DNA of 64,000 bases from positions 1 to 64,000 of the forward strand of contig NZ_JABXYJ010000008.1 of NCBI RefSeq assembly GCF_013377855.1. The letters run 5' to 3'. A program made the position numbers and the translations under genes. This DNA comes from Cognatundibacterium oligocarboniphilum (lineage in GTDB: Bacteria > Pseudomonadota > Gammaproteobacteria > Burkholderiales > Burkholderiaceae_D). The notes under the pieces are model-generated. The model made no database searches and was not told the DNA's origin. It saw nothing but the letters and a program-made list of their open reading frames with translations. Of this stretch, positions 1 through 64,000 are shown one piece after another (position 1 is the stretch's first letter; every line of letters begins with the position of its first letter).

Positions 1-31
1 TGTGTCCAGCCGGATGATTCGCAAAAAGAAC

Positions 32-1373
32 GGCTATATGCATTCTGAGGTTGGAAATCGATAATTTTTCAGTCCAACTCGCCTGACTCAGCAAGCTCCA
101 CCAAGGTTGGAATGTGAGGCCCGTATTCGACTGTCTCAGTAGTGCTCTTGGTTGGAATCTGCGATTCTGAGGGCTTGGATAGCCTCACTCCGCTACCCAC
201 TTTTCGAGCATGTTTTGCGTAGAGCGTTTTGGCCCGGATGATCTCGTAGCTATACCCGCGCCCCAACCGGTTCGACAGTTTGATCAGGCCGTTCAGGCAT
301 TCGGTGTAGGCATTGGTGATCTGGCCCGGCGAATCCCAGTAGGCGAAGATGTCGTCGTAGTGATTGTGCACCGTCTTGGCGAGCGAGTGGAACATCTCCA
401 GTTCGCCTTCTGGCAGCGTGTTTTCCCATGCCTCGAAGGCGTGTTGAGCCGATACCTTGTCTGGATCGTCGTAGATGCGGAAGAAGGCTTCTTTGAAGTC
501 GTAGGCTTTGCCCAGTTCGGGGATGGCTTGCCGAACTACCGCTAACGCCTTCAGTTCCTCTCCATTCAGGTTGCCAGGCCGCTTCAGCGTGAGCCAGCGA
601 ATCGACTTCTTCACATGGACTCGTTCTTCCTTACTCAAAGTCGCCTGGTACTTCTTGCGCTCTTCTTCCAGTGCTTCGGAGGCCATTTTGACGACATGGA
701 ACTTGTCGATGACCAGCCGGGCATTGGGCAGGTATTGGGAGAATGAACGCTTGAACGGTCGCCACATGTCCGTGCAGACCCATTCCACCCGTTCCCGGTC
801 AGGCAGGTTCTTAAAGAACGGCTTTAGATGATCCTGCGTGCGAAGCTCCAGCATCTGATAGACGTTGTTCGTCGCTAGATTCGTGATGACGCAACGATAC
901 TTCCCGGCGATGCTTACCTCGTCAATCCCCATGATGACCGGGGTTTCGTACCGCACCGTTCGATCAAGCTCTTCAATCAGGTCGTGCGCGATATTCTTGA
1001 TGGTATTGACGGCAAGCCCGGTCTGGTCGGCAAGCGCATGAAATGTCATGTCCAGGCATCGTTCCCGGATGGCGTCCACCAATCTCTTGGTAGCCCGGCG
1101 CTTCTCATCCAGAAAGGTCAATTCAGGAGAAAACATCTTGCCGCAGCTATCGCATCGGAATCGTGGGCGGAAGATTTCAAGGCGCACCGGCTGCATCTGC
1201 ATCGGGGTGTCGGCAAAGATATTGGATCGCTTGCCATGCCGATACATGGCTTTGGTGCAGTCGGGGCATGATGGCAATTCACCATCGAGCGCTTCGGCAA
1301 CAACGGTGAGTCCGCGATTCTGCGAGAAGTAGTCCACCGGCTTGACGCCGGGGAGGTTCAAAAGGTCAATCAC
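32..1373 (-). mobile_element. ISL3-family insertion sequence, one end only
   Basis: The transposase at 69-1373 is followed by a terminal sequence at 32-55 beginning GGCTATATGCATTCTGAGG. This matches the end of the complete ISL3 element later in the window (GGCTATCCGTTTTCTGTGG) at about 18 of 24 positions, so 32 is probably the element's outer end. No matching inverted repeat or leader is visible on the promoter side: the transposase start directly overlaps the hsdR stop codon. The element therefore appears to have lost its 5' end, or to have recombined with hsdR. Boundaries on that side are uncertain. Confidence 0.7.
69..1373 (-). CDS. tnp: ISL3-family transposase
   Basis: DDE-type transposase of the ISL3 family, about 434 aa, near the family's usual length. 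Visible features are an N-terminal zinc-binding stretch (CPDC near residue 36 and CDSC near residue 75), a GIDEVS motif and a DKFHVVK motif typical of ISL3 enzymes, and a conserved C-terminal NGLIKLSNRLGRGYSYE block. I chose the GTG start because it gives the typical family N-terminus MIDLLNLPGVKPVDYF; a TTG six codons upstream is also open. The GTG overlaps the TGA of hsdR (GTGATTGA), so expression would depend on translational coupling to the restriction operon. Probably still full length but without its own promoter region. Confidence 0.9.
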   Translation of the reverse strand: MIDLLNLPGVKPVDYFSQNRGLTVVAEALDGELPSCPDCTKAMYRHGKRSNIFADTPMQMQPVRLEIFRPRFRCDSCGKMFSPELTFLDEKRRATKRLVDAIRERCLDMTFHALADQTGLAVNTIKNIAHDLIEELDRTVRYETPVIMGIDEVSIAGKYRCVITNLATNNVYQMLELRTQDHLKPFFKNLPDRERVEWVCTDMWRPFKRSFSQYLPNARLVIDKFHVVKMASEALEEERKKYQATLSKEERVHVKKSIRWLTLKRPGNLNGEELKALAVVRQAIPELGKAYDFKEAFFRIYDDPDKVSAQHAFEAWENTLPEGELEMFHSLAKTVHNHYDDIFAYWDSPGQITNAYTECLNGLIKLSNRLGRGYSYEIIRAKTLYAKHARKVGSGVRLSKPSESQIPTKSTTETVEYGPHIPTLVELAESGELD

Positions 1374-4300
1374 TGGCGCTATCCAGGTCAATGTTCCGCT
1401 GCTTGCTGATCAGGTCGTAAATGACATCGGTCAGTGCCGCCATCGCTTGCCGGTCAGACTTCAGCACCAGCGTAGCGAGCTTCTGGTGGCTGGTCAGGGC
1501 GCGAACCACCCCTTGCTGGACAGCACCTGGCAGGTTGCCCTTCATGGCTTGGTCCCGCGTATTGCTTTCAACCTGCGCCATCACCACGTCGTTCTCACGA
1601 GCGATGGAAGCAATCTGATTCACGAAAGCAGCTTGGTCACGAAGCGGAGTCGCCTCGCCAAATAAGTGATTGAGCTTGTCGATGATTTCCATGAGGAAAC
1701 GTGGGGCATCGCCCGCACCGCCACCGCCTCCCGGCCCAATAGGCTTGAGCACAGGCGCATCGCTTTCTTCGCCGGGCGCGTCGTCCTTGCCCTTGATGTC
1801 AAAGCCAGTCAGCACCAAGCCCTTCAAATCCACGCTCTCGGGCGTTTCGCCGGACAGGCGCTTTTGCAGCAGCTTGGCAAAGGCGGCGAAGTTCTCCAGT
1901 TCCGGGTCGCCAAAGTCGATCAACTGGGCCACGTAGGCATAGGTGCGGCAGAAACGGCCAAGACCAGCCTTGAAGGCCATCAGCGTCTTGATTTGCTCTG
2001 CGTGCTCCTGCCTGTGGTGGTCAGCCGACTTCATGCCCGCTTGATCGCCTTGGCTGTGCGCCTTGTCGAAAGCGGCTTCCCAGGTCGCAATCGCCTCGCG
2101 CAGCATTTTAAGCCGTTGCTCGAACAGGCGCTTGGGGCCATCGGTCGCGGTATAGAGCGCCTTGTGCTGCGGCTCTTGTGCATGCGTGATGTCACGAAAG
2201 GTCTTGAAACGGGCTTCCTTGAAGGCTTCCAGATCAGAGGCTTCATACAAGCCCTGACCATCAAGCTGCTCCTTGATCTCATAGACCACATTCAGGTCTT
2301 GCACGTCGTCGATCTGTGCCCCGTCGTCGTACATGGCAAAGGCCCGACGAACGTTTTCCGGGTCATTCACGAAGTCGATGATGAAGACCTCATCCTTGCC
2401 CGGTGCCATTCGGTTGAGACGGGAGAAGGTCTGAACGATTTCGACATCGTTGGCGATCTTCTTGTCGACGTACTGAGCCACCAGCTTCGGTTGGTCGAAG
2501 CCAGTCTGGAATTTGTCGGCCACCAGCATGACGCGATACTCCGGACGATCAAAGGCCAGGCGTAAATCCTGCCCTTTCACCTCCGGGTTCATACTTTCCT
2601 CGGTGTATTCCTCGTTCTCATCAACGATGAACACATCTTCCTTGAATTGCTCATCGTCGCCATGCATCACCTGCTTGCCGGTCATCTTGCCCGAGAAGGC
2701 AATTAGCGAATGGATGTAGCTGTATTCGGCGTGCTGGGCAATGTAGCGGTCAAATGCCTTCTTGTAGCGGATCGCGGCGGCGCGGGAACTGGTCACGACC
2801 ATTGCCTTGGCCTTGCCATCCAGCCGGTGCGCTACGTTCTTACTGAAGTGCTCGATGATGAACTGCACCTTCTGCGTGACGTTGGTCGGGTGCAGTGACA
2901 TCCATTGCGCCAAGGCGCGTTTCGCGGCTTTGCCGCTGACGCGCTTGTTGTCCTCGATCTGCTTGGCAAGGTTGAAGGCGGTCTTGTACGGCACATAGCC
3001 CCTCAGGACATCCAGGATGAAACCTTCCTCGATGGCCTGGCGCATTTTGTACTTGTGAAAGGCTTCCGGCAGATTGTCCTTGGATGGCGGTTGCGAGGGA
3101 TCAGGAACGCGGCCAAAGAGCATCAACGTCGAATGCTTGGGTGTGCCGGTGAAAGCGAAATAGCTGATGTTATCCGGACGCGCCCGCGACTTCTGAAGCT
3201 GCTCCAGCAGTTCTTCTACCGTCAGCGAAGCCATCTTGCCTTGGCCGCTCATGGCCAGCGCCGTCTGGAGCTTTGCTGCCGTGGTGCCGGTCTGGGAGTT
3301 GTGCGCCTCATCGATAATGACCGCGAAGTTCTTACCCTTGAGCGTCTTGTCCGTCACGATTGCTTCCATCGCATACGGGAAAGTCTGGATGGTCACGACG
3401 ATGATGGGCGTTTCTGCCAGCAGCGCATCGGCCAACTGCTGACTCTTCGATTTCGAGGACTTCTGGCGGTCAATGGCGGCAATCACGCCAAACTGATGGT
3501 CGATCTGTTTGACGGCATCCTGAAGCTGGCCGTCCAGCACATTCCGGTCAGTGACGATGATGACGCTGCTAAAGATCGAATCGCCGTTGTCACTGCGCAA
3601 TTTCACGAGGTCGTGAGCCGTCCATGAAATCGTACTGGTCTTGCCCGAACCGGCGCTGTGATCGGCCAGATAAACCATGCCGGGGCCGTTCTGCTTGGCA
3701 TCGGCGATCATTTCATTTACCGCTGACCACTGATGGAAACGCGGGAAGATCAGCGTCTCCTTCTTCGACCAGTTGCCCTTCAGGTCGACGACATCCTTCT
3801 TCTCGACATAGACGAAGCTGTGGAAGACGCGCAGCCAGGCATCCGGTTGGCAGACAGCTTCCCAGAAGTAGGCCACCGGGTATTCGCGAGTGCCATCTGC
3901 CTTCAACTCGCCTTCCGGGTTGCCTGCATGACCATCGTTACCCTTGTTGAACGGCAGGAAGAAGGTGTTATCGCCATCGAGTTTCGTCGCCATCTGAATT
4001 TCGGAATCGGACATGGCGAAATGGACGACAGCGCCCCGCTTGAAGGTCAGCAGCGGCTCGCGGCGCTTGGTCTTGGGGTCGTAGGGCAGCCGGTCGGTGC
4101 GGTACTGATCCATGGCCGCTTCTGCTGACTGGGTGAAGTCGGTCTTGAGTTCGACGGTGGCTACAGGAATGCCGTTGATGAACAACACCAGATCAATCGC
4201 CAGTTTGCGCGACGGATGGTATTGAAGCTGCGGCACCACGCGCAGGATATTGGCGGCATAGCGCTTCAGCACGTCAGCGTTACGCTTGTCTTCCGGCGCG

Positions 4301-4614
4301 GCTTCCGAGAGGTCGATGTGGCCACACCCGGCAATGGAGAAGCCCTGACGGAGCACCTGAACCGTGCCGTGCGTCTCAAGCGCCTTGGTCAGCCGATCCA
4401 TCAGTACCTCAAGGGCGCGGTCGCCGTTGTCCTTCTTGAGCTTGGCCCACTTCTCGCCCTGGCCGGAGGCTTCCAGCCAGGCAATCAAATCGTCGGCATA
4501 CAAGGCCCGCTCGGTGTCGTACTTCGTGGTTTCGCCGACCTTCCAGCCCTGCGCCTCCAGTTTGGAAACGATGTAGTTTTCGAAGTGCTTTTCTTGGTGT
4601 GCGGTGTCGCTCAT
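1366..4614 (-). CDS. hsdR: Type I restriction enzyme R subunit (HsdR)
   Basis: ATP-dependent translocase/endonuclease subunit of a type I restriction-modification complex, 1082 aa. A PD-(D/E)xK nuclease is visible near the N-terminus (LAIDLVLF then VELKTDF near residue 155). SF2 helicase motifs follow: Walker A in HSAGSGKTSTI, DEAH in IIDEAHNSQ, motif III FTGTPK, and a second RecA-like lobe ending FSRLNR. A glycine run (GGGGG) separates the motor from the C-terminal helical domain that docks on the methylase. Its ATG overlaps the hsdS stop by 4 bp (ATGA), so it is translationally coupled. The last few residues overlap the ISL3 transposase start and may have been altered by that junction; the gene otherwise looks intact. 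Confidence 0.97.
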   Translation of the reverse strand: MSDTAHQEKHFENYIVSKLEAQGWKVGETTKYDTERALYADDLIAWLEASGQGEKWAKLKKDNGDRALEVLMDRLTKALETHGTVQVLRQGFSIAGCGHIDLSEAAPEDKRNADVLKRYAANILRVVPQLQYHPSRKLAIDLVLFINGIPVATVELKTDFTQSAEAAMDQYRTDRLPYDPKTKRREPLLTFKRGAVVHFAMSDSEIQMATKLDGDNTFFLPFNKGNDGHAGNPEGELKADGTREYPVAYFWEAVCQPDAWLRVFHSFVYVEKKDVVDLKGNWSKKETLIFPRFHQWSAVNEMIADAKQNGPGMVYLADHSAGSGKTSTISWTAHDLVKLRSDNGDSIFSSVIIVTDRNVLDGQLQDAVKQIDHQFGVIAAIDRQKSSKSKSQQLADALLAETPIIVVTIQTFPYAMEAIVTDKTLKGKNFAVIIDEAHNSQTGTTAAKLQTALAMSGQGKMASLTVEELLEQLQKSRARPDNISYFAFTGTPKHSTLMLFGRVPDPSQPPSKDNLPEAFHKYKMRQAIEEGFILDVLRGYVPYKTAFNLAKQIEDNKRVSGKAAKRALAQWMSLHPTNVTQKVQFIIEHFSKNVAHRLDGKAKAMVVTSSRAAAIRYKKAFDRYIAQHAEYSYIHSLIAFSGKMTGKQVMHGDDEQFKEDVFIVDENEEYTEESMNPEVKGQDLRLAFDRPEYRVMLVADKFQTGFDQPKLVAQYVDKKIANDVEIVQTFSRLNRMAPGKDEVFIIDFVNDPENVRRAFAMYDDGAQIDDVQDLNVVYEIKEQLDGQGLYEASDLEAFKEARFKTFRDITHAQEPQHKALYTATDGPKRLFEQRLKMLREAIATWEAAFDKAHSQGDQAGMKSADHHRQEHAEQIKTLMAFKAGLGRFCRTYAYVAQLIDFGDPELENFAAFAKLLQKRLSGETPESVDLKGLVLTGFDIKGKDDAPGEESDAPVLKPIGPGGGGGAGDAPRFLMEIIDKLNHLFGEATPLRDQAAFVNQIASIARENDVVMAQVESNTRDQAMKGNLPGAVQQGVVRALTSHQKLATLVLKSDRQAMAALTDVIYDLISKQRNIDLDSASD

Positions 4615-5945
4615 GCGATCTCCCGGAGGTCGATTTGGCCAGTGACGGCAGCGGTAATGAAGGCAGCGCGGCGTTCTTTCAGCAGATCGATGCTGCGCTG
4701 GGTTTTTTCGGTAAGACGATCAATGCGCGCCGAGTCACGAGTGAGTGACGCCACAATTTGTGCCTGCTCATTAAGCGGGGGAAACGCAAATCGGTACTCT
4801 CTGAACTTTTCGGCAGGCAAGTGCGAGATGGTCGATTTGGTATCACCTTCTTCGAACACCCCATTCCTCTTTGCAGCACCAAGAACATATGCGTAGAACT
4901 CAACAGAATCTTTGTCTGACGAAATGCTTCTTAGACGATGAAGCGCCTTTTGGTAGCCAATGACATTGTTACCGCCACGCCAAATGGCGGCACGCCCAAC
5001 ATCTCCGCCTTCGCAAACCAAAAGGTCTCCATCTTTGATGGTGTAACGCTCTATTTCATCAGGGCAAATATCCATTACAGGAAGATCGGCCGTGTTTATC
5101 TCATCCCACCGAACATCCTTATTTCTCAAGTAGGGAACAAGGTGCTCACCGGTTATGCGCTTTTCGTCGAGCATTTTCCCAAGTTCTACAGAGTATCGAT
5201 AACTGAGCTTGCATACAGACCAATGCTCCGGCACCTCCCCAATCCATTCAACGCCCGAATCCTTCATCTTCACATTCGGATCGAGTCCCTTGGTGACAGC
5301 ATGCGTGATGAGCGCCTGCCGCTTTTCCTTCAGGAGTTCGATGAAGCGGGTTTTCTTGGCGATCAGGGCTTCGATGCGAGCAGTTTCTTGCTCAATAGCC
5401 TTGGTCAGTTGGTGCTGTTCGGTAATCGGAGGAAGGGGAATTCCGACAGAAGCCAAGCGATCCATGCCGATATTTGCTTGCGTACTCGTGTTGCCAGCTA
5501 ACAATATTTGCTGCTGGGCTGAATCAGCCTTCAACGCGAACTCAAGATAGGTAGGATTACATTTTGTTGGGTCGGAACGCAGAATCGCAAGTGGCGACCA
5601 AACGTTGAAATCATTTGATGTTTTGACGCGAGCCACTTTCCCAACGCTCGCAGACTTTCCCACCAATACATCGTTTATCTTCGGCTTTGCCTTTTTGCAA
5701 AAACGGGCATGATCCTCATAGGAAATAAATCGTTTCCCTTCAAATGCGAGTTCACCATCCTGAATTCCATCAACAGAAAGAAACTCGACCCCTTCATTTA
5801 AGAAGACCGGAGTTTCGTGAGGCCCATCAGTGATAGGTGCGGACAAGATATGTTTGATCGAAGCTCGCGCCCAATGCTCTGGCAACTGCCCAATCCATTC
5901 CACGCCGGAATCCCGATAGGCCGGGTAAGGTTTGTAGTGGCTCAT
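4611..5945 (-). CDS. hsdS: Type I restriction-modification specificity subunit (HsdS)
   Basis: DNA-recognition subunit, 444 aa, normal length. Two target recognition domains are present, each introduced by the same motif: DSGVEWIGQLPEHW near residue 12 and DSGVEWIGEVPEHW near residue 231. The two helical conserved regions contain EQETARIEALIAKKTRFIEL and DRLTEKTQRSIDLLKERR. It therefore specifies a full bipartite recognition site. The site itself cannot be read from sequence. It sits between the 96-aa unknown (1 bp after its stop) and hsdR (4-bp overlap), all in one operon with hsdM. Confidence 0.96.
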   Translation of the reverse strand: MSHYKPYPAYRDSGVEWIGQLPEHWARASIKHILSAPITDGPHETPVFLNEGVEFLSVDGIQDGELAFEGKRFISYEDHARFCKKAKPKINDVLVGKSASVGKVARVKTSNDFNVWSPLAILRSDPTKCNPTYLEFALKADSAQQQILLAGNTSTQANIGMDRLASVGIPLPPITEQHQLTKAIEQETARIEALIAKKTRFIELLKEKRQALITHAVTKGLDPNVKMKDSGVEWIGEVPEHWSVCKLSYRYSVELGKMLDEKRITGEHLVPYLRNKDVRWDEINTADLPVMDICPDEIERYTIKDGDLLVCEGGDVGRAAIWRGGNNVIGYQKALHRLRSISSDKDSVEFYAYVLGAAKRNGVFEEGDTKSTISHLPAEKFREYRFAFPPLNEQAQIVASLTRDSARIDRLTEKTQRSIDLLKERRAAFITAAVTGQIDLREIA

Positions 5946-5946
5946 G

Positions 5947-6237
5947 TCAGCCCCTCATCGTCTTGAAGCCGTGATCTGCTTCAGCGTCGGCTGCTTTCAG
6001 CCAGGTCAAAAACCCCGAGGCAACCACGCTGCTGTCAAAAACGACGACTGTCTTTTGCTGAGATTGATGAAATAGTTCAGGTCGCGGCTCTTGGATATGA
6101 ACAATTCTTTGGAGCCAGTCATCACCCAAGGGCCGAGACATTGAGAATGCCCCAGTGGTAGCGTCATACATCAGTTCACGTACTTCAGCATCCAGCGGCT
6201 GCTCAGGATGTTCAAGGCTAAGAATCCAGATTTTCAT
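5947..6237 (-). CDS. Unknown 96-aa protein inside the type I RM operon
   Basis: Not recognised. It begins MKIWILSLEHPEQP and has no membrane segment, signal or metal motif. Its ATG overlaps the hsdM stop by 4 bp and its stop is 1 bp from the hsdS start, so it is translated as part of the RM operon between M and S, an unusual place for an extra gene. The sequence is mixed, with aromatic and acidic residues, and is probably a small globular protein. Possible roles are a modulator of RM assembly or restriction, or an unrelated cargo gene. Function not assigned. Confidence 0.85.
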   Translation of the reverse strand: MKIWILSLEHPEQPLDAEVRELMYDATTGAFSMSRPLGDDWLQRIVHIQEPRPELFHQSQQKTVVVFDSSVVASGFLTWLKAADAEADHGFKTMRG

Positions 6238-8264
6238 TCTGTTGCAACCTCCGCGAGAAGCGCCGCAATCTCCGATTCAACCTGCTTCAAATCCGCATCG
6301 ATGTCATGCAGCTTGCGCGGCGGCACATACTGATAGAAGAAACGGTTGAAGTTGATCTCGTAGCCAACACGGCCAATTGCCTTGTCCTTGTCGTCGCGGA
6401 AGGTTTCGTCAATGTAGGCATCCGGCAGATGCGGCAGCACTTCACGAGCTAGGTAATCCCGAATATCCTCGGTCAGCGGCACATTCTCGTAGTCGGTCAA
6501 TTCAAGATCAGAAACTACGTTCCCGTCCGCATCGCTCACCGGCTCGCCATTCGGGTCGCGAACGCCAAAAGCATTCGTCAGTGCTCTGACGAAAGTCTTT
6601 CCGGCCTTGATGACCTTGCCCGCAGCAAGCGCAGAGCGCACCGTTTCATCGGCAAAGGCTTCCGCCCAGCCAAAGAGATGGGTTGCGCCCATATGCTGTT
6701 GCAATGCGGCCAGCCAGAGTTCCTGATGTTCCGGCGATAGCTTCAGCCACGCCTTTTCTTCTTGCAGCTTGGAGAGGCCGCTTTCGTCGATCACCAACGA
6801 CATGCGCAGCGGGCGCAGCACCTTGATGCGGCGATAGCCAAAGGTGCGGTAGTCAATCATCCGCGAAACTTCGTTGTTCTCGGCAGCCGCATAGATGTCG
6901 ACAATCTGGCGGCGCTGGTCGTCATCCACGATCCGGCGCTTGTTACCTTCGTTCTTGATCGAAGACCAGAAGCCGGTGGCATTGATGAGTTGAACGCGCT
7001 TCTCCCTGCGGCCATCCTTCTTGTTCGAGAGAATCCAGAGATAGGTGCCGATGCCGGTGCGGAAGAAAATTTCTGTGGGTAACGCCACGATGGCTTCTAC
7101 TAGGTCGTTTTCGAGCAGCCAGCGTCGAATCTCGGATTCGCCTGACGATGCGCCGCCGTTAAACAACGGCGACCCCGACAACACGATGGCTGCACGGCCT
7201 CCGCCGTTTTCCGGCAATTCCAGCTTGCTGGCCAGGTGCATCAGGAACAGCATCGAGCCATCATTGATACGCGGCAGACCGGGGCCAAAGCGTCCGTCGT
7301 ACTTCTTTTCCTTGTGCTCCGTATTTACAGCGTCCGAATCCTTTTCCCACTTCTTGCCGAAGGGAGGATTTGAGAGGCAGTAATGGAAGCGCTCGTTGGC
7401 GAACTGGTCATTCGAGAGCGTGCTGCCCAGACGGATATTCTTCGACAGATCGCGGCCAGGATCGGATTCGAGGGTGCGCAGCAACATGCTGGTCAGGCAG
7501 ACAGCATGGGTTTCCGGCTCAAGCTCTTGTCCATGCGGAACAAGAACAGGCGGCACTTTGAAGCGATTGCCGTACTCGGCAACATGGTTCATGGCGTCGG
7601 TCAGGAAGCCGCCTGTGCCACAGGTTGGGTCATACAGGGTGCGGATCAGGCCGGGATTCGATTCAAACAGAGCGTCGTCAGGGTCGAGCAACAAGGCCGT
7701 GGCCAGATGCACGACATCGCGAGGCGTCATGAAATCCTCAGCCCCTTCATTGACCTCGGCACCAAATCGGCGAATCAGATGCTCGTAGAGGTTGCTCATC
7801 ACGCGATCCGGCACCGCCTCCGGATGCAGATCGATACCGGCGAAATTCTTGCAAATCTTGAAAAGGACACCGGCTTTGTCGAGACGAATGACGGTGTTCG
7901 TGAAATCGAACTGCTCGAAGATGATGCGAGCGTTGTCCGAGAAGTGAGCGATGTAGTCTTGGAGGTTCTGTCGGGTCTTGGTGCTCCCCAGAGTGCTCAG
8001 GACGTATTCAGAGGTGTTGTAGAACGGGTAGCGAGTAGCTTGGCGGAGAACTAGATCAAGATCGATCCCGGCATCCTTGAAAGCCGCATGAGTCTCGCGG
8101 ACGCCCTCGCGGGTCGGTTCTAGTACGCATTCCAATCGACGCAGCAGGGTGAACGGCAGAATGATCTTGCCGAAATCCGTGTGCTTGAAATCACCCCAAA
8201 GGTCTTCGGCGTTTTTCCAGATGAAATCCGCCAGCGATGCGCCCGAGCCTGCCAATTCTGCCAT
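6234..8264 (-). CDS. hsdM: Type I DNA methyltransferase subunit (HsdM)
   Basis: N6-adenine methyltransferase subunit, 676 aa, longer than the classical ~500-aa HsdM through its C-terminal part. An N-terminal HsdM_N helical domain is followed by SAM-binding motif I (DPTCGTGGFL, about residue 215) and catalytic motif IV (NPPF, about residue 300). The ATG at 8264 is chosen because GGAGA lies six bases upstream on the minus strand; the alternative start 27 bases further upstream lies inside the operator repeat and lacks a ribosome binding site. First gene of the hsdM-orf96-hsdS-hsdR operon. Regulation probably acts through the triplicate repeats just upstream. Confidence 0.97.
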   Translation of the reverse strand: MAELAGSGASLADFIWKNAEDLWGDFKHTDFGKIILPFTLLRRLECVLEPTREGVRETHAAFKDAGIDLDLVLRQATRYPFYNTSEYVLSTLGSTKTRQNLQDYIAHFSDNARIIFEQFDFTNTVIRLDKAGVLFKICKNFAGIDLHPEAVPDRVMSNLYEHLIRRFGAEVNEGAEDFMTPRDVVHLATALLLDPDDALFESNPGLIRTLYDPTCGTGGFLTDAMNHVAEYGNRFKVPPVLVPHGQELEPETHAVCLTSMLLRTLESDPGRDLSKNIRLGSTLSNDQFANERFHYCLSNPPFGKKWEKDSDAVNTEHKEKKYDGRFGPGLPRINDGSMLFLMHLASKLELPENGGGRAAIVLSGSPLFNGGASSGESEIRRWLLENDLVEAIVALPTEIFFRTGIGTYLWILSNKKDGRREKRVQLINATGFWSSIKNEGNKRRIVDDDQRRQIVDIYAAAENNEVSRMIDYRTFGYRRIKVLRPLRMSLVIDESGLSKLQEEKAWLKLSPEHQELWLAALQQHMGATHLFGWAEAFADETVRSALAAGKVIKAGKTFVRALTNAFGVRDPNGEPVSDADGNVVSDLELTDYENVPLTEDIRDYLAREVLPHLPDAYIDETFRDDKDKAIGRVGYEINFNRFFYQYVPPRKLHDIDADLKQVESEIAALLAEVATE

Positions 8265-8273
8265 GTGGTTCTC

Positions 8274-8396
8274 CAACCAAGTTTTGCACAAAACAGAATA
8301 CCAGACTGGCGGAAACTTTCAACCATGTTTTGCACAAAACGGAGAGTTATCACGTTTGGCGTAGCTTCGGGATTCCAACCTTATTTTGCATATAGC
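8274..8396 (-). promoter_or_regulatory. Three operator-like repeats upstream of hsdM
   Basis: A direct repeat CAACCxxGTTTTGCACAAAAC occurs at 8274-8294 and 8320-8340, with a degenerate third copy at 8376-8396. Within the first two, GTTTTG-CA-CAAAAC is a perfect 6-bp inverted repeat. The first copy starts about 10 bp from the hsdM start and overlaps its ribosome binding site. This looks like a regulator-binding array for the RM operon. The regulator is not evident next to it. Confidence 0.65.
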
Positions 8397-8430
8397 CAAA
8401 AGAACTATCCATGCATCCTAAAAAAATTAT

Positions 8431-8609
8431 GGGGCGGCGCATTGTGGTCGCCCTCGTATTTCGCGGCCTCCTGCGGCGGCGCACCGATTGCCATCATTCG
8501 CCAATATATCGAACAACAGCAAACGCCTGAGTAAGCTAACAACATGGATACCTGCGGTATCCGCGCTATTCATCCTCCCCCTGAACGGGGAGGATTTCCG
8601 CGCAATCTG
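8431..8609 (+). mobile_element. Relic of an IS200/IS605-family end with tnpA 3' fragment
   Basis: The reading frame up to the TAA at 8532-8534 encodes ALWSPSYFAASCGGAPIAII and then RQYIEQQ, nearly the same as the C-terminus of the complete TnpA at 29912. It is followed by two hairpins, GGATACC-TGC-GGTATCC at 8545-8561 and CCTCCCC/GGGGAGG near 8574-8593, that align with the left end of the complete element. The end appears to be 8609 with TTAA outside it. Everything 5' of the fragment is lost, so this copy cannot move by itself. Confidence 0.75.
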
Positions 8610-8648
8610 TTAAAATTATCATTTTCATATTTGGTTTTCCTAAGTCTT

Positions 8649-9161
8649 TTAAGCTGAAATCCAAGACTCATCAAAAACTGTCACTATGCGCGGTGTTGTC
8701 ACTCGCTGATGCTTCGCCCCGCACCACAAACAAGTTCTTGTATCGCCGTCCATGCTGAAACGGTCGGCCAAAAAATATTCCTGATGGTGAGGGTCGATAG
8801 CACAGCGCCCTACTTCTAAGTACCGATCCCAGAATCCGACAATCCGTTCTAACCCTCTTCCACATGGGTGCGCTGCTCGTTGGGCCTTATCACCTTGACT
8901 TAAAGCCTGCATCAAACGCGTTCCGATGAATAGAACATCGTCCATATAGCCTAATACTAACGTCCCGGCACCGAACCACTCGGCTGCCTTCGTTTCAGGT
9001 GTTGCAATGAACACATCCTCCAACAAACCGCCATTTTTAAAAAAATGCCCCCTCTCTTTCAAATACTTGTGCAAATTTGGGGAAAATGATGCGGATTTTT
9101 TTGGCGCAATCTCTGATACCTGCAGTGTCTTGTGTCCAATTTTTTCAGTTATTTTGTTCAT
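8649..9161 (-). CDS. Unknown 170-aa protein with CxxC
   Basis: Not recognised. Soluble, 170 aa, with a C-terminal CLWC pair plus H residues (AIDPHHQEYF) that could bind metal, and a central hydrophobic stretch (GAGTLVLGYMDDVLFIG) too polar for a clear membrane helix. A strong AAGGA ribosome binding site lies six bases before the ATG. It is transcribed leftward toward the RM operon but separated from it by the IS200 relic. The long coherent reading frame and the ribosome binding site support a real gene. Confidence 0.75.
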   Translation of the reverse strand: MNKITEKIGHKTLQVSEIAPKKSASFSPNLHKYLKERGHFFKNGGLLEDVFIATPETKAAEWFGAGTLVLGYMDDVLFIGTRLMQALSQGDKAQRAAHPCGRGLERIVGFWDRYLEVGRCAIDPHHQEYFLADRFSMDGDTRTCLWCGAKHQRVTTPRIVTVFDESWISA

Positions 9162-9233
9162 GATTTTCCTTGTGATTAATGATCATGAAATTCGCTATGA
9201 ACGGTATGCACGAGCATACAATTTCACTCGATC

Positions 9234-9626
9234 TTACGACATCAACTTTTCCGTCAGTTCTTTATTGAGCTTCCGGAGACTAAGGCTGGCAACCGTCCGT
9301 GCAAAGTCAGGAGGCAACCCCAGGTCATTTAGAAGCTCTATCCCGGACTGTATGAATTTTTGAATCACCAACTCATTAATTCCTGTCAACACGACAGAAA
9401 CACAAATCACAACGGTTTGCCATGTTTTAAGCGCTGAATCATTCATCATATTGAAAATTAAAGTGCTGACGCAAATTAATCCCAGTGACAGAAAACAGTT
9501 CATGCGGATTTTTTCGAATCGACTGCGAAGCGCAAGGAAGCTGAAAATTCCTGCTCTTTGAGCCTCAGTGATATTTTCAACCTCAATGGTATCCATATTA
9601 GATTCCATAGAGTTTTTTGCATTCAT
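9234..9626 (-). CDS. Small membrane protein, two predicted TM helices
   Basis: Not recognised; 130 aa. Two hydrophobic helices (CFLSLGLICVSTLIFNMM and TVVICVSVVLTGINELVI) follow an N-terminal acidic region, and the C-terminal tail is soluble and charged. It overlaps the end of the upstream membrane-protein gene by 29 bp if the first ATG is used, suggesting translational coupling and joint function; internal ATGs at 9608 and 9596 are alternatives. Confidence 0.75.
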   Translation of the reverse strand: MNAKNSMESNMDTIEVENITEAQRAGIFSFLALRSRFEKIRMNCFLSLGLICVSTLIFNMMNDSALKTWQTVVICVSVVLTGINELVIQKFIQSGIELLNDLGLPPDFARTVASLSLRKLNKELTEKLMS

Positions 9627-10059
9627 CTTCTTCGTGCTTTCTTTTTTCTTCTAGCACTTCGCAAAATGACAAAGCAGAGTGGAATTGACTCGCTGTCCAA
9701 TAGTCTGCCCAAACAAATGGCCTTCCCATCTGACGTATGGCTTGCCGGTAAGCTTCAAGTTCACGCCTTTGTCCAAACAAGTGATTGGCGGACGCGCAAT
9801 TTTCCTTTGGTAAAGCGGAATACTTTTTCCACATTTCACTTGCCACTTCCCATGCCAGACCGAATGCAATGATATTCAAAAGTATCAACAGGCTAAAAAA
9901 GAAGGTCAACGGGCTACCCAATTGCGTAATGGAATAGGCACTTACCAGTATTGGAAACGCTATTAAGGCGGCAGCTGCTAACCGGGAACGAACGCGCAAA
10001 CGATCAATTTCAAGCTGGGTTAGCGGTTCCTGAAGTTTCGGGCGTTTTGTTTCAGACAT
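9598..10059 (-). CDS. Small membrane protein, two predicted TM helices
   Basis: Not recognised; about 153 aa. A basic N-terminus is followed by two hydrophobic helices (AAAALIAFPILVSAYSI and FFFSLLILLNIIAFGLAW) and a charged cytoplasmic tail of about 75 residues. The start at 10059 is chosen because GGAGG lies nine bases upstream; the earlier ATG at 10068 touches that sequence. Same topology as its downstream neighbour at 9234, with which it overlaps. Confidence 0.78.
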   Translation of the reverse strand: MSETKRPKLQEPLTQLEIDRLRVRSRLAAAALIAFPILVSAYSITQLGSPLTFFFSLLILLNIIAFGLAWEVASEMWKKYSALPKENCASANHLFGQRRELEAYRQAIRQMGRPFVWADYWTASQFHSALSFCEVLEEKRKHEEDECKKLYGI

Positions 10060-10074
10060 TTTGTGCATCCTCCG

Positions 10075-10320
10075 TTAGATTAATTTTTTCCATCGCAGCA
10101 TTGCTGCACGCCCCATACACATAAACCCGATGCAGGCCACACCGACAACAACGCTTTCGAAATGATTCATCGCGGTAACGAACAAACCAAAGTTGATGAC
10201 GATGAGCATTGCTGTCGGCATCAGGATACAGATCGCCAGCCTCAACATCGTCATTTCGTCCTGCCACGCATTATTGGCGGCGCTTATCCATTTGGATTGA
10301 TGTTCTGATGACAAGTTCAT
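10075..10320 (-). CDS. Small membrane protein
   Basis: Not recognised; about 81 aa from the ATG at 10320 (MNLSSEHQSKW). Two hydrophobic helices (LRLAICILMPTAMLIVINFG and SVVVGVACIGFMCMG) are clear. The reading frame stays open up to an ATG at 10395; neither start has a strong ribosome binding site. It is one of three consecutive small two-TM proteins (9234, 9598, 10075) that may form a membrane complex. Confidence 0.65.
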   Translation of the reverse strand: MNLSSEHQSKWISAANNAWQDEMTMLRLAICILMPTAMLIVINFGLFVTAMNHFESVVVGVACIGFMCMGRAAMLRWKKLI

Positions 10321-10469
10321 ACTATTCACCGCTGGCAAGACCATCTTGCCAGTCCATTGCCTCATCCGAGCCGATAGGATATGGACAGTCAGCATCAGTC
10401 AAGCCTTGCCGTGCTGCTTCTTGTCCTTCAAAATACTGCGCTGATCTTTCCACGCTTTTTCCTTCCCTG

Positions 10470-10739
10470 TTACCCGGAAACGGGGTTTGACTGCAGGGCT
10501 ATAGAGCTTATCCGCGCCAATTGTTCGGATAAAGTATTGACAATGATTTCACGCTGCTTTTCATTCAGCGTGGACAGCAATTCATCCGGCAAGGTTTGCG
10601 AGAAGCGCATAAAGTTGCTGAAGCCCGTCAGCATCGCACGTGTATTTTCTGCGCTGACCTTCATTTCAGACACCAAATCTGAAAAGCTGACATCCACTTC
10701 GATTTCTGCTTCTACCTCGACATATTTCGTTATTCGCAT
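10470..10739 (-). CDS. Unknown 89-aa acidic protein
   Basis: Not recognised. Strongly acidic N-terminal strand (KYVEVEAEIEVDVSFSDL) followed by helical sequence; no membrane segment. AGGAAAA ribosome binding site six bases before the ATG. It overlaps the end of the upstream zinc-ribbon-like gene by 10 bp. Small phage/ICE-type proteins often begin with such an edge-strand segment, but no family is assigned. Confidence 0.75.
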   Translation of the reverse strand: MRITKYVEVEAEIEVDVSFSDLVSEMKVSAENTRAMLTGFSNFMRFSQTLPDELLSTLNEKQREIIVNTLSEQLARISSIALQSNPVSG

Positions 10740-11017
10740 GATTTTCCTGATCGGTATTTGGAGTCTGGTTGAAGCACCATTCCAAGAATAGTTGTATTGA
10801 ATGGAAAAGATAACGACTCTATAGCCTCACTGGACCACAGATGTCCTTCTTCATCCACAAACATCCCGATGGCTGATCGCTTCGGGAATCTTTGGTGCCA
10901 CACACCAATGGCCGGGTCACATTGTGAACACAAGCCCGGTTTTGTCCCGCGAGACCAGTAATTCGTCATGGCGGTGTTTTCTACGCAAAGGCATTCGCGG
11001 CATGGATAGAGTGGCAT
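10730..11017 (-). CDS. Small CxxC-rich (zinc-ribbon-like) protein
   Basis: Unknown function, 95 aa. The N-terminus has CRECLC and later CSQC, spaced like a small zinc-binding knuckle, followed by a basic and aromatic region (WHQRFPKR). The ribosome binding site is weak. Overlaps the downstream 89-aa gene. Could bind nucleic acid; this is inference from the cysteine pairs only. Confidence 0.7.
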   Translation of the reverse strand: MPLYPCRECLCVENTAMTNYWSRGTKPGLCSQCDPAIGVWHQRFPKRSAIGMFVDEEGHLWSSEAIESLSFPFNTTILGMVLQPDSKYRSGKSCE

Positions 11018-11049
11018 TGTAGTTTTTCAAAGTACGATTCAGACGGTTA

Positions 11050-11328
11050 TTACCAGCCCAGGGCCTTACGCGTTTCGATATATTGTTCAGCCTTCCGGAT
11101 CGCACGTTCAAACTCTTGATTATTTTCTTCCTGTGTCAAGTCAGGATCTGGGCAGCACAGCAAAAACAATGCTTCCTCGCAGGCTGACTTCACCACGCGC
11201 ATATCTTTCTGAAAATGCACAAACCCGGCCACACTTGCTGTTTTGGTTCCACCGCCATCGTGAGGATACGGAACCGCAGCCAGCGCTGCCCGGATTCGTT
11301 CAATTTTGATGCGATCTGATTTATTCAT
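11050..11328 (-). CDS. Unknown 92-aa helical protein
   Basis: Not recognised. Predominantly helical, no signal or TM. It contains CCPDPDLTQEENNQEFERAI, suggesting a compact helix bundle. Part of the leftward run of small genes; weak ribosome binding site. Confidence 0.7.
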   Translation of the reverse strand: MNKSDRIKIERIRAALAAVPYPHDGGGTKTASVAGFVHFQKDMRVVKSACEEALFLLCCPDPDLTQEENNQEFERAIRKAEQYIETRKALGW

Positions 11329-11353
11329 GAAATTTTGAGAATTCGAATAACGG

Positions 11354-11560
11354 TTACAACGGCAATTGCAGCGCCATGGCCTGTTCCGCCGTCAATTGGG
11401 ACATGGGAATTTCTTCGACGCGATCATAAATCATTTGACCATACACATCGGCCAGATGCCGCACTTCACGGCAGATTGAGCACGTCGTTTCATTGACCGG
11501 CTTACGAGTCCGCCAGGCATTTATGACTGCTTCTAAGTGATGTATTTTGAGTGTTTGCAT
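11354..11560 (-). CDS. DUF3717-like protein
   Basis: 68 aa. The pattern (I)HHLEAVINAWRTRKP, then a Cys-x2-Cys pair (CSIC) and VRHLADVYGQMIYDR, matches my recollection of DUF3717, a small family of Burkholderiales proteins of unknown function. This is one of the better clues to the host group. Weak ribosome binding site; leftward small-gene cluster. Confidence 0.75.
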   Translation of the reverse strand: MQTLKIHHLEAVINAWRTRKPVNETTCSICREVRHLADVYGQMIYDRVEEIPMSQLTAEQAMALQLPL

Positions 11561-11583
11561 TGTCGATTTATTCCATTAGTCTT

Positions 11584-11796
11584 TCAGAACCAGCTTTCCA
11601 CGATCTTTGGATCATCGCGTTCATCACGTGGCATTCTCACCAAACCCAAAGGCAATTTACTGCGTATCTCTTCCAGAGTTTGTGCTTGCAGCAATTCTGG
11701 TGTGGGTTGGTTCAACAGCCATTTTCTGGCGACAAACCTGCCCGGCAAATCAATTGGACTGTTATAGATCACCCAGATTGCCAGTGTTTCAGTCAT
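11584..11796 (-). CDS. Unknown 70-aa protein
   Basis: Not recognised. Begins MTETLAIWVIYNSPIDLPGR and reads as a small globular protein of phage/plasmid type: an N-terminal beta strand, then a basic segment with FVARKW and RMPRDERDD. It starts 8 bp after the stop of the 59-aa gene at 11805, consistent with co-transcription. Confidence 0.7.
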   Translation of the reverse strand: MTETLAIWVIYNSPIDLPGRFVARKWLLNQPTPELLQAQTLEEIRSKLPLGLVRMPRDERDDPKIVESWF

Positions 11797-11804
11797 GGCT
11801 TCTG

Positions 11805-11984
11805 CTAAAGAATTTCATACTTGCTCGCCAGCTCAACCAAGCGCAATTCTTTTGACTGACGATTTGCGCGACTTTCTGCGGGTGGCTGGATCGCCGGATT
11901 TACAGCCAGCGTGGTGTCATACACGGCCAACTCGCGCACCAGAGACATTAATTCTTTTAATTCGGCTTTGGCTGTTGAAAACAT
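11805..11984 (-). CDS. Unknown 59-aa helical protein
   Basis: Short frame read directly from the minus strand: MFSTAKAELKELMSLVRELA at the start and ELRLVELASKYEIL at the end. Amphipathic helices and a Pro-rich linker, no TM. ATG to TAG uninterrupted. It fills the gap between 11796 and 12028 in the same direction as its neighbours, which supports it as a real gene. Confidence 0.6.
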   Translation of the reverse strand: MFSTAKAELKELMSLVRELAVYDTTLAVNPAIQPPAESRANRQSKELRLVELASKYEIL

Positions 11985-12027
11985 ATCCTATTTCGGTTAT
12001 CCGTATTTCGTGGTTGATGGCCTGTTT

Positions 12028-12567
12028 TCATGCTGCTTCGCACAAAACATCACTCGGCTTCATAAACACCAGCCAGTGAGTCATGCCGCTGCGCCCGCTA
12101 ACTTGCCCGAACAACGGCTTGTGTGGCGTCAGTGCCAGTACGTCGCGCACCTTGACCTGGGTTTCATTCCACTTAAAAACCAGCACGCCATCAGGGGCAA
12201 GAACGCGGAAGCATTCAGCAAATCCAGCGCGCAAGTCGTCACGCCAGTTTTCTGAGAGCTTCCCATACTTCGCAGCCAACCAGCTTCGTGGCCCTGCGTG
12301 GATCAAATGAGGCGGATCAAAGGCCACCAATTTGAAAGCGCCATCATCGAACGGCATCGCGCGAAAATCCATCAGAGTGTCAGGTTCAATGCGCAAGGTG
12401 CGCTGGCCAGAAACGTTACCCCTGCTGTTGTCGGTAACTGTCAGCACTTCGCTTCGCTGGTCGCCAAACACTGCTCGCGAGTCCGTTTTGTCGAACCACA
12501 TCATCCGGCTTCCACAGCACGCATCCAGTACGGACTTATCTTTGTTTGTCATATGTTCTTGTTGCAT
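12028..12567 (-). CDS. Class I SAM-dependent (DNA adenine-type) methyltransferase
   Basis: Phage/ICE-type methyltransferase, 179 aa. The SAM-binding glycine motif is LDACCGSRMMWFDK near residue 14 and the catalytic motif IV is DPPHL near residue 84, as in amino-methylating enzymes of the N6-adenine/N4-cytosine class. FKWNETQVK follows motif VI-like sequence. GAGGTGA ribosome binding site supports the ATG at 12567. It could protect the element from host restriction or mark DNA; its target is unknown. No cognate endonuclease is adjacent. Confidence 0.85.
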   Translation of the reverse strand: MQQEHMTNKDKSVLDACCGSRMMWFDKTDSRAVFGDQRSEVLTVTDNSRGNVSGQRTLRIEPDTLMDFRAMPFDDGAFKLVAFDPPHLIHAGPRSWLAAKYGKLSENWRDDLRAGFAECFRVLAPDGVLVFKWNETQVKVRDVLALTPHKPLFGQVSGRSGMTHWLVFMKPSDVLCEAA

Positions 12568-12622
12568 TGCATCACCTCAAATCAACCGCAAAATACGGAT
12601 ACCCCCTATTTCCTTTGGTTCG

Positions 12623-12856
12623 TTACCAGTCGCCACATGCTGCATTCAGTGGTGCGCTTATCAATACTGTCTCATCAACACCATCTTCACCAATGCCGAA
12701 CTCTCCAGAAAGCAAGCTAATGCTGTCGTTGCCATCCAAATAGGCAAATGGCTTGTATTCATCATTGGCACAGTCATTTATACATGCCGATATTGCTGCG
12801 TTCAATGCCCTGGTAGCTGCTTTAAATTTAGCAATATTCTTTGCTGAAACTGGCAT
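12623..12856 (-). CDS. Unknown 77-aa protein
   Basis: Not recognised. Acidic, with two Cys (SACINDC) in the first half. Very good ribosome binding site: GTAACCAAGGAAAA upstream of the ATG, a leader nearly identical to the one before the gene at 19972. Leftward small-gene cluster. Confidence 0.7.
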   Translation of the reverse strand: MPVSAKNIAKFKAATRALNAAISACINDCANDEYKPFAYLDGNDSISLLSGEFGIGEDGVDETVLISAPLNAACGDW

Positions 12857-12868
12857 ATTTTTCCTTGG

Positions 12869-13105
12869 TTACTTTGACAGTTCTGGAATGACAGCAGAGG
12901 GAGAAACTACCTTCACTTTGCCGACATGCTCCGAGCGCCAGTATTCATGCTGCGTTGGATCGTCCAAAACTTTAATCGACAGCTTCGCGCCGACTTTTAG
13001 AACTTCGCCCACGGCATAGTTACGGTGACGTACAGAGCCACGACCAGCCGTGGTGAACACGAAGTTCACGACTTGACTAACCTGAACAGTCTCCAATTGG
13101 CGCAC
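12869..13105 (-). CDS. Unknown 78-aa beta-rich protein, GTG start
   Basis: Not recognised. Strand-rich sequence with NYAVGEVLKVGAKLSIKVL, which reads as a small barrel. The GTG start is chosen because AAAGGAAAA lies about seven bases upstream and no in-frame ATG exists near it. It ends 12 bp before the next gene at 12856. Confidence 0.7.
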   Translation of the reverse strand: MRQLETVQVSQVVNFVFTTAGRGSVRHRNYAVGEVLKVGAKLSIKVLDDPTQHEYWRSEHVGKVKVVSPSAVIPELSK

Positions 13106-13117
13106 GATATTTTCCTT

Positions 13118-13432
13118 TCAATTCCAGGGCCAATTGTCTGCAGGGAATACCGATGTACGCTCATGCGCCAATATGAATGCTATTGCACTGGCGAGCATCC
13201 CTATCATTACGATACCAGTGATCTTTGCAACGGCCCAAGATTCTGACCACAAGGCAGGTCCATCGTGCATGACATCCACTAGCGCAGCTAACCAGAACAT
13301 CATCGATAGCAAAAAAACTCCAGCGGACAACCCGAAAGTAATGATGGATATTTCCGATACAGGACGCGCCCACCAAGCCTTCTTCAATCGGATTTCAGAA
13401 GTTTTACTCTTGGCTTTCGAGATTTTGATCAT
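13118..13432 (-). CDS. Small membrane protein, two predicted TM helices
   Basis: Not recognised; 104 aa. Basic N-terminus (KISKAKSKTSEIRLKK), then two long hydrophobic helices (IITFGLSAGVFLLSMMFWLAA and ITGIVMIGMLASAIAFILAH) and a short tail. Typical of small ICE/plasmid membrane proteins. Weak ribosome binding site. Confidence 0.7.
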   Translation of the reverse strand: MIKISKAKSKTSEIRLKKAWWARPVSEISIITFGLSAGVFLLSMMFWLAALVDVMHDGPALWSESWAVAKITGIVMIGMLASAIAFILAHERTSVFPADNWPWN

Positions 13433-13497
13433 GATTGATTACTGTTGAAAGTTAGATACTTCATGCAATTCAAATTCATGGAACATTTACGAGCAAT

Positions 13498-13689
13498 TCA
13501 GACATTGCCAGTATTATGAAAATCGAACATGAATTCACCCCATATTCCAGCATTATCATCGGGCATTTCCAATGGATATTCGTTTGGCTGGGCGGCGTGT
13601 TTTTTCTTGTAGGCTTCTACAAATAAGTCGATATTGCGCTTGAATTCTTCCGCTGCCTGATCTATATGCAATGCCATTTTTAATTCCAT
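13498..13689 (-). CDS. Unknown 63-aa acidic protein
   Basis: Not recognised. MALHIDQAAEEFKRNIDLFV and then an acidic C-terminus. ATG at 13689 or 13677; the second has a GGA-type site upstream. Its promoter region contains the palindrome GTTTATATAAAC at 13718-13729, so it may be regulated independently of the gene upstream. Confidence 0.6.
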   Translation of the reverse strand: MELKMALHIDQAAEEFKRNIDLFVEAYKKKHAAQPNEYPLEMPDDNAGIWGEFMFDFHNTGNV

Positions 13690-13717
13690 TCTGAGAACTG
13701 TACGCTGTCATTATAGC

Positions 13718-13729
13718 GTTTATATAAAC
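13718..13729. promoter_or_regulatory. 12-bp perfect palindrome GTTTATATAAAC
   Basis: Lies in the 44-bp gap between the ribbon-helix-helix-like gene (ends 13734) and the start of the next leftward gene (13689). It is a candidate operator or an AT-rich promoter element. Only the symmetry and position support it. Confidence 0.35.
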
Positions 13730-13733
13730 AGCG

Positions 13734-13958
13734 TCAAGTTTTCTTCCGCATTTTTTTATACGCTTCATCAATCGCTTTACGAATCACTGCCGCTTTGCTG
13801 TCGCCGTAGCCTGCGCTGACCAATGCATCCAGTTTGGCGAGCCGTTCACCATCAAGGTCAACCGGCAGACGCTTGCCGTTTGCTTCTTGCAAGCGCTCTA
13901 AATGGGCGCTTTGCCGTTTGGTGCTGGTTCTGTCGTATGGGTTCTTTTTTTCATTCAC
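13734..13958 (-). CDS. Ribbon-helix-helix-like small DNA-binding protein
   Basis: 74 aa. RLPVDLDGERLAKLDALVSA followed by GYGDSKAAVIRKAIDEAYKK has the strand-helix-helix pattern of Arc/MetJ/CopG-type proteins. The N-terminal half is basic (RTSTKRQSAHLERL). GTG start supported by AAGGAAAT upstream. Probably a repressor or antitoxin-like regulator; no toxin partner is obvious. Confidence 0.65.
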   Translation of the reverse strand: MNEKKNPYDRTSTKRQSAHLERLQEANGKRLPVDLDGERLAKLDALVSAGYGDSKAAVIRKAIDEAYKKMRKKT

Positions 13959-14010
13959 AACTTCATTTCCTTATCAGCTGGCGGTCACACAACAGGGCCT
14001 GGCATTTTCG

Positions 14011-14436
14011 TCAGCGCCATCCCTGATTGCCAAAATCTTTGAAATTCCAGTCTTGCGCCAATTGCTCCCAAATAGCGCCACCATTCTGGAAATATCGATG
14101 CACTTCTTTTTCCGGCTGAAAATCCATCTTGAGCACGGCCATGCAGTCATCGAATACGTCATAGTCCAGACGCCTCAGATCCGTGAGGTCGAAAGGAAAT
14201 CGGTCGCCGTTGTACATATTGAGTAAAAACCGGGCAATGACCCCGGACTGGCCGGTATCGCGTTGCGCAATCGGCAGCAGGCGGCGCAAGGCGGCTTCAC
14301 CTTCAAGACGAATTTCTGGAAGCCGTTGTAACCGTTGTTCGCGTTCCCGCGCACGTGTTGCCATCGCTGCTTTTGCTCGTGCCTGCGCCTCCGGATCGGG
14401 TGATCGCATTGGTGAACCTTTGTGTTCCATCGACAT
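14011..14436 (-). CDS. DUF7673-like ICE protein
   Basis: 141 aa. A charged, helical N-terminus (AKAAMATRAREREQRL) precedes a conserved core, ALRRLLPIAQRDTGQSGVI then ARFLLNMYNGDRFPFDLTDL, which I recall as the DUF7673 type found on integrative elements; the assignment is from memory. AAAGGA lies close upstream; the ATG at 14430 has better spacing than the one at 14436. Confidence 0.7.
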   Translation of the reverse strand: MSMEHKGSPMRSPDPEAQARAKAAMATRAREREQRLQRLPEIRLEGEAALRRLLPIAQRDTGQSGVIARFLLNMYNGDRFPFDLTDLRRLDYDVFDDCMAVLKMDFQPEKEVHRYFQNGGAIWEQLAQDWNFKDFGNQGWR

Positions 14437-14442
14437 ATTCCT

Positions 14443-15129
14443 TTACGTCTGCTTTGGAGCCTGATCCGTGCAGTGTATTTCAGGCTGACTGTTGCAATTC
14501 ATCGTAGCACGCCATGGATGTCCTGCAGCCGGTTTGCTGACAGGTTTGCTGCGGTTTGGATGTAGTCTGCGCTTGCCTACGGCCAGGGTTAATGCTTCGC
14601 TTGCACTCCACCCCAGCGCCAGTCTTTTTTTTATGGTCTCAGCAGGGATGCCGGTCAATGTAGCCCACTGCGCCACACAGAGACGTTCCCCGTTATGCTC
14701 AATCCAGCGCAAATCGGCCCGATGTCGTGCGCGAGATCGCAAGGCGGCAACAATATTCTCGAATTGGCGGGGTACCGGTTTAGATTTTGGGATTTCCAGA
14801 TCAATACTTTGGGCAAATTTTCTGAGGGTTTTGCTATCTACTTGCAGTTCGTCTGCCATTTGCTGACAGCACAGATTTTCTTTCATCATGAGTTGAATGT
14901 ACTCAGGCAATGACCATCCCGTTTCGTGTTGAATCTTTGCGGCAGTCAATTGAATGCCGACCGGGTGGACGTATCCACGCAAGGCCAGCGCCTGTTTCAG
15001 TGAACTGTAGTTGAGCGTCAATTCCAGAGCCATCTGCTTCAGCGATTTTCCCTGATCTGCGAATGCTTTTGCCAGGCACGTGATCGATGCCCTCTTTTCC
15101 TTTTGAATGCGCTGAAGCGTTCGCAACAT
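14443..15129 (-). CDS. Unknown 228-aa protein with several helix-turn-helix-like segments
   Basis: Not assigned. Repeated helix-turn-helix-like segments are visible: QGKSLKQMALELTLNYSSLK near residue 27, ENLCCQQMADELQVDSKTLR near residue 84, and CVAQWATLTGIPAETIKKRL near residue 151. The C-terminus is basic and Pro-rich. This is the architecture of a multi-HTH DNA-binding regulator encoded by a plasmid or ICE. It stops 6 bp before the next gene start at 14436. Confidence 0.7.
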   Translation of the reverse strand: MLRTLQRIQKEKRASITCLAKAFADQGKSLKQMALELTLNYSSLKQALALRGYVHPVGIQLTAAKIQHETGWSLPEYIQLMMKENLCCQQMADELQVDSKTLRKFAQSIDLEIPKSKPVPRQFENIVAALRSRARHRADLRWIEHNGERLCVAQWATLTGIPAETIKKRLALGWSASEALTLAVGKRRLHPNRSKPVSKPAAGHPWRATMNCNSQPEIHCTDQAPKQT

Positions 15130-15138
15130 GGATTATGT

Positions 15139-15324
15139 TCAGGCGTGTTGAGCGGAAAACGCATTTTCAAACTGATCAAACGTTCCAATCCACTGAATTT
15201 CGGATTCAGTTATAGATACAAGTCGCAGAGAATCAGCGCCAGCATCAGCAGCCACCAGCTTCCAATCTGAATTGGCACCCATACCTGACAATTTTCTGAC
15301 AATATTTCCGATGATGACATTCAT
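15139..15324 (-). CDS. Unknown 61-aa protein
   Basis: Not recognised. Alternating strand/helix pattern, no membrane segment. AAGGTG eight bases before the ATG supports the start. Located 9 bp upstream of the multi-HTH gene. Confidence 0.65.
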   Translation of the reverse strand: MNVIIGNIVRKLSGMGANSDWKLVAADAGADSLRLVSITESEIQWIGTFDQFENAFSAQHA

Positions 15325-15354
15325 TTCAGCAGCACCTTCTATTCAAGAAATTAG

Positions 15355-15783
15355 TCAAAGTAACTTGGTGAGCAGTTCGAATTCTTCATTATATTTGCAG
15401 GCCAGCTCAAAGCTTTCTTTGAGACTGACATCCCGCATCAAATCATCAATCGACTGCATTTTATCCACCAATTCCACGGCCCTCTTACCTTGATCTTCAC
15501 ACCATTGGTCAATGACCTCTGCGATCTCTGCATGAATCCGGTGAAGGGCGGCTTGAGTACGGTAATCGGTCCCTCTCCCACTTGGTGAAGTGAGTCGGGC
15601 AATTAATTTACTGGCTACCCGATAGGCAGCATTTATATCGGCTAATCCGCTGAAATCTTCTTCGATGACAGGGAATGCTTTGAGAATGCGTTGCCCGATT
15701 TGACTAGAGTTGTAATCCGCGCTCTCCCCATAGATGCATTCAGCGGCAATTTGAGCCAGTTTTTCTTTCTCTGATTTTTTCAC
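15355..15783 (-). CDS. Unknown 142-aa helical protein, GTG start
   Basis: Not recognised. Almost entirely helical, acidic, soluble; contains AECIYGESADYNSSQIGQRI. The GTG start lies 2 bp after the stop of the secreted-protein gene upstream, so translation is probably coupled. Confidence 0.7.
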   Translation of the reverse strand: MKKSEKEKLAQIAAECIYGESADYNSSQIGQRILKAFPVIEEDFSGLADINAAYRVASKLIARLTSPSGRGTDYRTQAALHRIHAEIAEVIDQWCEDQGKRAVELVDKMQSIDDLMRDVSLKESFELACKYNEEFELLTKLL

Positions 15784-15785
15784 GA

Positions 15786-16592
15786 TTAATTTTTGGATTC
15801 TTTAATCACTTGGATAGAGACATTTCCTACTAACGGCAACTTGACGTTAGCCTGATCTTTTAGACGGACGGTTATTTGTGGAATATTGATTGTTGTAAAG
15901 GAAGGGATATAGCCATTGCACTTTTGCGCTTGCACCGCTTCAAATTCAATTGGCCCTGCAATTTCACCAGAGAGTGTCAGCGTTGTTTCCCCGATTGCAT
16001 CTTTATCAGCAGGCATGATTTTCATATCATAGACCCATGCACCGGTATTCATTTCCGCACTTTCTTCGTTCGTTGGCCGGTGCGCTGGGCGATTTCTGGC
16101 TTGTTCTTTGACCAGTTCTGATTCCACACCCCCGGCCATCACCGCTTTACGCATTGTCTTCATGTCTGATTGGCTCAAACAATTACCCAGGTATGCGAAA
16201 TGAACACTGTCTTTGAGGTTGATGATCTGTCCGGGAGTCGCAGCTAATTCATGTTTGTGGCCTAAAATATCAACATTCAAATAGTAAGCTGCCGCTGGAA
16301 TTTTAGTCCGTTTCGGCAATGCTGATTCAATGGCTTTCCAGAGACTTGAACCCATAGCCTCAGATAGATTTGACAGCACGTAAGTATCGTCTTTTTTCTG
16401 GATCAAATTTGCGTCTTCGAACCACGCGCACTCCCCTTGCGCCATCTTCATTTTATTGCCCTCCGATTGAATGAATTGGCAAATATTTCCCTTTGACGTG
16501 ATTGAGATTTTTGAATTATCAACGTCTGCGAAGGCAGACATAGCAGTTGCGATTAAAAATGTTGCAGCGGTGATTTTTAAAGACGTTTTCAT
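15786..16592 (-). CDS. Secreted protein of unknown function
   Basis: 268 aa with a Sec signal peptide (MKTSLKITAATFLIATAMSA, cleavage expected after SAFA). The mature part is beta-rich with scattered Cys (CQF, CAW, NCLS, KCNGY) that could form disulfides in the periplasm. Unknown family. It is co-transcribed with, and probably coupled to, the 142-aa gene downstream. Confidence 0.8.
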   Translation of the reverse strand: MKTSLKITAATFLIATAMSAFADVDNSKISITSKGNICQFIQSEGNKMKMAQGECAWFEDANLIQKKDDTYVLSNLSEAMGSSLWKAIESALPKRTKIPAAAYYLNVDILGHKHELAATPGQIINLKDSVHFAYLGNCLSQSDMKTMRKAVMAGGVESELVKEQARNRPAHRPTNEESAEMNTGAWVYDMKIMPADKDAIGETTLTLSGEIAGPIEFEAVQAQKCNGYIPSFTTINIPQITVRLKDQANVKLPLVGNVSIQVIKESKN

Positions 16593-16669
16593 TTTCTGTA
16601 CTTTCTTTTCTGTTTATCTTCCTACGATCATTTTATGCATCCTGACTTTATGGAACTGACAAATTATTG

Positions 16670-16786
16670 TTACACATGGTCAGCCGGTATGAGTTCACAC
16701 ACCATGGAAATCATCATTCCGACTCCAGCAATTTTTTGTTCGTGCGCCGGACTGAATGAGGCAAGGTGCGCCAGGACACACTTCAC
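16670..16786 (-). CDS. Possible 38-aa small protein, GTG start
   Basis: Short frame (MKCVLAHLASFSPAHEQKIA then GVGMMISMVCELIPADHV) beginning with GTG six bases after AGGAAG. It lies in a 200-bp gap between co-directional genes. The ribosome binding site is the main support; it could also be noise. Confidence 0.35.
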   Translation of the reverse strand: MKCVLAHLASFSPAHEQKIAGVGMMISMVCELIPADHV

Positions 16787-16797
16787 AAAATCTTCCT

Positions 16798-16935
16798 TTA
16801 CTGTTTGTGTTGCGAATTCAGATCGGAAATGTATTTCTCAGACCGGGACGGTTGTACCGAAAAATTAGATTCGGCTAAATCAGTGTATATATTGCCGCCC
16901 CAGAATTCTTTGAAAATTTCTTCTCGCTTATTCAC
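16798..16935 (-). CDS. Possible 45-aa small protein, GTG start
   Basis: Frame MNKREEIFKEFWGGNIYTDL onward. Its GTG overlaps the stop of the membrane-protein gene upstream by 8 bp (GTGAATAA), suggesting coupling. Soluble, charged. Not recognised. Confidence 0.5.
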   Translation of the reverse strand: MNKREEIFKEFWGGNIYTDLAESNFSVQPSRSEKYISDLNSQHKQ

Positions 16936-17128
16936 GATCAGTCTTTATGAATGCAGCGATTAACAATGCCACTACGCATGAAACAATACTCAGTACAAGA
17001 AAGGTTTTACTTGCATAGAAAGCTGCAATTCTTAAAGAGGAATCCGATTCCAAAAGAATTCCTGCAATGGTCCATTCGAGCAACCCAAGCATACCCAGAC
17101 ATGCAAATATCCACATGAGAATTTTCAC
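16928..17128 (-). CDS. Small two-TM membrane protein
   Basis: 66 aa made almost entirely of two hydrophobic helices (MWIFACLGMLGLLEWTIAGI and LVLSIVSCVVALLIAAFI) with a short charged tail. Unknown role. No strong ribosome binding site. Confidence 0.6.
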   Translation of the reverse strand: MKILMWIFACLGMLGLLEWTIAGILLESDSSLRIAAFYASKTFLVLSIVSCVVALLIAAFIKTDRE

Positions 17129-17239
17129 TATTAAATATATCCTTAAAATGTTACGGTAAATGTTAGTTAGTGGGTGTGTACTGTTTCTTCAATTGTGCGT
17201 GCCTATCCTGACCTACATTCGAACGTTGTTCACCAGCGA

Positions 17240-17344
17240 TCAGGTCACGCCTCCGTCAAGCCCTTGCCGTCTCATATCGGCCAGCAGTGATTTTAGAGCC
17301 ATCAGGAAAGCTGTTCGTGCACTCCCTGACGCGGTAACGTTCAT
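17240..17344 (-). CDS. Possible 34-aa small protein
   Basis: Frame MNVTASGSARTAFLMALKSL onward, whose ATG overlaps the stop of the upstream frame (ATGA at 17341-17344). Only the overlap supports it. The remaining 110 bp to 17128 hold nothing else I can support. Confidence 0.3.
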   Translation of the reverse strand: MNVTASGSARTAFLMALKSLLADMRRQGLDGGVT

Positions 17345-17535
17345 TGAATGAACTCAACCGTGGACCGCCAAACACGATCTATGCATGCAGCGCGGGCTGC
17401 ACCTTTTGGGTTGTGACTACCGCGCACGCAGTCTGCAATGGGGTTGGTGTAAGGATTCACGGCGTTCACTTTACGCAGCAAGGCGAGCGCCGTTAGCCAG
17501 ATAGTGATTAAGTTCTGTGTTTGGGATCGAGACAA
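17341..17535 (-). CDS. Possible 64-aa protein
   Basis: Coherent C-terminal part (NPYTNPIADCVRGSHNPKGA then ARAACIDRVWRSTVEFIQ) but the N-terminal part overlaps the gene at 17471-17731 in another frame, so the true start is probably internal (GTG codons near 17460-17480). Not recognised. Confidence 0.4.
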   Translation of the reverse strand: MSRSQTQNLITIWLTALALLRKVNAVNPYTNPIADCVRGSHNPKGAARAACIDRVWRSTVEFIQ

Positions 17536-17731
17536 AACGATAACCCATACTGTAGGCTGAAGTACCTTCAGGAATTTCTACCACGCTAAACGGCTCTCCT
17601 TTGACTTTTGCGATCTGTTCGGCATAGGCCCGGACTGGTTCAATCGTCGCGTGAATCGGCTCTACCAGGTGCGCGTCGCGTTGCTTTTTGAGGGTTGCTG
17701 AAAGCTTTTTGTGATCCATGATCGTTTCCAT
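17471..17731 (-). CDS. Unknown 86-aa protein
   Basis: Not recognised. Helical, basic N-terminus (MDHKKLSATLKKQRDAHLVE) and a mixed C-terminal half ending NGARLAA. ATG at 17731 or 17719. It follows the 55-aa gene by 4 bp. Confidence 0.65.
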   Translation of the reverse strand: METIMDHKKLSATLKKQRDAHLVEPIHATIEPVRAYAEQIAKVKGEPFSVVEIPEGTSAYSMGYRFVSIPNTELNHYLANGARLAA

Positions 17732-17735
17732 TTAA

Positions 17736-17903
17736 TTATCTTTTGCCTTCAATTATTTTTGCGTAACAGTCATACAAATGGTCATCATGAATACGAGTCC
17801 CATCAATTGGCATTGCCAACTCCACCGCCATTTCTTTTGACTCAGCCTCGACCTCAACTTCTTCTGTATATTGCATTTTCTTAGTGACTAAATATTTCGG
17901 CAT
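17736..17903 (-). CDS. Unknown 55-aa protein
   Basis: Read directly from the minus strand: MPKYLVTKKMQYTEEVEVEA, ending YAKIIEGKR. The pattern (short strand, acidic strand, helix) is like other small element proteins here that begin with KYLV or KYVE. GGAAAG ribosome binding site about seven bases upstream. Confidence 0.6.
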   Translation of the reverse strand: MPKYLVTKKMQYTEEVEVEAESKEMAVELAMPIDGTRIHDDHLYDCYAKIIEGKR

Positions 17904-18018
17904 ACACAACTTTCCATTGGGTTATATCAGGAAATCAACATAGGGTCGGAGGTGGACTGCACCAACGAGTCCCAGCAAGGAGAACGTGACTCGGCACACC
18001 CACTTTTTCAAATCGGAA

Positions 18019-18132
18019 TTACGACGGTTTTTTGCCATTATGCTTCCCCTTATTCAAAGATTGTTTGCCTCGTTGTTTTAATACTTTCCCCTTGGGAGGC
18101 GTCGATCCTCCCGAATGACTCTTCGCTTCCAT
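18019..18132 (-). CDS. Possible 37-aa highly basic peptide
   Basis: Frame MEAKSHSGGSTPPKGKVLKQ onward, with about a dozen Lys/Arg and no hydrophobic segment. It lies in an otherwise empty 350-bp stretch (17904-18257). No good ribosome binding site; could be a nucleic-acid-binding micro-protein or chance. Confidence 0.4.
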   Translation of the reverse strand: MEAKSHSGGSTPPKGKVLKQRGKQSLNKGKHNGKKPS

Positions 18133-18221
18133 TTCGATATTAATTGATGCGTTAATCGAAAGGTGCGCTAAGTCACTTCCCCCGCTCCTATGTTGACTTT
18201 AATTTTTCGGTAGTTCGTTAT

Positions 18222-18241
18222 CTCCGCCCTCAAGGACGGGG
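18222..18241 (-). repeat. Hairpin resembling an IS605-type right end
   Basis: CCCCGTCCTTGAGGGCGG on the minus strand resembles the subterminal hairpin at the right end of the complete IS605 element (CGCCGTCCTTCAGGGCGGCG near 31572-31591). No transposase fragment adjoins it and no T-run follows, so it is more likely a relic IS end than a terminator. Confidence 0.4.
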
Positions 18242-18257
18242 TTTTACAAGCAAATAC

Positions 18258-18653
18258 TCAATATACAACGATGGCAACATTAAAACTCTGCGCCCCATCC
18301 TTGCAAGCTTCGTCTGCAACCGCATAATGCATTTCAGAGCCAACAACTTTTACAACGGTACTGTTGACTTCAACGCCAATGTTTCTATCGAGTGAATTAT
18401 GAGTGAATTTCATGCAATCTTCTTGGCTTGTTAAGACGGCCGATATTCGATAGGCATCATTCATTTTTTTAAACGAAAAACTTTGAACGGTCATCAAAGA
18501 ACCGTCGTTAAGTTTTTTATCGCATTGTGCCGAGCCGGATAAGCTGCAATGCGCAAGTGACTTCGCTTTTTCTGCAAACTCCACACCTCTGTTCGAACAA
18601 GCAGTCAGGGCTATGATTGTTACTGTCACCAAAGGGTAGATTTTTTGTATCAT
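18258..18653 (-). CDS. Small lipoprotein
   Basis: 131 aa from the ATG at 18653. Lipoprotein signal peptide with lipobox LTAC (MIQKIYPLVTVTIIALTACS). The mature part has three further Cys (AHCSL, AQCDK, EDCMKF) and strand-rich sequence. Unknown family, probably periplasmic and membrane-anchored. The frame is open further upstream, but that would overlap the preceding gene and bury the signal peptide. Confidence 0.75.
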   Translation of the reverse strand: MIQKIYPLVTVTIIALTACSNRGVEFAEKAKSLAHCSLSGSAQCDKKLNDGSLMTVQSFSFKKMNDAYRISAVLTSQEDCMKFTHNSLDRNIGVEVNSTVVKVVGSEMHYAVADEACKDGAQSFNVAIVVY

Positions 18654-18669
18654 AATTTTGATTTGCCGT

Positions 18670-19107
18670 TCAGACGGCAAGTGATGCCAGTTTTTCTGAA
18701 AAGTGTTTAGCAACTTCTTCGACTGAAGGAATAACATCAGCTGGTGCTGGACACTCTAATGTGTCAATCAGATCGCCATTGTCAGCGAAAATCTCCGCCT
18801 CGACCACACGGGAATCGCCAGTGCCGGCAAAATATCCAATGAAATCGTAACCACGACCAAAACAATTGAAAATACTATTTTCTGCGTCAAAGACAACTTT
18901 AAACGTGTTTGCCGTTCGCTTGTCAGGTCCAATGGCAAAATCAAAATCTGGCGGCGTTTCTGCTTGCAAGTAACCTGGTTGACAGCACTCTACGCCAGCA
19001 TAAGCACATGGAAACAAATCATCTGTCTTGCATGCGCATTCGCCAGAAAAAAGGCCATCGAAACCGTTCTTAGTAAGATGCTCGATGGTAATAGTTTTAA
19101 CATTCAT
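18670..19107 (-). CDS. Unknown Cys-rich phage/ICE-type protein
   Basis: 145 aa. The N-terminal half contains NGFDGLFSGECACKTDDLFP followed by CAYAGVECCQPGY, a pattern I associate with small phage-borne proteins whose clustered Cys probably bind metal. No signal peptide. AGGAAAA ribosome binding site supports the ATG. Function unknown. Confidence 0.75.
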   Translation of the reverse strand: MNVKTITIEHLTKNGFDGLFSGECACKTDDLFPCAYAGVECCQPGYLQAETPPDFDFAIGPDKRTANTFKVVFDAENSIFNCFGRGYDFIGYFAGTGDSRVVEAEIFADNGDLIDTLECPAPADVIPSVEEVAKHFSEKLASLAV

Positions 19108-19116
19108 GCGTTTTTC

Positions 19117-19299
19117 CTATCTGGATTTTCTAAAGTGCCAAAGTCCAGCGGAAGTTAATGCTTCCCTGTAAGCTTGGGATGGTAAAAAACGTACTCCACG
19201 CTTAATGCATTGAGAACGTATCAGTTTTCTCGCTGCTTGAGTGTTTTCTACTGATTGCATAAATGTCTTACCCGATTGAACGATGCCTTCTATCTTCAA
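19117..19299 (-). CDS. Unknown 60-aa basic protein, TTG start
   Basis: TTG start chosen because AAGGGG lies six bases upstream. Basic helical sequence (ARKLIRSQCIKRGVRFLPSQ). Ends 9 bp before the next gene start. An internal ATG at 19260 is the alternative. Not recognised. Confidence 0.55.
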   Translation of the reverse strand: MKIEGIVQSGKTFMQSVENTQAARKLIRSQCIKRGVRFLPSQAYREALTSAGLWHFRKSR

Positions 19300-19340
19300 A
19301 TTTTTCCCCTTATGTGGCCGGTCGCCCCGCCGTAATTGAA

Positions 19341-19682
19341 TTAATGAACGAGTTTCAGAACGAGTCCAGCAATCAACGCCATTTGCAACATACCGACGCC
19401 GACCACCCAGCGCACAATCGCGGCTTTCGTATCCGATTTCATGACTTTCATTTCTTGACGAAGGGTGTTGACTTCGTAGCGGAGGTCAGCCAGCTCTTGA
19501 GTGAAATCAGATTTGGTAGCAAATTTGTCCGCAACTCTTTCTGCTTCATCCGACATGACATCTACCAGTAACGACCCTAAGCCTTTGCCTGCTGCGGGGA
19601 GCGTGGTACCAGGCTGGCGCAAGCGCGGATTAGCAGGATCAGGTTGAATCTCGTTCAGCGGTACTGTTGTAATGTTTTGCAT
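19341..19682 (-). CDS. ParB-like N-terminal tag joined to a coiled-coil/TM (DUF1640-like) protein
   Basis: 113 aa from the ATG at 19682 (GAGGAAAT ribosome binding site). Residues 4-20 (ITTVPLNEIQPDPANPR) look like the opening strand-helix of a ParB/sulfiredoxin-type nuclease domain, but the rest of that domain is missing. Instead a coiled coil (KSDFTQELADLRYEVNTLRQ) and a C-terminal TM helix (VGVGMLQMALIAGLVLKLV) follow, as in DUF1640/CCDC90-like proteins. Probably membrane-anchored by its C-terminus. Role unknown. Confidence 0.7.
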   Translation of the reverse strand: MQNITTVPLNEIQPDPANPRLRQPGTTLPAAGKGLGSLLVDVMSDEAERVADKFATKSDFTQELADLRYEVNTLRQEMKVMKSDTKAAIVRWVVGVGMLQMALIAGLVLKLVH

Positions 19683-19696
19683 ATTAATTTCCTCGC

Positions 19697-19972
19697 TTAA
19701 AACAGCGCTGAAATGGCATGATATAGTGCGAGGACAAGAATGCATCCCAGCACATTTACTGCCAGGTGACGACCACCTTTTTTGACTTCGATGCCGATTG
19801 CGTTTGATACGCAACCAAAAACGATTGCAGCCAAATTTGCGCCCGCTCCAATTCGAGTTTCACTGGACCAGCCAAGTATTACAAGCGCACTCCAAATTGC
19901 TACACCAAATACCACGGCAGAAGTGAATTCCCAGTACGTAGGGCGGCGCAGTTCAATTCCCAGAATTGTCAT
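19697..19972 (-). CDS. Small integral membrane protein
   Basis: 91 aa, three hydrophobic segments (FTSAVVFGVAIWSALVILGW, GANLAAIVFGCVSNAIGI, LAVNVLGCILVLALYH). Very good ribosome binding site in the leader GTAACCAAGGAAAA. Adjacent to the C-terminally anchored coiled-coil protein; both could act together at the inner membrane. Not recognised. Confidence 0.7.
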   Translation of the reverse strand: MTILGIELRRPTYWEFTSAVVFGVAIWSALVILGWSSETRIGAGANLAAIVFGCVSNAIGIEVKKGGRHLAVNVLGCILVLALYHAISALF

Positions 19973-19986
19973 GTTTTTTTCCTTGG

Positions 19987-20175
19987 TTACATCATACGTT
20001 TTTGATCGTTAGCACGCATTAGCAATTCAATCGTAGTTTCCAACCGAATCATGCGCTCGGTTAGATTTTCGATCTTGGTTTGCTGTGCTTTGATCACTTC
20101 CCCTTGCCTCACAACCTTATCTTCAAGCTTGATCATGGATGTTAATGCACCCCATACTCGCTCAGTAACACCCAT
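19987..20175 (-). CDS. Small coiled-coil protein
   Basis: 62 aa; residues 17-56 form a heptad-rich coiled coil (VIKAQQTKIENLTERMIRLE). Its ATG overlaps the stop of the ribbon-helix-helix gene (TAATG), so the two are translationally coupled. Probably an oligomerisation partner or small structural protein. Confidence 0.65.
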   Translation of the reverse strand: MGVTERVWGALTSMIKLEDKVVRQGEVIKAQQTKIENLTERMIRLETTIELLMRANDQKRMM

Positions 20176-20471
20176 TATTCTGCCTTCCGATCTTTGGCTG
20201 CTTTAGCTTCCATTGCAGCTATGCGCTTATCACTTGATGCGACAAACGCCAGAACATCGTCAATGGACTCAGACGCACGATTGGCCGCTGCCATTGCTGC
20301 ATCAGCTAACACACCCAATTCCTCATCTTCGTCAGCCGAGTTGTAAGCAGATGCACCTCGACGCATTAGCTCAGAGATAGGTAAGCCCAATTTCTTTGCT
20401 TTTGCACTGATCATTTTCTTTTCCTGCGGAGTTGCTTGCACCACAATCCGCTCTATTGCTGCTGCAACCAT
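20175..20471 (-). CDS. Plasmid-type ribbon-helix-helix/mobilisation-like protein
   Basis: 98 aa from the ATG at 20471. ERIVVQATPQEKKMISAKAK then KLGLPISELMRRGASAY is the pattern of plasmid RHH proteins (MobC or antitoxin-like), where TPQEKKMI...A..LGLPISELMR forms helices A and B. The C-terminal half is a charged helix. The promoter just upstream carries two ATGTACAT palindromes, fitting autoregulation by a dimeric RHH protein. Confidence 0.7.
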   Translation of the reverse strand: MVAAAIERIVVQATPQEKKMISAKAKKLGLPISELMRRGASAYNSADEDEELGVLADAAMAAANRASESIDDVLAFVASSDKRIAAMEAKAAKDRKAE

Positions 20472-20484
20472 TTTTAACCCCTTT

Positions 20485-20537
20485 ATGTACATGGACACTG
20501 TATGTACATATCTTACTAAAATAAAAGAAAGTGTCAA
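20485..20537 (-). promoter_or_regulatory. Promoter with two ATGTACAT operators
   Basis: On the minus strand: -35 TTGACA (20532-20537), 16-bp spacer, -10 TAAGAT (20510-20515). The palindrome ATGTACAT occurs at 20502-20509, abutting the -10 at the expected start point, and at 20485-20492. The -35 is the loop of a 14-bp perfect inverted repeat (20518-20531 with 20538-20551), so hairpin and promoter overlap. Drives the RHH gene at 20471. Confidence 0.65.
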
Positions 20538-20587
20538 CTTTCTTTTATTTTGTTCAGTCTGCGCAATTTCTCAAGTTGGCAATTTCT

Positions 20588-20833
20588 CTATTCTTCCAAA
20601 TCACTAAGAATCGCAACGGTTTTGTCCTGGGCCATGTTTTGAACCACGAAGATATCCTGCGCCGTTAATTTTTTCGCTATCTCTTTCGGCTCATAGTTTT
20701 GCCGGCACTCCCCAATGCACCGTAAGGACCACAGCAAGGCTGTTTTGTACCGTTTACTTTCGTAAGCGAGGTTGGACGCTAACGCGGCCACGTGACTGTC
20801 CCCACGCTTCCAAGCTTCCCATGAGAACTGCAC
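20588..20833 (-). CDS. Unknown 81-aa helical protein, GTG start, possibly truncated
   Basis: QFSWEAWKRGDSHVAALASN then LAYESKRYKTALLWSLRC reads as a pair of helical repeats of tetratricopeptide type. Start is GTG without a visible ribosome binding site; the frame continues upstream only to a TGA near 20860 and reads KYLPPNTKQTV, so this may be the tail of a formerly longer gene. Function not assigned. Confidence 0.5.
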   Translation of the reverse strand: MQFSWEAWKRGDSHVAALASNLAYESKRYKTALLWSLRCIGECRQNYEPKEIAKKLTAQDIFVVQNMAQDKTVAILSDLEE

Positions 20834-20877
20834 GGTTTGTTTGGTGTTGGGAGGGAGATATTTTCACAGCCATCGTT

Positions 20878-21183
20878 TCACGCCGATTGCAGCTCTAGCG
20901 GACGAATGCGGCCTTTAATCGCTGGCAGCAATTGTGCTTCTGCATTGCGCACATCGTATTCAGCTTGCAAGTTCAACCAAAAGCGCGCTTCCATGTTGAA
21001 AAATACTGCTAGGCGCATAGCGGTATCTACGGTGATTGGACGATGGCCGTTGACTATCTCACTGATACGGCTGGTCGGCACGTCCAGGTCGCTTGCGAGT
21101 CGGGCATTGGTGATGCCCATCGGTTTGATAAATTCTTCACTCAGGATTTCGCCTGGGTGAATTTCTGGCAGTTTGGTAGCCAT
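20878..21183 (-). CDS. higA: HigA-family antitoxin
   Basis: Cro/CI-type HTH antitoxin, 101 aa. It opens with the HigA signature IHPGEILSEEFIKPMGIT, followed by the HTH (NARLASDLDVPTSRISEIVN, GHRPIT) and a dimerisation helix (FFNMEARFWLNLQAEYDV). AGGAG ribosome binding site nine bases before the ATG. Second gene of a toxin-first operon, 11 bp after higB; it should neutralise HigB and repress the operon. Confidence 0.93.
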   Translation of the reverse strand: MATKLPEIHPGEILSEEFIKPMGITNARLASDLDVPTSRISEIVNGHRPITVDTAMRLAVFFNMEARFWLNLQAEYDVRNAEAQLLPAIKGRIRPLELQSA

Positions 21184-21194
21184 TTTGTTTGCTC

Positions 21195-21473
21195 CTAGTG
21201 ATAATCCGCAATCTCAACGCCATACACGCCATCCATCGTCCAGCGAAAACAAACGCGCCATTGGTCGTTGATTCTGATGCTATGTTGCCCCTTCCTGTCG
21301 CCGTGCAAGGCTTCCAGCCGGTTGCCTGGCGGTACTTTCAGGGATTCAAGTTTGGTCGCGGCATGCACCATCAACAGCTTACGCCGCGCCACCTGCTCTA
21401 TATTTTTAAAGCGCCGGACTGAGTAGCTATTAAATAGCTTTTCTGTGTCGGCGCATGCGAATGTTTTAATCAT
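21195..21473 (-). CDS. higB: HigB-family mRNA interferase toxin
   Basis: RelE-superfamily ribosome-dependent endoribonuclease, 92 aa. It begins MIKTFACADTEKLF and ends with the family core LEALHGDRKGQHSIRINDQW then RVCFRW and EIADYH. It precedes higA, the usual order for HigBA. A near-consensus promoter places the start site only a few bases before the ATG, so the message is probably leaderless or nearly so. Likely stabilises the element. Confidence 0.93.
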   Translation of the reverse strand: MIKTFACADTEKLFNSYSVRRFKNIEQVARRKLLMVHAATKLESLKVPPGNRLEALHGDRKGQHSIRINDQWRVCFRWTMDGVYGVEIADYH

Positions 21474-21482
21474 CGTAGCCGA

Positions 21483-21511
21483 ATAATATGTCGCGTTACG
21501 GATTCCGTCAA
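21483..21511 (-). promoter_or_regulatory. higBA promoter
   Basis: Minus strand: -35 TTGACG (21506-21511), 17-bp spacer, -10 TATTAT (21483-21488). The higB ATG is at 21473, about 9 bp from the -10, which leaves no room for a ribosome binding site. Confidence 0.7.
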
Positions 21512-21651
21512 ACAGAATCTAATAAAGCGAAATTTACATTAAATTACTTCTGCAAACATCTCTCTCAGCTTGCCCGGTTGCAACTCTAAATACGTCATCA
21601 CGCGATCCATTTCGAAATGCGGTAGTCCAATCACAAAAAAATATCAGGACG

Positions 21652-21680
21652 AAAAAAAACCCGCATAGATATGCGGGTTT
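21652..21680 (-). terminator. Rho-independent terminator
   Basis: AAACCCGCAT-AGAT-ATGCGGGTTT, a perfect 10-bp stem with a run of T on the minus strand after it. It lies 16 bp beyond the stop of the gene ending at 21696 and closes the four-gene leftward operon. The 100 bp between it and higB hold only a short fragment reading MDRVMTYLELQPGKLREMFA, probably degenerate. Confidence 0.88.
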
Positions 21681-21695
21681 GAATTTCATTTGTTA

Positions 21696-22559
21696 TTACA
21701 CTTGGCGGTACGACCATTCAACATGATTGAATGCCGCTTCACGTGCTTCTTTGTCGATTTCTTCCTCTGAGGCTGTTGCGCTAACCTCGAATTCGAATTC
21801 GCAAGTAGATCCTTCTATATCTGTTTTGATGTGCCCAACAAACTTTCGAACGCGTTGTTCAAGCGGCTTAATCTGAATAGCTTCAGCTATCAAAATTTCC
21901 CATTCAGGTCCGTGAGGAATGATTGGCAGGGATTTTGTGTCTCCCCTCTGCGTTGCTACTTCAGTCGCTTTTGTAATCGCACTTTCACGTTCCAATAAGC
22001 TGAAAACGCTGGAATTGCAATCATTCTGATCGTAGTAACCATCAATCATACAAGCAGTTCCACCATGATTACTACCCATGCCAAAAGTCATCACAACGTA
22101 ATGTGGTTCACCGCATGGTTGGTACCGGATGTTGTCGATGATCAACTGATGCTTTGCCCATTCGCGTAAGTATTCAATAGCCTGGACTTTCGAATTTGTC
22201 ACAATTGACAAATACATTCCGAAATCTCGATTTTCTAAACGATACTTGCTGCGAAGGTCTATCGTATCGGAATACATAGCGTACTTCGAGGCATCTTTCG
22301 TCTCTTTGTCAAATTGTGGTTCACCGCGATAACATTGAACGGCCGTCCACAATCGATTGTGGTACCAGCGATATTCCATTTGATATGGATTGATGGAATC
22401 ACGTTTGTATGTAGCGCGAATTGCTACTGGTGCCGCATCAGATTGAATTTCAGGCACTTCCAACTCAATTTCGCCATCGTGAAATCGAACTGGACGTGGG
22501 TTTCTGCAACGCGGTGGAACAATATATTCTACGTAGCTAAACAAAATTTTAATTTTCAT
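21696..22559 (-). CDS. Unknown 287-aa protein, last gene of leftward operon
   Basis: Not recognised. 287 aa from the ATG at 22559, chosen for GGAG ten bases upstream. No signal peptide or TM. Beta-rich N-terminus (KIKILFSYVEYIVPPRCRNP), a middle with CMIDGYYDQNDCN, and a strand-rich C-terminal domain (FVGHIKTDIEGSTCEFEFEV). Preceded by the 15-bp RNA hairpin at 22579-22611. Confidence 0.75.
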   Translation of the reverse strand: MKIKILFSYVEYIVPPRCRNPRPVRFHDGEIELEVPEIQSDAAPVAIRATYKRDSINPYQMEYRWYHNRLWTAVQCYRGEPQFDKETKDASKYAMYSDTIDLRSKYRLENRDFGMYLSIVTNSKVQAIEYLREWAKHQLIIDNIRYQPCGEPHYVVMTFGMGSNHGGTACMIDGYYDQNDCNSSVFSLLERESAITKATEVATQRGDTKSLPIIPHGPEWEILIAEAIQIKPLEQRVRKFVGHIKTDIEGSTCEFEFEVSATASEEEIDKEAREAAFNHVEWSYRQV

Positions 22560-22578
22560 TTTGATACTCCAAGTTAAA

Positions 22579-22611
22579 GGCGAGTACCATCCCAACGGGA
22601 TGGCACCCGCC
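22579..22611 (-). promoter_or_regulatory. RNA hairpin in the intergenic leader
   Basis: As RNA from the minus strand this folds into a 15-bp stem (GGCGGGTGCCATCCC with GGGATGGTACTCGCC, G-U pairs allowed) with a GUU loop, just upstream of the ribosome binding site of the gene at 22559. A hairpin with the same CCCGTTGGG tip precedes the 156-aa gene's neighbour at 23327. Confidence 0.6.
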
Positions 22612-22638
22612 AGGATTGATTGGGATTAAGTTTCCAGT

Positions 22639-22899
22639 TCAAAAATCTGAACTAGGGTAATTGATTGCGTTACGCAAAACTTCAGGCTCCAAATACATGC
22701 CGTGAATGACGTTGTACCGACCGCCACCAGAATCAAGTTGAATCTCTTTCAACTTGCGCATTACATTGAATGCTTTGAGTGCTTCTTCTTCACTGCAGCT
22801 TGTTAGATCACGCACGGTTTCGCGGAAATTAAGTTCCGCATTCGCAAGCCGTTGGCCGATAGCCTTTGCTCCTGGAATCTTTTCAATGTTGTCGTTCAT
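22639..22899 (-). CDS. Unknown 86-aa protein
   Basis: Start at 22899 set by GAAGGAAATTCAA immediately upstream. Helical, soluble (GQRLANAELNFRETVRDLTS). Not recognised. Third gene of the four-gene operon. Confidence 0.7.
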   Translation of the reverse strand: MNDNIEKIPGAKAIGQRLANAELNFRETVRDLTSCSEEEALKAFNVMRKLKEIQLDSGGGRYNVIHGMYLEPEVLRNAINYPSSDF

Positions 22900-22934
22900 T
22901 TGAATTTCCTTCAAAGATTTTGCTTGATCCAGAA

Positions 22935-23327
22935 TTAATTTGTACCTGCCACTGCCGTGACCTTGATGGATGTGTCATGAACCGCATAACTCCTGTTTGT
23001 GTGCGTGACAGTAAATGCAAACTGTCCAGTGCGAAGGCCAAGTAAGCATGCCTCATGCCCAAAATGACTATTACATCCGTCATGTGTCCACCCCTCCCGG
23101 AATGGCATTGTTTCATGTCTGAAGTACCGTTCTTCGGATTGGTAGAAGACATCTGATACGTGAGCTTTACACACTTCACAGGGGCCATATTTATCAGAAG
23201 ATGCCATCAGGCGTCGTAACTTATATCGACGCTGACCGATGTGAAGGAAACTGGCGTTGGATGTTGGATTGACTGATGGTACTGCCTCGTTCTCATTTGG
23301 CGTGACAGAGGTATGTTGATCGATCAT
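22935..23327 (-). CDS. Unknown 130-aa protein with zinc-finger-like Cys/His
   Basis: ATG at 23327 with CAGGAG upstream. Core contains CEVCKAHVSDVFYQ and later DGCNSHFGHEAC, so two Cys pairs and His that could bind zinc. The C-terminus is strand-rich. Not recognised; same operon. Confidence 0.75.
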   Translation of the reverse strand: MIDQHTSVTPNENEAVPSVNPTSNASFLHIGQRRYKLRRLMASSDKYGPCEVCKAHVSDVFYQSEERYFRHETMPFREGWTHDGCNSHFGHEACLLGLRTGQFAFTVTHTNRSYAVHDTSIKVTAVAGTN

Positions 23328-23357
23328 GATGTGATTCTCCTGCGATAGTTGATTATG

Positions 23358-23384
23358 CGGAGACATCCCAACGGGGTGTCCCCG
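23358..23384 (-). promoter_or_regulatory. RNA hairpin in the intergenic leader
   Basis: As RNA, CGGGGACACCCC pairs with GGGATGTCTCCG (one mismatch) around a GUU loop, between the stop at 23400 and the start at 23327. Same tip sequence and position as the hairpin at 22579-22611. Confidence 0.55.
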
Positions 23385-23399
23385 ATGGGTAAATTCTGC

Positions 23400-23870
23400 T
23401 TACTTCCAGCAGGAATCAGCGGTCGTGTTTGCGATCGAATTTGGCACGCCAACACTTACCATCAGCATGCGATGGTAATTAATGGCGATCTTCACTGCCT
23501 GGACACAAACCTCTTCCAGGTTCTGTTCCTTTGATGGTTCAAGGACCTCGTTCATTTCAACCAGCGGGTTTGCTTTTTTACTGCATACACCCAGCTTATC
23601 TTGCATGTGGTACATCGTGACTTGAATGGTGAACGCTTCGTCTCGTATTTCAGGACGAATCATTAACACATATTCATCTGAATACACACGATTGAGTTCA
23701 AAACTCACAAATGGCGTATCGACTTCCATCATGGATTCAGCGTTGTAAATCCAAAGATGCGACAGTAATGGATGTTTATTGATTTTGTCTTTCAGCAGAT
23801 CCAGAAGCTGCGCTGCATCTTCTTGACTGGAGCAACGTTTTGCCTTTGATAACAGTGATTTGATTTTCAT
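23400..23870 (-). CDS. Unknown 156-aa protein
   Basis: AGGAGG six bases before the ATG. Soluble, alpha/beta (SLLSKAKRCSSQEDAAQLLD, then strands YVLMIRPEIRDEAFTIQVTM). The leader before it (23893-23921) again carries GC-rich self-complementary sequence (GGGAAT...ATTCCC). Not recognised. Confidence 0.75.
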   Translation of the reverse strand: MKIKSLLSKAKRCSSQEDAAQLLDLLKDKINKHPLLSHLWIYNAESMMEVDTPFVSFELNRVYSDEYVLMIRPEIRDEAFTIQVTMYHMQDKLGVCSKKANPLVEMNEVLEPSKEQNLEEVCVQAVKIAINYHRMLMVSVGVPNSIANTTADSCWK

Positions 23871-24009
23871 GGATTCCTCCTATGTGTGATCAATAAGGGA
23901 ATCCCATGGGGAATTCCCCGATGGAATTAAAGAATAGAATTTTTGAGCCAGCAGATTTGTATTGATGATGCTATTTAATCCCATTTCAGCGCATCAGATT
24001 TGCAGCGCA

Positions 24010-24420
24010 TCAGGTATTGGCCGCTGCATAATTTTCGCGGCGCTGAACCGGGCGATTAGCAGGGCGTCCTTGTTTCACGAAATTGAAGTAATGCAGCCTG
24101 AACTGCTTGAGTTTCAATTCGAATTCCTTCATACGGAATTTCACATAGACTTTTTCATCCAGTGAGCGCACGGTCAGCAGGCGTTTGCCCAATTCATCGA
24201 TTTCGCTTTGAATGTCCTGGACTTGTGCAGCATGTTCATCTGCCGTCATTGCCGGCAAATTGCCGGACATCACGACCAGCGTTTCCAAGGGGTCTAATTC
24301 CCATTCATTGATGGCCCGGGTACAAGCGACCAGGTTTGTAAACGATCCCATCCAGTACATGCGGATGTTACGGTGTTTCAGAATAAAAATCTGGAGCGGG
24401 AGTTCGAAAGTGTAGTTCAT
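24010..24420 (-). CDS. Unknown 136-aa protein, first gene of leftward operon
   Basis: ATG at 24420 with AGAGGAAAA upstream. A beta-strand opening (MNYTFELPLQIFILKHRNI) is followed by a long helix (VQDIQSEIDELGKRL) and a basic tail (RPANRPVQRRENYAAANT). First gene after the promoter at 24789-24817. Not recognised. Confidence 0.75.
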   Translation of the reverse strand: MNYTFELPLQIFILKHRNIRMYWMGSFTNLVACTRAINEWELDPLETLVVMSGNLPAMTADEHAAQVQDIQSEIDELGKRLLTVRSLDEKVYVKFRMKEFELKLKQFRLHYFNFVKQGRPANRPVQRRENYAAANT

Positions 24421-24788
24421 GGTTTTCCTCTGAAATAGTGAAGGATGTAAAGTAAATGGATGATCGCTTGACGAAGTGGATTCATCCGATATGCTTGCGA
24501 TCTGGTGCGACATGTTGTGACCTTTTGATGGCCAGCTTTGGCTTCAGTCACGATAGGCCGTGACTGTGGATTGCAGATGCGCAATGGGAAAAATCTTTTG
24601 CTTTCTGCAGAAAGTAAGACCCCGGACGCCAGCATGGACTTCCGGGTGGAACAAGGCCGTTAGGAACGGCGGTGCCGGTGAATATAAGAAATAACTTGCA
24701 GCGTGTTTGCTGTGGATATTTACCTGCTGGTAAACAGGGTTGGTGGCCAGCACCGAAACGATGTGAGTTTCCTCACGGGAGTTCTACT
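24421..24788 (-). other. Long structured 5' leader of the four-gene operon
   Basis: About 365 bp between promoter and first gene. It contains the hairpins CAGTCACG-ATAGGC-CGTGACTG (24544-24565) and GTGAG-TTTC-CTCAC (24762-24775). A 69-aa frame at 24544-24753 is open but has no ribosome binding site or recognisable pattern, so I treat the region as a regulatory leader rather than a gene. Confidence 0.5.
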
Positions 24789-24817
24789 ATTATCCATCAT
24801 GATTGCGAGATTGTGAA
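24789..24817 (-). promoter_or_regulatory. Promoter of the four-gene operon
   Basis: Minus strand -35 TTCACA (24812-24817), 17-bp spacer, -10 GATAAT (24789-24794). Good sigma-70 match, directed at the genes 24420 to 21696. Confidence 0.6.
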
Positions 24818-24907
24818 CCTATTTTTGCGCATCAGCCCTGCTTCTGCGCATCGATGCGGGCTTCAATATTATTACAATTTGACGTAACACCGTTGCCAGA
24901 CGCTGCG

Positions 24908-24925
24908 AATAACAATTTTGTTATT
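24908..24925. promoter_or_regulatory. Operator-like palindrome
   Basis: AATAACAA-TT-TTGTTATT, 8-bp perfect arms, about 100 bp upstream of the gene at 25023 and about 90 bp upstream of the divergent leftward promoter. It sits between two diverging transcription units and could control either. Confidence 0.45.
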
Positions 24926-25022
24926 GCTACAACGAACTGAGTCGGCAATTTGGTTTTTTCAAGTAGAATGATTTTCGACAGAGTTGCTTGAATTCATTCT
25001 TTTATTTTTTGCTCGACCCATT

Positions 25023-25337
25023 ATGGCACTGGACTCCCTACTGATTACTAAGCGGCAAGCGCACAAGCTGGAGAAGGTTGTCAGTTTGTTGACGCTACCC
25101 ACGTATGATCCCAATGCCTTACTGGATTTCGTGAAGCAAACCCTGCACGCGGAGACCGATATTGAGATGCTGTACCGCTTAGGTTTTAATGACATCCAAC
25201 AGGCGGAACTCAGTAAGATTCGCACCAGAAAGCGTCCGCTGGGTGCGGTGTTGCTGTTGCAAATTCATGAAACAACGAACATTCCCATTGCTGAACTCCG
25301 GTCCAAAATGGGAGATACGCGGCGACGCTTCGCCTGA
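25023..25337 (+). CDS. HTH-like small regulator
   Basis: 104 aa from the ATG at 25023. FNDIQQAELSKIRTRKRPLG then AVLLLQIHETTNIPIAELRS resembles the end of a Cro-like repressor fold: helices followed by IPIAELR. Diverges from the leftward small-gene block; the palindrome at 24908 is a candidate binding site. Assignment rests on pattern only. Confidence 0.6.
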   Translation: MALDSLLITKRQAHKLEKVVSLLTLPTYDPNALLDFVKQTLHAETDIEMLYRLGFNDIQQAELSKIRTRKRPLGAVLLLQIHETTNIPIAELRSKMGDTRRRFA

Positions 25338-25350
25338 ACTTTTTACCTGA

Positions 25351-26019
25351 TTGACAGACCCAACATTGGATACAACAACTTCACCTTCGCTCCCCAAAAT
25401 CGCTATTTTGGTTTCGGATGAGCAGCATGCCTTACAAGCCCTGATGAACGCCCAAATTCATGGAAATCTGGGGTATGTGGACATGATCATCAGCCCCAGC
25501 CGTGATGCTGAAGCCCTGGCCCGGCAATATGGTGTGCAATTCGTTCTGCTGCCGATGGAAAAGCAGCTCTCTCCCGATCAGGAGAGCGCCTTGCTGTTCC
25601 TGTTGCGGTCGCATAGCATCGACCTGATCATTGTAGCCAAGTTCTGTGCCCGCATATCGGGCGTGCTACTGAACAGTTTCCCGCATCAGGTGATTGGTGT
25701 TCACCATTCCTTGCCCTTCTCTGCCGCCGCATTTGAACGGGAATTATTAGCCGGTGTCCGGCTGATCAGTGCGCGCGCCTTTTATCTGACAACAGAAATT
25801 AATCAAGGTCCGGTCATTTGCGAAGAAGTTTTGCGACGGAATTTATTGGAACCGGTGGCCGCATTGCGGCAGCGGATTCAGGACGCAGAAAGTCTCTGCC
25901 TCATCCAGGCCGTGCGCCTGCATTTACAAAACCGGATTGCCGTCGATGATTCTCTGTGCGTGATCTCCACCCTGCCGATGAATGTGCTGCCATTTCCAGC
26001 CGTGACGCGTCACGATTAA
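25351..26019 (+). CDS. Formyltransferase-fold protein (PurU-like, ACT domain absent)
   Basis: 222 aa. It opens with the Rossmann strand PKIAILVSDEQHALQALM. The catalytic segment QVIGVHHSLPF (the N-x-H-x-S/P region, here VHHS) is followed by ISARAFYLTTEINQGPVICE, as in formyltetrahydrofolate deformylase PurU (GATAHYVTDDLDEGPII). PurU normally has an N-terminal ACT domain of about 80 aa, which is missing. The catalytic Asn expected before HH is Val/Gly here, so activity is uncertain. TTG start at 25351 follows the previous gene by 13 bp with no clear ribosome binding site. Confidence 0.75.
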   Translation: MTDPTLDTTTSPSLPKIAILVSDEQHALQALMNAQIHGNLGYVDMIISPSRDAEALARQYGVQFVLLPMEKQLSPDQESALLFLLRSHSIDLIIVAKFCARISGVLLNSFPHQVIGVHHSLPFSAAAFERELLAGVRLISARAFYLTTEINQGPVICEEVLRRNLLEPVAALRQRIQDAESLCLIQAVRLHLQNRIAVDDSLCVISTLPMNVLPFPAVTRHD

Positions 26020-26114
26020 ATGTGCGTTCTGGCCGGGTAAAAACGGATAATCACGTCGATCGATGGATTGGCTAGTGCAAGCAGCGCCAGCCTGTATTTA
26101 AACGTGACGTCACG
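26001..26114. repeat. Pair of CGTGAC palindromes flanking a convergent gap
   Basis: CGTGACGCGTCACG (26001-26014, perfect) and CGTGACGTCACG (26103-26114, perfect), each followed by RTTAAAT. The same CGTGAC arm recurs in the hairpin at 24544-24565. They bracket the ~90-bp intergenic gap between the convergent genes ending at 26019 and 26116. Candidate protein-binding or recombination sites. Confidence 0.5.
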
Positions 26115-26115
26115 G

Positions 26116-26697
26116 TTAAATAGCCGTCGCTGACCGCAACCATTGCCACAGGGATGCGGAGGGGCCGGAAGTCTGCAGTTTTTCCCGGTATAGTGCCATT
26201 TGTCCGACTGACGTCTCAGCATCACAGGCACCGGTATGCACCATCAGGGCAATTGCCCCTTCCGCAATTCCGATCGCCCGTTCCCGCGATATGGTGCCGC
26301 GGTTGGCAGTATGCGCTGCCAGCTGCAAGACATCCTCCAGCGAATCCCACATGGTCTGACGGAGTTCAGGGAGCATGCCCGGCAGGACCGGTGCCACTGT
26401 TTCCGGTAAGCTTTTGGTGTGGTACTGGAACAAATCGAACAATTTGCCCATATAACGACGGTCAATCTGAAGCTGCTCGATGACTTTGTTCGCCAGCGCC
26501 ATTGCTTCACTGTGCTGGCATTCTGTCATGTCAAGACTGACCAGCGCCAGACCACACATCTGCAAGTGGATGATCAGCACTTCGATGGCGTCAACCCGGA
26601 TTTGCGCCAGTTCCCTTTGCGAGACTGGCGCGGACTGGTGTGGTTCATCCTGCTGCAGCACGCTGTGATGACTGCGCCGGCATGGGTTCAGACTCAT
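26116..26697 (-). CDS. Unknown 193-aa helical protein
   Basis: Not recognised. Helical throughout, no TM; contains HTANRGTISRERAIGIAEGA and an N-terminal HHSVLQQDEPHQSAP. Its start lies 3 bp after the stop of the periplasmic binding protein gene upstream, suggesting a two-gene operon. Confidence 0.7.
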   Translation of the reverse strand: MSLNPCRRSHHSVLQQDEPHQSAPVSQRELAQIRVDAIEVLIIHLQMCGLALVSLDMTECQHSEAMALANKVIEQLQIDRRYMGKLFDLFQYHTKSLPETVAPVLPGMLPELRQTMWDSLEDVLQLAAHTANRGTISRERAIGIAEGAIALMVHTGACDAETSVGQMALYREKLQTSGPSASLWQWLRSATAI

Positions 26698-26700
26698 GTT

Positions 26701-27594
26701 TCAGGGAAAAGCCGTGGTTTTATTCGGGAACGAGAACAGCGCCGTTGTCATGCTGTTGAACCGGTAAGCCTGACCTGGACGGTCGAACCATTTTTTGACC
26801 AGTTTGTAGGCGCTGCCATTGATCAGGTTCTCTGCCACGATGCCGTCCACCAGTTTCAGGAATTGTTCATCGTCTTTCCTGATCATCAGGGCATACGGTT
26901 CGATCGACAGCAGCCTGCTGACCCGGTGCAGCTTGCCATTCAGGTTATTTTCTTCAATCGCCCCATTCAACAGAACGTCATCCGTGCAGAAGGCATCAGC
27001 CTGATGATTGGCCACGTCCAGCACTCCGGCATTGTTGTCTTTGACCAGCCTGACACTGAACGGCGTTCCTTTCGATTGCGCTGCCACCTGGACTGGCTGA
27101 ATCAGTTTTTCGCAGGAAGATCCGGCCACCACTACCACGCGGGTACCGCCCAGCTGGGAATAATCGTTAATGGGCGAGTCTTTGCGCACCGCCAGCCGCG
27201 CACCGGTCACGAAAATAGGATAGGTAAACGCCACTTCTTTTTCCCGGTCGCGGGTATCGGTGGTGGTGCCGCATTCCATATCGATTTCACCGGCCTGCAG
27301 TAAGCTGATGCGATTTTTGGCGTTGACTGGCACATAGCGGATGTCGAGTTTGGTCTTGAGGTATTTTTCTATGCCCGCCACCACATTGCGGCACAAATCG
27401 ACGGTATATCCCTGTGCCACCCCATTTTTCATCATGGCAAACGGTGCTGCCGATTCCCGCACGCCGATGACCAGCGTATTGGAGTCACGCATTTTATCGA
27501 GGGTGGAACCGGATTCGGAAATGGCATACGCCATGCCGGGTAATTGCAGACAGAGTGCGGTCAATATTGCCAGTTTCGTGATTTTGAGGGTCAT
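26701..27594 (-). CDS. Periplasmic amino-acid-binding protein (GltI-like, SBP family 3)
   Basis: 297 aa with a signal peptide (LAILTALCLQLPGMAYA). Signature of glutamate/aspartate-type binding proteins: TLVIGVRESAAPFAM, GYTVDLCRNVVAGIEK, NRISLLQAGEIDMECGTTT, TRDREKEVAFTYPIFV, then FCTDDVLL and EPYALMIRKDD. No ABC permease or ATPase genes adjoin it, so it may serve as a lone sensor or chemoreceptor ligand, or rely on chromosomal transport partners. Co-oriented with the 193-aa gene downstream. Confidence 0.9.
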   Translation of the reverse strand: MTLKITKLAILTALCLQLPGMAYAISESGSTLDKMRDSNTLVIGVRESAAPFAMMKNGVAQGYTVDLCRNVVAGIEKYLKTKLDIRYVPVNAKNRISLLQAGEIDMECGTTTDTRDREKEVAFTYPIFVTGARLAVRKDSPINDYSQLGGTRVVVVAGSSCEKLIQPVQVAAQSKGTPFSVRLVKDNNAGVLDVANHQADAFCTDDVLLNGAIEENNLNGKLHRVSRLLSIEPYALMIRKDDEQFLKLVDGIVAENLINGSAYKLVKKWFDRPGQAYRFNSMTTALFSFPNKTTAFP

Positions 27595-27630
27595 AATAGT
27601 CTCGCAGTGGAATATGGGACAGACAGCGTT

Positions 27631-27954
27631 TCAGGAAGATATGGGTGGTGCTTCCTCATGGACTGCCGCAATGAGGGGGTGTTTGGCCAGAACAGGATGT
27701 TGTGCCTGCAGTTTTTTCAATTCGGTGGTGGCAGAGGTGAGTTCCATTTCCCAATACGCCAGCTTGTTTTTGTCGGTGGCCCCGGACCCACCCTCCAGCT
27801 TGCGGTCAATACTGTCGCGCCGTGCGCGCGCGCATTCATACTGGTACAGGGCTTGCTGGACTTCTTCGGTGGCCACGACGCGCTGATACAGCTTGTCTTC
27901 TTTGGTCACGGCTCCGGTCGTGGCTGCATTGGTTTGTTCAGGCTGTTGGTTCAT
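27631..27954 (-). CDS. Unknown 107-aa coiled-coil protein
   Basis: Helical, charged (QALYQYECARARRDSIDRKL, WEMELTSATTELKKLQAQHP), with a Gly-Ser break. AGGAAT ribosome binding site. Not recognised. Confidence 0.7.
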   Translation of the reverse strand: MNQQPEQTNAATTGAVTKEDKLYQRVVATEEVQQALYQYECARARRDSIDRKLEGGSGATDKNKLAYWEMELTSATTELKKLQAQHPVLAKHPLIAAVHEEAPPISS

Positions 27955-28021
27955 GATAGATTCCTGTGCCGGATGACCGCACGCTGGTGCGGTGTGCAGT
28001 CGTCCGGGCTTTCTGAGGTGG

Positions 28022-28387
28022 TTATTCCGAGTCGTTATCGCCGGTGGCGATCAGGCGATCAATCGCGATGGTCTGGTGATCGCGCACGACCAGTGTCGTT
28101 TCCACTTGCTGGTCTTTACCCTGATAGCGGATTTGTTTGGCGGAACCCGTCCGGTGGATCTGGGCCGGGGCGTCCAGTTCCTGATCGCTGACCGCCACCA
28201 GATAACCATTCTGGTTTTTGATCAGGTACAGCCGCGACACGCCGGCACTCGCGCTGCAATCTTTTTCATGGCAGGCTCTGCCGACAGAGACCGGTTCCGG
28301 TGCCGGGTTATGGGCGCTGGCAGCTAACGGTGCCAGTCCGATGATCAGCGCCAGCATTTTTCGCTTTGCGGTGTTACGTTGTTGCAT
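28022..28387 (-). CDS. Small secreted protein
   Basis: 121 aa with a signal peptide (MLALIIGLAPLAASA). Mature part is short, with one Cys pair (CHEKDC) and strands (SRLYLIKNQNGYLVAVSDQE). GGAGAACAAG upstream of ATG. The start overlaps the end of the membrane-protein gene at 28374, so it is in one operon with the DMT-like pair. Unknown function. Confidence 0.7.
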   Translation of the reverse strand: MQQRNTAKRKMLALIIGLAPLAASAHNPAPEPVSVGRACHEKDCSASAGVSRLYLIKNQNGYLVAVSDQELDAPAQIHRTGSAKQIRYQGKDQQVETTLVVRDHQTIAIDRLIATGDNDSE

Positions 28388-28796
28388 CTTGTTCTCCTGT
28401 GGTGGTTGGTGATGGTAAATAAGTGGGTGTCGTTTCAGGCGATACGGCCGGACGACCGGTCAGCAGAAGTCCGACTGCGATGACGACTAAGGCAGTGGCG
28501 ATCATTTGCGGCAGGGAGACGGTTTCCTGCAGGTAGAAAATGCCGATCAGCATGGCGTAGATGACAGAAAATGCATTCATCAGCGCCACGCCTCTGCCCA
28601 GACCATGATGTGTGATCAGGCGGATCTGAAACGGTGCGATCAGGGCCTGCAGCAGCACCCACAGCAAAAACCATGGATGCCAGATGGCCGTTAAGAAGTC
28701 CCCCTGCCCGCGCAATGCATGTCTGGCAAACACGTCGAGACAAGAAAATACGAACTGAATCAGGGAAATGTACAACAGGCTGCGCCGGGAAATCAT
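28374..28796 (-). CDS. Small DMT/SMR-type membrane protein, subunit 2
   Basis: 140 aa from the ATG at 28796, which overlaps its partner's stop (ATGA). About four TM helices (LLYISLIQFVFSCLDVFA, WFLLWVLLQALIAPFQI, ALMNAFSVIYAMLIGIFYL, MIATALVVIAVGLLLTG) and the family hallmark FYLQETVSLPQMIATALVV. The pair resembles heterodimeric small multidrug/ArnE-ArnF-type carriers. The C-terminal tail after TGR is Pro/Thr-rich. Confidence 0.75.
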   Translation of the reverse strand: MISRRSLLYISLIQFVFSCLDVFARHALRGQGDFLTAIWHPWFLLWVLLQALIAPFQIRLITHHGLGRGVALMNAFSVIYAMLIGIFYLQETVSLPQMIATALVVIAVGLLLTGRPAVSPETTPTYLPSPTTTGEQDATT

Positions 28797-29116
28797 GCCA
28801 GTCCCCGGATCAGCACGGCGGCCAGTATCAGTCCGACAGCCAGTTTTTCGCGCGCGCTGAATTGTTCGCCGTGGTACCAGGCCACAGCGGATGAGAGGGA
28901 GATCGCAGACGCTGAAAACAGCGTGGCCGCGCCTGCCACCGGCATCATGAAAATGGCGAACAGCCGCAGGCATAATCCCGTATAGCGCCGCAGTGCATAG
29001 GGCAATATCCAGGTGCGCTGCCGGTCAGAGGGCTGCAGCGCGATGTGTTTTTTTACGAAGACATCCGCGCTGGTGATGCAGGCTTGCGCCAGCAGGGTAA
29101 GTAAGATCAGGGTCAT
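28793..29116 (-). CDS. Small DMT/SMR-type membrane protein, subunit 1
   Basis: 107 aa, about four TM helices (LILLTLLAQACITSADVFVK, LCLRLFAIFMMPVAGAATLF, then ISLSSAVAWYHGEQ and LAVGLILAAVLIRGL). The final GEQFSAREKLAVGLILAAVL matches the conserved last helix of SMR/ArnE-type proteins. Translationally coupled to the paralogue downstream; such pairs form antiparallel heterodimers that export or flip small lipophilic substrates. Substrate unknown. Confidence 0.75.
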   Translation of the reverse strand: MTLILLTLLAQACITSADVFVKKHIALQPSDRQRTWILPYALRRYTGLCLRLFAIFMMPVAGAATLFSASAISLSSAVAWYHGEQFSAREKLAVGLILAAVLIRGLA

Positions 29117-29180
29117 TGCTTCTTTGGTGGTGGAGGAATCAAGGTGTGGTCACAGATTCAGGTTCTCATGAATCCGGTTT

Positions 29181-29366
29181 TTAGCAAGTCATCGAATCGC
29201 GTTCGCGGTAGAACCTGGCTTCGCGGGCATTTTCTGAGCGTTGCCGCGCCAGTCTTTTCTGCTGCCGTATTTTTTCCAGCTGTTCTGCACTGACGGCGGG
29301 CGTGGTCATGATGGCGTTCATCACTGCTTTGCTGATTTTGGTTTTGGTTCTGGGTCCAAATTCCAT
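29181..29366 (-). CDS. Unknown 61-aa basic protein
   Basis: Helical and Arg-rich (EKIRQQKRLARQRSENAREA). Its ATG is 2 bp after the stop of the 125-aa gene, indicating coupling. A longer frame at 29158-29415 overlaps in another register and is less convincing. Confidence 0.55.
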   Translation of the reverse strand: MEFGPRTKTKISKAVMNAIMTTPAVSAEQLEKIRQQKRLARQRSENAREARFYRERDSMTC

Positions 29367-29368
29367 AT

Positions 29369-29746
29369 TTAATGCCCCTTTTTAGTTTTGACGGAAGCCG
29401 CCGATACCAGCGCAAAGAGTTGTTTAGCCGCAGTTTTGGCTTCGATAAATTCTTGCGGTTGTATGGCGTTTATCTGTGACAACAGACCGGATGATCCGAT
29501 CTCGACAATCTGCAAGACCGCTGCCGGCAGGTCTTGACAGGTGCGCTGGATCAGCTGGTGCTGGCGCGCGCAGCCCCAGGCATGCAGGTACAGGTCATTG
29601 CCGATCCTGCAGCAATAGTGGATGGAGAAGCCGTAGGCTTGGACGGCACAGAGCCGGGCGGTATTCGCACCTGCCAATGTCTGGATGGCCAGCGCCAGAA
29701 GCCCGGATTCGGTGTAGCCGTATTGTTCAATAATGGGGAGGTACAT
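29369..29746 (-). CDS. Unknown 125-aa protein
   Basis: Not recognised. Mostly helical with four Cys in the middle (RLCAVQ, HYCCRIG, GCARQ) and a basic tail. Weak ribosome binding site. Lies just left of the IS605 insertion. Confidence 0.65.
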   Translation of the reverse strand: MYLPIIEQYGYTESGLLALAIQTLAGANTARLCAVQAYGFSIHYCCRIGNDLYLHAWGCARQHQLIQRTCQDLPAAVLQIVEIGSSGLLSQINAIQPQEFIEAKTAAKQLFALVSAASVKTKKGH

Positions 29747-29911
29747 AGCTTAACGACTTGAATTTTTTCTATCGTTAAGTATGGTTTTTATTTGTCATTT
29801 ATTTTGCTGAAATGACTTGCTATTTTGCGCAGCTTACCAGTATGCGGGGAAAGCCCCGGCGTTCAGGCCGGGGATGGATAGCGCGGAGTCCGCAGGACTC
29901 CATTTCTGCCA

Positions 29912-30328
29912 TTAAGCTGGTGTCGCCTGCTGCTCAATGTATTGGCGAATGATGCTGATCGGAGCGCCGCCGCAAGAGGACGCGAAGTAAGAAGGCGACC
30001 ACAGCACGCCCTTGTAGTAGAAGCGTTTGGCGATGTCCGGCCTTTCTTTTCGCAGCACGCGACTGGATGCGCCTTTCAAACTATTGACCAAGGCGGACAC
30101 TGGTACTTTCGGCGGATAGCTGACCAGCAAATGCACATGGTCGCGCTCGCCGTCCATTTCGACCAGTTGCGCCTCGAAGTCGTTGCAAACCTTGGCAAAT
30201 AGTTCGCGCAGCCTGTCGATGGCCGCTGAGTCGAACACTTTGCGGCGATATTTCGTCACAAAGACCAAATGGACATGCATGTTAAAAACACAGTGACGTC
30301 CGCGCCGAATGTCGTTGTTTTCTTCCAT
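29912..30328 (-). CDS. tnpA: IS200/IS605 Y1 transposase TnpA
   Basis: HUH single-strand transposase, 138 aa from the ATG at 30328. The HUH metal site is HVH (His64, His66) in ERDHVHLLVSYPP and the catalytic tyrosine is Tyr130 in IIRQYIEQQ. Full family length, so probably active. The frame extends a few codons further upstream, but that would overlap the tnpB start; 22 bp separate the two ATGs. Confidence 0.95.
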   Translation of the reverse strand: MEENNDIRRGRHCVFNMHVHLVFVTKYRRKVFDSAAIDRLRELFAKVCNDFEAQLVEMDGERDHVHLLVSYPPKVPVSALVNSLKGASSRVLRKERPDIAKRFYYKGVLWSPSYFASSCGGAPISIIRQYIEQQATPA

Positions 30329-30350
30329 AGACCAAAATATACTATGCGAC

Positions 30351-31559
30351 ATGCAACGACTTCAAGCCTACCGATTCGAGCTACAGCCCAACGGCAAACA
30401 GCAGCGCCAGATGCGCCGCTTCGCTGGCTCGTGCCGATTCGTCTATAACAAGGCGCTGGCGTTGCAGCAGGAGCGGCACAAGGCGGGAGAAAAGAATCTT
30501 GGCTACGCTGCGCTATGCAAGGCGCTCACCGAATGGAAGGCACAACCGCAAACGCTCTGGCTGAGCGAAACTCCCAGCCAAACCTTGCAACAGGCGCTCA
30601 AGAATCTGGAACGGGCCTACAAGAACTTCTTCGAGAAACGCGCCGACTTCCCGCGCTTCAAGAAAAAGGGCATGGGCGACAGCTTCCGCTATCCGCAAGG
30701 CGTCAAACTTGATCAGGGCAACAGCCGCGTGTTCCTGCCAAAACTCGGCTGGCTGCGCTACCGCAATAGCCGGGGTGTTCTAGGCGAGGTGAAGAACGCG
30801 ACTGTCAGTCATTCGTGCGGCAAGTGGTTCGTGTCGATCCAAACGGAGCGCGAAGTCGATCAGCCTTTGCCGCAAGGTGAAGCTGTTGGCATCGACATGG
30901 GCATCGCCCGTTTCGCCACTCTGAGCGACGGAAGCTATCTTGATCCGCTCAACAGCTTCAAGAAACACCAGCAACGGCTGGCACGCTACCAGCGAGCCAT
31001 GAGCCGCAAAGTCAAATTCAGCAACAACTGGAAGAAGGCGAAAACCAACGTCCAGCGCATTCACACTCGTATCGCCAACGCCCGGAAAGACTTTCTGCAC
31101 AAGGCTTCGTGCCAGATCAGCCAAAACCACGCCATGATCGCCATCGAAGATTTGCGGATTCGGAACATGTCCAAGTCGGCCAGGGGCAACAGCGAACAGC
31201 ACGGCAAGATGGTGAAACAGAAGTCCGGCCTGAACCGGTCGATTCTCGATCAGGGATGGTTCGAGTTTCGGCGGCAACTGGAGTATAAATCGGCATGGAA
31301 TGGCGGCTTCGTCGTCGCCGTGCCGCCGCAATACACCAGCCAGACTTGCCCGTGCTGTGGGCATGTGTCGAAAGACAACCGGCAGACGCAAGCCCGGTTT
31401 GAGTGCGTTGATTGCGGCTTTGAAGAAAACGCCGATCTCGTCGGTGCCATCAATATACTAGCGCGAGGACATCGCGTTTTAGCCTGTGGGGAGACGGTGC
31501 AGTCGGGCCGCTCGGTGAAGCAGGAACCCGCCGAAGCAACTCAGGCGATTGCCGCCTGA
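30351..31559 (+). CDS. tnpB: TnpB RNA-guided nuclease
   Basis: 402 aa from the ATG at 30351. RuvC residues are all present: Asp182 in GIDMGIARF, Glu266 in IAIEDLRI, Asp362 in NADLVGAINIL. A CPCC/CVDC zinc ribbon (Cys333, 336, 352, 355) lies between the last two. N-terminal OrfB_IS605 domain starts MQRLQAYRFELQPNGKQQRQ. TnpB proteins cut DNA next to the transposon target motif using an RNA from the element's right end; here the motif should be TTAC. It appears intact. Confidence 0.95.
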   Translation: MQRLQAYRFELQPNGKQQRQMRRFAGSCRFVYNKALALQQERHKAGEKNLGYAALCKALTEWKAQPQTLWLSETPSQTLQQALKNLERAYKNFFEKRADFPRFKKKGMGDSFRYPQGVKLDQGNSRVFLPKLGWLRYRNSRGVLGEVKNATVSHSCGKWFVSIQTEREVDQPLPQGEAVGIDMGIARFATLSDGSYLDPLNSFKKHQQRLARYQRAMSRKVKFSNNWKKAKTNVQRIHTRIANARKDFLHKASCQISQNHAMIAIEDLRIRNMSKSARGNSEQHGKMVKQKSGLNRSILDQGWFEFRRQLEYKSAWNGGFVVAVPPQYTSQTCPCCGHVSKDNRQTQARFECVDCGFEENADLVGAINILARGHRVLACGETVQSGRSVKQEPAEATQAIAA

Positions 31560-31622
31560 GTGCCGTAGGAATCGCCGTCCTTCAGGGCGGCGAGGATGTC
31601 AAAAGTCATTCCCGCGATGTGC
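31440..31622 (+). ncRNA. Predicted TnpB omega-RNA and guide (extent uncertain)
   Basis: By analogy with ISDra2, the guide RNA overlaps the 3' end of tnpB and the right end, finishing with about 20 nt of flanking DNA. The right-end hairpin is at 31572-31591 and the element ends at 31602, so the guide would be 31603-31622. The 5' boundary is a guess. Confidence 0.45.
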
Positions 31623-31728
31623 GCCTGATGTTGCTCATATCCATTTTTTGAAGTCTGTGGGGAACCGCGATGCAGCGCCGCGCACATGATCGCCATGTGC
31701 CACCACGTAGTACGGATTCCCCATTCCT

Positions 31729-31923
31729 TCAACGGTTATTCAGGTTGGTTCCCGCTGGCAGAAAATTCAAAGTGGCGGTTTCGATCGGTTGCTGGCGGAT
31801 TTTGTTGCTGAGGCGATGTTTGAGTCCTGTGATGATCAGGTACAAGGCCGTGGCAAACAGCATGCCGCCGCCGATCAGAATGATCCAGTGGAGGAAACTC
31901 ATCGGGTCGTCTTTAGGGCACAT
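31729..31923 (-). CDS. Small single-TM protein
   Basis: 64 aa; one strong hydrophobic helix (FLHWIILIGGGMLFATALYLI) then a basic tail. AGAAGG lies just before the ATG at 31923; an ATG at 31902 is the alternative. Its stop overlaps the start of the split gene. Confidence 0.65.
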   Translation of the reverse strand: MCPKDDPMSFLHWIILIGGGMLFATALYLIITGLKHRLSNKIRQQPIETATLNFLPAGTNLNNR

Positions 31924-32016
31924 TTTCTTCCTTTCTATGAATGGTGGCCGGATTTGCTGAAGGGTGTCGGCTGGCCGGTGTCAGTGACCAGCTTCGGTCC
32001 TGATGCCGGATTTACG

Positions 32017-32310
32017 TTACACGATTGATGCTTTACTTTTCTGGTGACTGATGATTCCCGACAAGTCAGGTGTCAATTTGCGCGCAATGGCTGGAATCGA
32101 GGTGACTAGCGCGTAAGCTATGGCGCCGGTACAGACACTGGACAAATGGAGTCCGAGCAGGAGCTTTGGCAACGTGACATGATCCAGCGGTGTCAATGCA
32201 ATCATCAGCAGCGGATACGCCGGTACCGCTACCCATGCCATGACAAATGCGAGTATGAGACAATTCATGCAGTGCCAGAAGCGGTGCAGATATTGTTTTC
32301 TGTTATTCAT
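32017..32310 (-). CDS. Small two-TM membrane protein
   Basis: 97 aa from the ATG at 32310, which overlaps the stop of the 204-aa gene (ATGA). TM helices CLILAFVMAWVAVPAYPLLM and LLLGLHLSSVCTGAIAYALV. Not recognised. Confidence 0.68.
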   Translation of the reverse strand: MNNRKQYLHRFWHCMNCLILAFVMAWVAVPAYPLLMIALTPLDHVTLPKLLLGLHLSSVCTGAIAYALVTSIPAIARKLTPDLSGIISHQKSKASIV

Positions 32311-32921
32311 TTTGTTTTTTTTGAAGTCTGGCTTTGGTTGATGAGCCGGGCAACTGCCGGTGGTACCCAATGTGGTTCCTGATAATAGGGTGCATCGCTC
32401 ATACCGAGAATGTTGCGCACACCCTGTAAATAATTGCTGCATTCCGATTCTTCAGCCCAGACAGCTATCCATTTTTCATCCTCTTCCGATACGGGAACAC
32501 CTGGCCGCCACCCCAATCCTTCCACAACAAACCAGAACTCATCGAGGGTAAAGTCAGGCGGAACGTTGACTGCAAATGTCCATTGCGCATCCGTCAGCGT
32601 AGTCAATCCTTCATATGGAATAGCGGTTGCTGGTGTTGTTTCCGCCCACTGTCCCTCGATCCAATCGGGCATGGCCTCACCATACTTTTGAAGCCAAAGC
32701 GCGTTGGCCTGCTGCTCCGACGCTTCATAATAATCATGGAGTGCTTTATATTGCGGATCGTCAACGAATTCTTGACCAATCTGGCTGACGGTTTTGACAA
32801 AACGACGCGTATCCCAATCGATGAACATCTGGATGTTGGATTTCCGAATGTCAAATTCTGGTGGAATTGGCAGTGCCATCCGGTAGGCCATAGCGCGCAC
32901 TTCGATTTCTGATTTTGTCAT
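32307..32921 (-). CDS. Unknown 204-aa soluble protein
   Basis: Not recognised. Acidic, Trp-rich (WDTRRF, QANALWLQKYG, WIEGQW, DEFWFVVEGLGWRPG, WIAVWAEE). No signal. AAAGGAC ribosome binding site. Coupled to the membrane protein downstream, so it may act at the membrane. Confidence 0.7.
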   Translation of the reverse strand: MTKSEIEVRAMAYRMALPIPPEFDIRKSNIQMFIDWDTRRFVKTVSQIGQEFVDDPQYKALHDYYEASEQQANALWLQKYGEAMPDWIEGQWAETTPATAIPYEGLTTLTDAQWTFAVNVPPDFTLDEFWFVVEGLGWRPGVPVSEEDEKWIAVWAEESECSNYLQGVRNILGMSDAPYYQEPHWVPPAVARLINQSQTSKKTK

Positions 32922-32967
32922 CGTGTCCTTTCAGTTCTGGTAATCCGCCACGGTCAAGGTAAAGCCG

Positions 32968-33183
32968 TCAAAACAGGGTCAGTTGGTTGGGATCGGGTTT
33001 TTTTGGCCGCATGCCGCCGATTCTTTCTTTAATCACTCCTAACCATGCCCGGTAGCGGTACCCTTTGCGTCTTTCGAAGGGATAGGCTTCTTTCAACGCT
33101 TGCCGCAGCAGCACCGGGTCCTGATAGCCGATCTGCATTTCGATGGTGATTACCACTTCGCGTGCCTGATTGATGATGGTCAT
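32968..33183 (-). CDS. Unknown 71-aa basic protein
   Basis: Strand then helices (VVITIEMQIGYQDPVLLRQA) followed by a very basic segment (FERRKGYRYRAWLGVIKERI) and a C-terminal PNQLTLF resembling a clamp-binding QLxLF motif. That last feature suggests, but does not show, interaction with the DNA polymerase sliding clamp. Confidence 0.6.
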   Translation of the reverse strand: MTIINQAREVVITIEMQIGYQDPVLLRQALKEAYPFERRKGYRYRAWLGVIKERIGGMRPKKPDPNQLTLF

Positions 33184-33205
33184 GGTGTGCTTGTCTGCAG
33201 TTGCG

Positions 33206-33757
33206 CTATGCCCCGGTCCAGATCCGTGGCAGGCCGTTGTGTCCGATCACGGCTCCGGTGTCGATGTGGATAAAGTTGCGTTGGTAGATGCCAACGCCGC
33301 CTTGTTTCAACAGCCCGGCCAGTTTGCCCAGATAGTCGCTGGGGATGGTCTGGGTGCGAAAGTCGATCGCCCGGAACACGCCCTGTCCATCCGGCAGATG
33401 GCAGGAGTTTTGCGCTGCCTTTTCTGTGTGCTGGTTGGTTTCGCGTGTGCGTAAGCCGGATAAGGCGTCGATTCTGACATGGTGACCATACAGCGCCAGC
33501 CATGCCTGCATCCACGCCACGGTTTTGAGCAGGCGTATGTCGGGATAGCCTTGCCGGTTCGCCCTGATGTCTCTCAGCAGGTAGGCGGCAGTCAGGTAGC
33601 CAGCCTGGGTTGCAATATCAAACTGGTATTGTTCGTTGCCACGGCTCATCCAGATGACGCTGGGTTCGCGTCTGTTTTCCTGTGCCACTGCCGGCCGTCC
33701 CAGACTGGAACAGCCGATCAGCATGGCTTTCAGGAATTCCCGACGCTGCATGCTCAT
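33206..33757 (-). CDS. Tat-exported DUF882/peptidase M15-like protein
   Basis: 183 aa. Twin-arginine signal MQRREFLKAMLIGCSSLG. The domain has SGLRTRETNQHTE and FIHIDTGAV, the metal-binding pattern of YcbK-type DUF882 proteins, a branch of the D-Ala-D-Ala carboxypeptidase fold. Probably acts on the cell wall. Its ATG overlaps the dsbC-like stop (ATGA). A wall-modifying enzyme beside a disulfide isomerase fits a role in building an envelope-spanning apparatus. Confidence 0.82.
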   Translation of the reverse strand: MSMQRREFLKAMLIGCSSLGRPAVAQENRREPSVIWMSRGNEQYQFDIATQAGYLTAAYLLRDIRANRQGYPDIRLLKTVAWMQAWLALYGHHVRIDALSGLRTRETNQHTEKAAQNSCHLPDGQGVFRAIDFRTQTIPSDYLGKLAGLLKQGGVGIYQRNFIHIDTGAVIGHNGLPRIWTGA

Positions 33758-34488
33758 TTTGCTTTGACGCTGGCCAATTTTGTTTCAAGGGCTTTGGCAT
33801 CGACATAGCCAGGGATGCGCGAGCCATCGGTAAAGATGATGGCCGGTGTGCCCTGTATGCGGTAGCGTTTGCCCAATGCCTGTACTTTTTCGTCCGGGTC
33901 TTTGCAATCTGCGCTGGCGGTGGCCGGCACTTTGTTGTTGAGCATCCATTCATCCCAGGCTTTGGCGCGATCTGCCGCGCACCAGATGTCGTGCGATTTG
34001 GTTTTGGAGTCCGTGGCCAGGATGTTGAACTGGTAGGTGTAGATGGTGATGTTGTCCATTTCCTGCAGGGTATGCCGCAATTTTTTGCAGTAGCCGCAAT
34101 TCGGATCTTCGAATATGGCGATCACGCGACTGCCGTCTCCTTTGGTGAATTTGATGGCGGCATCGAGGGGCAGGGTTTTGAAGTCGATTTTGTTGATTTC
34201 GTTGAGTCGTTCCTCGGTCAGGTTTTTTCCGCTGGTCAGGTCGATCACTTTGCCTGCGATCAGGTATTTGCCTTCTTTGTCGGTATAGAGGATGTCGCTC
34301 TTGGTGCGGACTTCATAGAGGCCGCTGACCGGTCCGGCGGTGATGGTTTCTATTTGTCCCGCGCCGAGCCGCTGTTCCAGTTTCTGTATCACGGCGTTTT
34401 GTTGCTGGCTTTCGGTCGGTTTGCCCGCCGCAGCCAGGGTGCTGGCGGTCAGCAGTATCAGGGCCAGCTGGATGTGGTGTTTTTTCAT
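33754..34488 (-). CDS. dsbC: DsbC-like periplasmic disulfide isomerase
   Basis: 244 aa. Signal peptide (QLALILLTASTLAAA), N-terminal dimerisation domain, then a thioredoxin domain with the CGYC active site in FEDPNCGYCKKLRHTL and the cis-Pro loop GTPAIIFTDG. Two extra Cys (WCAADR, ADCKDP) form the usual structural disulfide. Plasmid-borne DsbC is common in conjugation regions, where it folds Cys-rich pilus or mating proteins; the Cys-rich surface protein at 51725 is a possible client. Coupled on both sides. Confidence 0.93.
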   Translation of the reverse strand: MKKHHIQLALILLTASTLAAAGKPTESQQQNAVIQKLEQRLGAGQIETITAGPVSGLYEVRTKSDILYTDKEGKYLIAGKVIDLTSGKNLTEERLNEINKIDFKTLPLDAAIKFTKGDGSRVIAIFEDPNCGYCKKLRHTLQEMDNITIYTYQFNILATDSKTKSHDIWCAADRAKAWDEWMLNNKVPATASADCKDPDEKVQALGKRYRIQGTPAIIFTDGSRIPGYVDAKALETKLASVKAK

Positions 34489-34643
34489 TGCTCTGTGTCC
34501 TCTTTGGTTGTTTCGTTACGGTGGCTTTTTTTCGGTTTGACTATCAGTACCAGCAGGATCAGGCATATCAATCCGAGCAAGAGATACTGGATGAAGTATT
34601 CTGGCTGTCCTGCGCCACTGACGTTGGCCGCGGTGTTGTACAT
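34485..34643 (-). CDS. Small single-TM protein upstream of dsbC
   Basis: 52 aa: MYNTAANVSGAGQPEYFIQY, one TM helix (LLLGLICLILLVLIVK), and a charged tail. Its stop overlaps the dsbC start (ATGA), so it heads the TM-dsbC-DUF882 operon. Not recognised. Confidence 0.7.
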   Translation of the reverse strand: MYNTAANVSGAGQPEYFIQYLLLGLICLILLVLIVKPKKSHRNETTKEDTEQ

Positions 34644-34777
34644 GGTGTGTCCTCTGATCAATGCAGGCTTTCATTTTCCTTTTTTTCCCGCTTTGTCAAC
34701 TTGCATAAAATAGTGGCATTTGCGGTTCTTATTGATTTTGCGGGTTTTTTCTTTCGGTTTTTTGATTTGTTCACAGG

Positions 34778-34802
34778 GTTATCCACTTTTTTTGTGGATA
34801 AC
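34778..34802. promoter_or_regulatory. Inverted pair of DnaA boxes
   Basis: GTTATCCAC (34778-34786), seven T, GTGGATAAC (34794-34802). The minus-strand reading contains TTATCCACA, an exact DnaA box; the other arm is TTATCCACT (8 of 9). No T-run follows in either direction of transcription, so terminator function is unlikely. Possible replication element. Confidence 0.5.
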
Positions 34803-34819
34803 TCCCGTCCGCTTGTCTG

Positions 34820-36004
34820 TCACGCTTGGTCTGTTCCTGCAATGCCGGTATGGTTCTGGATCTGCATTTTCTGAAGCCTTTTGTACAGGTAGCTGCGCGC
34901 GCACTTGAGTTGTTCGGCTGCCTGCATTTTGTTGCCCCCGTTGTCTTCCAGTGCTTTGCGGATCTGGGCGTCTGTCAGGCTGGCACTGGTTTTGATGATT
35001 TGTGAACGATGTGAGCCGATGTAGGCATTGGCTTTGTATTCCACAGAATGTCCCGCATGTTCTGCAATGATCTTTTTGGCTTGTTGCAACAGGTCTTCTG
35101 CCGGTTTGTCCCCTCCCCTGACCGGACTCGCATGGTCTGTCAGTGTCTGGTACAGGTTGTTGAGGTATTGGTGGCGCAGTCCATGGGAGGTGACGCCCAG
35201 GCCTTTTTTGGTGATGCCGTATTTTCTGACGAGGTTGTGGTACAGCCTTTTCCATTGCACCAGTGTGTATTCTTCCGGGATGGTGGTTTTCGATTTGCCA
35301 TTGACGTATTTTTTCGCCAGTTCGATGATTTCCAGCTGTCTTTCGTCCTGTACTTCGATCCGCCGTGGCCTGCCCCCTTTGGTGCCATCGACTATCATGA
35401 GGTAGGTTTCACCATGCAGGCGCATGACGACATCGTAGGGCCGCAACAGGACGCTTTCTTCAACGCGTAAACCAAACGTCATTTGCAACATCATCTGGAT
35501 GCCGATGTATTTGTTTTCAGTGGCAATCTGGGCAATGATGCCTGCCGCATCCAGCGAGAAGGTTTCCCACGATTTGTCGCTCAGGGTGGTGCCGCTGCGC
35601 GCCGGCAGGGTTTCCAGTATTTTGTAGTTGCTGCTGCTTTTGATTATGTTCGATTTGCCTATCCACTGACACAGGGTCGCCAGATAGGTCATCTTGTTTT
35701 CGATGGTGCCTTTGGTCTGGTTTTTTTCCACCCACCGTTTCAGCAGGTATTCAATGTGCTTTTCTTTCAGTTTCCGCAGGGTGGTGATTTCATATCTGCC
35801 ATGATTGATGAGTTCTTCTATCGATGCCACCAAATTCAGACAACGCAGCCGCTGGGTCTTGATGCCCAGTTTGGCGTAGCTTTGTCTGGTTCTGCTGTGC
35901 GGCTGATCCAGATGCTGGTCGAACAAGGTCTTGAGTTCTTCCTTGATCATCGCCGGTAACTTTGCCGTTTCCACATCTCTGCTGTGCTTGTAACTGATGG
36001 CCAT
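34820..36004 (-). CDS. Tyrosine recombinase with C-terminal Fis-like HTH
   Basis: 394 aa. Catalytic pattern: Arg180 (FGLRVEES), Lys209 region (TKGG), His274 and Arg277 (HGLRHQY), His316/319 (AEHAGHS), Tyr328 (NAYIGSH). An N-terminal SAM-like core-binding domain precedes it. After the catalytic Tyr, residues 343-380 (LTDAQIRKALEDNGGNKMQA then AEQLKCARSYLYKRL) form a Fis-type HTH, a rare addition. AGGAAAA ribosome binding site. Could act as integrase, plasmid-dimer resolvase, or inversion recombinase; no att sites identified. Confidence 0.88.
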   Translation of the reverse strand: MAISYKHSRDVETAKLPAMIKEELKTLFDQHLDQPHSRTRQSYAKLGIKTQRLRCLNLVASIEELINHGRYEITTLRKLKEKHIEYLLKRWVEKNQTKGTIENKMTYLATLCQWIGKSNIIKSSSNYKILETLPARSGTTLSDKSWETFSLDAAGIIAQIATENKYIGIQMMLQMTFGLRVEESVLLRPYDVVMRLHGETYLMIVDGTKGGRPRRIEVQDERQLEIIELAKKYVNGKSKTTIPEEYTLVQWKRLYHNLVRKYGITKKGLGVTSHGLRHQYLNNLYQTLTDHASPVRGGDKPAEDLLQQAKKIIAEHAGHSVEYKANAYIGSHRSQIIKTSASLTDAQIRKALEDNGGNKMQAAEQLKCARSYLYKRLQKMQIQNHTGIAGTDQA

Positions 36005-36990
36005 ACGTTTTCCTGTTTGCTGTTCTTCCTGTCTTTGCTATTCCTGCTGTGCGATGTACGCTTCGCGTGCGGCGTCCTGCCGGCCAGTGCTCTTTAGCGA
36101 TAAATATTGGCGAATCTGTTGCAGCTGGCACTGCGCACAAACCCCGGCTACCGCCGTCAGTCAAACCTGCTTTGCATCACCACCTTCTACCTGCCGTAGT
36201 CCTTCATCCCTACAACACCCGCATGCACGTCCACTCCCTTCTCGGACTGGCTTATGCCTGCTTCTATTGTCTGGTTGATCCACTTCAGCCCGGTTAGGCG
36301 TCATGCAGCTATTCCGCAAATCTGCTGATCCTTGCTTTTTGCATGGGTAAAGCATAACCCCGGTTCTTATTCACAAATGGACTTCAGGCTCTCCGCCCCT
36401 ACCATTTGCCGGCCTTTCAATGCAGTTCGCTGGCGTGCCCGATTGCATCCAGTTTCCCCACATTCCCACCCTTTTCGAGTGATTCAAGCGCCTGTCGTAT
36501 CTCTCTACCTGACCTCAGCCCTGTGTCCTTGCTGTCTTCAGTGAATTTCCGTTCATTCCATGGAATTCTCTAAAACAGCCCGGAGAGCCAATATTTATCA
36601 CTGTTCTGAATCCCTCAGTCTTTCGTAGTCTAAGTTCTTGATTTTAAAAAAATTGTTCACTTCGAATTCTGCAAGTGAACACACAAGACTTAACACGTAA
36701 AACAGAGGGCCAGCTTTTGGGCATTGCGCCCGTTGACGATGCCGGTTACCCGGCAAGAATTGGATTCGGTACTACGGTTTTGACTATAGATATTTTTATT
36801 TATTCCCTGAAACAATATGACGCATGAAAACTCCGCGCTTTCAACAAAATCCACCTGAAATCGCTGTCGATCACCACTGCGCCATGTCAGCTACCCGCAA
36901 TCATGGGTGGCAGAGACTGGAAAATCGCTGGCTTGAGGGTACTTTTCTCAGATCAACAGCCAGGCGGCATCAGGGACTTACCTTCACATC
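36005..36990. other. Non-coding region, pyrimidine-rich then AT-rich
   Basis: No credible gene. 36005-36560 is markedly C/T-rich on the plus strand with short open frames only. At 36654-36681 there is an inverted repeat TGTTCACTT / AAGTGAACA with a 10-bp spacer, and at 36739-36752 the short hairpin GCCGG-TTAC-CCGGC. Together with the adjoining iterons and DnaA boxes this may be part of a replication/partition or transfer-origin region. Confidence 0.4.
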
Positions 36991-36992
36991 CG

Positions 36993-37131
36993 GCAATCAG
37001 TGATTAATCAATGATGAAGCTTGCTTTAACCAATGATTCATCAATGGATTGCAGGCAATCACGCCGGGCTGAATCAAAAAATCACTGAATCATTGTTTAA
37101 TCAATGGATTTTCATTGATTAAACAATGATT
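36993..37131 (+). promoter_or_regulatory. Centromere-like iteron array (parC candidate)
   Basis: Multiple copies of ATCAATG/CAATGATT-type motifs, for example AATCAATGATG near 37005, CCAATGATTCATCAATGG near 37030 and AATCATTGTTTAATCAATG at 37088-37106, whose exact inverted copy lies at 37113-37131 (19-bp arms, 6-bp spacer). Lies 150 bp upstream of parM, the normal place for the ParR-binding centromere. Confidence 0.7.
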
Positions 37132-37278
37132 GCCTGCTTTTTAAGAAATTCAATGCTGCCGTGGTTGCTGAACACGGCCCACTCCACAGTAATAGCCGCA
37201 ATTTGGGGAGCGATATGCAAAATTCCTGGAGCATGCCCATGCAAAAATTCAGGCAGGATAAATCTCGAAAGGTACAAA

Positions 37279-38298
37279 ATGAATTTTGATAATGTAGGCA
37301 TTGATGTCGGCTTTGGACATACCAAATGGGCAGTACGGCTGGAAGACGAAATCGTGACAGGATCGATTCCATCTCTGGCACCGACAGCCTCTGCGAAAAC
37401 GGTCAGTACCGATGTGCCCCACTTCACCAAACGCAAAACCATCCATATCACTGTGGACGGCAATATTTTCGAAGTGGGCAAAGACGTCAAACTGGCAACC
37501 AGTTCTACCAATACCGGCAGATCACTGGAAGACGGATTTCCTCTGACGAAAAATTACATGGCCTTACTCATGGGTGCGCTGTACGACGCCGGCGCGGATC
37601 ATGTCAAAACCCTCGTACTCGGCTTACCCGTTCACACCATTCAGAAATATGCAGATCATCTGAAATCCATATTCAGTCACCCGCTGCAGGTCGCTGACCG
37701 CATCATTTCGGTGGACAAAATCATTGTTGTCCCGCAACCGGTAGGATCACTGGCAACGTATGCCACTCAGAACAATGTCTCGATGAGCGAACAGCATACC
37801 CGTCTGATCATTGATGTCGGTTACGTGACTACGGACTGGGTTGTCGCGTCCGGATTCGCGATGGCCGATTCCCGCAGCGGCGGCAGAGTGGGCGGCGTAT
37901 CCCATATTTTGAAAAATATTGCGGAACAAATTTCAGCAAAATATGCCAATGGCAAAATTGAACGGTTTGAGCGCATTGACGAATCACTTGTGACAAAACA
38001 GACGTTCCAGTATTTCCGGCACCAGATTGGACATCAGGAATTACAATCCATGCTGCTGCAGGCCAGCCCGGTGATTGAAGAAACCATTAAAGAAATCAAG
38101 ATCCGCGCTGGCGAGGTCGATGACTTGTCTGAAATTATTCTGACCGGTGGCGGCGCAACCTATTACGAACCCTTAGTGCGGCAATATTTTGACCTGAACC
38201 GGGTGGAAGTGCTTTCCAACCCAAGTCTGACCAACGCGATCGGGTTCTTACTGGTCGGGGAAAAAATGATGCGGCGGGCAAATACCTATGGCCATTAA
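37279..38298 (+). CDS. parM: ParM/StbA-like actin-type plasmid segregation ATPase
   Basis: 339 aa from the ATG at 37279 (GAAAGG upstream; the frame is open further left without support). Actin-fold nucleotide motifs: phosphate-1 GIDVGFGHTKWAV, phosphate-2 IIDVGYVTTDWV, adenosine motif ILTGGGATYY. Length and motifs fit ParM/StbA and Alp-type segregation filaments. It overlaps parR downstream by 11 bp and has the iteron array upstream, completing a type II partition locus. Confidence 0.88.
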   Translation: MNFDNVGIDVGFGHTKWAVRLEDEIVTGSIPSLAPTASAKTVSTDVPHFTKRKTIHITVDGNIFEVGKDVKLATSSTNTGRSLEDGFPLTKNYMALLMGALYDAGADHVKTLVLGLPVHTIQKYADHLKSIFSHPLQVADRIISVDKIIVVPQPVGSLATYATQNNVSMSEQHTRLIIDVGYVTTDWVVASGFAMADSRSGGRVGGVSHILKNIAEQISAKYANGKIERFERIDESLVTKQTFQYFRHQIGHQELQSMLLQASPVIEETIKEIKIRAGEVDDLSEIILTGGGATYYEPLVRQYFDLNRVEVLSNPSLTNAIGFLLVGEKMMRRANTYGH

Positions 38299-38593
38299 AA
38301 CCTTACAAATCCAGATCGATGAAGAGGAATACCCCCTGCTGTTCCAGTTCATCGGGAATGAAGGTAATAAGCACAAGCGATCAAGGCTGTTGAAACAGTC
38401 ATTGGAAAATCTACTTCAGGGGAAGTCTGGCGTTGCTGTTAAACTCGACAATCCCATTGCACCACCTCAGAATCATGCAGAAAAGATTAGCCCGAAAACC
38501 GTCAGTCAATCATCAGGAACGTCCACCAACAGATTCCGGATACCGGTGGAACACGATAAAGAATCCGATGACCCATTAATGCGCTGGATGTAA
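38288..38593 (+). CDS. parR: ParR/StbB-like partner of ParM
   Basis: 101 aa. TLQIQIDEEEYPLLFQFIGN then HKRSRLLKQSLENLL is a strand-helix-helix (RHH) N-terminus like that of ParR, and the C-terminus is disordered with a final DPLMRWM that could contact the filament. Overlap with parM and size fit a centromere-binding adaptor; assignment rests partly on context. Confidence 0.72.
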   Translation: MAIKTLQIQIDEEEYPLLFQFIGNEGNKHKRSRLLKQSLENLLQGKSGVAVKLDNPIAPPQNHAEKISPKTVSQSSGTSTNRFRIPVEHDKESDDPLMRWM

Positions 38594-38594
38594 C

Positions 38595-38765
38595 ATGCTC
38601 AAAGAACTGCACATCATTTTTATTTTTCTCGGCGGCGTGATCTCCGGTACAGGCATCGCGCTGGGCTATCTGTTTCATGAAGCCTTTTTCCTGTTGGTCA
38701 TACTGGGGCTGCTGCCCTACATTCTCCTGATTGAAAAATTCCGGACGAAAAAAAACCCCGCGTAA
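38595..38765 (+). CDS. Small two-TM protein
   Basis: 56 aa: IIFIFLGGVISGTGIALGYL and FFLLVILGLLPYILLI are hydrophobic, with a basic tail (KFRTKKNPA). It starts 1 bp after the parR stop and its own stop lies inside the terminator hairpin, so it is the last gene of the par operon. Confidence 0.65.
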   Translation: MLKELHIIFIFLGGVISGTGIALGYLFHEAFFLLVILGLLPYILLIEKFRTKKNPA

Positions 38766-38776
38766 GCGGGGTTTTT
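38754..38776 (+). terminator. Rho-independent terminator of the par operon
   Basis: AAACCCCGC-GTAA-GCGGGGTTTTT. The perfect stem contains the stop codon of the small membrane protein gene. Confidence 0.88.
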
Positions 38777-38809
38777 GTTGGGTTTAGTTTCAAATAAAAT
38801 CTGCATCAT

Positions 38810-39952
38810 TCATTTGTCACCACCATACTGCAATACCAAATTGGTAGCGTACAACTGTTCAATCAACTTGAATGGATGATCCGAGTTCAGGGCATGCATG
38901 TTCGTGACGACGCGATCACGGACGTCACCGAGCTGGGAGCAAACTTCACACCAGATATCCGCCCAGTCCGATTTCCATTTGAACGGAATCCGGATTTCAG
39001 CTTCAAAACCCAAAGCCTTTAACCGCGTGAAAAGTTTATCTGCAGCCTGCAGTCCCCGATGATCATGATCAGCATAAATCAACACCCGATCAAAATCAGC
39101 ACGCGGAATATCGGCCCGTTCCAGATTGCCGGCATTCAAATAGCTGCGCACATGACATTCATAATTATGTGCCACAGCCACTGCCAGCATTGTTTCATAT
39201 CCCTCGCCAACAGCGAGTGTGCGGCTATTGGGTGCGGAAACGATGGAAACGCCAGCGCCCTTGAGTTTTCTGATACCACCCATCTGACGCTTGGGAACTT
39301 CAACCGGTGCTTTTGTTCCCTGATTCGTCAGAAAATGACGGTGCATGGTAACGAACTCGCCATTGCCGGAACGGACGACTTCCAACATGGCTGGATATTT
39401 ACCTGTGCTCACATTTTTTCCATCGACTTCCTCTATATAGTCAAGCGCAGGATGCAGACGGATCTGGGTATCGAGTCGTAACAAATCCACCAACGGAACA
39501 CGATTGAGCAAATACCGCCAGGCTGCATCATTTCTGCGCATCCATTTCGATTCTTGCCAAACCCGTTTCAAGTAGATTTTATTGCGACGAATTTCATTGT
39601 CACTCAATTCATCCAGCGGAACCACTGGTGCTTTGCGGTCTGCTTTGGAAGTGATGCCTCTTTTACCTTCCAAACATTCGTACACTTCCAGGAAGGACAT
39701 ACCCAGTACGAAATGCATCAGCGCCGCACCATTACCTGCACCGCATTTTTTACAAATCCAGTTCCCCTCGCCCCGGTAATTACTGAAACGAAAGGCTTTG
39801 GCGGATTCGCAAATGGGACAAGTGACATGTTTTTTAGGATCGAATCCTATTTCATCAAAAAGTTGATGTTCAGCTGCAATTTGATACCAATCGATAGTAT
39901 TCAATGGCAATGCATGATGATTACGCGGCTGAACTTGCGATGAATTGTTCAT
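38810..39952 (-). CDS. Plasmid/phage-type DNA primase with TOPRIM domain
   Basis: 380 aa. N-terminal zinc finger (CPICESAKAFRF ... WICKKCGAGNG, residues about 43-77), a linker, then a TOPRIM domain with VGEGYETMLAVAV and LIYADHDHRGLQAADKL (the DxD-type acidic pair). This is the P4 alpha/TraC-like zinc-TOPRIM arrangement without a helicase. It would synthesise primers for element replication or transferred single strands. AGGAGAAAGGA ribosome binding site; ssb lies upstream, separated by a terminator. Confidence 0.85.
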   Translation of the reverse strand: MNNSSQVQPRNHHALPLNTIDWYQIAAEHQLFDEIGFDPKKHVTCPICESAKAFRFSNYRGEGNWICKKCGAGNGAALMHFVLGMSFLEVYECLEGKRGITSKADRKAPVVPLDELSDNEIRRNKIYLKRVWQESKWMRRNDAAWRYLLNRVPLVDLLRLDTQIRLHPALDYIEEVDGKNVSTGKYPAMLEVVRSGNGEFVTMHRHFLTNQGTKAPVEVPKRQMGGIRKLKGAGVSIVSAPNSRTLAVGEGYETMLAVAVAHNYECHVRSYLNAGNLERADIPRADFDRVLIYADHDHRGLQAADKLFTRLKALGFEAEIRIPFKWKSDWADIWCEVCSQLGDVRDRVVTNMHALNSDHPFKLIEQLYATNLVLQYGGDK

Positions 39953-39988
39953 TGTTCCTTTCTCCTATCAATTGTTCAAATCAAAAAA

Positions 39989-40019
39989 AAACCTGACCCG
40001 GCAATGCGGGATCAGGTTT
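39989..40019 (-). terminator. Terminator downstream of ssb
   Basis: AAACCTGA-CCCG hairpin with CGGG-A-TCAGGTTT (one bulged base) and a T-run on the minus strand. It lies between ssb and the primase gene, so primase expression would need read-through or its own promoter in the 36 bp that follow. Confidence 0.8.
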
Positions 40020-40087
40020 CAGCAAAGCAGGCCTTGATAAATCAAGGCCTTAAATTAAAACTTTACATTTGGTATCGTAGATACACT

Positions 40088-40597
40088 CTAGAACGGAATG
40101 TCATCATCCATATCTGCATAGTTCGGTACCGGACGCTGTTCAGGTGCGGGACGTGGAGCGGGACGGGGTGCAGGAGGCGCTGGTCGGGATGGTGCAGCAG
40201 TGTGTGAAGGTGCAGCTTGCTGTCCTCCATATCCATCCCGGTCATCCTGATCATCATTTGCCTTTCTGCTTCCCAGCATCTGCAAAGTTTCGGCCCGGAT
40301 GTCTGTCGCATACTTTTCGACACCATCCTTATCCGTATATTTACGGGTACGCAGGCTGCCTTCGACATACACCTGAGAACCCTTGCCCAAATACTGGCCG
40401 GCAATTTCTGCCAGTTTTCCGAAGAAAGTAATACGGTGCCATTCCGTTTGCTCTTTCTTTTCGCCAGTCTGCTTATCCTTCCATGAATCTGTGGTGGCCA
40501 CAGAAATGGAGGTGATTGCGTCGCCGTTTGGTGTGTAACGGGTTTCGGGATCACGACCCAGGAAACCCACAATAATTACTTTATTGACCGAAGCCAT
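40088..40597 (-). CDS. ssb: Single-stranded DNA-binding protein
   Basis: 169 aa. Bacterial SSB OB fold ([60 protein letters not shown]), then a Gln/Pro/Ala-rich linker and the acidic tip DMDDDIPF that recruits partner proteins. AGGAG ribosome binding site. Its ATG overlaps the stop of the upstream gene. Confidence 0.97.
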
Positions 40598-41541
40598 TAT
40601 TTCTCCTGTTTGATTTTTTCAATTTTCCAGACCCATTTTTCTGTCATGACAGGTTTGCCAAGATCATCAAAACGCGGTTTTTGGGTAACTTTATCAATGA
40701 CCTGGACCGGCACTTTGTTAAGGCGCTTTACCACGATCAAGTCATCAATGTTCGCATTGGCAGCGGCCAACGCATCACGCAGCCCTTCACCCTGAAGCTG
40801 TTTTTGGGAACCAGATTTCAGTTGCAGGGATATCGCATAATTCACATACGTCTTACCCTCATTCTTCTTGTCAGGGAAACGCATATCACCCTGAGCAACA
40901 AGGCGTCCGATGGTTTTTTCCACAAAAGGCTCATCCTGATCGAAAGCAGGCTTGGGTTTTGTGACAGCGGGTGAGGTAATCACCGGCGACACAGTGACCG
41001 GTTTTGCCGCTGGCGTGACAGAAGCGGCTTTGACCGGTTGGGTCAAGCCATCTTTGATAAATGCACTGATACCAGCCGTCACAGAATCTACTTCGTAGGA
41101 CGCCAGCTCAATCCAGCGAATTCCATTGGTCGGTAATAATTTACGACCAAACAGAGGATGATTTGTGACCTTGATCTGGAATTCTTGTTTGAACACCACC
41201 GTTTTACCGTTGCGATATTTGAATTGGTATTCATGCCCGTCCAGATCCATCGTGATCGTATTCGGATCGGCTGGCAGTTCGCTGGGGAGTTTGTCAGACA
41301 CCGGACTGGCGATGTCAGCAGGTTTATCCGGCGCATTCAAGGCCGGCTGACCGGCTGCTGTAGGTGTGACCGAAGGTGGATTTCCTCCTGTTGTTGGGGT
41401 GAGCGGATCGACTGTCTGCTGCACCGGGTTGGGACGAACATCATGCTTTTGGGCGTTGTTCTGAGACAAGCTGAAGACATCCATAAAGCATTGCACAATG
41501 TATTGCAGAGTGGTGGTTAACGGGAAAAAGGGTTTATTCAT
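40597..41541 (-). CDS. Unknown 314-aa protein with relaxase-associated (KfrB/LPD-like) C-terminus
   Basis: Low-complexity Pro/Thr/Val linkers separate two small domains. The middle reads [20 protein letters not shown] and the C-terminus [20 protein letters not shown] then [20 protein letters not shown], which resembles the small beta domain at the ends of plasmid relaxase or primase proteins (G.xLxxAL..A....GD.V.L). No catalytic motif. Operon with the 181-aa gene (8-bp overlap) and ssb. Confidence 0.65.
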
Positions 41542-42079
41542 GATTCATCTCCACGCCCAGGAATTGGTATCCGCACATGGTTTCGCGCAGAATGGCCAAA
41601 TCTTGCTGGATCAGAGGGTGTGATTGTAAGGTTTCGAGAATGGCCTGATAGCTGCTGCCGGAATACACATCCTTCTGGAGTGCATTTTCGTATTGCAAGA
41701 CCAGATTTATTGGAACAGCCCCTGACCAGTACCCCAAAATCCAACCTAATGTCATTTGGTAATCATGGTGAACAGACGCTGAGAGGGTGTCAGAACTGAT
41801 GCGCTTTTGGATCAGACAACACACATCGTCCCAAATGTTCGACAGCAACTCAATCGCAAATTTTTCTTTGCAAATATCTGTCCATTCAGAAGGCGACGAC
41901 ATTTTATCCAGCAATTCGTCAAGAAATGGATCATCACCCGGTAACACTGGTTTGATGATGCCAGTTTTGACTTCCACTTTGACTGGAAGCTGGTTGAATA
42001 AGTCGAATTGCAAAGCAAACGACTTTTGTACTCGGTCTTTTCCCTTGTCGGGCGGATCAAGTACCTGATGCTCACTCAT
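41534..42079 (-). CDS. Unknown 181-aa protein
   Basis: Not recognised. Helical, soluble; contains WILGYWSGAVPINLVLQYEN. AAGGAGAAGCAC before the ATG. First gene of the leftward operon leading to ssb, preceded by two leader hairpins. Confidence 0.72.
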   Translation of the reverse strand: MSEHQVLDPPDKGKDRVQKSFALQFDLFNQLPVKVEVKTGIIKPVLPGDDPFLDELLDKMSSPSEWTDICKEKFAIELLSNIWDDVCCLIQKRISSDTLSASVHHDYQMTLGWILGYWSGAVPINLVLQYENALQKDVYSGSSYQAILETLQSHPLIQQDLAILRETMCGYQFLGVEMNHE

Positions 42080-42110
42080 GTGCTTCTCCTTAATAAAATG
42101 GGAAGCACCC

Positions 42111-42152
42111 CTACGGGATACTTCCCGTAGTGAGGGATCACCGTGAGGTGAT
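42111..42152 (-). promoter_or_regulatory. Two leader hairpins before the ssb operon
   Basis: CTACGGG-ATACTT-CCCGTAG (42111-42130) and ATCACC-GTGA-GGTGAT (42137-42152), both perfect stems, 32 bp upstream of the first ATG. They recall the leader hairpins of the 21.7-24.4 kb operon. Confidence 0.5.
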
Positions 42153-42229
42153 TTGGACGATGCTAGTTTCCTAGCAAAAATTCTGGCGCAGCAATGCGCT
42201 TATGAATATTATCAGTGCAGAAACACGGA

Positions 42230-42307
42230 TCATGCCCGTATGAAACCGTATGATGACCTTCTTTTGATCAGACCCGGTTTGGATTGCTGTTTTTTGGGTT
42301 TAGACAT
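42230..42307 (-). CDS. Possible 25-aa basic peptide
   Basis: MSKPKKQQSKPGLIKRRSSY then GFIRA: half of it is Lys/Arg/Ser. The start codon lies in the outer arm of the 58-bp palindrome. No ribosome binding site beyond that arm; low confidence. Confidence 0.3.
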   Translation of the reverse strand: MSKPKKQQSKPGLIKRRSSYGFIRA

Positions 42308-42364
42308 GGGAAATTGGTAACATATTTTTCCACCGCGGTGGAAAAATGTAGTGTCAATTTCCCA
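42307..42364. terminator. 58-bp compound palindrome after the histidine kinase gene
   Basis: An inner perfect 24-bp palindrome (ATTTTTCCACCGCGGTGGAAAAAT, 42324-42347, read in two parts here) shares its centre with an outer pair TGGGAAATTG (42307-42316) and CAATTTCCCA (42355-42364). It starts 5 bp after the kinase stop (42369). A-tract/T-tract flanks make it a plausible bidirectional terminator, though the outer arms suggest a protein site too. Confidence 0.6.
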
Positions 42365-42368
42365 AGTG

Positions 42369-43820
42369 TCAGACAGTGACTTGCAGGAGCAATTCTGTAC
42401 CGCGCCCCTTATCGGAGATGATTTCCAACCGAGCATTGATGGATTCTGCACGTTCTTTCATACCAACGACGCCAGTACGTCCTGTGAACACAGTGGGATC
42501 AAAGCCCAGTCCATTGTCAGTGATATGCAAATTCACCCTGCCGTCATGTTCTTCAGGATGATAGGTCAGTTCGATGTGGCACAGGGTAGCCTGAGAATGT
42601 TTGACGACGTTCGAGAGCGATTCCTGTACGATACGATAAACGACAATATTGAAGTCATAATTGAGCTTAGGGAAATCAGGTGTGTAATCAAATGTGTAGT
42701 GACATTGGGGATTGAGCTTCTGCTGATTGGCCAACAACACCTCGATGGCATCTGCCAGACCAAATTCATCCAGCACTTCCGGCCGTAAGTTGCTCACCAG
42801 ATCCCGCGACAGGGAATACAAGTGGTTCGCATTCGATTCAATACTCTGAATATAATCAATCGCCGGATTGAGTCTCGCATCGGCATTGTATTTACCCAAA
42901 AATACTTTTGCATGACGGGCATAACCAATCATGGACAGCAACAAGGTATTTAAGGTGTCATGCAAGTCAAACGCAATAGCGCGGCGTTCTGCTTCAATGG
43001 CCTTATTGTTCATCTGGATGAGTAATTTTTTTTCCTGATGCGATTTTTCAAGTAACTGAGTCTGCTTTTCCAGATCACGCGTTCTGGATTGCACTCGCGA
43101 TTCCAGATTTCGCGTAATATCCCCCACCTTTCTTGCCATGTCCGTGATTGCATCTTGCACCATGCCGAGTTCACCGCTTTGCTTATGCAAAAAGTAAGGA
43201 TCGTAATTTCCGCGACTGATGCTTTTGGAGACTTTGACGATTTCATGCAAAGTGGAAACCAAAGTGCCAGACAATAAGCGCGAGAAAGTAATCCCGATCA
43301 GGAAGACCACCGCTGCAAGGCCGGCGATGGTTTCATACAGCTTGAAGAGTTTTTCTTTGTAATTGGCCGTCGATAAATTCACCACTACCTGACCAATCAC
43401 TTTTTTGAGTGGCGACATCTCCAGATCGGAATCATCCTTCTTCATGCCTGCGGCAATCTGGATGCGGACATCGGCAAATACCTGCACCACTTGCGTCACA
43501 TAATGATGCGACTGGCTCTGGCACTCGACAACCGTTTTACCTGTCAAATCGGTGACATTGATCGAAATGATATCCTTGGAGACATCAATCGACGTGCATA
43601 ACAAATGCCGAAGGTCTTCCGTATTTCTGGTCAACAGCGCGAACTCAGAATTACGGGCGATCCCCTGCGCCAGAACCTCCCCGCTCGCCGTCAGCTGATC
43701 GCGCATGCTGTAATCAATGACCGCCCATACCACTAAAGTTGAAAAACAGGTCATGAAGAAAATTGGCAGTACCGTAATCAGCCGGAGCCGATTCGTGATG
43801 GACAGGTTAGCGAACGACAT
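42369..43820 (-). CDS. NarX/LuxR-type sensor histidine kinase
   Basis: 483 aa; start at 43820 set by GAGGA seven bases upstream. TM helix near the N-terminus (LRLITVLPIFFMTCFSTLVV), periplasmic sensor region with Cys, second TM (IAGLAAVVFLIGITFSRLL), HAMP segment, coiled coil, then HisKA_3 with the phospho-acceptor His in RRAIAFDLHDTLNTLL and HATPase_c boxes VQESLSNVVKHSQ, ITDNGLGFD and GVVGMKERAE. Pairs with the NarL-type regulator two genes upstream. Overlaps the periplasmic-protein gene, so the three are one operon. Confidence 0.94.
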   Translation of the reverse strand: MSFANLSITNRLRLITVLPIFFMTCFSTLVVWAVIDYSMRDQLTASGEVLAQGIARNSEFALLTRNTEDLRHLLCTSIDVSKDIISINVTDLTGKTVVECQSQSHHYVTQVVQVFADVRIQIAAGMKKDDSDLEMSPLKKVIGQVVVNLSTANYKEKLFKLYETIAGLAAVVFLIGITFSRLLSGTLVSTLHEIVKVSKSISRGNYDPYFLHKQSGELGMVQDAITDMARKVGDITRNLESRVQSRTRDLEKQTQLLEKSHQEKKLLIQMNNKAIEAERRAIAFDLHDTLNTLLLSMIGYARHAKVFLGKYNADARLNPAIDYIQSIESNANHLYSLSRDLVSNLRPEVLDEFGLADAIEVLLANQQKLNPQCHYTFDYTPDFPKLNYDFNIVVYRIVQESLSNVVKHSQATLCHIELTYHPEEHDGRVNLHITDNGLGFDPTVFTGRTGVVGMKERAESINARLEIISDKGRGTELLLQVTV

Positions 43821-44724
43821 CTGCATTCCTCAAAATCTCATCTTTGATCACGTAATTGAGCGAGCGCGCGACCAATACATTCAGCAATATTTTGGATGAT
43901 TTACTAAAGGCCGGAGGTCTCAGTGTCCCTGACGCCATGTACCCATCCACCATTTCCTGCGCTTGTCTGGCGACACCTTCATCCGTTGGGACGGTACTGC
44001 CCATTGCCCCGGCTTGCACCAGGTTACGCGAGAAGCCAAATAGCACCCGGTCGGCCCGGTACAGTTGCAGCATGAGGTTACGAACGGACGAACTGGTAAA
44101 GATGGTGGCATCCGGATACATCAGCACAATTCTGGACTGAATCCGGTTGGCGCGGGAAAACATGTCGTCCTGATTGGTGACATCAATCAGTTCCAGGACT
44201 ATCCCGGCACTGCTGGCTGCCGACTGCAGGGCTGGCTTCAAAAATTCGGTCCGGGGAGTCATAAAGAAAGCCACCTGTTGCGCCATTCTGCCGCCGATCG
44301 CTGCCATCAGGTGGAATTGCGCCTCCGGGGAGGGATCGGAATAGATGGCGGAGAGATTATCGCGTTTTTTAACGAAATCCTGAAAACCCACGCTGGAAAC
44401 ACCCACCGCCAGAATCGGGTTGGCTACCCTGCTTTCGATCAGCTTTTCCACTGTTTCATAGCCCACAGCAATGATGAGCGCATTTTTCTTGAACTCAGCC
44501 TTGCTGTTGTAGGGCGCAGCGGGGAACTGATCTCTGAGGGCTTTGATCAGGGTGGATTTACTGGCCTCATCCTGCTTGTCGGCCAGTAAATAGACATCAT
44601 GCGTAGTTGCTTGCGCAAAGACAGTGGATTGCCATAAGGATAAACAGATACAGCACAAAGCCACCGCCAATAGGAACAGTGGGCTTTGAAGGGTATGGCG
44701 TGATTCAGATCTGTAACAATCCAT
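43807..44724 (-). CDS. Periplasmic ABC-type substrate-binding-like sensor protein
   Basis: 305 aa from the ATG at 44724. Signal peptide (LLAVALCCICLSLWQSTVFA). Two-lobe periplasmic fold of the ABC_sub_bind type: ALIIAVGYETVEKLIESRVA, NPILAVGVSSVGFQDFVKKR, DNLSAIYSDPSPEAQFHLMA, RTEFLKPALQSAASSAGIVL, TDEGVARQAQEMVDGYM. No transporter genes adjoin it; sandwiched between regulator and kinase genes, it probably presents a ligand to the kinase. Overlaps both neighbours. Confidence 0.85.
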   Translation of the reverse strand: MDCYRSESRHTLQSPLFLLAVALCCICLSLWQSTVFAQATTHDVYLLADKQDEASKSTLIKALRDQFPAAPYNSKAEFKKNALIIAVGYETVEKLIESRVANPILAVGVSSVGFQDFVKKRDNLSAIYSDPSPEAQFHLMAAIGGRMAQQVAFFMTPRTEFLKPALQSAASSAGIVLELIDVTNQDDMFSRANRIQSRIVLMYPDATIFTSSSVRNLMLQLYRADRVLFGFSRNLVQAGAMGSTVPTDEGVARQAQEMVDGYMASGTLRPPAFSKSSKILLNVLVARSLNYVIKDEILRNADVVR

Positions 44725-45355
44725 AACGCATGGCCAGGATGCTGATTTGCTGGGGTCGGTCAATGTGTAACTTTTCTTCTATGCTGCGCCTGTGTGTGGA
44801 AACGAATCCAATTTTCAAACCTAATTCCTTGCTGATTTCCTGATTGGTTTTGCCTGCGGCTAACAACTTGAAAATCTTCATGTCGATTTCAGACAGCAAG
44901 GCAAACGGATCGGGGTCTTGATTCGTCAGCAAATCCATGACTTTCGCGGTCACCCCGGGCACATGATATTTTTGCCCCAGACTGACTGCCTTGACCGCTG
45001 TTGCCAAGGTTTCAGCTTCACAATTCTTGTCCAGAAAAGACTTGGCTCCATACTGGTAAGCACGTTTGATGAAGGGTGCCTCATCATGTTGTGAAATGAC
45101 CAGAATATTGGCGTAGGGGTCAAACTCCATAATCTCTTTTAAGGCATCAAAGCCCGATTTCTCTTGCCGGAAACGGATGTCCAGCAGCAGCACATTGGGC
45201 CTGAGTTCTTTATATTTCAAAACCGCTTCTTCCGGCGTCTTGCAATAGCCAACAATCTGCATGCCAAACTCAGTGAGTACGCGGGCATATGTTTCTAATA
45301 ACAGTTGTTGATCATCAGCCAGCAAAACTGTGACGGGCTTTAGGTGACTCTCCAT
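44705..45355 (-). CDS. NarL/LuxR-family response regulator
   Basis: 216 aa. Receiver domain with acidic pocket (VTVLLADDQQLLL), phospho-acceptor Asp59 in VLLLDIRF and conserved Lys in SFLDKNC. C-terminal LuxR HTH (SEIDMKIFKLLAAGKTNQEI, SKELGLKIGFVSTHRRSIEE, KLHI). GAGG before the ATG. First gene of the regulator-sensor-kinase operon, divergent from the coiled-coil/FlhDC-like pair, whose shared promoter region it may control. Confidence 0.95.
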   Translation of the reverse strand: MESHLKPVTVLLADDQQLLLETYARVLTEFGMQIVGYCKTPEEAVLKYKELRPNVLLLDIRFRQEKSGFDALKEIMEFDPYANILVISQHDEAPFIKRAYQYGAKSFLDKNCEAETLATAVKAVSLGQKYHVPGVTAKVMDLLTNQDPDPFALLSEIDMKIFKLLAAGKTNQEISKELGLKIGFVSTHRRSIEEKLHIDRPQQISILAMRYGLLQI

Positions 45356-45761
45356 GTTTTAACCTCATTTTGAAGAAGCGCGATTTTAAACGTCAGCAAA
45401 ATTGATAACAAGCAATTTGAATTAAAAATGGGCAAGTAAATTCAATTTTCAGACAGGGTATAGAAAGGTTTTAAAAACTGGCGGGAATTTAAATTAATTT
45501 ACAAAATAAAGATTCAATTATAGTTTTATTGACAACTTGTTACGGCATTTAGTTCATTATTTGTTGTTAATACGTCTTTTCCGAGTTCTAAAACGGTTTT
45601 GAAAACTGTTTAGAACGGTTTTTTATTGCGTTTCGAATCGCTAGTAAAGATAATTCCAAACTTGGAATGAACGTGTTTTTTGATGGTCTTTCATGATTTT
45701 ACGAATTGTGAATTAAGGCAAACTCATTTTTATCCGTTTGAAAGCCAATTTTGGAGTTGAT
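45356..45761. promoter_or_regulatory. 406-bp AT-rich divergent promoter region with operator-like palindrome
   Basis: No gene. At 45585-45616 an outer GTTCTAAA / TTTAGAAC pair encloses a second palindrome GTTTTGAAAAC. The AT content is clearly higher than in the flanking genes. It lies between the response-regulator operon (left) and the 45762 gene (right) and probably carries both promoters. Confidence 0.55.
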
Positions 45762-46847
45762 ATGCATTTGCAAAGCGCAGCGATTGAAACTTTTAGCCGC
45801 AACTCTGTGATTTCAGTTTTGCCGCAGGATTTTGCGACCTCCTTGTCGGGTGATGCTCTTAAGCAGATCGACAACTATTGCTTGGCGATCGACGGGAGTC
45901 TGCATACCGTCAAAAAGGAAATCATTGAAATCGGTCGTGCGCTGGCCAACATCAGGCATACTTTGCGTGAACAGACAGTCAATTTCGATTCAACCCAAAT
46001 GTTTGAGCTGGTGGTTGAAAAGCGTTTCGGAAAAAAGAAAAGCTGGGCCTACCAACTAATTTCAATCTATGAAACGTTCAACTCTGACGATCCCTTGCTG
46101 GACTTGTGTGCGGTTTCTTCTTTGCGAGAAATCTCGCGGCTCGAACCGACTCAAATAGATACGATCCGGACCCGGCTTGAGGGCGGTGAAAAACTGAACC
46201 GCGATCAGATTCACGAACTGATCACAATGCTGAAGACGCAGGAGGCAACCCAAACAGCCGAAATCGATGAACAAATGCTGGCGGTTGCCACTGAAAAGAA
46301 ACGTCTCGAAGCACAACTGGATGCCAGAACCTCAGAAATTGACCAGCTAAACCGAGAACTGCAAACCAAAACCAAATCGAACGACGACCTCCTAAATAAA
46401 CTGAGAGAAAGTCAATCCGAACAATCCAACCTGTTCTCGTCCCTCAAGTTTGAGCGCGAAAAGTTGGAGACTTTACGGTCTGAGTTAGAGGCCGCCAAAA
46501 AGAAATCAAGCAAAAGTGCCACGGTCGAAGTCGATGTCGTCCCGGCAGGGTACAAAACCATCGAGGACGCCATCGCAGCAGCAACCGAATCGCTAGAAGA
46601 AAAAGAAAAAGAACTGAGTGCACTGAACGTTAAGATTGACGAAATGAAGGTCAAGCTCTACGACGAAAAATCAGCGCTGAACCAGCTCAATTCACTGTAT
46701 GCGAAATACCATGAAATTTCTCTTTCCCAAATGGAAATTTTCAACAAGACAAAACTCTCAGACTTGCAGGGACACTCTGCACTTCTGACTAAGATTCGTG
46801 AAATAGCTTCAGATCTGGCTAAAAACATCAATCTTCAGCTGGGATGA
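45762..46847 (+). CDS. DUF3102/KfrA-like protein with long coiled coil
   Basis: 361 aa from the ATG at 45762 (GGAG six bases upstream; an earlier TTG is open but lacks support). The N-terminal domain (EIIEIGRALANIRHTLREQT ... FGKKKSWAYQLISIYETF) has the DUF3102-type DNA-binding-like pattern, followed by about 200 residues of coiled coil (EKKRLEAQLDARTSEIDQLN). Looks like a plasmid KfrA-style DNA-binding filament protein. Its stop overlaps the start of the FlhDC-like gene (ATGA). Confidence 0.78.
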   Translation: MHLQSAAIETFSRNSVISVLPQDFATSLSGDALKQIDNYCLAIDGSLHTVKKEIIEIGRALANIRHTLREQTVNFDSTQMFELVVEKRFGKKKSWAYQLISIYETFNSDDPLLDLCAVSSLREISRLEPTQIDTIRTRLEGGEKLNRDQIHELITMLKTQEATQTAEIDEQMLAVATEKKRLEAQLDARTSEIDQLNRELQTKTKSNDDLLNKLRESQSEQSNLFSSLKFEREKLETLRSELEAAKKKSSKSATVEVDVVPAGYKTIEDAIAAATESLEEKEKELSALNVKIDEMKVKLYDEKSALNQLNSLYAKYHEISLSQMEIFNKTKLSDLQGHSALLTKIREIASDLAKNINLQLG

Positions 46848-47968
46848 ATATTATGAATTTACGACTGATTCCTGACCCGAGCGCCATCCAGAAAAGTTTT
46901 GAACTGAATTTTGAATTCTATAATTTGCTGACTGCTTTGAATTTCATGGATGAAAGCTGGAGCAACGTCCACAAACTCAGCAAGACAACCTCGCAATTGC
47001 TAGACGGCAACATCAATTATAAGTCGTCCGTTTTTAACAGTTTAGCGCTATGCGTCGTGCCCATCATTCAATCAGAATCAGAATGGGATGACTTGTTTTC
47101 TGGTAACGCGCAGAAACTAATGGCTGGCTTCAGCCTGGCCCCCAAAATAGTCAGCGACCAGATCAGTACAGAAATACGATTCCACAATAAATTTTATCTT
47201 CAGCATTTGGTGGACACCGCCAACAACTCCCCCGCCGCCTGCATCGAGTTAGGTATCAAGTCGGAAATCGTTCAAAAGCTGCAAAACATGACGGTGGAGC
47301 AGAAAAACAACGCTCTCAAATTCAAACTGCCGCTATTTAAATGGCGCTTGAACGATTTTCCGATGTCGCAGGATGCGACTGAAGTCCAGGAAAGCGACTG
47401 GATTCACTACCTGATCCAGACCAGCCCGCACAAATTGGGCGACTTGGCGACACTGACCAACTTGGGAAAAACTTATCACTCCGAAGTCGCCTACCCCCTC
47501 GCGGAGCACCTGATCAGGTTCAATATGCGTGCCACGATCGTTTCCACCTTGATACCAAATTTACATACTGCTAAGATTCGGGATATGTATAAGCGGTTGC
47601 TGGGAACGAGTTCCAGTTGCGGAAAATTACCGGAAAGTAATGCGTGGTTTTTTTTGGTGGAACGGCGCAGAACGCATAGTTCGTTTTTTTTATTGCTGTA
47701 CCGGCTGGCGGCGCGCGCGGGCCTGGCGCACTTGCATAGTCTGATTGCGGCTTATGGCTGGTATTTGACATTTACCCATGATCCCTTACCGATTGATCGT
47801 TTGGGTACGCTGGTCAATACGGTGCAGTCAGGCTCAGGTATTGTGTACACGGCCAATTGCCGTAGCTGCGCAGGAAGTTATTTGTTATGTAATGCCGATG
47901 ATCGGAAAGAATGGTCACATACATTCCATTGCGAAGTTTGCCGGAAGAAAAGAAACGCCGCCGCGTAA
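46844..47968 (+). CDS. Single-chain FlhD-FlhC-like transcription activator
   Basis: 374 aa. Residues 213-368 follow FlhC along its length: AEHLIRFNMRATIVSTLIPN, RDMYKRLLGTSSSCGKLPES, NAWFFLVERRRTHSSFFLLL, and a zinc site Cys339/342 and Cys363/366 (CRSC ... CEVC). Residues 114-171 (HNKFYLQHLVDTANNSPAAC then IELGIKSEIVQKLQNMTVEQ) match FlhD ([37 protein letters not shown]). Residues 17-75 may be a second, diverged FlhD-like unit. FlhD and FlhC are normally separate chains forming D4C2. Coupled to the coiled-coil gene. Family identity strong for FlhC, good for FlhD, tentative for the first unit. Confidence 0.82.
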   Translation: MNIMNLRLIPDPSAIQKSFELNFEFYNLLTALNFMDESWSNVHKLSKTTSQLLDGNINYKSSVFNSLALCVVPIIQSESEWDDLFSGNAQKLMAGFSLAPKIVSDQISTEIRFHNKFYLQHLVDTANNSPAACIELGIKSEIVQKLQNMTVEQKNNALKFKLPLFKWRLNDFPMSQDATEVQESDWIHYLIQTSPHKLGDLATLTNLGKTYHSEVAYPLAEHLIRFNMRATIVSTLIPNLHTAKIRDMYKRLLGTSSSCGKLPESNAWFFLVERRRTHSSFFLLLYRLAARAGLAHLHSLIAAYGWYLTFTHDPLPIDRLGTLVNTVQSGSGIVYTANCRSCAGSYLLCNADDRKEWSHTFHCEVCRKKRNAAA

Positions 47969-47993
47969 GTTTGACACAATTTTGCATTACCCC

Positions 47994-48020
47994 ATAAGCA
48001 CGCCTGGTCGTGCTTATTTT
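47994..48020 (+). terminator. Terminator of the FlhDC-like gene, invaded by ISL3
   Basis: ATAAGCACG-CCTGGT-CGTGCTTAT, a perfect 9-bp stem, then TTT. The ISL3 target duplication CTTATTTT (48013-48020) begins within the stem, and the T-run continues on the other side of the element (50442 onward). Confidence 0.8.
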
Positions 48021-48178
48021 GGCTATCCGTTTTCTGTGGTTGAAGACCGCCGGCTAGGCGGTCTTTGCACATGAAAGTAAAACGTGTTTCCATGGTTGAT
48101 TTTGCTTTATGCGAGGCGTATAGTCAACACATCGGAAACATGATTTCGCGGTTGAAGCGGACCGCCAGGTGAACGCAA

Positions 48179-48340
48179 ATGAGCCATAAAACTGATGAAA
48201 AAATGCTCGCTGAGCAGCAGAAGTTCGGGAAGGCTTCGCATGAACTCTATAGTTTCCTCATCGAATGGAAGAAAGTGAACAAGCTATCTGACAAAGAAGC
48301 TGCCAAGGTTCTTGTCGAGGCGGCTGGCAAGCTCCTCTAA
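48179..48340 (+). CDS. 53-aa passenger ORF of ISL3 element
   Basis: MSHKTDEKMLAEQQKFGKAS, then a helical remainder ending AAKVLVEAAGKLL. Charged and soluble. Upstream CAGGTGAACGCAA contains a weak ribosome binding site. Not recognised; position inside the IS suggests a passenger gene. Confidence 0.5.
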   Translation: MSHKTDEKMLAEQQKFGKASHELYSFLIEWKKVNKLSDKEAAKVLVEAAGKLL

Positions 48341-48427
48341 GCGCTTGATTTAAATGCCTATCCGGTTTTCATGTTGAAAGCCCCCACGTAGTAGTTTTAT
48401 CAATATTTCGTTTTGGTAGGAGTGACT

Positions 48428-48661
48428 ATGCAGCTAGGTAGCCTTGTTGAGATTGTGAAGTTGATTGGCCCGGAAAATCGTAGTCTTGGTGGTTTGTCAC
48501 CGACAGTGGCAATTGGTGATCGAGGGGTTGTGGCTGAAACGTACGCAGGCAGCAAAACGGATCAACAGCATTCTGTGCGCGTTGTTTCAAAAACTGACGA
48601 TGGTACGGTACGTTGGGAGGCTAATTTTCGAGAGGATGAACTTAAACAGGTAGCCCAATAG
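48428..48661 (+). CDS. 77-aa passenger protein of ISL3 element
   Basis: Starts at 48428 with TAGGAG six bases upstream. MQLGSLVEIVKLIGPENRSL then GDRGVVAETYAGSKTDQQHS reads as a small beta-barrel (SH3/CPxCG-like) domain. Not recognised. Confidence 0.6.
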   Translation: MQLGSLVEIVKLIGPENRSLGGLSPTVAIGDRGVVAETYAGSKTDQQHSVRVVSKTDDGTVRWEANFREDELKQVAQ

Positions 48662-48742
48662 GAAAACCATAAGCCACCTGATTGCTGCCGGCCTTGTTCC
48701 GGAAGCCATAGCCACAACCAAACCAAAGAAAGAGAAGTCATC

Positions 48743-48928
48743 ATGAACGAAAAAATGCAGTTTTCCACCAGCTCCCTGGAGCCTTTCAAATCGGCATCTC
48801 CGGAGATGGCGGCAACCGTCTTCGCCAATGTCAATCAGGCAATGCGCTTGCGCCCACCCTCGCCGGTTTTGGTCGGTGAGGTACGGGATCAAGCAGTACG
48901 TGACCTTCTTGAAGGCCGCGCTGAGTAA
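48743..48928 (+). CDS. 61-aa passenger protein of ISL3 element
   Basis: MNEKMQFSTSSLEPFKSASP then EMAATVFANVNQAMRLRPPS; AGAG ribosome binding site nine bases upstream. Ends 76 bp before the transposase gene. Not recognised. Confidence 0.5.
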   Translation: MNEKMQFSTSSLEPFKSASPEMAATVFANVNQAMRLRPPSPVLVGEVRDQAVRDLLEGRAE

Positions 48929-49004
48929 TTGGTCGCCTGATCGAAGCCGGCGCGTGCCGGTTTCTGTGAGACGATCAACTGCTAGACAGTACAAGCATTG
49001 AAGA

Positions 49005-50411
49005 ATGCCCGCCAACATCCTAAACTTTCCGCAGTACCGAGTGCTGCGTGTCGAAGAAACCGAGCACGACTACCACATCGATGCCGAGGTGGCGTTGCCA
49101 CCGACCGAGTGTGTCTACTGCCAGTCTTCCGACCTCCAGCGCTTTGGCTCCCGCGAACAGACCATCCGCGACCTGCCAATGCACGGCAAACGGGTGGGTA
49201 TCTACGTAGACACCCGCCGTTTCCGCTGCAAATCCTGCACCAAGACCTTCAGCGAGAAGTTGCCCGAAGTGAGCGAGAAGCGGCTGATGACGCAGCGCCT
49301 GCTGGACTGGATAGGCCAGCAGAGCCTGAAGCGGACCTTCGCCAGCATCGCCGAGGAAACCGGCCACAACGAGACCACCATCCGCTCGGTGTTCAACGAC
49401 TACGTGGCCGAGCTGGAGCAGCGGCACACGTTCGAGACGCCGCGCTGGCTGGGCATTGATGAGATTCACTTGATCAAGCCGCGCTGCGTGCTCACCAACG
49501 TCGAGGACAACACCCTGTTCGACATGCTCAAGGACCTCAACAAAGTCACGGTACAGAACTACCTGCTGCGCGTACCGAACCGACAGCAGATCGAATACGT
49601 GACGATGGATATGTGGGGGCCGTATCGCGACGCCGTGAAAGCGACGCTGCCAGGCGTGCCCATCGTGGTGGACAAGTTCCACGTCCAGCGCATGGGCAAT
49701 GTCGCGCTGGAGACGGTCAGAAAGGGCCTGCGGGCCGATCTGAGCACCAAGGCCAAGCGCACCCTCTTGCATGACCGTTTCGTGCTGCTAAAGCGTGAGC
49801 GCGACCTTAGGGATGAGGAACGGCTGAACCTGTCCGGCTGGACCAAAAACTATCCCTTGTTGGGTGAGGCATACCGGCTCAAAGAAGCTTACTTCAACCT
49901 CTACCTGGCCGACTCGCCCGGCGAGGCACGCGCTCGTTACCGTGAGTGGGCCATCAGCATCCCGCCAGAGCTGGTGCCGGCCTTCCAGCCGATCCTCACA
50001 GCCTGGTCGAACTGGATGCCGGAAATCCTCCATTACTTCGAGCACGACATCACCAATTCGGCCACGGAAGCGTTGAATGGCCTGATAAGACTGACAGATC
50101 GCCTTGGGAGGGGGTACAGCTTTGAAGCGCTTCGAGCCAAAATGCTGTTCGCCCAGGTGGCATTCCGCGAGCGCAAGCGGCCCAAGTTCGTAAGTAAGCG
50201 TGAGAAGGAGCAACAACGCCAACGGGCGCTACAAGAACGGGAGCTGGGTTATGGTCTTGCTGTGTGCGAGGACAGCAATCCGGGCTACGGATTGTTCGTT
50301 CCACCGCGCCTGCCTCCAGTGCCGAAACCAGAGGTTTCAACACGACAGCGCAAAAACTACGGCCCGGACATTTCAACACTGGCCAGGCTGCTTGAAGCTG
50401 ACGAACTGTAA
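49005..50411 (+). CDS. tnp: ISL3-family transposase
   Basis: 468 aa, full length. N-terminal zinc-binding segment (CVYCQSSDLQRFGSRE and CKSCTKTF), GIDEIHLIKPR, DMWGPYRDAV and DKFHVQRMGN DDE-type motifs, and the C-terminal NGLIRLTDRLGRGYSFEALR block shared with the transposase at 69-1373. The two transposases are clearly different members of the family. Higher GC than neighbouring genes, consistent with recent arrival. Probably active. Confidence 0.96.
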   Translation: MPANILNFPQYRVLRVEETEHDYHIDAEVALPPTECVYCQSSDLQRFGSREQTIRDLPMHGKRVGIYVDTRRFRCKSCTKTFSEKLPEVSEKRLMTQRLLDWIGQQSLKRTFASIAEETGHNETTIRSVFNDYVAELEQRHTFETPRWLGIDEIHLIKPRCVLTNVEDNTLFDMLKDLNKVTVQNYLLRVPNRQQIEYVTMDMWGPYRDAVKATLPGVPIVVDKFHVQRMGNVALETVRKGLRADLSTKAKRTLLHDRFVLLKRERDLRDEERLNLSGWTKNYPLLGEAYRLKEAYFNLYLADSPGEARARYREWAISIPPELVPAFQPILTAWSNWMPEILHYFEHDITNSATEALNGLIRLTDRLGRGYSFEALRAKMLFAQVAFRERKRPKFVSKREKEQQRQRALQERELGYGLAVCEDSNPGYGLFVPPRLPPVPKPEVSTRQRKNYGPDISTLARLLEADEL

Positions 50412-50584
50412 CCCGGTTTCAACCACGAAAAACGGATAGCCCTTATTTTTTGATTTTTGGTTTGGTTTGCTGCTTTCTTTTGAAAATTTGACTTTTAAAA
50501 CGCGTCGGTACAATGGATTCATGGCGTCAACAAAAACGCTTAATTTCGGTTTTACGACTACTCCTTTTTTGATTGGAACTTAAT

Positions 50585-51670
50585 ATGAAAACGACTAAGG
50601 CTTTCTCTCTGAAGGCAGCTTATCTGAGCATGGCGGTGGCTACTCTGGCCTTGTCTGCCTGCGGTGGCGGCGGCAGTGGCTCTGCGACGGGCAGCGGTTC
50701 GGGTAATAATGGTGGCAATGGCGGCTCTGGCGGTTCCGGTGGCACAGGCGTGACCTGCACCGCACCACAGGTTTTGGTGAACGGTGTCTGCACCACCCCT
50801 GCCCCATCAGTCACACCCGCAAACCTGCAAACCAGTGTGCCTGCGCCGACGTATGCGGCAAGCTCGGACGAACTGGCGGCGTTCAATGAAATCAATGCGA
50901 TCCGTAAGCTGATTGGTCTGGGTTTGCTGGCACAGAATGCCTTGCTGGATAAATCGGCCAATAATCACATGAAATATGGTGTGGCAAATCCTACGTCTAA
51001 TCCGCACTTTGAAGACCCGTTGAAAGCTGGTTTCACCGGCGTATCTCCAACCGACCGGGCTGCGTTTGTAGGATATACAGGAAATGCAGGGGAAGTTCTG
51101 TCATTTGGTAACGGGCTGGATGCAGTGAAAGGATTGGTGAATACGATTTATCACCGCGATAACCTGCTGAACCAAACAACTGAGCATGTCGGCATTTCTT
51201 TTATTCCCACTGATATCGCACCAGTGGTCGATATTGAATTGGGGATAATCAAAGGCCAGCGCAATGCATCCGACTTTTTGACGACCTATCCGTTTGATGG
51301 TCAAAAAAACCTGCCATTGCAAATGGCTCCTGAGTGGCCTTCTCCGTTTGGGTTGGTCAATACCGAATATGCAACAAAAACCAGCTCACCAGTGGCCTTT
51401 TATAGCGCTTCGGGTACTTCATTGGCCGTTTCCAGCTTCACAGTCAGCCAAGGTGCAAATCTTCTGACGGGCAGAGTGCTGACCAGTGCCAACGATACCA
51501 ATGGTTTGATCGCCAAGAATGCTGCATCATGGCTCGGTTCCGCCCCGTTCCAGCCGAACACGGTATACACCGCCAGCTTTACCGGCACGGTCAATGGCGT
51601 TGCGGTCAGCAAGACATGGACATTTACCACTGGCACATCGGCGCAATTGGGTGGCGGTTCGGCACAGTAA
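50585..51670 (+). CDS. CAP/SCP-domain lipoprotein with Ig-like tail
   Basis: 361 aa. Lipoprotein signal with lipobox LSAC (LSMAVATLALSACGGGG), a Gly/Ser/Asn-rich flexible linker, then a CAP domain (DELAAFNEINAIRKLIGLGL, KSANNHMKYG, HFEDP, HVGISF) and a C-terminal SpaA/Ig-like segment (YTASFTGTVNGVAVSKTWTF). CAP proteins are secreted and often bind lipid or host surfaces. Outer-surface location inferred. GGAAC before the ATG; oriented toward the Cys-rich gene, with a shared terminator. Confidence 0.9.
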   Translation: MKTTKAFSLKAAYLSMAVATLALSACGGGGSGSATGSGSGNNGGNGGSGGSGGTGVTCTAPQVLVNGVCTTPAPSVTPANLQTSVPAPTYAASSDELAAFNEINAIRKLIGLGLLAQNALLDKSANNHMKYGVANPTSNPHFEDPLKAGFTGVSPTDRAAFVGYTGNAGEVLSFGNGLDAVKGLVNTIYHRDNLLNQTTEHVGISFIPTDIAPVVDIELGIIKGQRNASDFLTTYPFDGQKNLPLQMAPEWPSPFGLVNTEYATKTSSPVAFYSASGTSLAVSSFTVSQGANLLTGRVLTSANDTNGLIAKNAASWLGSAPFQPNTVYTASFTGTVNGVAVSKTWTFTTGTSAQLGGGSAQ

Positions 51671-51694
51671 ATATTGTGTCTGTTAGCAGGGAAT

Positions 51695-51723
51695 AAAAAA
51701 GCCGGTTTTCACCGGCTTTTTTT
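51695..51723. terminator. Bidirectional terminator
   Basis: AAAAAGCCGGT-TTTC-ACCGGCTTTTT between the convergent genes ending at 51670 and 51725; A and T runs on both sides allow termination in both directions. Confidence 0.9.
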
Positions 51724-51724
51724 G

Positions 51725-53617
51725 TTAGTACAAGACGCACCGATAGGGGACGCCATTTGAACACATGGGCGCTCCTGGCGCGGAGTCAATCAAGACAGAG
51801 GTGCTGCCACATTGCTGAACGATATTATTGAAGCAATCATTGTTACAGCCGTTATACACGGTTTTGGAAGTTGGTGCACATGACAGGGCTTTATAACATT
51901 GGCGCTGCGCTGTGGTTGTATTAGCAGCTAAGGATGCGCTGCTCCATCCTGTATTATCACAACAAGCAGGGAAATCAGTCGAGTTAGTGTCACAGCAAAT
52001 TGGATAATTGCTCGCGCCATTTGGACAAGCAGTGGTGGTTACAGTCGGTTTAACGCACAGCGAAGTATCCCAATTCCCATAGCTCACAGTGCCATCACAA
52101 TTCTGCGTGACTGACCTGTTTGCCGTTCCTGTTTGCAATGGCGGGCAAGGGCCGCTTTGCATCGAGGTCTGCGGTGTACAGGCCACCGGCACTGGCTGAC
52201 AGCTACTCAAATCCCAGGCGCTGACCGAACTCGTTCCTGAAGGGCAACTGACTGTTGTCGTCTGGTACGCAAGTCCGGTATATCCAGCCGGACATGGGCC
52301 ACTCAGCACCGAACTCTGCGGCGTACAGGCCGCGCCAACCGGCTTGCAACTGCTCATATCCCAGGCGCTGGTCGAACTTGATCCTGAAGGGCAACTGACT
52401 GTTGTCGTCTGGTACGCAAGTCCGGTATATCCAGCCGGACATGGGCCACTCAGCACCGTACTCTGCGGCGTACAGGCCGCGCCAACCGGCTTGCAACTGC
52501 TCATATCCCAGGCGCTGGTCGAACTTGATCCTGAAGGGCAACTGACTGTTGTCGTCTGGTACGCAAGTCCGGTATATCCAGCCGGACATGGGCCACTCAG
52601 CACCGAACTCTGCGGCGTACAGGCCGCGCCAACCGGCTTGCAACTGCTCATATCCCAGGCGCTGGTCGAACTTGATCCTGAAGGGCAACTGACTGTTGTC
52701 GTCTGGTACGCCAGTCCGGTATATCCGGAAGGGCAAGGGCCTGCCAGCGTGCTAGTAGAGGGTGTACAGGTGGCGACGGCGGTACAGCCACTTCTGTCCG
52801 TGGAGGTGGACGGTGTGCAGCTTGCGCCGGAATAACTGGTGGTGACAAAGGCTGTCCCGGTATATCCCGCGCCGCAACTGGTGGCACTGGTGGTCGAAGA
52901 AGGACAAACCACAGGCGGCGCAGAACAGCCGCTATTATCCACCGTCACCGATTTCACGCAGGTTGGCGGAGTAAAGGTGATATTTTGAACCTGATTGCCA
53001 ATTCCGCCGTTTGGACAGGTAGCGGTGACGGAGTAGTTTGAGGGGCAGACTGGGATGGCCACGCAAACAGTACCATTCCAGCTTGATCCGGAAGCGCAAC
53101 CGCAAGTCGATCCGGTCAAAACCTGATTTGAAGGACAGACGATCGGAATACATGAAGGATTTCCATTGTTGTCGTGCGTGACTTGTTGACCGACCGGGCA
53201 AACCGGATCATCCAAAACGCAGTGGGCGATGTTGGTTCCCTGTTTTGTCCAGTGCGAACCAGCTGGACAGCCCTGCAATGTAGGGACGGACATACACCCT
53301 ACCGCTGTAGGCGTCAGCTGACAATTGGTGGCATTGACGTCAACCTGCGATCCAATTCTTTGGCAATTAGAAGTATCGAAGGTCAGACCATCGGTAATTT
53401 TTCCGGACGGGCAACTGAGGGTACGCATAGGAAACTTGGTGCCGGTGTATCCAGAGTCACAAGGGACGCCGGCCAGCGGAATCGAGTACGGGACACAGGT
53501 TGAAGACGTGTTGTTGTTCGTCGTTTGCGCATGCAGTAAATTGCTGAAACTGATCAGCAACAATGCTAAGAGCAAGGTAAAACCTTGCTGCATCCAATCC
53601 ATTTTTAAATATTTCAT
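51725..53617 (-). CDS. Secreted Cys-rich tandem-repeat protein
   Basis: 630 aa from the ATG at 53617. Signal peptide (FTLLLALLLISFSNLLHAQ). The whole mature chain is built of Cys-containing units (CPxGxxx, SCPSG, GPCPAGYTG). Residues about 295-470 hold 49-residue repeats (CTPQSSVLSGPCPAGYTGLA, then YQTTTVSCPSG and AWDMSSCKPVG) that are nearly identical. A distinct C-terminal domain follows (CPNGASNYPICC to PYRCVLY). Probably an extracellular or pilus-associated adhesin rich in disulfides, which would need a DsbC-type isomerase. Family not recognised. Confidence 0.88.
   Translation of the reverse strand: MKYLKMDWMQQGFTLLLALLLISFSNLLHAQTTNNNTSSTCVPYSIPLAGVPCDSGYTGTKFPMRTLSCPSGKITDGLTFDTSNCQRIGSQVDVNATNCQLTPTAVGCMSVPTLQGCPAGSHWTKQGTNIAHCVLDDPVCPVGQQVTHDNNGNPSCIPIVCPSNQVLTGSTCGCASGSSWNGTVCVAIPVCPSNYSVTATCPNGGIGNQVQNITFTPPTCVKSVTVDNSGCSAPPVVCPSSTTSATSCGAGYTGTAFVTTSYSGASCTPSTSTDRSGCTAVATCTPSTSTLAGPCPSGYTGLAYQTTTVSCPSGSSSTSAWDMSSCKPVGAACTPQSSVLSGPCPAGYTGLAYQTTTVSCPSGSSSTSAWDMSSCKPVGAACTPQSTVLSGPCPAGYTGLAYQTTTVSCPSGSSSTSAWDMSSCKPVGAACTPQSSVLSGPCPAGYTGLAYQTTTVSCPSGTSSVSAWDLSSCQPVPVACTPQTSMQSGPCPPLQTGTANRSVTQNCDGTVSYGNWDTSLCVKPTVTTTACPNGASNYPICCDTNSTDFPACCDNTGWSSASLAANTTTAQRQCYKALSCAPTSKTVYNGCNNDCFNNIVQQCGSTSVLIDSAPGAPMCSNGVPYRCVLY
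52205..52740 (-). repeat. 147-bp in-frame tandem repeats
   Basis: The sequence CTGAAGGGCAACTGACTG begins at 52237, 52384, 52531 and 52678, an exact 147-bp period. Units differ by a few bases only (GAACTC versus GTACTC near 52310 and 52457), so the array expanded recently and can change length by slippage or recombination without shifting the frame. Confidence 0.95.
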
Positions 53618-53677
53618 ATTTTCTCCTGCACCCAAGAATGAGGTTCCACGTAAAATCGCCCTACTTTGAATTGTGCT

Positions 53678-53729
53678 TAAAAAAAGGGCACGTAAATCAG
53701 CGATAACGACGCCGATTTACATGCCCTTT
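53678..53729 (-). terminator. Terminator after the Ig-like repeat gene
   Basis: AAAGGGCA-TGTAAATC-GGCG pairs with CGC-TGATTTAC-GTGCCCTTT across an ATAACGA loop, with a T-run on the minus strand. Located 19 bp after the stop at 53748. Confidence 0.85.
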
Positions 53730-53747
53730 CAGTTTGAGTTTGCTGTT

Positions 53748-55382
53748 TTATTGCGCGGTGACAGCAATCGTGAGGTTTTTGCCTGTGGCATCCGTCACGA
53801 CCACATTGGCCGTCCCTGCTGCAACACCATTGATTGTCAGGGTACTGCCAAGTATGGATGTGGTCGAAACTGCGGTATTGCTGGATACGGCCGTATAGGG
53901 TGCAGTTCCACCAGCAACAGAATAGGTGTACGTCGAACCGACCTTTGCCACAATGGATGACGGTGCGGTGGTGTACAGCGCAACAACCTGCGTTGAGGGG
54001 TTGGTGACGCTGACATTGACAGAAATGTTTGCGCCCAGGGTATCGCTGATTGCGACTGTTGCTGTTCCTACCCCAATTCCCTTGATCGACAGAACCTGAC
54101 CATTCAATGAAGCTACCGCGACATTCGGGTTACTGGAATTCGCGCTGTATGGGCCTGTACCACCAGCCACGTTGAAGGTGGAAGTAGTCGCTGTCTGCAA
54201 AACCACATTCGACGGAGCCGTGCTATACAGTGCGACAGAGGTCGATGTTGGCGACGCAGGCACGGTGACAGAGAAGGATGTCGTTGCACCTACAGCATCG
54301 CGCAAAGAAATATTTGCCGAACCAGAATTGAGCGCAGTAACCGTCAATGCGCCGTTTTGCATATTCAGACCCGTCACAGATTGGTTGCTCGATACCGCGG
54401 TGTAAGGTGGCGTGCCGCCAGCGATGGTATATGTTGCTGAAGAAGATTGATTGATGACGACTGAACCGGGTGCCGTGGTATAGAACGGAATCGACACTTG
54501 GCCGGACACCACACTGACTGACACAGAGGCCAAACCACCGACGGCATCACGGATGGTCACCATCCCGAAGCCTACCGACTTGCCCGTAACCGTAAAGTTG
54601 TTTCCGGAATTACCAATAGAAATAATGTCTGGTGCCGAGACATTGACAGTGTAAGGAGGTGTGCCGCCGCCGATCTGATACACAGGAATGACGCCATTGG
54701 TCGAGAGACTGATATAGCCCGGCGCGGTCGTGTAGAGCGCGACGACTGGAGATGCCGGCGCGGTCACAACGGCATTTAGGTTGACTGACGCACCTTTAGC
54801 ATCAAAAACGATAATCTGAGCGCCGCCCGCGGCCAGACTGTTCAGATTGACGGAATTGCCGTCTGCGGAAACACTTGCTGAAACCACGCCAACGTTACTG
54901 CTGACCACCGTGTACGGCTTTGCACCGCCAGAAATCGTGTAAGAATTTGAAGCGCCCACAGCGGTACTGACAGAGGCCGGTGCAAGCAGTGTCAGGCTGG
55001 TCGTAGCACCGACCGTCACCTTGATATCGACTTCCGCCCCCGCACTATCCTTCACCGCCACCACCACAGCACCAGCTGCCTTGCCTGTAATAGTGAAACT
55101 GTTGCCATTCATGCTGACTGCTGCAATCGATGAATCTGAGGATGTCACAGAATAACTGGTAAATTTGGAACCACCGCCACCGCCGCCTACTTGGAACGAC
55201 TGGGTATCACCTACATTCATTGAAAGCGTTGCACTGGATGTTGTGTACAAGGCTTGCCCTGCATTTTGAACCAGAGAGTCCGTGGCACCGCCGCCGCCAC
55301 AGCCAGCGAGTCCGAGCGCAAGGCTTACTGCGACCACAGAGGCCGCTAATTGACTGACAAAATGATTTTTCTTGAGACGCAT
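53748..55382 (-). CDS. Ig-like (BIG2-type) repeat lipoprotein
   Basis: 544 aa from the ATG at 55382. Lipobox LAGC after a signal helix (SVVAVSLALGLAGCGGGG). Then about six repeats of 80-90 residues, each with the pattern ALYTTAPxxVxL... YTIAGGTPPYTAVSSN and ITGxxxGxAxVxVxDAxG, i.e. tandem bacterial Ig-like beta sandwiches. A rod-like surface protein is likely. It lies between the Cys-rich gene and pilV, all leftward, so it may belong to the pilus locus as an adhesin or stalk. Confidence 0.9.
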   Translation of the reverse strand: MRLKKNHFVSQLAASVVAVSLALGLAGCGGGGATDSLVQNAGQALYTTSSATLSMNVGDTQSFQVGGGGGGSKFTSYSVTSSDSSIAAVSMNGNSFTITGKAAGAVVVAVKDSAGAEVDIKVTVGATTSLTLLAPASVSTAVGASNSYTISGGAKPYTVVSSNVGVVSASVSADGNSVNLNSLAAGGAQIIVFDAKGASVNLNAVVTAPASPVVALYTTAPGYISLSTNGVIPVYQIGGGTPPYTVNVSAPDIISIGNSGNNFTVTGKSVGFGMVTIRDAVGGLASVSVSVVSGQVSIPFYTTAPGSVVINQSSSATYTIAGGTPPYTAVSSNQSVTGLNMQNGALTVTALNSGSANISLRDAVGATTSFSVTVPASPTSTSVALYSTAPSNVVLQTATTSTFNVAGGTGPYSANSSNPNVAVASLNGQVLSIKGIGVGTATVAISDTLGANISVNVSVTNPSTQVVALYTTAPSSIVAKVGSTYTYSVAGGTAPYTAVSSNTAVSTTSILGSTLTINGVAAGTANVVVTDATGKNLTIAVTAQ

Positions 55383-55513
55383 GTTGGTATCCTGTATTTG
55401 AATTGAAATTGAATCAAACCACCAAGTAAAGATACAACGTGAGAAAGGCAACAGAAATGTGAAAGGTGCGCCAAAATTTGCCCCATATCTATTCTCACAA
55501 ATCGGGGCGACTG

Positions 55514-55552
55514 AAAAAAAAAGGTTCTTTGCGTCCAGGACGACAAAGAACC
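55514..55552 (-). terminator. Terminator of the pil operon
   Basis: GGTTCTTTG (55523-55531) pairs with CAAAGAACC (55544-55552) around a 12-base loop; a run of nine T follows on the minus strand. Located 21 bp after the pilV stop. Confidence 0.88.
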
Positions 55553-55572
55553 CAAAAGAGCGACAGGGATAT

Positions 55573-57027
55573 TCAGTAGCTACATTCCACAGTCATGACT
55601 GCCGACAAACCATAATTATTGCCAGAAACTGTACCGCCACCATCCGCGGCTGATTTCTGCAGCCTGAGCAGGACAGTCCAGCTTGAACCATTATTTTGTG
55701 CGGCAACATAAGTCGCCTGATACGGTGGCGTGATAGAAACATCCACCGCAGACTGGGTAAGAACCAGCGAGTAATTTGGAACGCCACCCAGATCACAGGT
55801 CGGTTTCTGCACGATGGAACCATCCTGTACAGCAATGTGATTCCCCGTTTGGACATTCGCATTCAGCAGACTGGTCAGCCGAATATACTGGCCATTTTTA
55901 CAAATCAATTGTTCATTGGTGGTGAGGCTGGTGGCTGTCCGGCCAGCTGGAGAACAAGCATTCCCCAGGCTGGCAAAATTCGATAAGGAGTACCAGAAGC
56001 TACCATTACAAACGAAAGCGATCCCATTGGCATCGGTACCAATCTGATTACCAACCGAGCAGGCCGAGCCAGCACTAATTCCGGTCACCGCATCCCCTAC
56101 CCGCATCCATTGACTGCCATTACAAATGACCAGACCAGATCCGTTCGCATTGGTTTTTAGTTTCCCGTTATCGCCAGCAACACAGGCAGAGCCGGCCGCC
56201 GCGGGACCGGGCAACATCAGACTGCCATTGATGACTGCATTGCCATTGATCACCGTGTTATTCAGCGTGGCAGTACCGGCAGAAGATAAGTCGTTGATGT
56301 TGAGAATGTTATTACCATTCGCATCCATCGGGCCGGCCAGTTTTCTGGAACCATCCAGCTTATAGAACTGACTTAGCAAACTGCCAATGCCTGAATTGTC
56401 ACCGATACGAATACCAACCGCTCCTTCCACTGTGCTATACAGCGCAGCCGGATAGCTGTAATTGCTCGCGTAGCCTGTCATCGCACCACCTGAGCCGGCC
56501 ATGGATTGAGAACCGTCATTGCCAATGGTGGACACAACTTGGGACAGAACATCATTTCGGATCGAACCGGCTGAATCAGTGTACGGAGTGGACGAGTGTG
56601 ATAGTCCGTTCACCGTGCATGACGGATTAGGCGGGCAAGGACCACCGGTGATTTTAAATTCGTGAACGAACTGCAAACCAAGAGGACTGATCAGGCCAAA
56701 GCCTGAATCAAGAAACCCGGCAGTTCTGAGTTCCTGAGTTGTCGGCTTCAGTGGATTCACAAAGCCTGCCACACCGCTACCAGCCTGTATAGCGGCATTA
56801 TTCGTCAGGTAATAGCGATTTAGTCCAGTCTGGAGCGCCACCATATATTGACCGGTCGCAGTCGCCATCGATTTTGTGATGGATTGACTCAACTGCGAGA
56901 ATTGCGTTGAGAGTAAATAGGTCGCCAGCAACAGAGCCAAACCCAAATCAATCAGAAAATAGCCGCGCTGATTTTTAGAGCGCGCGCGCATGCTGGACAA
57001 TTTGAAATTGCGAATTTGAGCGTTCAT
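55573..57027 (-). CDS. pilV: Type IVb pilus tip adhesin / minor pilin PilV
   Basis: 484 aa. Prepilin-like N-terminus with cleavage expected at Gly22-Tyr23 (NQRGYFLIDLGLALLLATYL; Asp rather than Glu at +5). The middle is PilV-like (DANGNNILNINDLSSAGTAT) with three short repeats of CNGSxW plus CSVGNQIGTDANG. The variable C-terminus ends VECSY. In R64-type pili PilV sits at the tip and binds recipient LPS. No shufflon repeats or adjacent rci recombinase are visible, so the C-terminus appears fixed. Overlaps the ATPase gene. Confidence 0.85.
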   Translation of the reverse strand: MNAQIRNFKLSSMRARSKNQRGYFLIDLGLALLLATYLLSTQFSQLSQSITKSMATATGQYMVALQTGLNRYYLTNNAAIQAGSGVAGFVNPLKPTTQELRTAGFLDSGFGLISPLGLQFVHEFKITGGPCPPNPSCTVNGLSHSSTPYTDSAGSIRNDVLSQVVSTIGNDGSQSMAGSGGAMTGYASNYSYPAALYSTVEGAVGIRIGDNSGIGSLLSQFYKLDGSRKLAGPMDANGNNILNINDLSSAGTATLNNTVINGNAVINGSLMLPGPAAAGSACVAGDNGKLKTNANGSGLVICNGSQWMRVGDAVTGISAGSACSVGNQIGTDANGIAFVCNGSFWYSLSNFASLGNACSPAGRTATSLTTNEQLICKNGQYIRLTSLLNANVQTGNHIAVQDGSIVQKPTCDLGGVPNYSLVLTQSAVDVSITPPYQATYVAAQNNGSSWTVLLRLQKSAADGGGTVSGNNYGLSAVMTVECSY

Positions 57028-57977
57028 GATTTGGAGAATTTCATTGCGGCAGTGGATTTAAAGGGTAAAGGTAGTCCTTCCCGAATACGCTTTCGGGTTT
57101 CTTCCAGACAGGGGTAGGCGTATATCGTAAATTGACCATGCTCAAATTTATGACTTGTAATTCCGAAAAGAGATTGCGCGAGCATGTTACGCACCAGCCC
57201 GATATCCACACCCCCTTTGACACACCAGGAAATCAAGCGATCGACGCAGGCGTCCGGCGTGGAGGCGTGCGTAGTGGTGAAAATAGTGAAGCCATTGATT
57301 GCCGCATTGACCAGATCAAAAGCATTGGTGTCAGACCGTACTTCACTGAACAGCAGCAAGGGTTTGATCCCGACCGGATAACTGCGCAAAGCCATTTTCA
57401 GGCCCAGCGTCGCACCAATCTCACTCACATCAATTTCATCCACATACCCATTGGTACCAACCACAAAAGTACCATCGTCACCAATTGGACTCTCTAATGG
57501 ATCACCGATCACCACTAAATGACCACCGTACTGCTTGAGCCGTTCACGCGTGGCTGCATGGGCAAAATAGCTTTTACCGGTACCAGGGTTTCCGATGCAA
57601 ATAACCAGCCCACCCTGAATATTCAATACACTGCTAAGAACGAGATCCTTGACGTCCTTATTCGACGTCAGACGATCCAGATCCGGCGTGTTGATACTCA
57701 TAGACCGACCCGCAAGATAGCCGGGAAACCGGGCTAATCGAATCTTCAGATTCAACTGGCCAGATTGAAACTGAACAGAAAAATCCAATCCTGCATGCTG
57801 CTTGATGGCATCAATAAAAAGCTGCACAAAATTTTGCATCCTGGGCGTCATCAATGCAAAATTGAGCCATTTCTTTCCAACCATTCCGACGCAGGAATGC
57901 ATATTGTCAGGGTAAATGCGCCAGTCACTAAAGTGACTGGCTGCTTCGATCATTTCAGAATCGACAGAAACAATCAT
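57024..57977 (-). CDS. pilT: PilT-like secretion/retraction ATPase of the type IVb pilus
   Basis: 317 aa, GspE/PilT superfamily. Walker A GNPGTGKSYFAHA, Asp box near VVIGDPLESPIG, Walker B-like PLLLFSEVRSD, His box TTHASTPDACVDR. The domain lacks the N-terminal zinc-ribbon part of PilQ, consistent with a retraction-type motor. It lies where R64 has pilT (a lytic transglycosylase) and pilU (prepilin peptidase), neither of which is present here; a PilT-like ATPase at this place recalls PAPI-1-type pili (from memory). Confidence 0.85.
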   Translation of the reverse strand: MIVSVDSEMIEAASHFSDWRIYPDNMHSCVGMVGKKWLNFALMTPRMQNFVQLFIDAIKQHAGLDFSVQFQSGQLNLKIRLARFPGYLAGRSMSINTPDLDRLTSNKDVKDLVLSSVLNIQGGLVICIGNPGTGKSYFAHAATRERLKQYGGHLVVIGDPLESPIGDDGTFVVGTNGYVDEIDVSEIGATLGLKMALRSYPVGIKPLLLFSEVRSDTNAFDLVNAAINGFTIFTTTHASTPDACVDRLISWCVKGGVDIGLVRNMLAQSLFGITSHKFEHGQFTIYAYPCLEETRKRIREGLPLPFKSTAAMKFSKS

Positions 57978-57981
57978 GCCA

Positions 57982-58527
57982 TTACTGCACTAACATCGTG
58001 ATCGAGTTGTTGTCTCCAGAGCATTTGATTTGTGACGGATCGGGATTGGTACCCGGCGCTTTCACCACATTGGTGCCGACTGACAGTTTCGTGACAGTTT
58101 TGGACATCGCCGTCACGAATGGCACGCAGGAAGAATCCGGCAACTGTGTAACAACATAAGAGACTGAATCACCAGCAGTGTTGACGGTGCCGGAAGAGAC
58201 CGTCAACGAACCGCCGCCCAGATTGGTAGTGACGGAGCCGGCATTGTCGTTCAGCGAATTCAGGTTCTTGAAAAAGCTGCCAGAATCCAGTTTGGCATTG
58301 GTCACTGCGGAATAGTTATTCGCATAGGAAGACTTCACCTGACCCATGAGCGTTGTCAGATCGCCTGTCAACTGATTGGTTTGCGTGGCTGATGTATTGG
58401 CTGAAAATTTGGAAAAGATCCCTACAATCAGAATTGCACCGATCACCAAAACCAATCCAAATTCAACCATTGTAAAACCTGCCTGCTTCATTTTCTTACC
58501 TGCTGCCATCATGTATTGCTGTTTCAT
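57982..58527 (-). CDS. pilS: Type IVb major prepilin PilS
   Basis: 181 aa. Short leader with cleavage at Gly17-Phe18 (KQAGFTMVEFGLVLVIGAIL), Glu at +5 of the mature pilin, and a globular part with two Cys (DSSCVPF ... QIKCSGD) forming the C-terminal disulfide loop. Strong AGGGGAA ribosome binding site, fitting high expression. Processing needs a prepilin peptidase not found in the window. Confidence 0.93.
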   Translation of the reverse strand: MKQQYMMAAGKKMKQAGFTMVEFGLVLVIGAILIVGIFSKFSANTSATQTNQLTGDLTTLMGQVKSSYANNYSAVTNAKLDSGSFFKNLNSLNDNAGSVTTNLGGGSLTVSSGTVNTAGDSVSYVVTQLPDSSCVPFVTAMSKTVTKLSVGTNVVKAPGTNPDPSQIKCSGDNNSITMLVQ

Positions 58528-58591
58528 ACGTTCCCCTTTTCACTTAAGTTTAAAAAAATTACTACCTATTGCCCTGCTACTACCCAAACAC

Positions 58592-59680
58592 TTACATGTT
58601 CTTCAGTTCGACTAATGTCTTGAACTGATCGATCAAATCCCCTGTCCCACCGTAAATAAACAACATCAAGGCAATGCAGAGAATCAGCATTGAGAACCGG
58701 AGCGTCATCGCTCTTTTATTTGCTTCTACCGGTGCCCATTCCATAATTAACTGCGCCACATCAGGCAGCATTTCATCCATTTCCTTGTAGTCGGAGATGT
58801 CCAGCATCCGGAAGTACATTTTCTTGGCCACGATACCGGTATTGAAAATTTCCGCCTTCGAGTTGGGTCTGATCAGCAAATTATTTTGGATTTCATCGAT
58901 TTGCCAGTTCAGCCATCTCAACTTGCTCTTGAAGCGGATAGCGCTAATGGAGTCATTCAAAGACATAATCTGGCTGCCTCCGATCGAGGTCAACGCACCG
59001 ACATTCACGACAAAACCGGCACCGACAAAATCCCGGTACAACTGGTAAGGCAGGACGTGATCATCCAGCCACTTGCGGAATTTTCCGGTGTAGTTATCCA
59101 TAGACCAATAAACGAGAACAACTGTGGAAATCTCAACAGACACCACCAGCCACCACCAGGCTTTGACGACATGAGAGATACCAAACAGCGTAGCGCCTAG
59201 CGTTCCAAGCTGGTTGATATCGATATTCGTTTTCATGACCTCTTCTAACTTGGGTAAGACCATGAATGCCTCAATTCCGAGAAAGACATGGAAAATCAAG
59301 AACATGAAGAACGAGGCGACCAGCGTCGAGATGACACCCTTCTTGGCCTTATCCATCGCGATAATGTTCCGTCCCAGATAGCCGAGCGCATTAGTGAGAT
59401 CACCAGACTTTTCTGCTGCCGCCAAAAATGCCAGATCCTGTGGCGGAACCGTGCCGGTTATCGCTTCAGAAAACCGCCCAAAATGCACGATCTGTTTCAG
59501 CCAGTGCGCGCACATTTTGCCGATGGTATCTTTCGCATAGCGCTGGGCATAACGTTCAATGACGGTCACAATCGCAACACCCGGCATGGATTTCATCGTT
59601 TGAGACAAATCCTGATAGAACTCACCGCGCAGGGATTTGAATTCCCATACTGTCATTTTGAAATTGATATCGAATGCCAT
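58592..59680 (-). CDS. pilR: Pilus inner-membrane platform protein PilR (GspF/PilC-type)
   Basis: 362 aa. Two GspF-type cytoplasmic helical domains (AAAEKSGDLTNALGYLGRNI near residue 90 and the second near residue 280) and three TM regions (TLVASFFMFLIFHVFLGIEA, AWWWLVVSVEISTVVLVYW, MLILCIALMLFIYGGTG). It forms the membrane platform on which PilQ drives pilin assembly. Starts 2 bp after the pilQ stop. Confidence 0.92.
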   Translation of the reverse strand: MAFDINFKMTVWEFKSLRGEFYQDLSQTMKSMPGVAIVTVIERYAQRYAKDTIGKMCAHWLKQIVHFGRFSEAITGTVPPQDLAFLAAAEKSGDLTNALGYLGRNIIAMDKAKKGVISTLVASFFMFLIFHVFLGIEAFMVLPKLEEVMKTNIDINQLGTLGATLFGISHVVKAWWWLVVSVEISTVVLVYWSMDNYTGKFRKWLDDHVLPYQLYRDFVGAGFVVNVGALTSIGGSQIMSLNDSISAIRFKSKLRWLNWQIDEIQNNLLIRPNSKAEIFNTGIVAKKMYFRMLDISDYKEMDEMLPDVAQLIMEWAPVEANKRAMTLRFSMLILCIALMLFIYGGTGDLIDQFKTLVELKNM

Positions 59681-59682
59681 GA

Positions 59683-61440
59683 TCAGGCTCCGCGTTCACG
59701 CTGATACTGCAAGAAATCGCCAAACTTTTCTTCCACAGACTTAGGGTCGAAAGTCCCTTGAGCAACGTGATACATAGCAACCTCAATCACCGTCTTACCT
59801 GTTGTGTCAGGCTCATCGAAGCGCGCTGTCTGCAACTGCTTTACATAGGTTTTGAGTTCGAGATTTTTTCCTTCGCGGATCATGTGCAGCATGACCGCAT
59901 CCAATTCCACCATTTCGGCCACGACCATCCTGCCCTTGATGCCATTAAGTTCAGGCAGTCCTTCTCGTTTACAGTTATCGCAACCCGCCGCGTTCTTTGC
60001 GTAGATTTTCGAAATATCCAATTGGAACAAGGACTCAATGAGTTGCAGGTATTCCTTTGGGTGGACGTCCGACGCGGGGAGCTTGCAACAAGGACATAAC
60101 TTGGGAACCAGCGCCTGATACATCAACAGGTTCAAGAATCCAGGTGTTGCGATGATGTCACGTGGAATGCCGATTTCATCTGACACTAAGCGCATCGTTA
60201 CCATGTCCAGAGCGGAAGGCGCATGGACTGTAGAGAATGCGCGGTGCCCTGATTCCGCAATGTCCCTAAACAATCCGCCACTTTCCCGATCGCGAATCTC
60301 ACCAATCAACACAGCGTCCGGGTCCATGCGTTTTAATTGCCGCTTGACCGCGATGAAGGGGTCAGAAGTTTGGTCACTCAGATTGCGGGAGACTGAAAAC
60401 TGGTCAACGCCCGGCATCAGGTATTCCACCGGATCTTCTACAGTGTATTTAGAGAATGTTTCAGGCAGCATGCACATGATTGTTTGCATGGTGGTCGATT
60501 TGCCCGAGCCAACCACACCAGCCAACACAACACCGCCACCTAACCTGCGAATGACCCGCGAAATGATGTCGATTTGGCCGGGTAGGTATCCCAATTCTTC
60601 CAGTGATCGAATCGAAGTGGCTTCATCCTGCGCCAACATCCGCAAAACCACCTTGGAACCTTTTGCTGTCTGGTTGCTGGCCCAGCGGAACAGGAATTTC
60701 TTTTTGTCCAATTCAAACGGAATTTGACATTGCTGTGGCTTGTTGGAGTTGTAGGTGTTTTCGCTTGGGGATTTACCTCTGACATTGAAGAGGTAAGCTA
60801 CCGTATCCATGAGATCGGCTGTCGGCAGGTAAAATTTGCGGGGTGACGTCAGCTGGCCTTCGATACGGTAGAGAACACGCGAGTTTGGCTGAAAGTCGTT
60901 CAATTCAAAATGGATATCTGAGGCAGTATTGGCAATAGCAAACGCCGCAATACTCTCGAACATGTGCGACAGCGCCGTTTCCTGATCGCGCGTCATCATG
61001 CCCGATTTCGCTGTCTTCTTTGCTTTTGAGACCTTGTTGACTGCATCCCTGGCCAACTCAGCCATCACGGACTGGTTAGTGGCAATGTATAAGGGATTTG
61101 CGGCAGAAAATCCTTTGAGAACGAGCATTCGTTCTACTTCACGTGCCAAATCAGAATTGGCTTCAGATCGCTGACAAATGATTGAGAACTTTAACCCGGT
61201 TCCATTGACCTTGACCGGGCACAGCTTAAATCTGACCGATGGAGACATATCGATCAGTTCATACAGTTTTTCCTCGAAATCAGGTAATTCGTCGGAATGC
61301 TCATAATCGATCGGTGTGATCGATAGAGAGCTGTTGCGTGCCGGATTGGTCATTGGGGTTCCCGGAGCATTAGGATGCAGGAATACATTGCTGGCTGGTG
61401 CCGGTTTTTTCTCTAGCATTCTTTTGAACTGTGTGAGCAT
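59683..61440 (-). CDS. pilQ: Pilus assembly ATPase PilQ (GspE-type)
   Basis: 585 aa. Walker A GVVGSGKSTTMQT near residue 312, Asp box YTVEDPVEYLM, Walker B VLIGEIRDRESG, His box FSTVHAPSALD, then a tetracysteine zinc site (LCPCC ... CDNC) as in extension-type ATPases. Matches R64 PilQ, the motor for thin-pilus extension. Part of the tightly packed pilO-P-Q-R-S run. Confidence 0.95.
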   Translation of the reverse strand: MLTQFKRMLEKKPAPASNVFLHPNAPGTPMTNPARNSSLSITPIDYEHSDELPDFEEKLYELIDMSPSVRFKLCPVKVNGTGLKFSIICQRSEANSDLAREVERMLVLKGFSAANPLYIATNQSVMAELARDAVNKVSKAKKTAKSGMMTRDQETALSHMFESIAAFAIANTASDIHFELNDFQPNSRVLYRIEGQLTSPRKFYLPTADLMDTVAYLFNVRGKSPSENTYNSNKPQQCQIPFELDKKKFLFRWASNQTAKGSKVVLRMLAQDEATSIRSLEELGYLPGQIDIISRVIRRLGGGVVLAGVVGSGKSTTMQTIMCMLPETFSKYTVEDPVEYLMPGVDQFSVSRNLSDQTSDPFIAVKRQLKRMDPDAVLIGEIRDRESGGLFRDIAESGHRAFSTVHAPSALDMVTMRLVSDEIGIPRDIIATPGFLNLLMYQALVPKLCPCCKLPASDVHPKEYLQLIESLFQLDISKIYAKNAAGCDNCKREGLPELNGIKGRMVVAEMVELDAVMLHMIREGKNLELKTYVKQLQTARFDEPDTTGKTVIEVAMYHVAQGTFDPKSVEEKFGDFLQYQRERGA

Positions 61441-61445
61441 GTCAG

Positions 61446-61940
61446 TTATTGGGTGATGAGCCTTGGATAAAAACGGGATACAGGTTGCTTTGCTTGCGAT
61501 ACCTGACTATCCGTTTTTGAATGCTTCACCGGCTTAGAGTGTTTCGAGGATTTACGCTTGGGTGTGGCGATTTCTGTCAGAGTGATCCCACTGACACTGA
61601 TATCCGTAACCAGTCTTCCATCAATCAGACTGCCCTTTTTAGCGGGAACCATAGAGCCATTGACATCCATAATGCCCTCGTAATCTGGACTGACACCGAA
61701 AATCGCTACGGTGCGCGGCTCGACATGAACGGGTTTTACTGGGGCATCTAACTTTGGCAAAATGGTCGGCTTGACCTCGCCGGATGACTTGGCCAATTCC
61801 TCCTTCATTTTGGAGACAGTAATCTTGGATTCCAGATCAAGCATGTCACCCAAGGTTTGTTGCGCATGCGAAACGGTGGACACCAGCATGAAAGAAGCAA
61901 TGATCATTTTGAAAAATGGCATAACACCCTCGGTATTCAT
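61446..61940 (-). CDS. pilP: Pilus assembly protein PilP
   Basis: 158-164 aa. Signal peptide (MIIASFMLVSTVSHAQQ); then PKLDAPVKPVHVEPRTVAIF and PAKKGSLIDGRLVTDISVSG, the PilP-type small beta domain that couples the inner-membrane and secretin parts. Likely start is the ATG at 61922, which has GAGGG five bases upstream; the ATG at 61940 overlaps the pilO stop. Basic C-terminal tail. Confidence 0.88.
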   Translation of the reverse strand: MNTEGVMPFFKMIIASFMLVSTVSHAQQTLGDMLDLESKITVSKMKEELAKSSGEVKPTILPKLDAPVKPVHVEPRTVAIFGVSPDYEGIMDVNGSMVPAKKGSLIDGRLVTDISVSGITLTEIATPKRKSSKHSKPVKHSKTDSQVSQAKQPVSRFYPRLITQ

Positions 61941-63229
61941 TAATTAGGTTTTGAAAAATTTTGACCTTGCACTTCCACTTTGACCATCGACTGCTTGATG
62001 CCGTATTCCGCATTTTTGTTCACGTTGTAGGCAATCTTTTCGACAATGGCCGTCTTCGGAAACTTCTGAAATATTTCCGTCATCCGCAATGGGCCATTGG
62101 CACTCCATGGCGCAGACTTCAATGGCGGGGCAGTCAGTTGAGACTCATCAAAGGTGGCATTAAGCGCGATGGTCTTGTAGTCACCAATGCCAGGCGCACC
62201 CACGGCGAACACTTTTTGCAGAACGCTCTGAAATGATATATTTGAGGCTGCGATCGGTTCTGCCGCCGCCAGAGAATCACCCATCGGCAGGAATGGCAAA
62301 CTACTGAATTCTTTCAAGGCGCTGATCGTTTGCAGATCATTTTTGAAAATCACGTTTTTGAACTTGAATGGTTCCGCAGCCTCTAAAAAGGATTTGTTAT
62401 TGGCTTCACTGTTGCTACCCTTGCGCAGTGAAATATCGCAGGTCACCAATTTCTGACCTGAAATCCCACACTCAAATTTATTAACATCCCATCCACCAAT
62501 GGACGATGGAATGCTTAAAATCAGGCGATTCAATGCCGGCACATCAGCTGCCAGCAATACAAAATCTTTCTTCTTTTGTGCAAGAGCTTCGTCATAAATC
62601 TGTTGTGCCGATTTTTGCTTCGACGCCATTTCCTCATTGAGTTTTTTCTGACGGTACTTTGCAAATTGTTGATAACCAAAATCACCGGCTAAATACAGGG
62701 CTACTGCTGCCAACACCAAAGTCAACGGATTAACGTAGTTACTGCCAACCTTCTTTAGTTCAGCATATTCCGTGGCAGCCTTAGCCAATTCGTGAATGGT
62801 GTATTCGATGGAATCGATACCAACCACATCGCCATAAATATTGAAGCCGGAATCGCCGCATGAGTGCTGGAATGCTTCGATATGCGCTGCTATGTCTTTG
62901 GGTTCCAGCAGAGAATCAAAACCTTTTACCGGACGACCCTGAAATACACCACAAAGCAAGATAGATTCAGACCCCGGCACAGTCAATACCGCCAGCGCGC
63001 CACCTTCGGGATGCGCTGATGCAAAAGCAATCGCCGCTGAAAATACGGGTTTGTTTTTAGACGTAACCTTGTCTTCGATTGGTAAAATGCCATAGGCAAA
63101 CGAAGCAACGGAGTTCCAATACCACTTCCCCTTTTTAGCGCGGACCTCTTTGGCGATCGATCCGGAACTGATCATGACTGACCAGTCAAGGCCAGTCGCC
63201 AGCGATTTGTCATCAACTGTAAAAATCAT
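61940..63229 (-). CDS. pilO: Type IVb pilus protein PilO
   Basis: 429 aa. Cytoplasmic N-terminal half (WYWNSVASFAYGILPIEDKV), a single TM helix near residue 175 (LTLVLAAVALYLAGDFGYQQ), a coiled coil (EEMASKQKSAQQIYDEALAQ), and a periplasmic domain. Same layout as R64 PilO, the bitopic protein of the pilus inner-membrane complex. ATG overlaps the pilN stop (ATGA). Confidence 0.9.
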   Translation of the reverse strand: MIFTVDDKSLATGLDWSVMISSGSIAKEVRAKKGKWYWNSVASFAYGILPIEDKVTSKNKPVFSAAIAFASAHPEGGALAVLTVPGSESILLCGVFQGRPVKGFDSLLEPKDIAAHIEAFQHSCGDSGFNIYGDVVGIDSIEYTIHELAKAATEYAELKKVGSNYVNPLTLVLAAVALYLAGDFGYQQFAKYRQKKLNEEMASKQKSAQQIYDEALAQKKKDFVLLAADVPALNRLILSIPSSIGGWDVNKFECGISGQKLVTCDISLRKGSNSEANNKSFLEAAEPFKFKNVIFKNDLQTISALKEFSSLPFLPMGDSLAAAEPIAASNISFQSVLQKVFAVGAPGIGDYKTIALNATFDESQLTAPPLKSAPWSANGPLRMTEIFQKFPKTAIVEKIAYNVNKNAEYGIKQSMVKVEVQGQNFSKPN

Positions 63230-64000
63230 TTGACCCTACCATTGTCGGAAATGGCGGCTGATACGAGTACCAGCGTGATGACATTTTCTTCTGAGGCAAT
63301 GGACGAACCACCCAAGATGCCCGGAACGCCGTCGCCCAGGGTGCGCTGGTCATACTGGTGCGTTTTCTTTTCGAAACCAGCCAGAATCAGGGTAGAACCA
63401 TTTCTGATAGAAACTTCCTGCAGGGTGAGGCCATTTGCCGATTTATTCGGGAGCTGCACCGACTGCATCGTGCTGCCGGAACCAGAGGTGAAGACGACCA
63501 GATTTTGCAAAGCACTCTGATCGATAGCGAATGTCAGATCAACGTTATCCGAAGTAGAAATCTTCGGATACAACATCATTTTCAGACCGACCTGATCCTG
63601 TGCCGTTGAAATTCCTGGCGTGCCACCGCCGCCTGCGAGTGATGCTGTGCCGGGTGTGGTCGAACTGACGTAGCTGAAAGTGTTGGTAATGTTGTAGTAA
63701 ATTGCTTTGCGGTTTTTAGCGCGCAACGGTACTTCCTGTGAAGTAAAGACTTTTCCGTAGTCTTTCAATGCCTTTACCACCACGGCAGATCCGGTTGCTT
63801 TTCCTGACAATACGTTCACGCCAATACTGGCAGCATTGGTATTGGTCAGGGTTGCCGCGGGACTGGACGTGACATTCAAATTCGGCAGATTCTGCAATGC
63901 TGCGTTTGCGATGGCTGTGATATCGAGACTGTTTTCAACTGAATTATTGGTCGTGACCTGAACAGTCTGGACTTTGAAAGTCACTTCCCTAGAAGCGTTT
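63226..64000 (-). CDS. pilN: Outer-membrane secretin PilN, 3' part
   Basis: The frame is open to the window edge, so the 5' part is missing; 258 residues are visible. The secretin core is recognisable: NLTIA-like strands, AAVVKALKDYGKVFTSQEVP, QDQVGLKMMLYPKISTSDNV, and near the C-terminus GSTLILAGFEKKTHQYDQRT then LGDGVPGILGGSS. PilN is the R64-type lipoprotein secretin through which the thin pilus passes. The apparent GTG start near 63984 is internal sequence, not the true start. Confidence 0.92.
   Translation of the reverse strand, partial: NASREVTFKVQTVQVTTNNSVENSLDITAIANAALQNLPNLNVTSSPAATLTNTNAASIGVNVLSGKATGSAVVVKALKDYGKVFTSQEVPLRAKNRKAIYYNITNTFSYVSSTTPGTASLAGGGGTPGISTAQDQVGLKMMLYPKISTSDNVDLTFAIDQSALQNLVVFTSGSGSTMQSVQLPNKSANGLTLQEVSIRNGSTLILAGFEKKTHQYDQRTLGDGVPGILGGSSIASEENVITLVLVSAAISDNGRVK

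Follow-up and report, generated by a model that had tools for sequence, protein, structure and literature searches.

We identified, at the tail of a T4b pilus operon, a gene for a Cys-rich secreted protein with recently copied in-frame repeats, and propose, with about even confidence, that it encodes the secreted stalk-and-tip protein of a plasmid's conjugative T4b pilus, similar to TcpF and CofJ. The proposal draws on what was observed by computation: the repeats, an anchor motif shared with relatives, a recurrent place in pilus operons, a varying number of modules, and tips that differ between paralogs. The whole stretch of DNA analysed (64,000 bp, hereafter the window) comprises bases 1-64000 of a 112,002-base contig, in a genome of 3.67 Mb and 34 contigs; Table 1 lists its features.

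Table 1. Features of the Cys-rich gene and its surroundings, in window positions.
Feature	Position	Strand	Basis
Cys-rich secreted protein gene	51725..53617	-	open frame from ATG, 630 aa, internal stops 0
Sec-type signal peptide, residues 1-30, ends LLHA then QTT	53528..53617	-	by eye
Module 1 (4 Cys), N-terminal of anchor domain	53363..53497	-	profile match, E 4.6e-15
Anchor domain, residues 99-156, motif CPAGSHWTKQGTNIAHC	53150..53323	-	alignments A1, A3; genome matches
Modules 2 and 3, diverged	52784..53047 (52925-53047, 52784-52906)	-	module profile
Module 4	52640..52768	-	module profile
Modules 5, 6, 7	52199..52621	-	module profile
Module 8, diverged	52055..52180	-	module profile
C-terminal tip region, residues 531-630, opens with CPNGASNYPICC	51728..52027	-	tip differs in relatives
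147-bp tandem array	52168..52726	-	three copies 97-99% identical, one 82-84%
Ig-like protein gene, lipobox-like LGLAGC	53748..55382	-	weak Big_2, T2SS-T3SS_pil_N (Pfam); start chosen 55382
pilV-like minor pilin gene, 484 aa	55573..57027	-	42 plasmid records match, some annotated PilV
Conserved PilV C-terminal domain, residues 400-484, proposed dock	55576..55830	-	iterated profile
Second T2SSE-type ATPase, between pilS and pilV	57024..57977	-	Pfam; NCBIfam below cut-off
pilS major pilin	57982..58527	-	Pfam PilS
pilR (T2SSF)	58592..59680	-	Pfam
pilQ assembly ATPase (T2SSE)	59683..61440	-	Pfam
Secretin gene	63226..64000, continues to 64974 in contig	-	Pfam Secretin
Convergent CAP-domain lipoprotein gene	50573..51670	+	Pfam CAP, E 4.2e-6
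DsbC-type disulfide isomerase	33754..34488	-	same contig, possible folding aid

The 147-bp array and the build of the protein

Tandem Repeats Finder gave the array a score of 997, with a period of 147, 3.8 copies, 95% matches and no indels. Only two further arrays occur in the window, with scores of 52 and 53. Together with the open reading frame, this confirms the in-frame array of exact 147-bp period claimed in the original prediction. Its further claim, that four starts show almost no divergence, holds for three of them: the units starting at 52289, 52436, and 52583 share 97.3-99.3% identity (1-4 of 147 bases differ), whereas the fourth, at 52142, is a looser copy, sharing 81.6-83.7% identity with the other three. 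For comparison, 147-bp blocks outside the array are 24-41% identical to the units. Each pair of the three close copies differs by 0-1 synonymous and 1-2 non-synonymous codon changes (too few for a test of selection), and the copies, being near-identical, are therefore recent. Since the unit is 49 codons long, its gain or loss alters the length of the protein and not its frame, and the phase variation that had been suggested for this gene is not supported.

The mature protein contains 54 Cys (an even number). The core of the prediction, recently copied in-frame repeats in a secreted Cys-rich protein of the pilV operon, stands; “next to pilV” was right as to the operon tail, but one Ig-like gene lies between the two. 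By eye, the protein has a Sec-type start and no prepilin signal (for the slot genes described below a home-made rule was used instead); the prepilin is a different protein, encoded by pilV. A profile of 21 modules marks eight 4-Cys modules (E 1.2e-16 to 3.8e-7): modules 4-7 are close to each other, and modules 1, 2, 3, and 8 are diverged. The anchor domain, of about 58 residues, has one module before it and seven after, and the tip (the last 100 residues) is again Cys-rich, with a build unlike that of the modules. The family had not been recognised from the sequence alone, and Pfam, NCBIfam, and PHROGs likewise gave none that reached cut-off for this protein.

We modeled a single module from 12 sequences (mean pLDDT 86.7, three strands), and the 4-Cys module is predicted to be a compact domain. 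The structure prediction of one unit that had been called for thus gave a domain, but no significant fold match in PDB or BFVD (the best viral row is H6BJ76, E 0.037). The top Foldseek row in PDB was 8oek (ADGRB2 HormR-GAIN), with TM 0.71 over the query, E 1.4, and rmsd 1.4 over 41 columns. VIA-align gave the HormR rows (8oek, and 4dlo, which is HormR by title) Z scores of 2.8 and 2.7, and four unrelated chains scored higher (Z 3.0-4.1). With these Z scores below those of unrelated chains, and an E of 1.4, the module, which has no Pfam match, shows a fold resemblance to the HormR domain of adhesion GPCRs, not membership; the likeness is probably a common small-domain arrangement. Three Pfam families were matched at E <=1 by any of the 21 modules, and neither thrombospondin type 1 nor HRM was among them. 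The best E values in PDB profile searches were 0.46 for the module alignment, 1.4 for the anchor, and 1 for the PilV domain. A single-sequence fold of the whole protein was unusable (mean pLDDT 39.4).

The conjugative pilus operon and the slot behind pilV

The Cys-rich gene is plasmid-borne and adjoins the operon of a DNA-transfer pilus. Also on the contig are genes for VirB8, TrbI, CagX, a VirB4-type protein, a T2SSE ATPase, a coupling protein, a ParA-type protein, and PRTRC system protein D (NCBIfam); the two contig ends do not overlap, and so do not show it to be circular. The T4b pil genes are ordered secretin, pilQ, pilR, pilS, second T2SSE ATPase, and pilV (the secretin scores 27.8 bits for its in-window part, at a cut-off of 27.5, and 25.5 bits for the whole gene). 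Downstream of pilV come the Ig-like lipoprotein gene and then the Cys-rich gene, which is thus the second after the minor pilin gene, and the CAP gene converges from 50573. The DsbC on the contig fits an exported protein rich in Cys (54 residues), although DsbC genes are frequent on conjugative elements.

Several other features of these plasmids were observed. Many Burkholderiales plasmids have a gene for a CAP-domain lipoprotein close to the pilV slot, and the CAP lipoprotein of the window has a weak match, far under cut-off, to the divisome lipoprotein DalA. ATPase genes are also found between pilS and the pilV position in C. gilardii (L088) and Rhodoferax (L037); to our knowledge R64 has no second T2SSE-type ATPase, and the one found here may drive retraction. 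Elsewhere the window contains a TnpB-family RNA-guided endonuclease gene (30309-31559), type I restriction-modification genes (1366-8291; best NCBIfam matches HsdR and HsdM, below curated cut-offs), and a gene for an FlhC-like regulator (46844-47968); several Cupriavidus plasmids likewise carry FlhC-family genes close to their pil operons.

A search with the pilV product gave matches in 42 plasmid records, some of which carry the annotation PilV tip adhesin; the pilV neighborhoods of 24 of these records were examined. Between pilV and the often convergent CAP gene (the slot) we found genes for secreted proteins of varied build, named by eye: the stalk is poly-Pro in C. necator pHG1 (L086), C. 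taiwanensis (L085), and C. gilardii (L040) and collagen-like in genome G325 (L072), and the Variovorax proteins (L089, L091, and L092) have low-complexity Asn/Ala stretches. The window gene looks like one of several exchangeable stalk-and-tip proteins at this slot. The motif C..[GP]..[WY].{6,11}[HYQ]C, which was written after the sequences were seen, occurs in 14 of 20 Cys-rich or slot proteins (close paralogs included) versus 1 of 549 other ORFs, and that single ORF (L029) is itself an anchor-profile match; this anchor motif is a candidate for a minor-pilin-binding segment. In Paraburkholderia phytofirmans pBPHYT01 (L035:7182-7940), the ORF behind pilV repeats the PilV sequence CQSGVWTAAG and then has a different tail, and is perhaps a silent PilV tip cassette. 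In two genomes, G398 and G416 (L075 and L077), several pilV-like prepilin genes stand side by side and might serve as a reserve of alternative minor pilins. On inspection by eye, modules seemed to be fused to PilV in G416, but the profile gave an E of 0.09 and the genome is absent from the four that match the module profile; we do not claim such a fusion.

We also compared the presence of a slot gene with that of the PilV C-terminal domain, as defined by a profile iterated from the 96 C-terminal residues of the window PilV, which accepted 18 of 32 pilV loci. A slot gene (a signal-peptide gene starting <=300 bp downstream of pilV) is present in 14 of the 18 loci with the domain versus 1 of the 14 without it (Fisher p=8e-5, a post hoc test on loci that share ancestry, uncorrected for relatedness), and the rule fires in 6 of 640 shuffled stretches. 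Both the profile length and the distance limit were changed after sight of a first result: that version (last 170 residues, 1300-bp limit) split the loci 20/9/2/1, with p=1 and no contrast; its profile, which accepted 29 of 32 loci, had drifted into Cys/Gly/Trp repeats common to most PilV, and its slot rule fired in 25 of 320 shuffles. The one exception without the domain, L072, has a domain E of 2.5e-3, just outside acceptance. The domain occurs with no slot gene within 300 bp in L033, L038, L071, and L091; L091 has a signal-peptide gene at +1096, and the gap downstream of pilV in L033 contains no secreted ORF by the slot rule. In the window the gene that meets the rule is the Ig-like lipoprotein gene, not the Cys-rich gene, and without the window row the counts are 13 of 17 versus 1 of 14. 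The test drew on 24 of the 42 plasmid records and on 9 of 38 genomes, the other 29 genomes being mostly weaker matches. Rows were dropped for L083 (the pilV region of L039, with pilV split) and for L076 and L078, in which an intact PilV could not be recognised; L085, where pilV is split, was represented by its second piece, and G398 and G416 by their last pilV only. PilV proteins outside the domain group end in differing tails, as R64-type PilV do. In PDB, the domain profile matched no CofB or TcpB chain, and an alignment of whole PilV matched only pilins, in the N-terminal part.

Relatives with varying module numbers and tips

The Cys-rich protein has matches in 3 of 98 relative genomes (its own included) and in 1 of 72,556 plasmid records. 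With the anchor profile, matches at E <=0.01 were obtained in 14 of 392 family genomes, six of them at 1.5e-5 or better (G000, G019, G375, G198, G152, and G293), and at 1e-4 in 1 of 399 genomes in the order sample (its own); the module profile matches 4 of the 392 family genomes at 1e-5. Eight genomes with anchor matches at E 0.0027-0.01, two of them with stops, were taken as chance. Viral contigs gave no relative of the Cys-rich protein, of alignment A4, or of PilV; a search of genome contigs gave two loci, one on a contig already in the set; and no near-identical plasmid DNA was found. The family is rare among the sequences searched.

The relatives share the anchor motif C..G..W...HC and carry between zero and eight modules. 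There are eight modules in the window gene; four each in G019 and G375 (downstream copy scored); one each in the Janthinobacterium plasmid and a Xanthobacteraceae MAG (L031, a name that may reflect binning), the latter beside a Pro-Thr stalk; four and two in contig-end fragments of G016; and none in the anchor-bearing proteins of G198, G152, and G293 or in a shorter Janthinobacterium gene. Constant copy number, which the original prediction had named as evidence against itself, is thus not seen across species (eight modules here versus 4, 4, 1, 1, and 0 elsewhere), one genome being compared per species. Among the genes compared, near-identical units are found only in the window gene. Tips also differ: the two tandem genes of G375 (L026) share 90% DNA identity over 1196 columns, and their proteins have 304 of 325 aligned columns identical as far as a CGCANGGNDYP motif, and beyond it 20 of 77, which at the level of sequence is a pattern of kept stalk and changed tip. 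A DsbC gene is located about 1.6 kb downstream of this pair.

The family gene follows pilV on the Janthinobacterium plasmid (L005), in G375 (in two tandem copies), and in L031. No T4b pil operon was seen near the family gene in G019, G016, G198, G152, or G293 (stretches of 4.7-20 kb, mostly by eye). Among these, G019 has a MobA/MobL relaxase gene on the same contig; the family gene of G198 is near two T2SSE ATPase genes, which by eye look like chromosomal pilT/pilU, and its domain-bearing pilV is on another contig, without a slot gene. A CAP gene neighbors the family gene at six of nine loci (window, L005, G019, G016, G198, and L031), a count made with the second G016 fragment left out and the neighbors of L029 not scanned; in L005 it stands beyond a tandem array, and in L026 and L028 no CAP gene was found among the part of the neighboring ORFs scanned. 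The array in L005 (13080-15797 of pJAB4160), between the Cys-rich gene and the CAP gene, has 21 copies of 130 bp and a higher-order period of 390 bp; the 130-bp unit is not a whole number of codons, and the ORFs annotated there look spurious. In G152 (L028:7162-9957) the gene for a short anchor-motif protein (9514-9957) is beside RES-domain and transglutaminase-like genes, a setting unlike the pilus operons. Both module genes of G016 (L120:6922-7449 and L010:17953-18724) end at a contig edge; perhaps the repeats broke the assembly there.

Proposed role and alternative readings

The closest parallels are TcpF of V. cholerae (TCP) and CofJ of ETEC (CFA/III). TcpF binds the minor pilin TcpB and CofJ binds CofB via an N-terminal segment with a key aromatic residue, which binds the minor pilin trimer; the minor pilin offers an H-type-lectin-like C-terminal dock, and the globular parts of TcpF and CofJ differ from each other while the principle of N-terminal docking is shared (PMC9565799). 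The Cys-rich protein resembles both in being encoded in a T4b pilus operon with a minor pilin beside it, in its Sec signal, and in being presumably soluble; unlike them, its family is found on conjugative elements or elsewhere, and is disulfide-rich, with repeat stalks and differing tips. A phmmer search of the Cys-rich protein against PDB chains at E <=1 returned only AlfA, and neither TcpF nor CofJ (if the PDB copy includes both). The likeness to the secreted proteins of T4b pili would therefore be one in way of working, not proven membership.

Minor pilins provide a second comparison. The PilV C-termini of R64 and PAPI-1 recognise recipient LPS (PMC10516633, PMC5297154), and the PilV adhesins of TP114 use LPS receptors (PMC10654706). 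The system described here shares with these PilV the pilus type and a variable C-terminal recognition segment, and differs in that its variable tip belongs to another protein, which is secreted with a signal peptide of its own. Unlike a shufflon or variable-C-terminus PilV, the PilV of the window keeps a conserved C-terminal domain, and only three imperfect pairs of inverted repeats (14-17 nt) were found at 51600-57600. The pairing of a conserved PilV end with a secreted partner that varies suggests that the tip can be detached. The Ig-like gene recalls in kind the RSP of IncHI plasmid R27, an Ig-like extracellular protein needed for liquid mating (PMC6764697); RSP is large and T4SS-exported, whereas the Cys-rich protein is built of Cys modules and encoded in a T4b pilus operon.

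We infer that the Cys-rich protein would be exported by Sec, form many disulfides, and use a short anchor region towards its N terminus to dock on PilV, at the conserved C-terminal domain, and that the pilus would then carry it outward. The row of 4-Cys modules would form a stalk, presumably stiff, lengthened or shortened by whole 147-bp units, and the variable C-terminal tip would attach to a structure on a cell surface, most likely the recipient's; by taking part in mating in this way the protein perhaps helps the pilus choose its partner. Since the setting is a conjugative pilus, partner recognition is a likelier context for the gene than antigenic variation against a host.

Other readings of the same observations were weighed. 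An unlikely one is that the protein is a surface or released adhesin (for biofilm, matrix, or host surface), co-expressed with the pilus and never carried by it, with the CAP lipoprotein as its envelope partner. In G019, G016, and G198 a Cys-rich or anchor gene adjoins a CAP gene with no T4b pil operon in the stretch, and the anchor proteins of G152 and G293 also occur without such an operon, so proteins of this kind can live apart from a pilus; against this reading are the place after pilV in the window, L005, L026, and L031, and the PilV C-terminal domain, which tracks the slot gene (14 of 18 versus 1 of 14). We give very little credence to an envelope or surface-exclusion factor that would mask the donor, or stand in the way of redundant mating or of phages specific to the pilus: the gene does adjoin mating genes and its tip is variable, but Pfam, NCBIfam, and PHROGs gave no match to a known family, and a build of stalk and tip would suit reach over masking.

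The array itself could have arisen through slippage or unequal crossing-over without having any selected role, or its copy number could be an assembly compromise, with copies collapsed or expanded; we judge this improbable. That, among the genes compared, near-identical units are found only in the window gene would fit such an origin, as would an assembly of 34 contigs and the two G016 module genes that stop at contig ends; repeats often make assemblers stop. However, the three close copies are distinguished by 1-4 substitutions, and modules occur in five other loci, several in rows of four, so that the multi-module build is not new.

Conjugative T4b pili may come in two designs, which we put forward tentatively, as possible and still somewhat doubtful: one with the variable tip in PilV (R64-like), and one in which PilV has a conserved dock for a separate, detachable stalk-and-tip protein, whose gene occupies an exchangeable slot next to that of a CAP lipoprotein. 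In the second design, range and reach could be adjusted through exchange of the slot gene or through gain of stalk modules, each of 49 residues. Among the literature matches listed, in a search that covered few subscription journals, no paper dealt with secreted proteins beside a conjugative pilV, and what is known of partner choice through T4b pili comes chiefly from PilV shufflons and PAPI-1. On Burkholderiales plasmids, including pHG1 of Cupriavidus necator H16, a slot of detachable modular tips would be a second way to set partner range; it would explain a set of genes now unannotated or called “hypothetical”, and would link partner range to the export principle that TcpF and CofJ represent in two gut pathogens.
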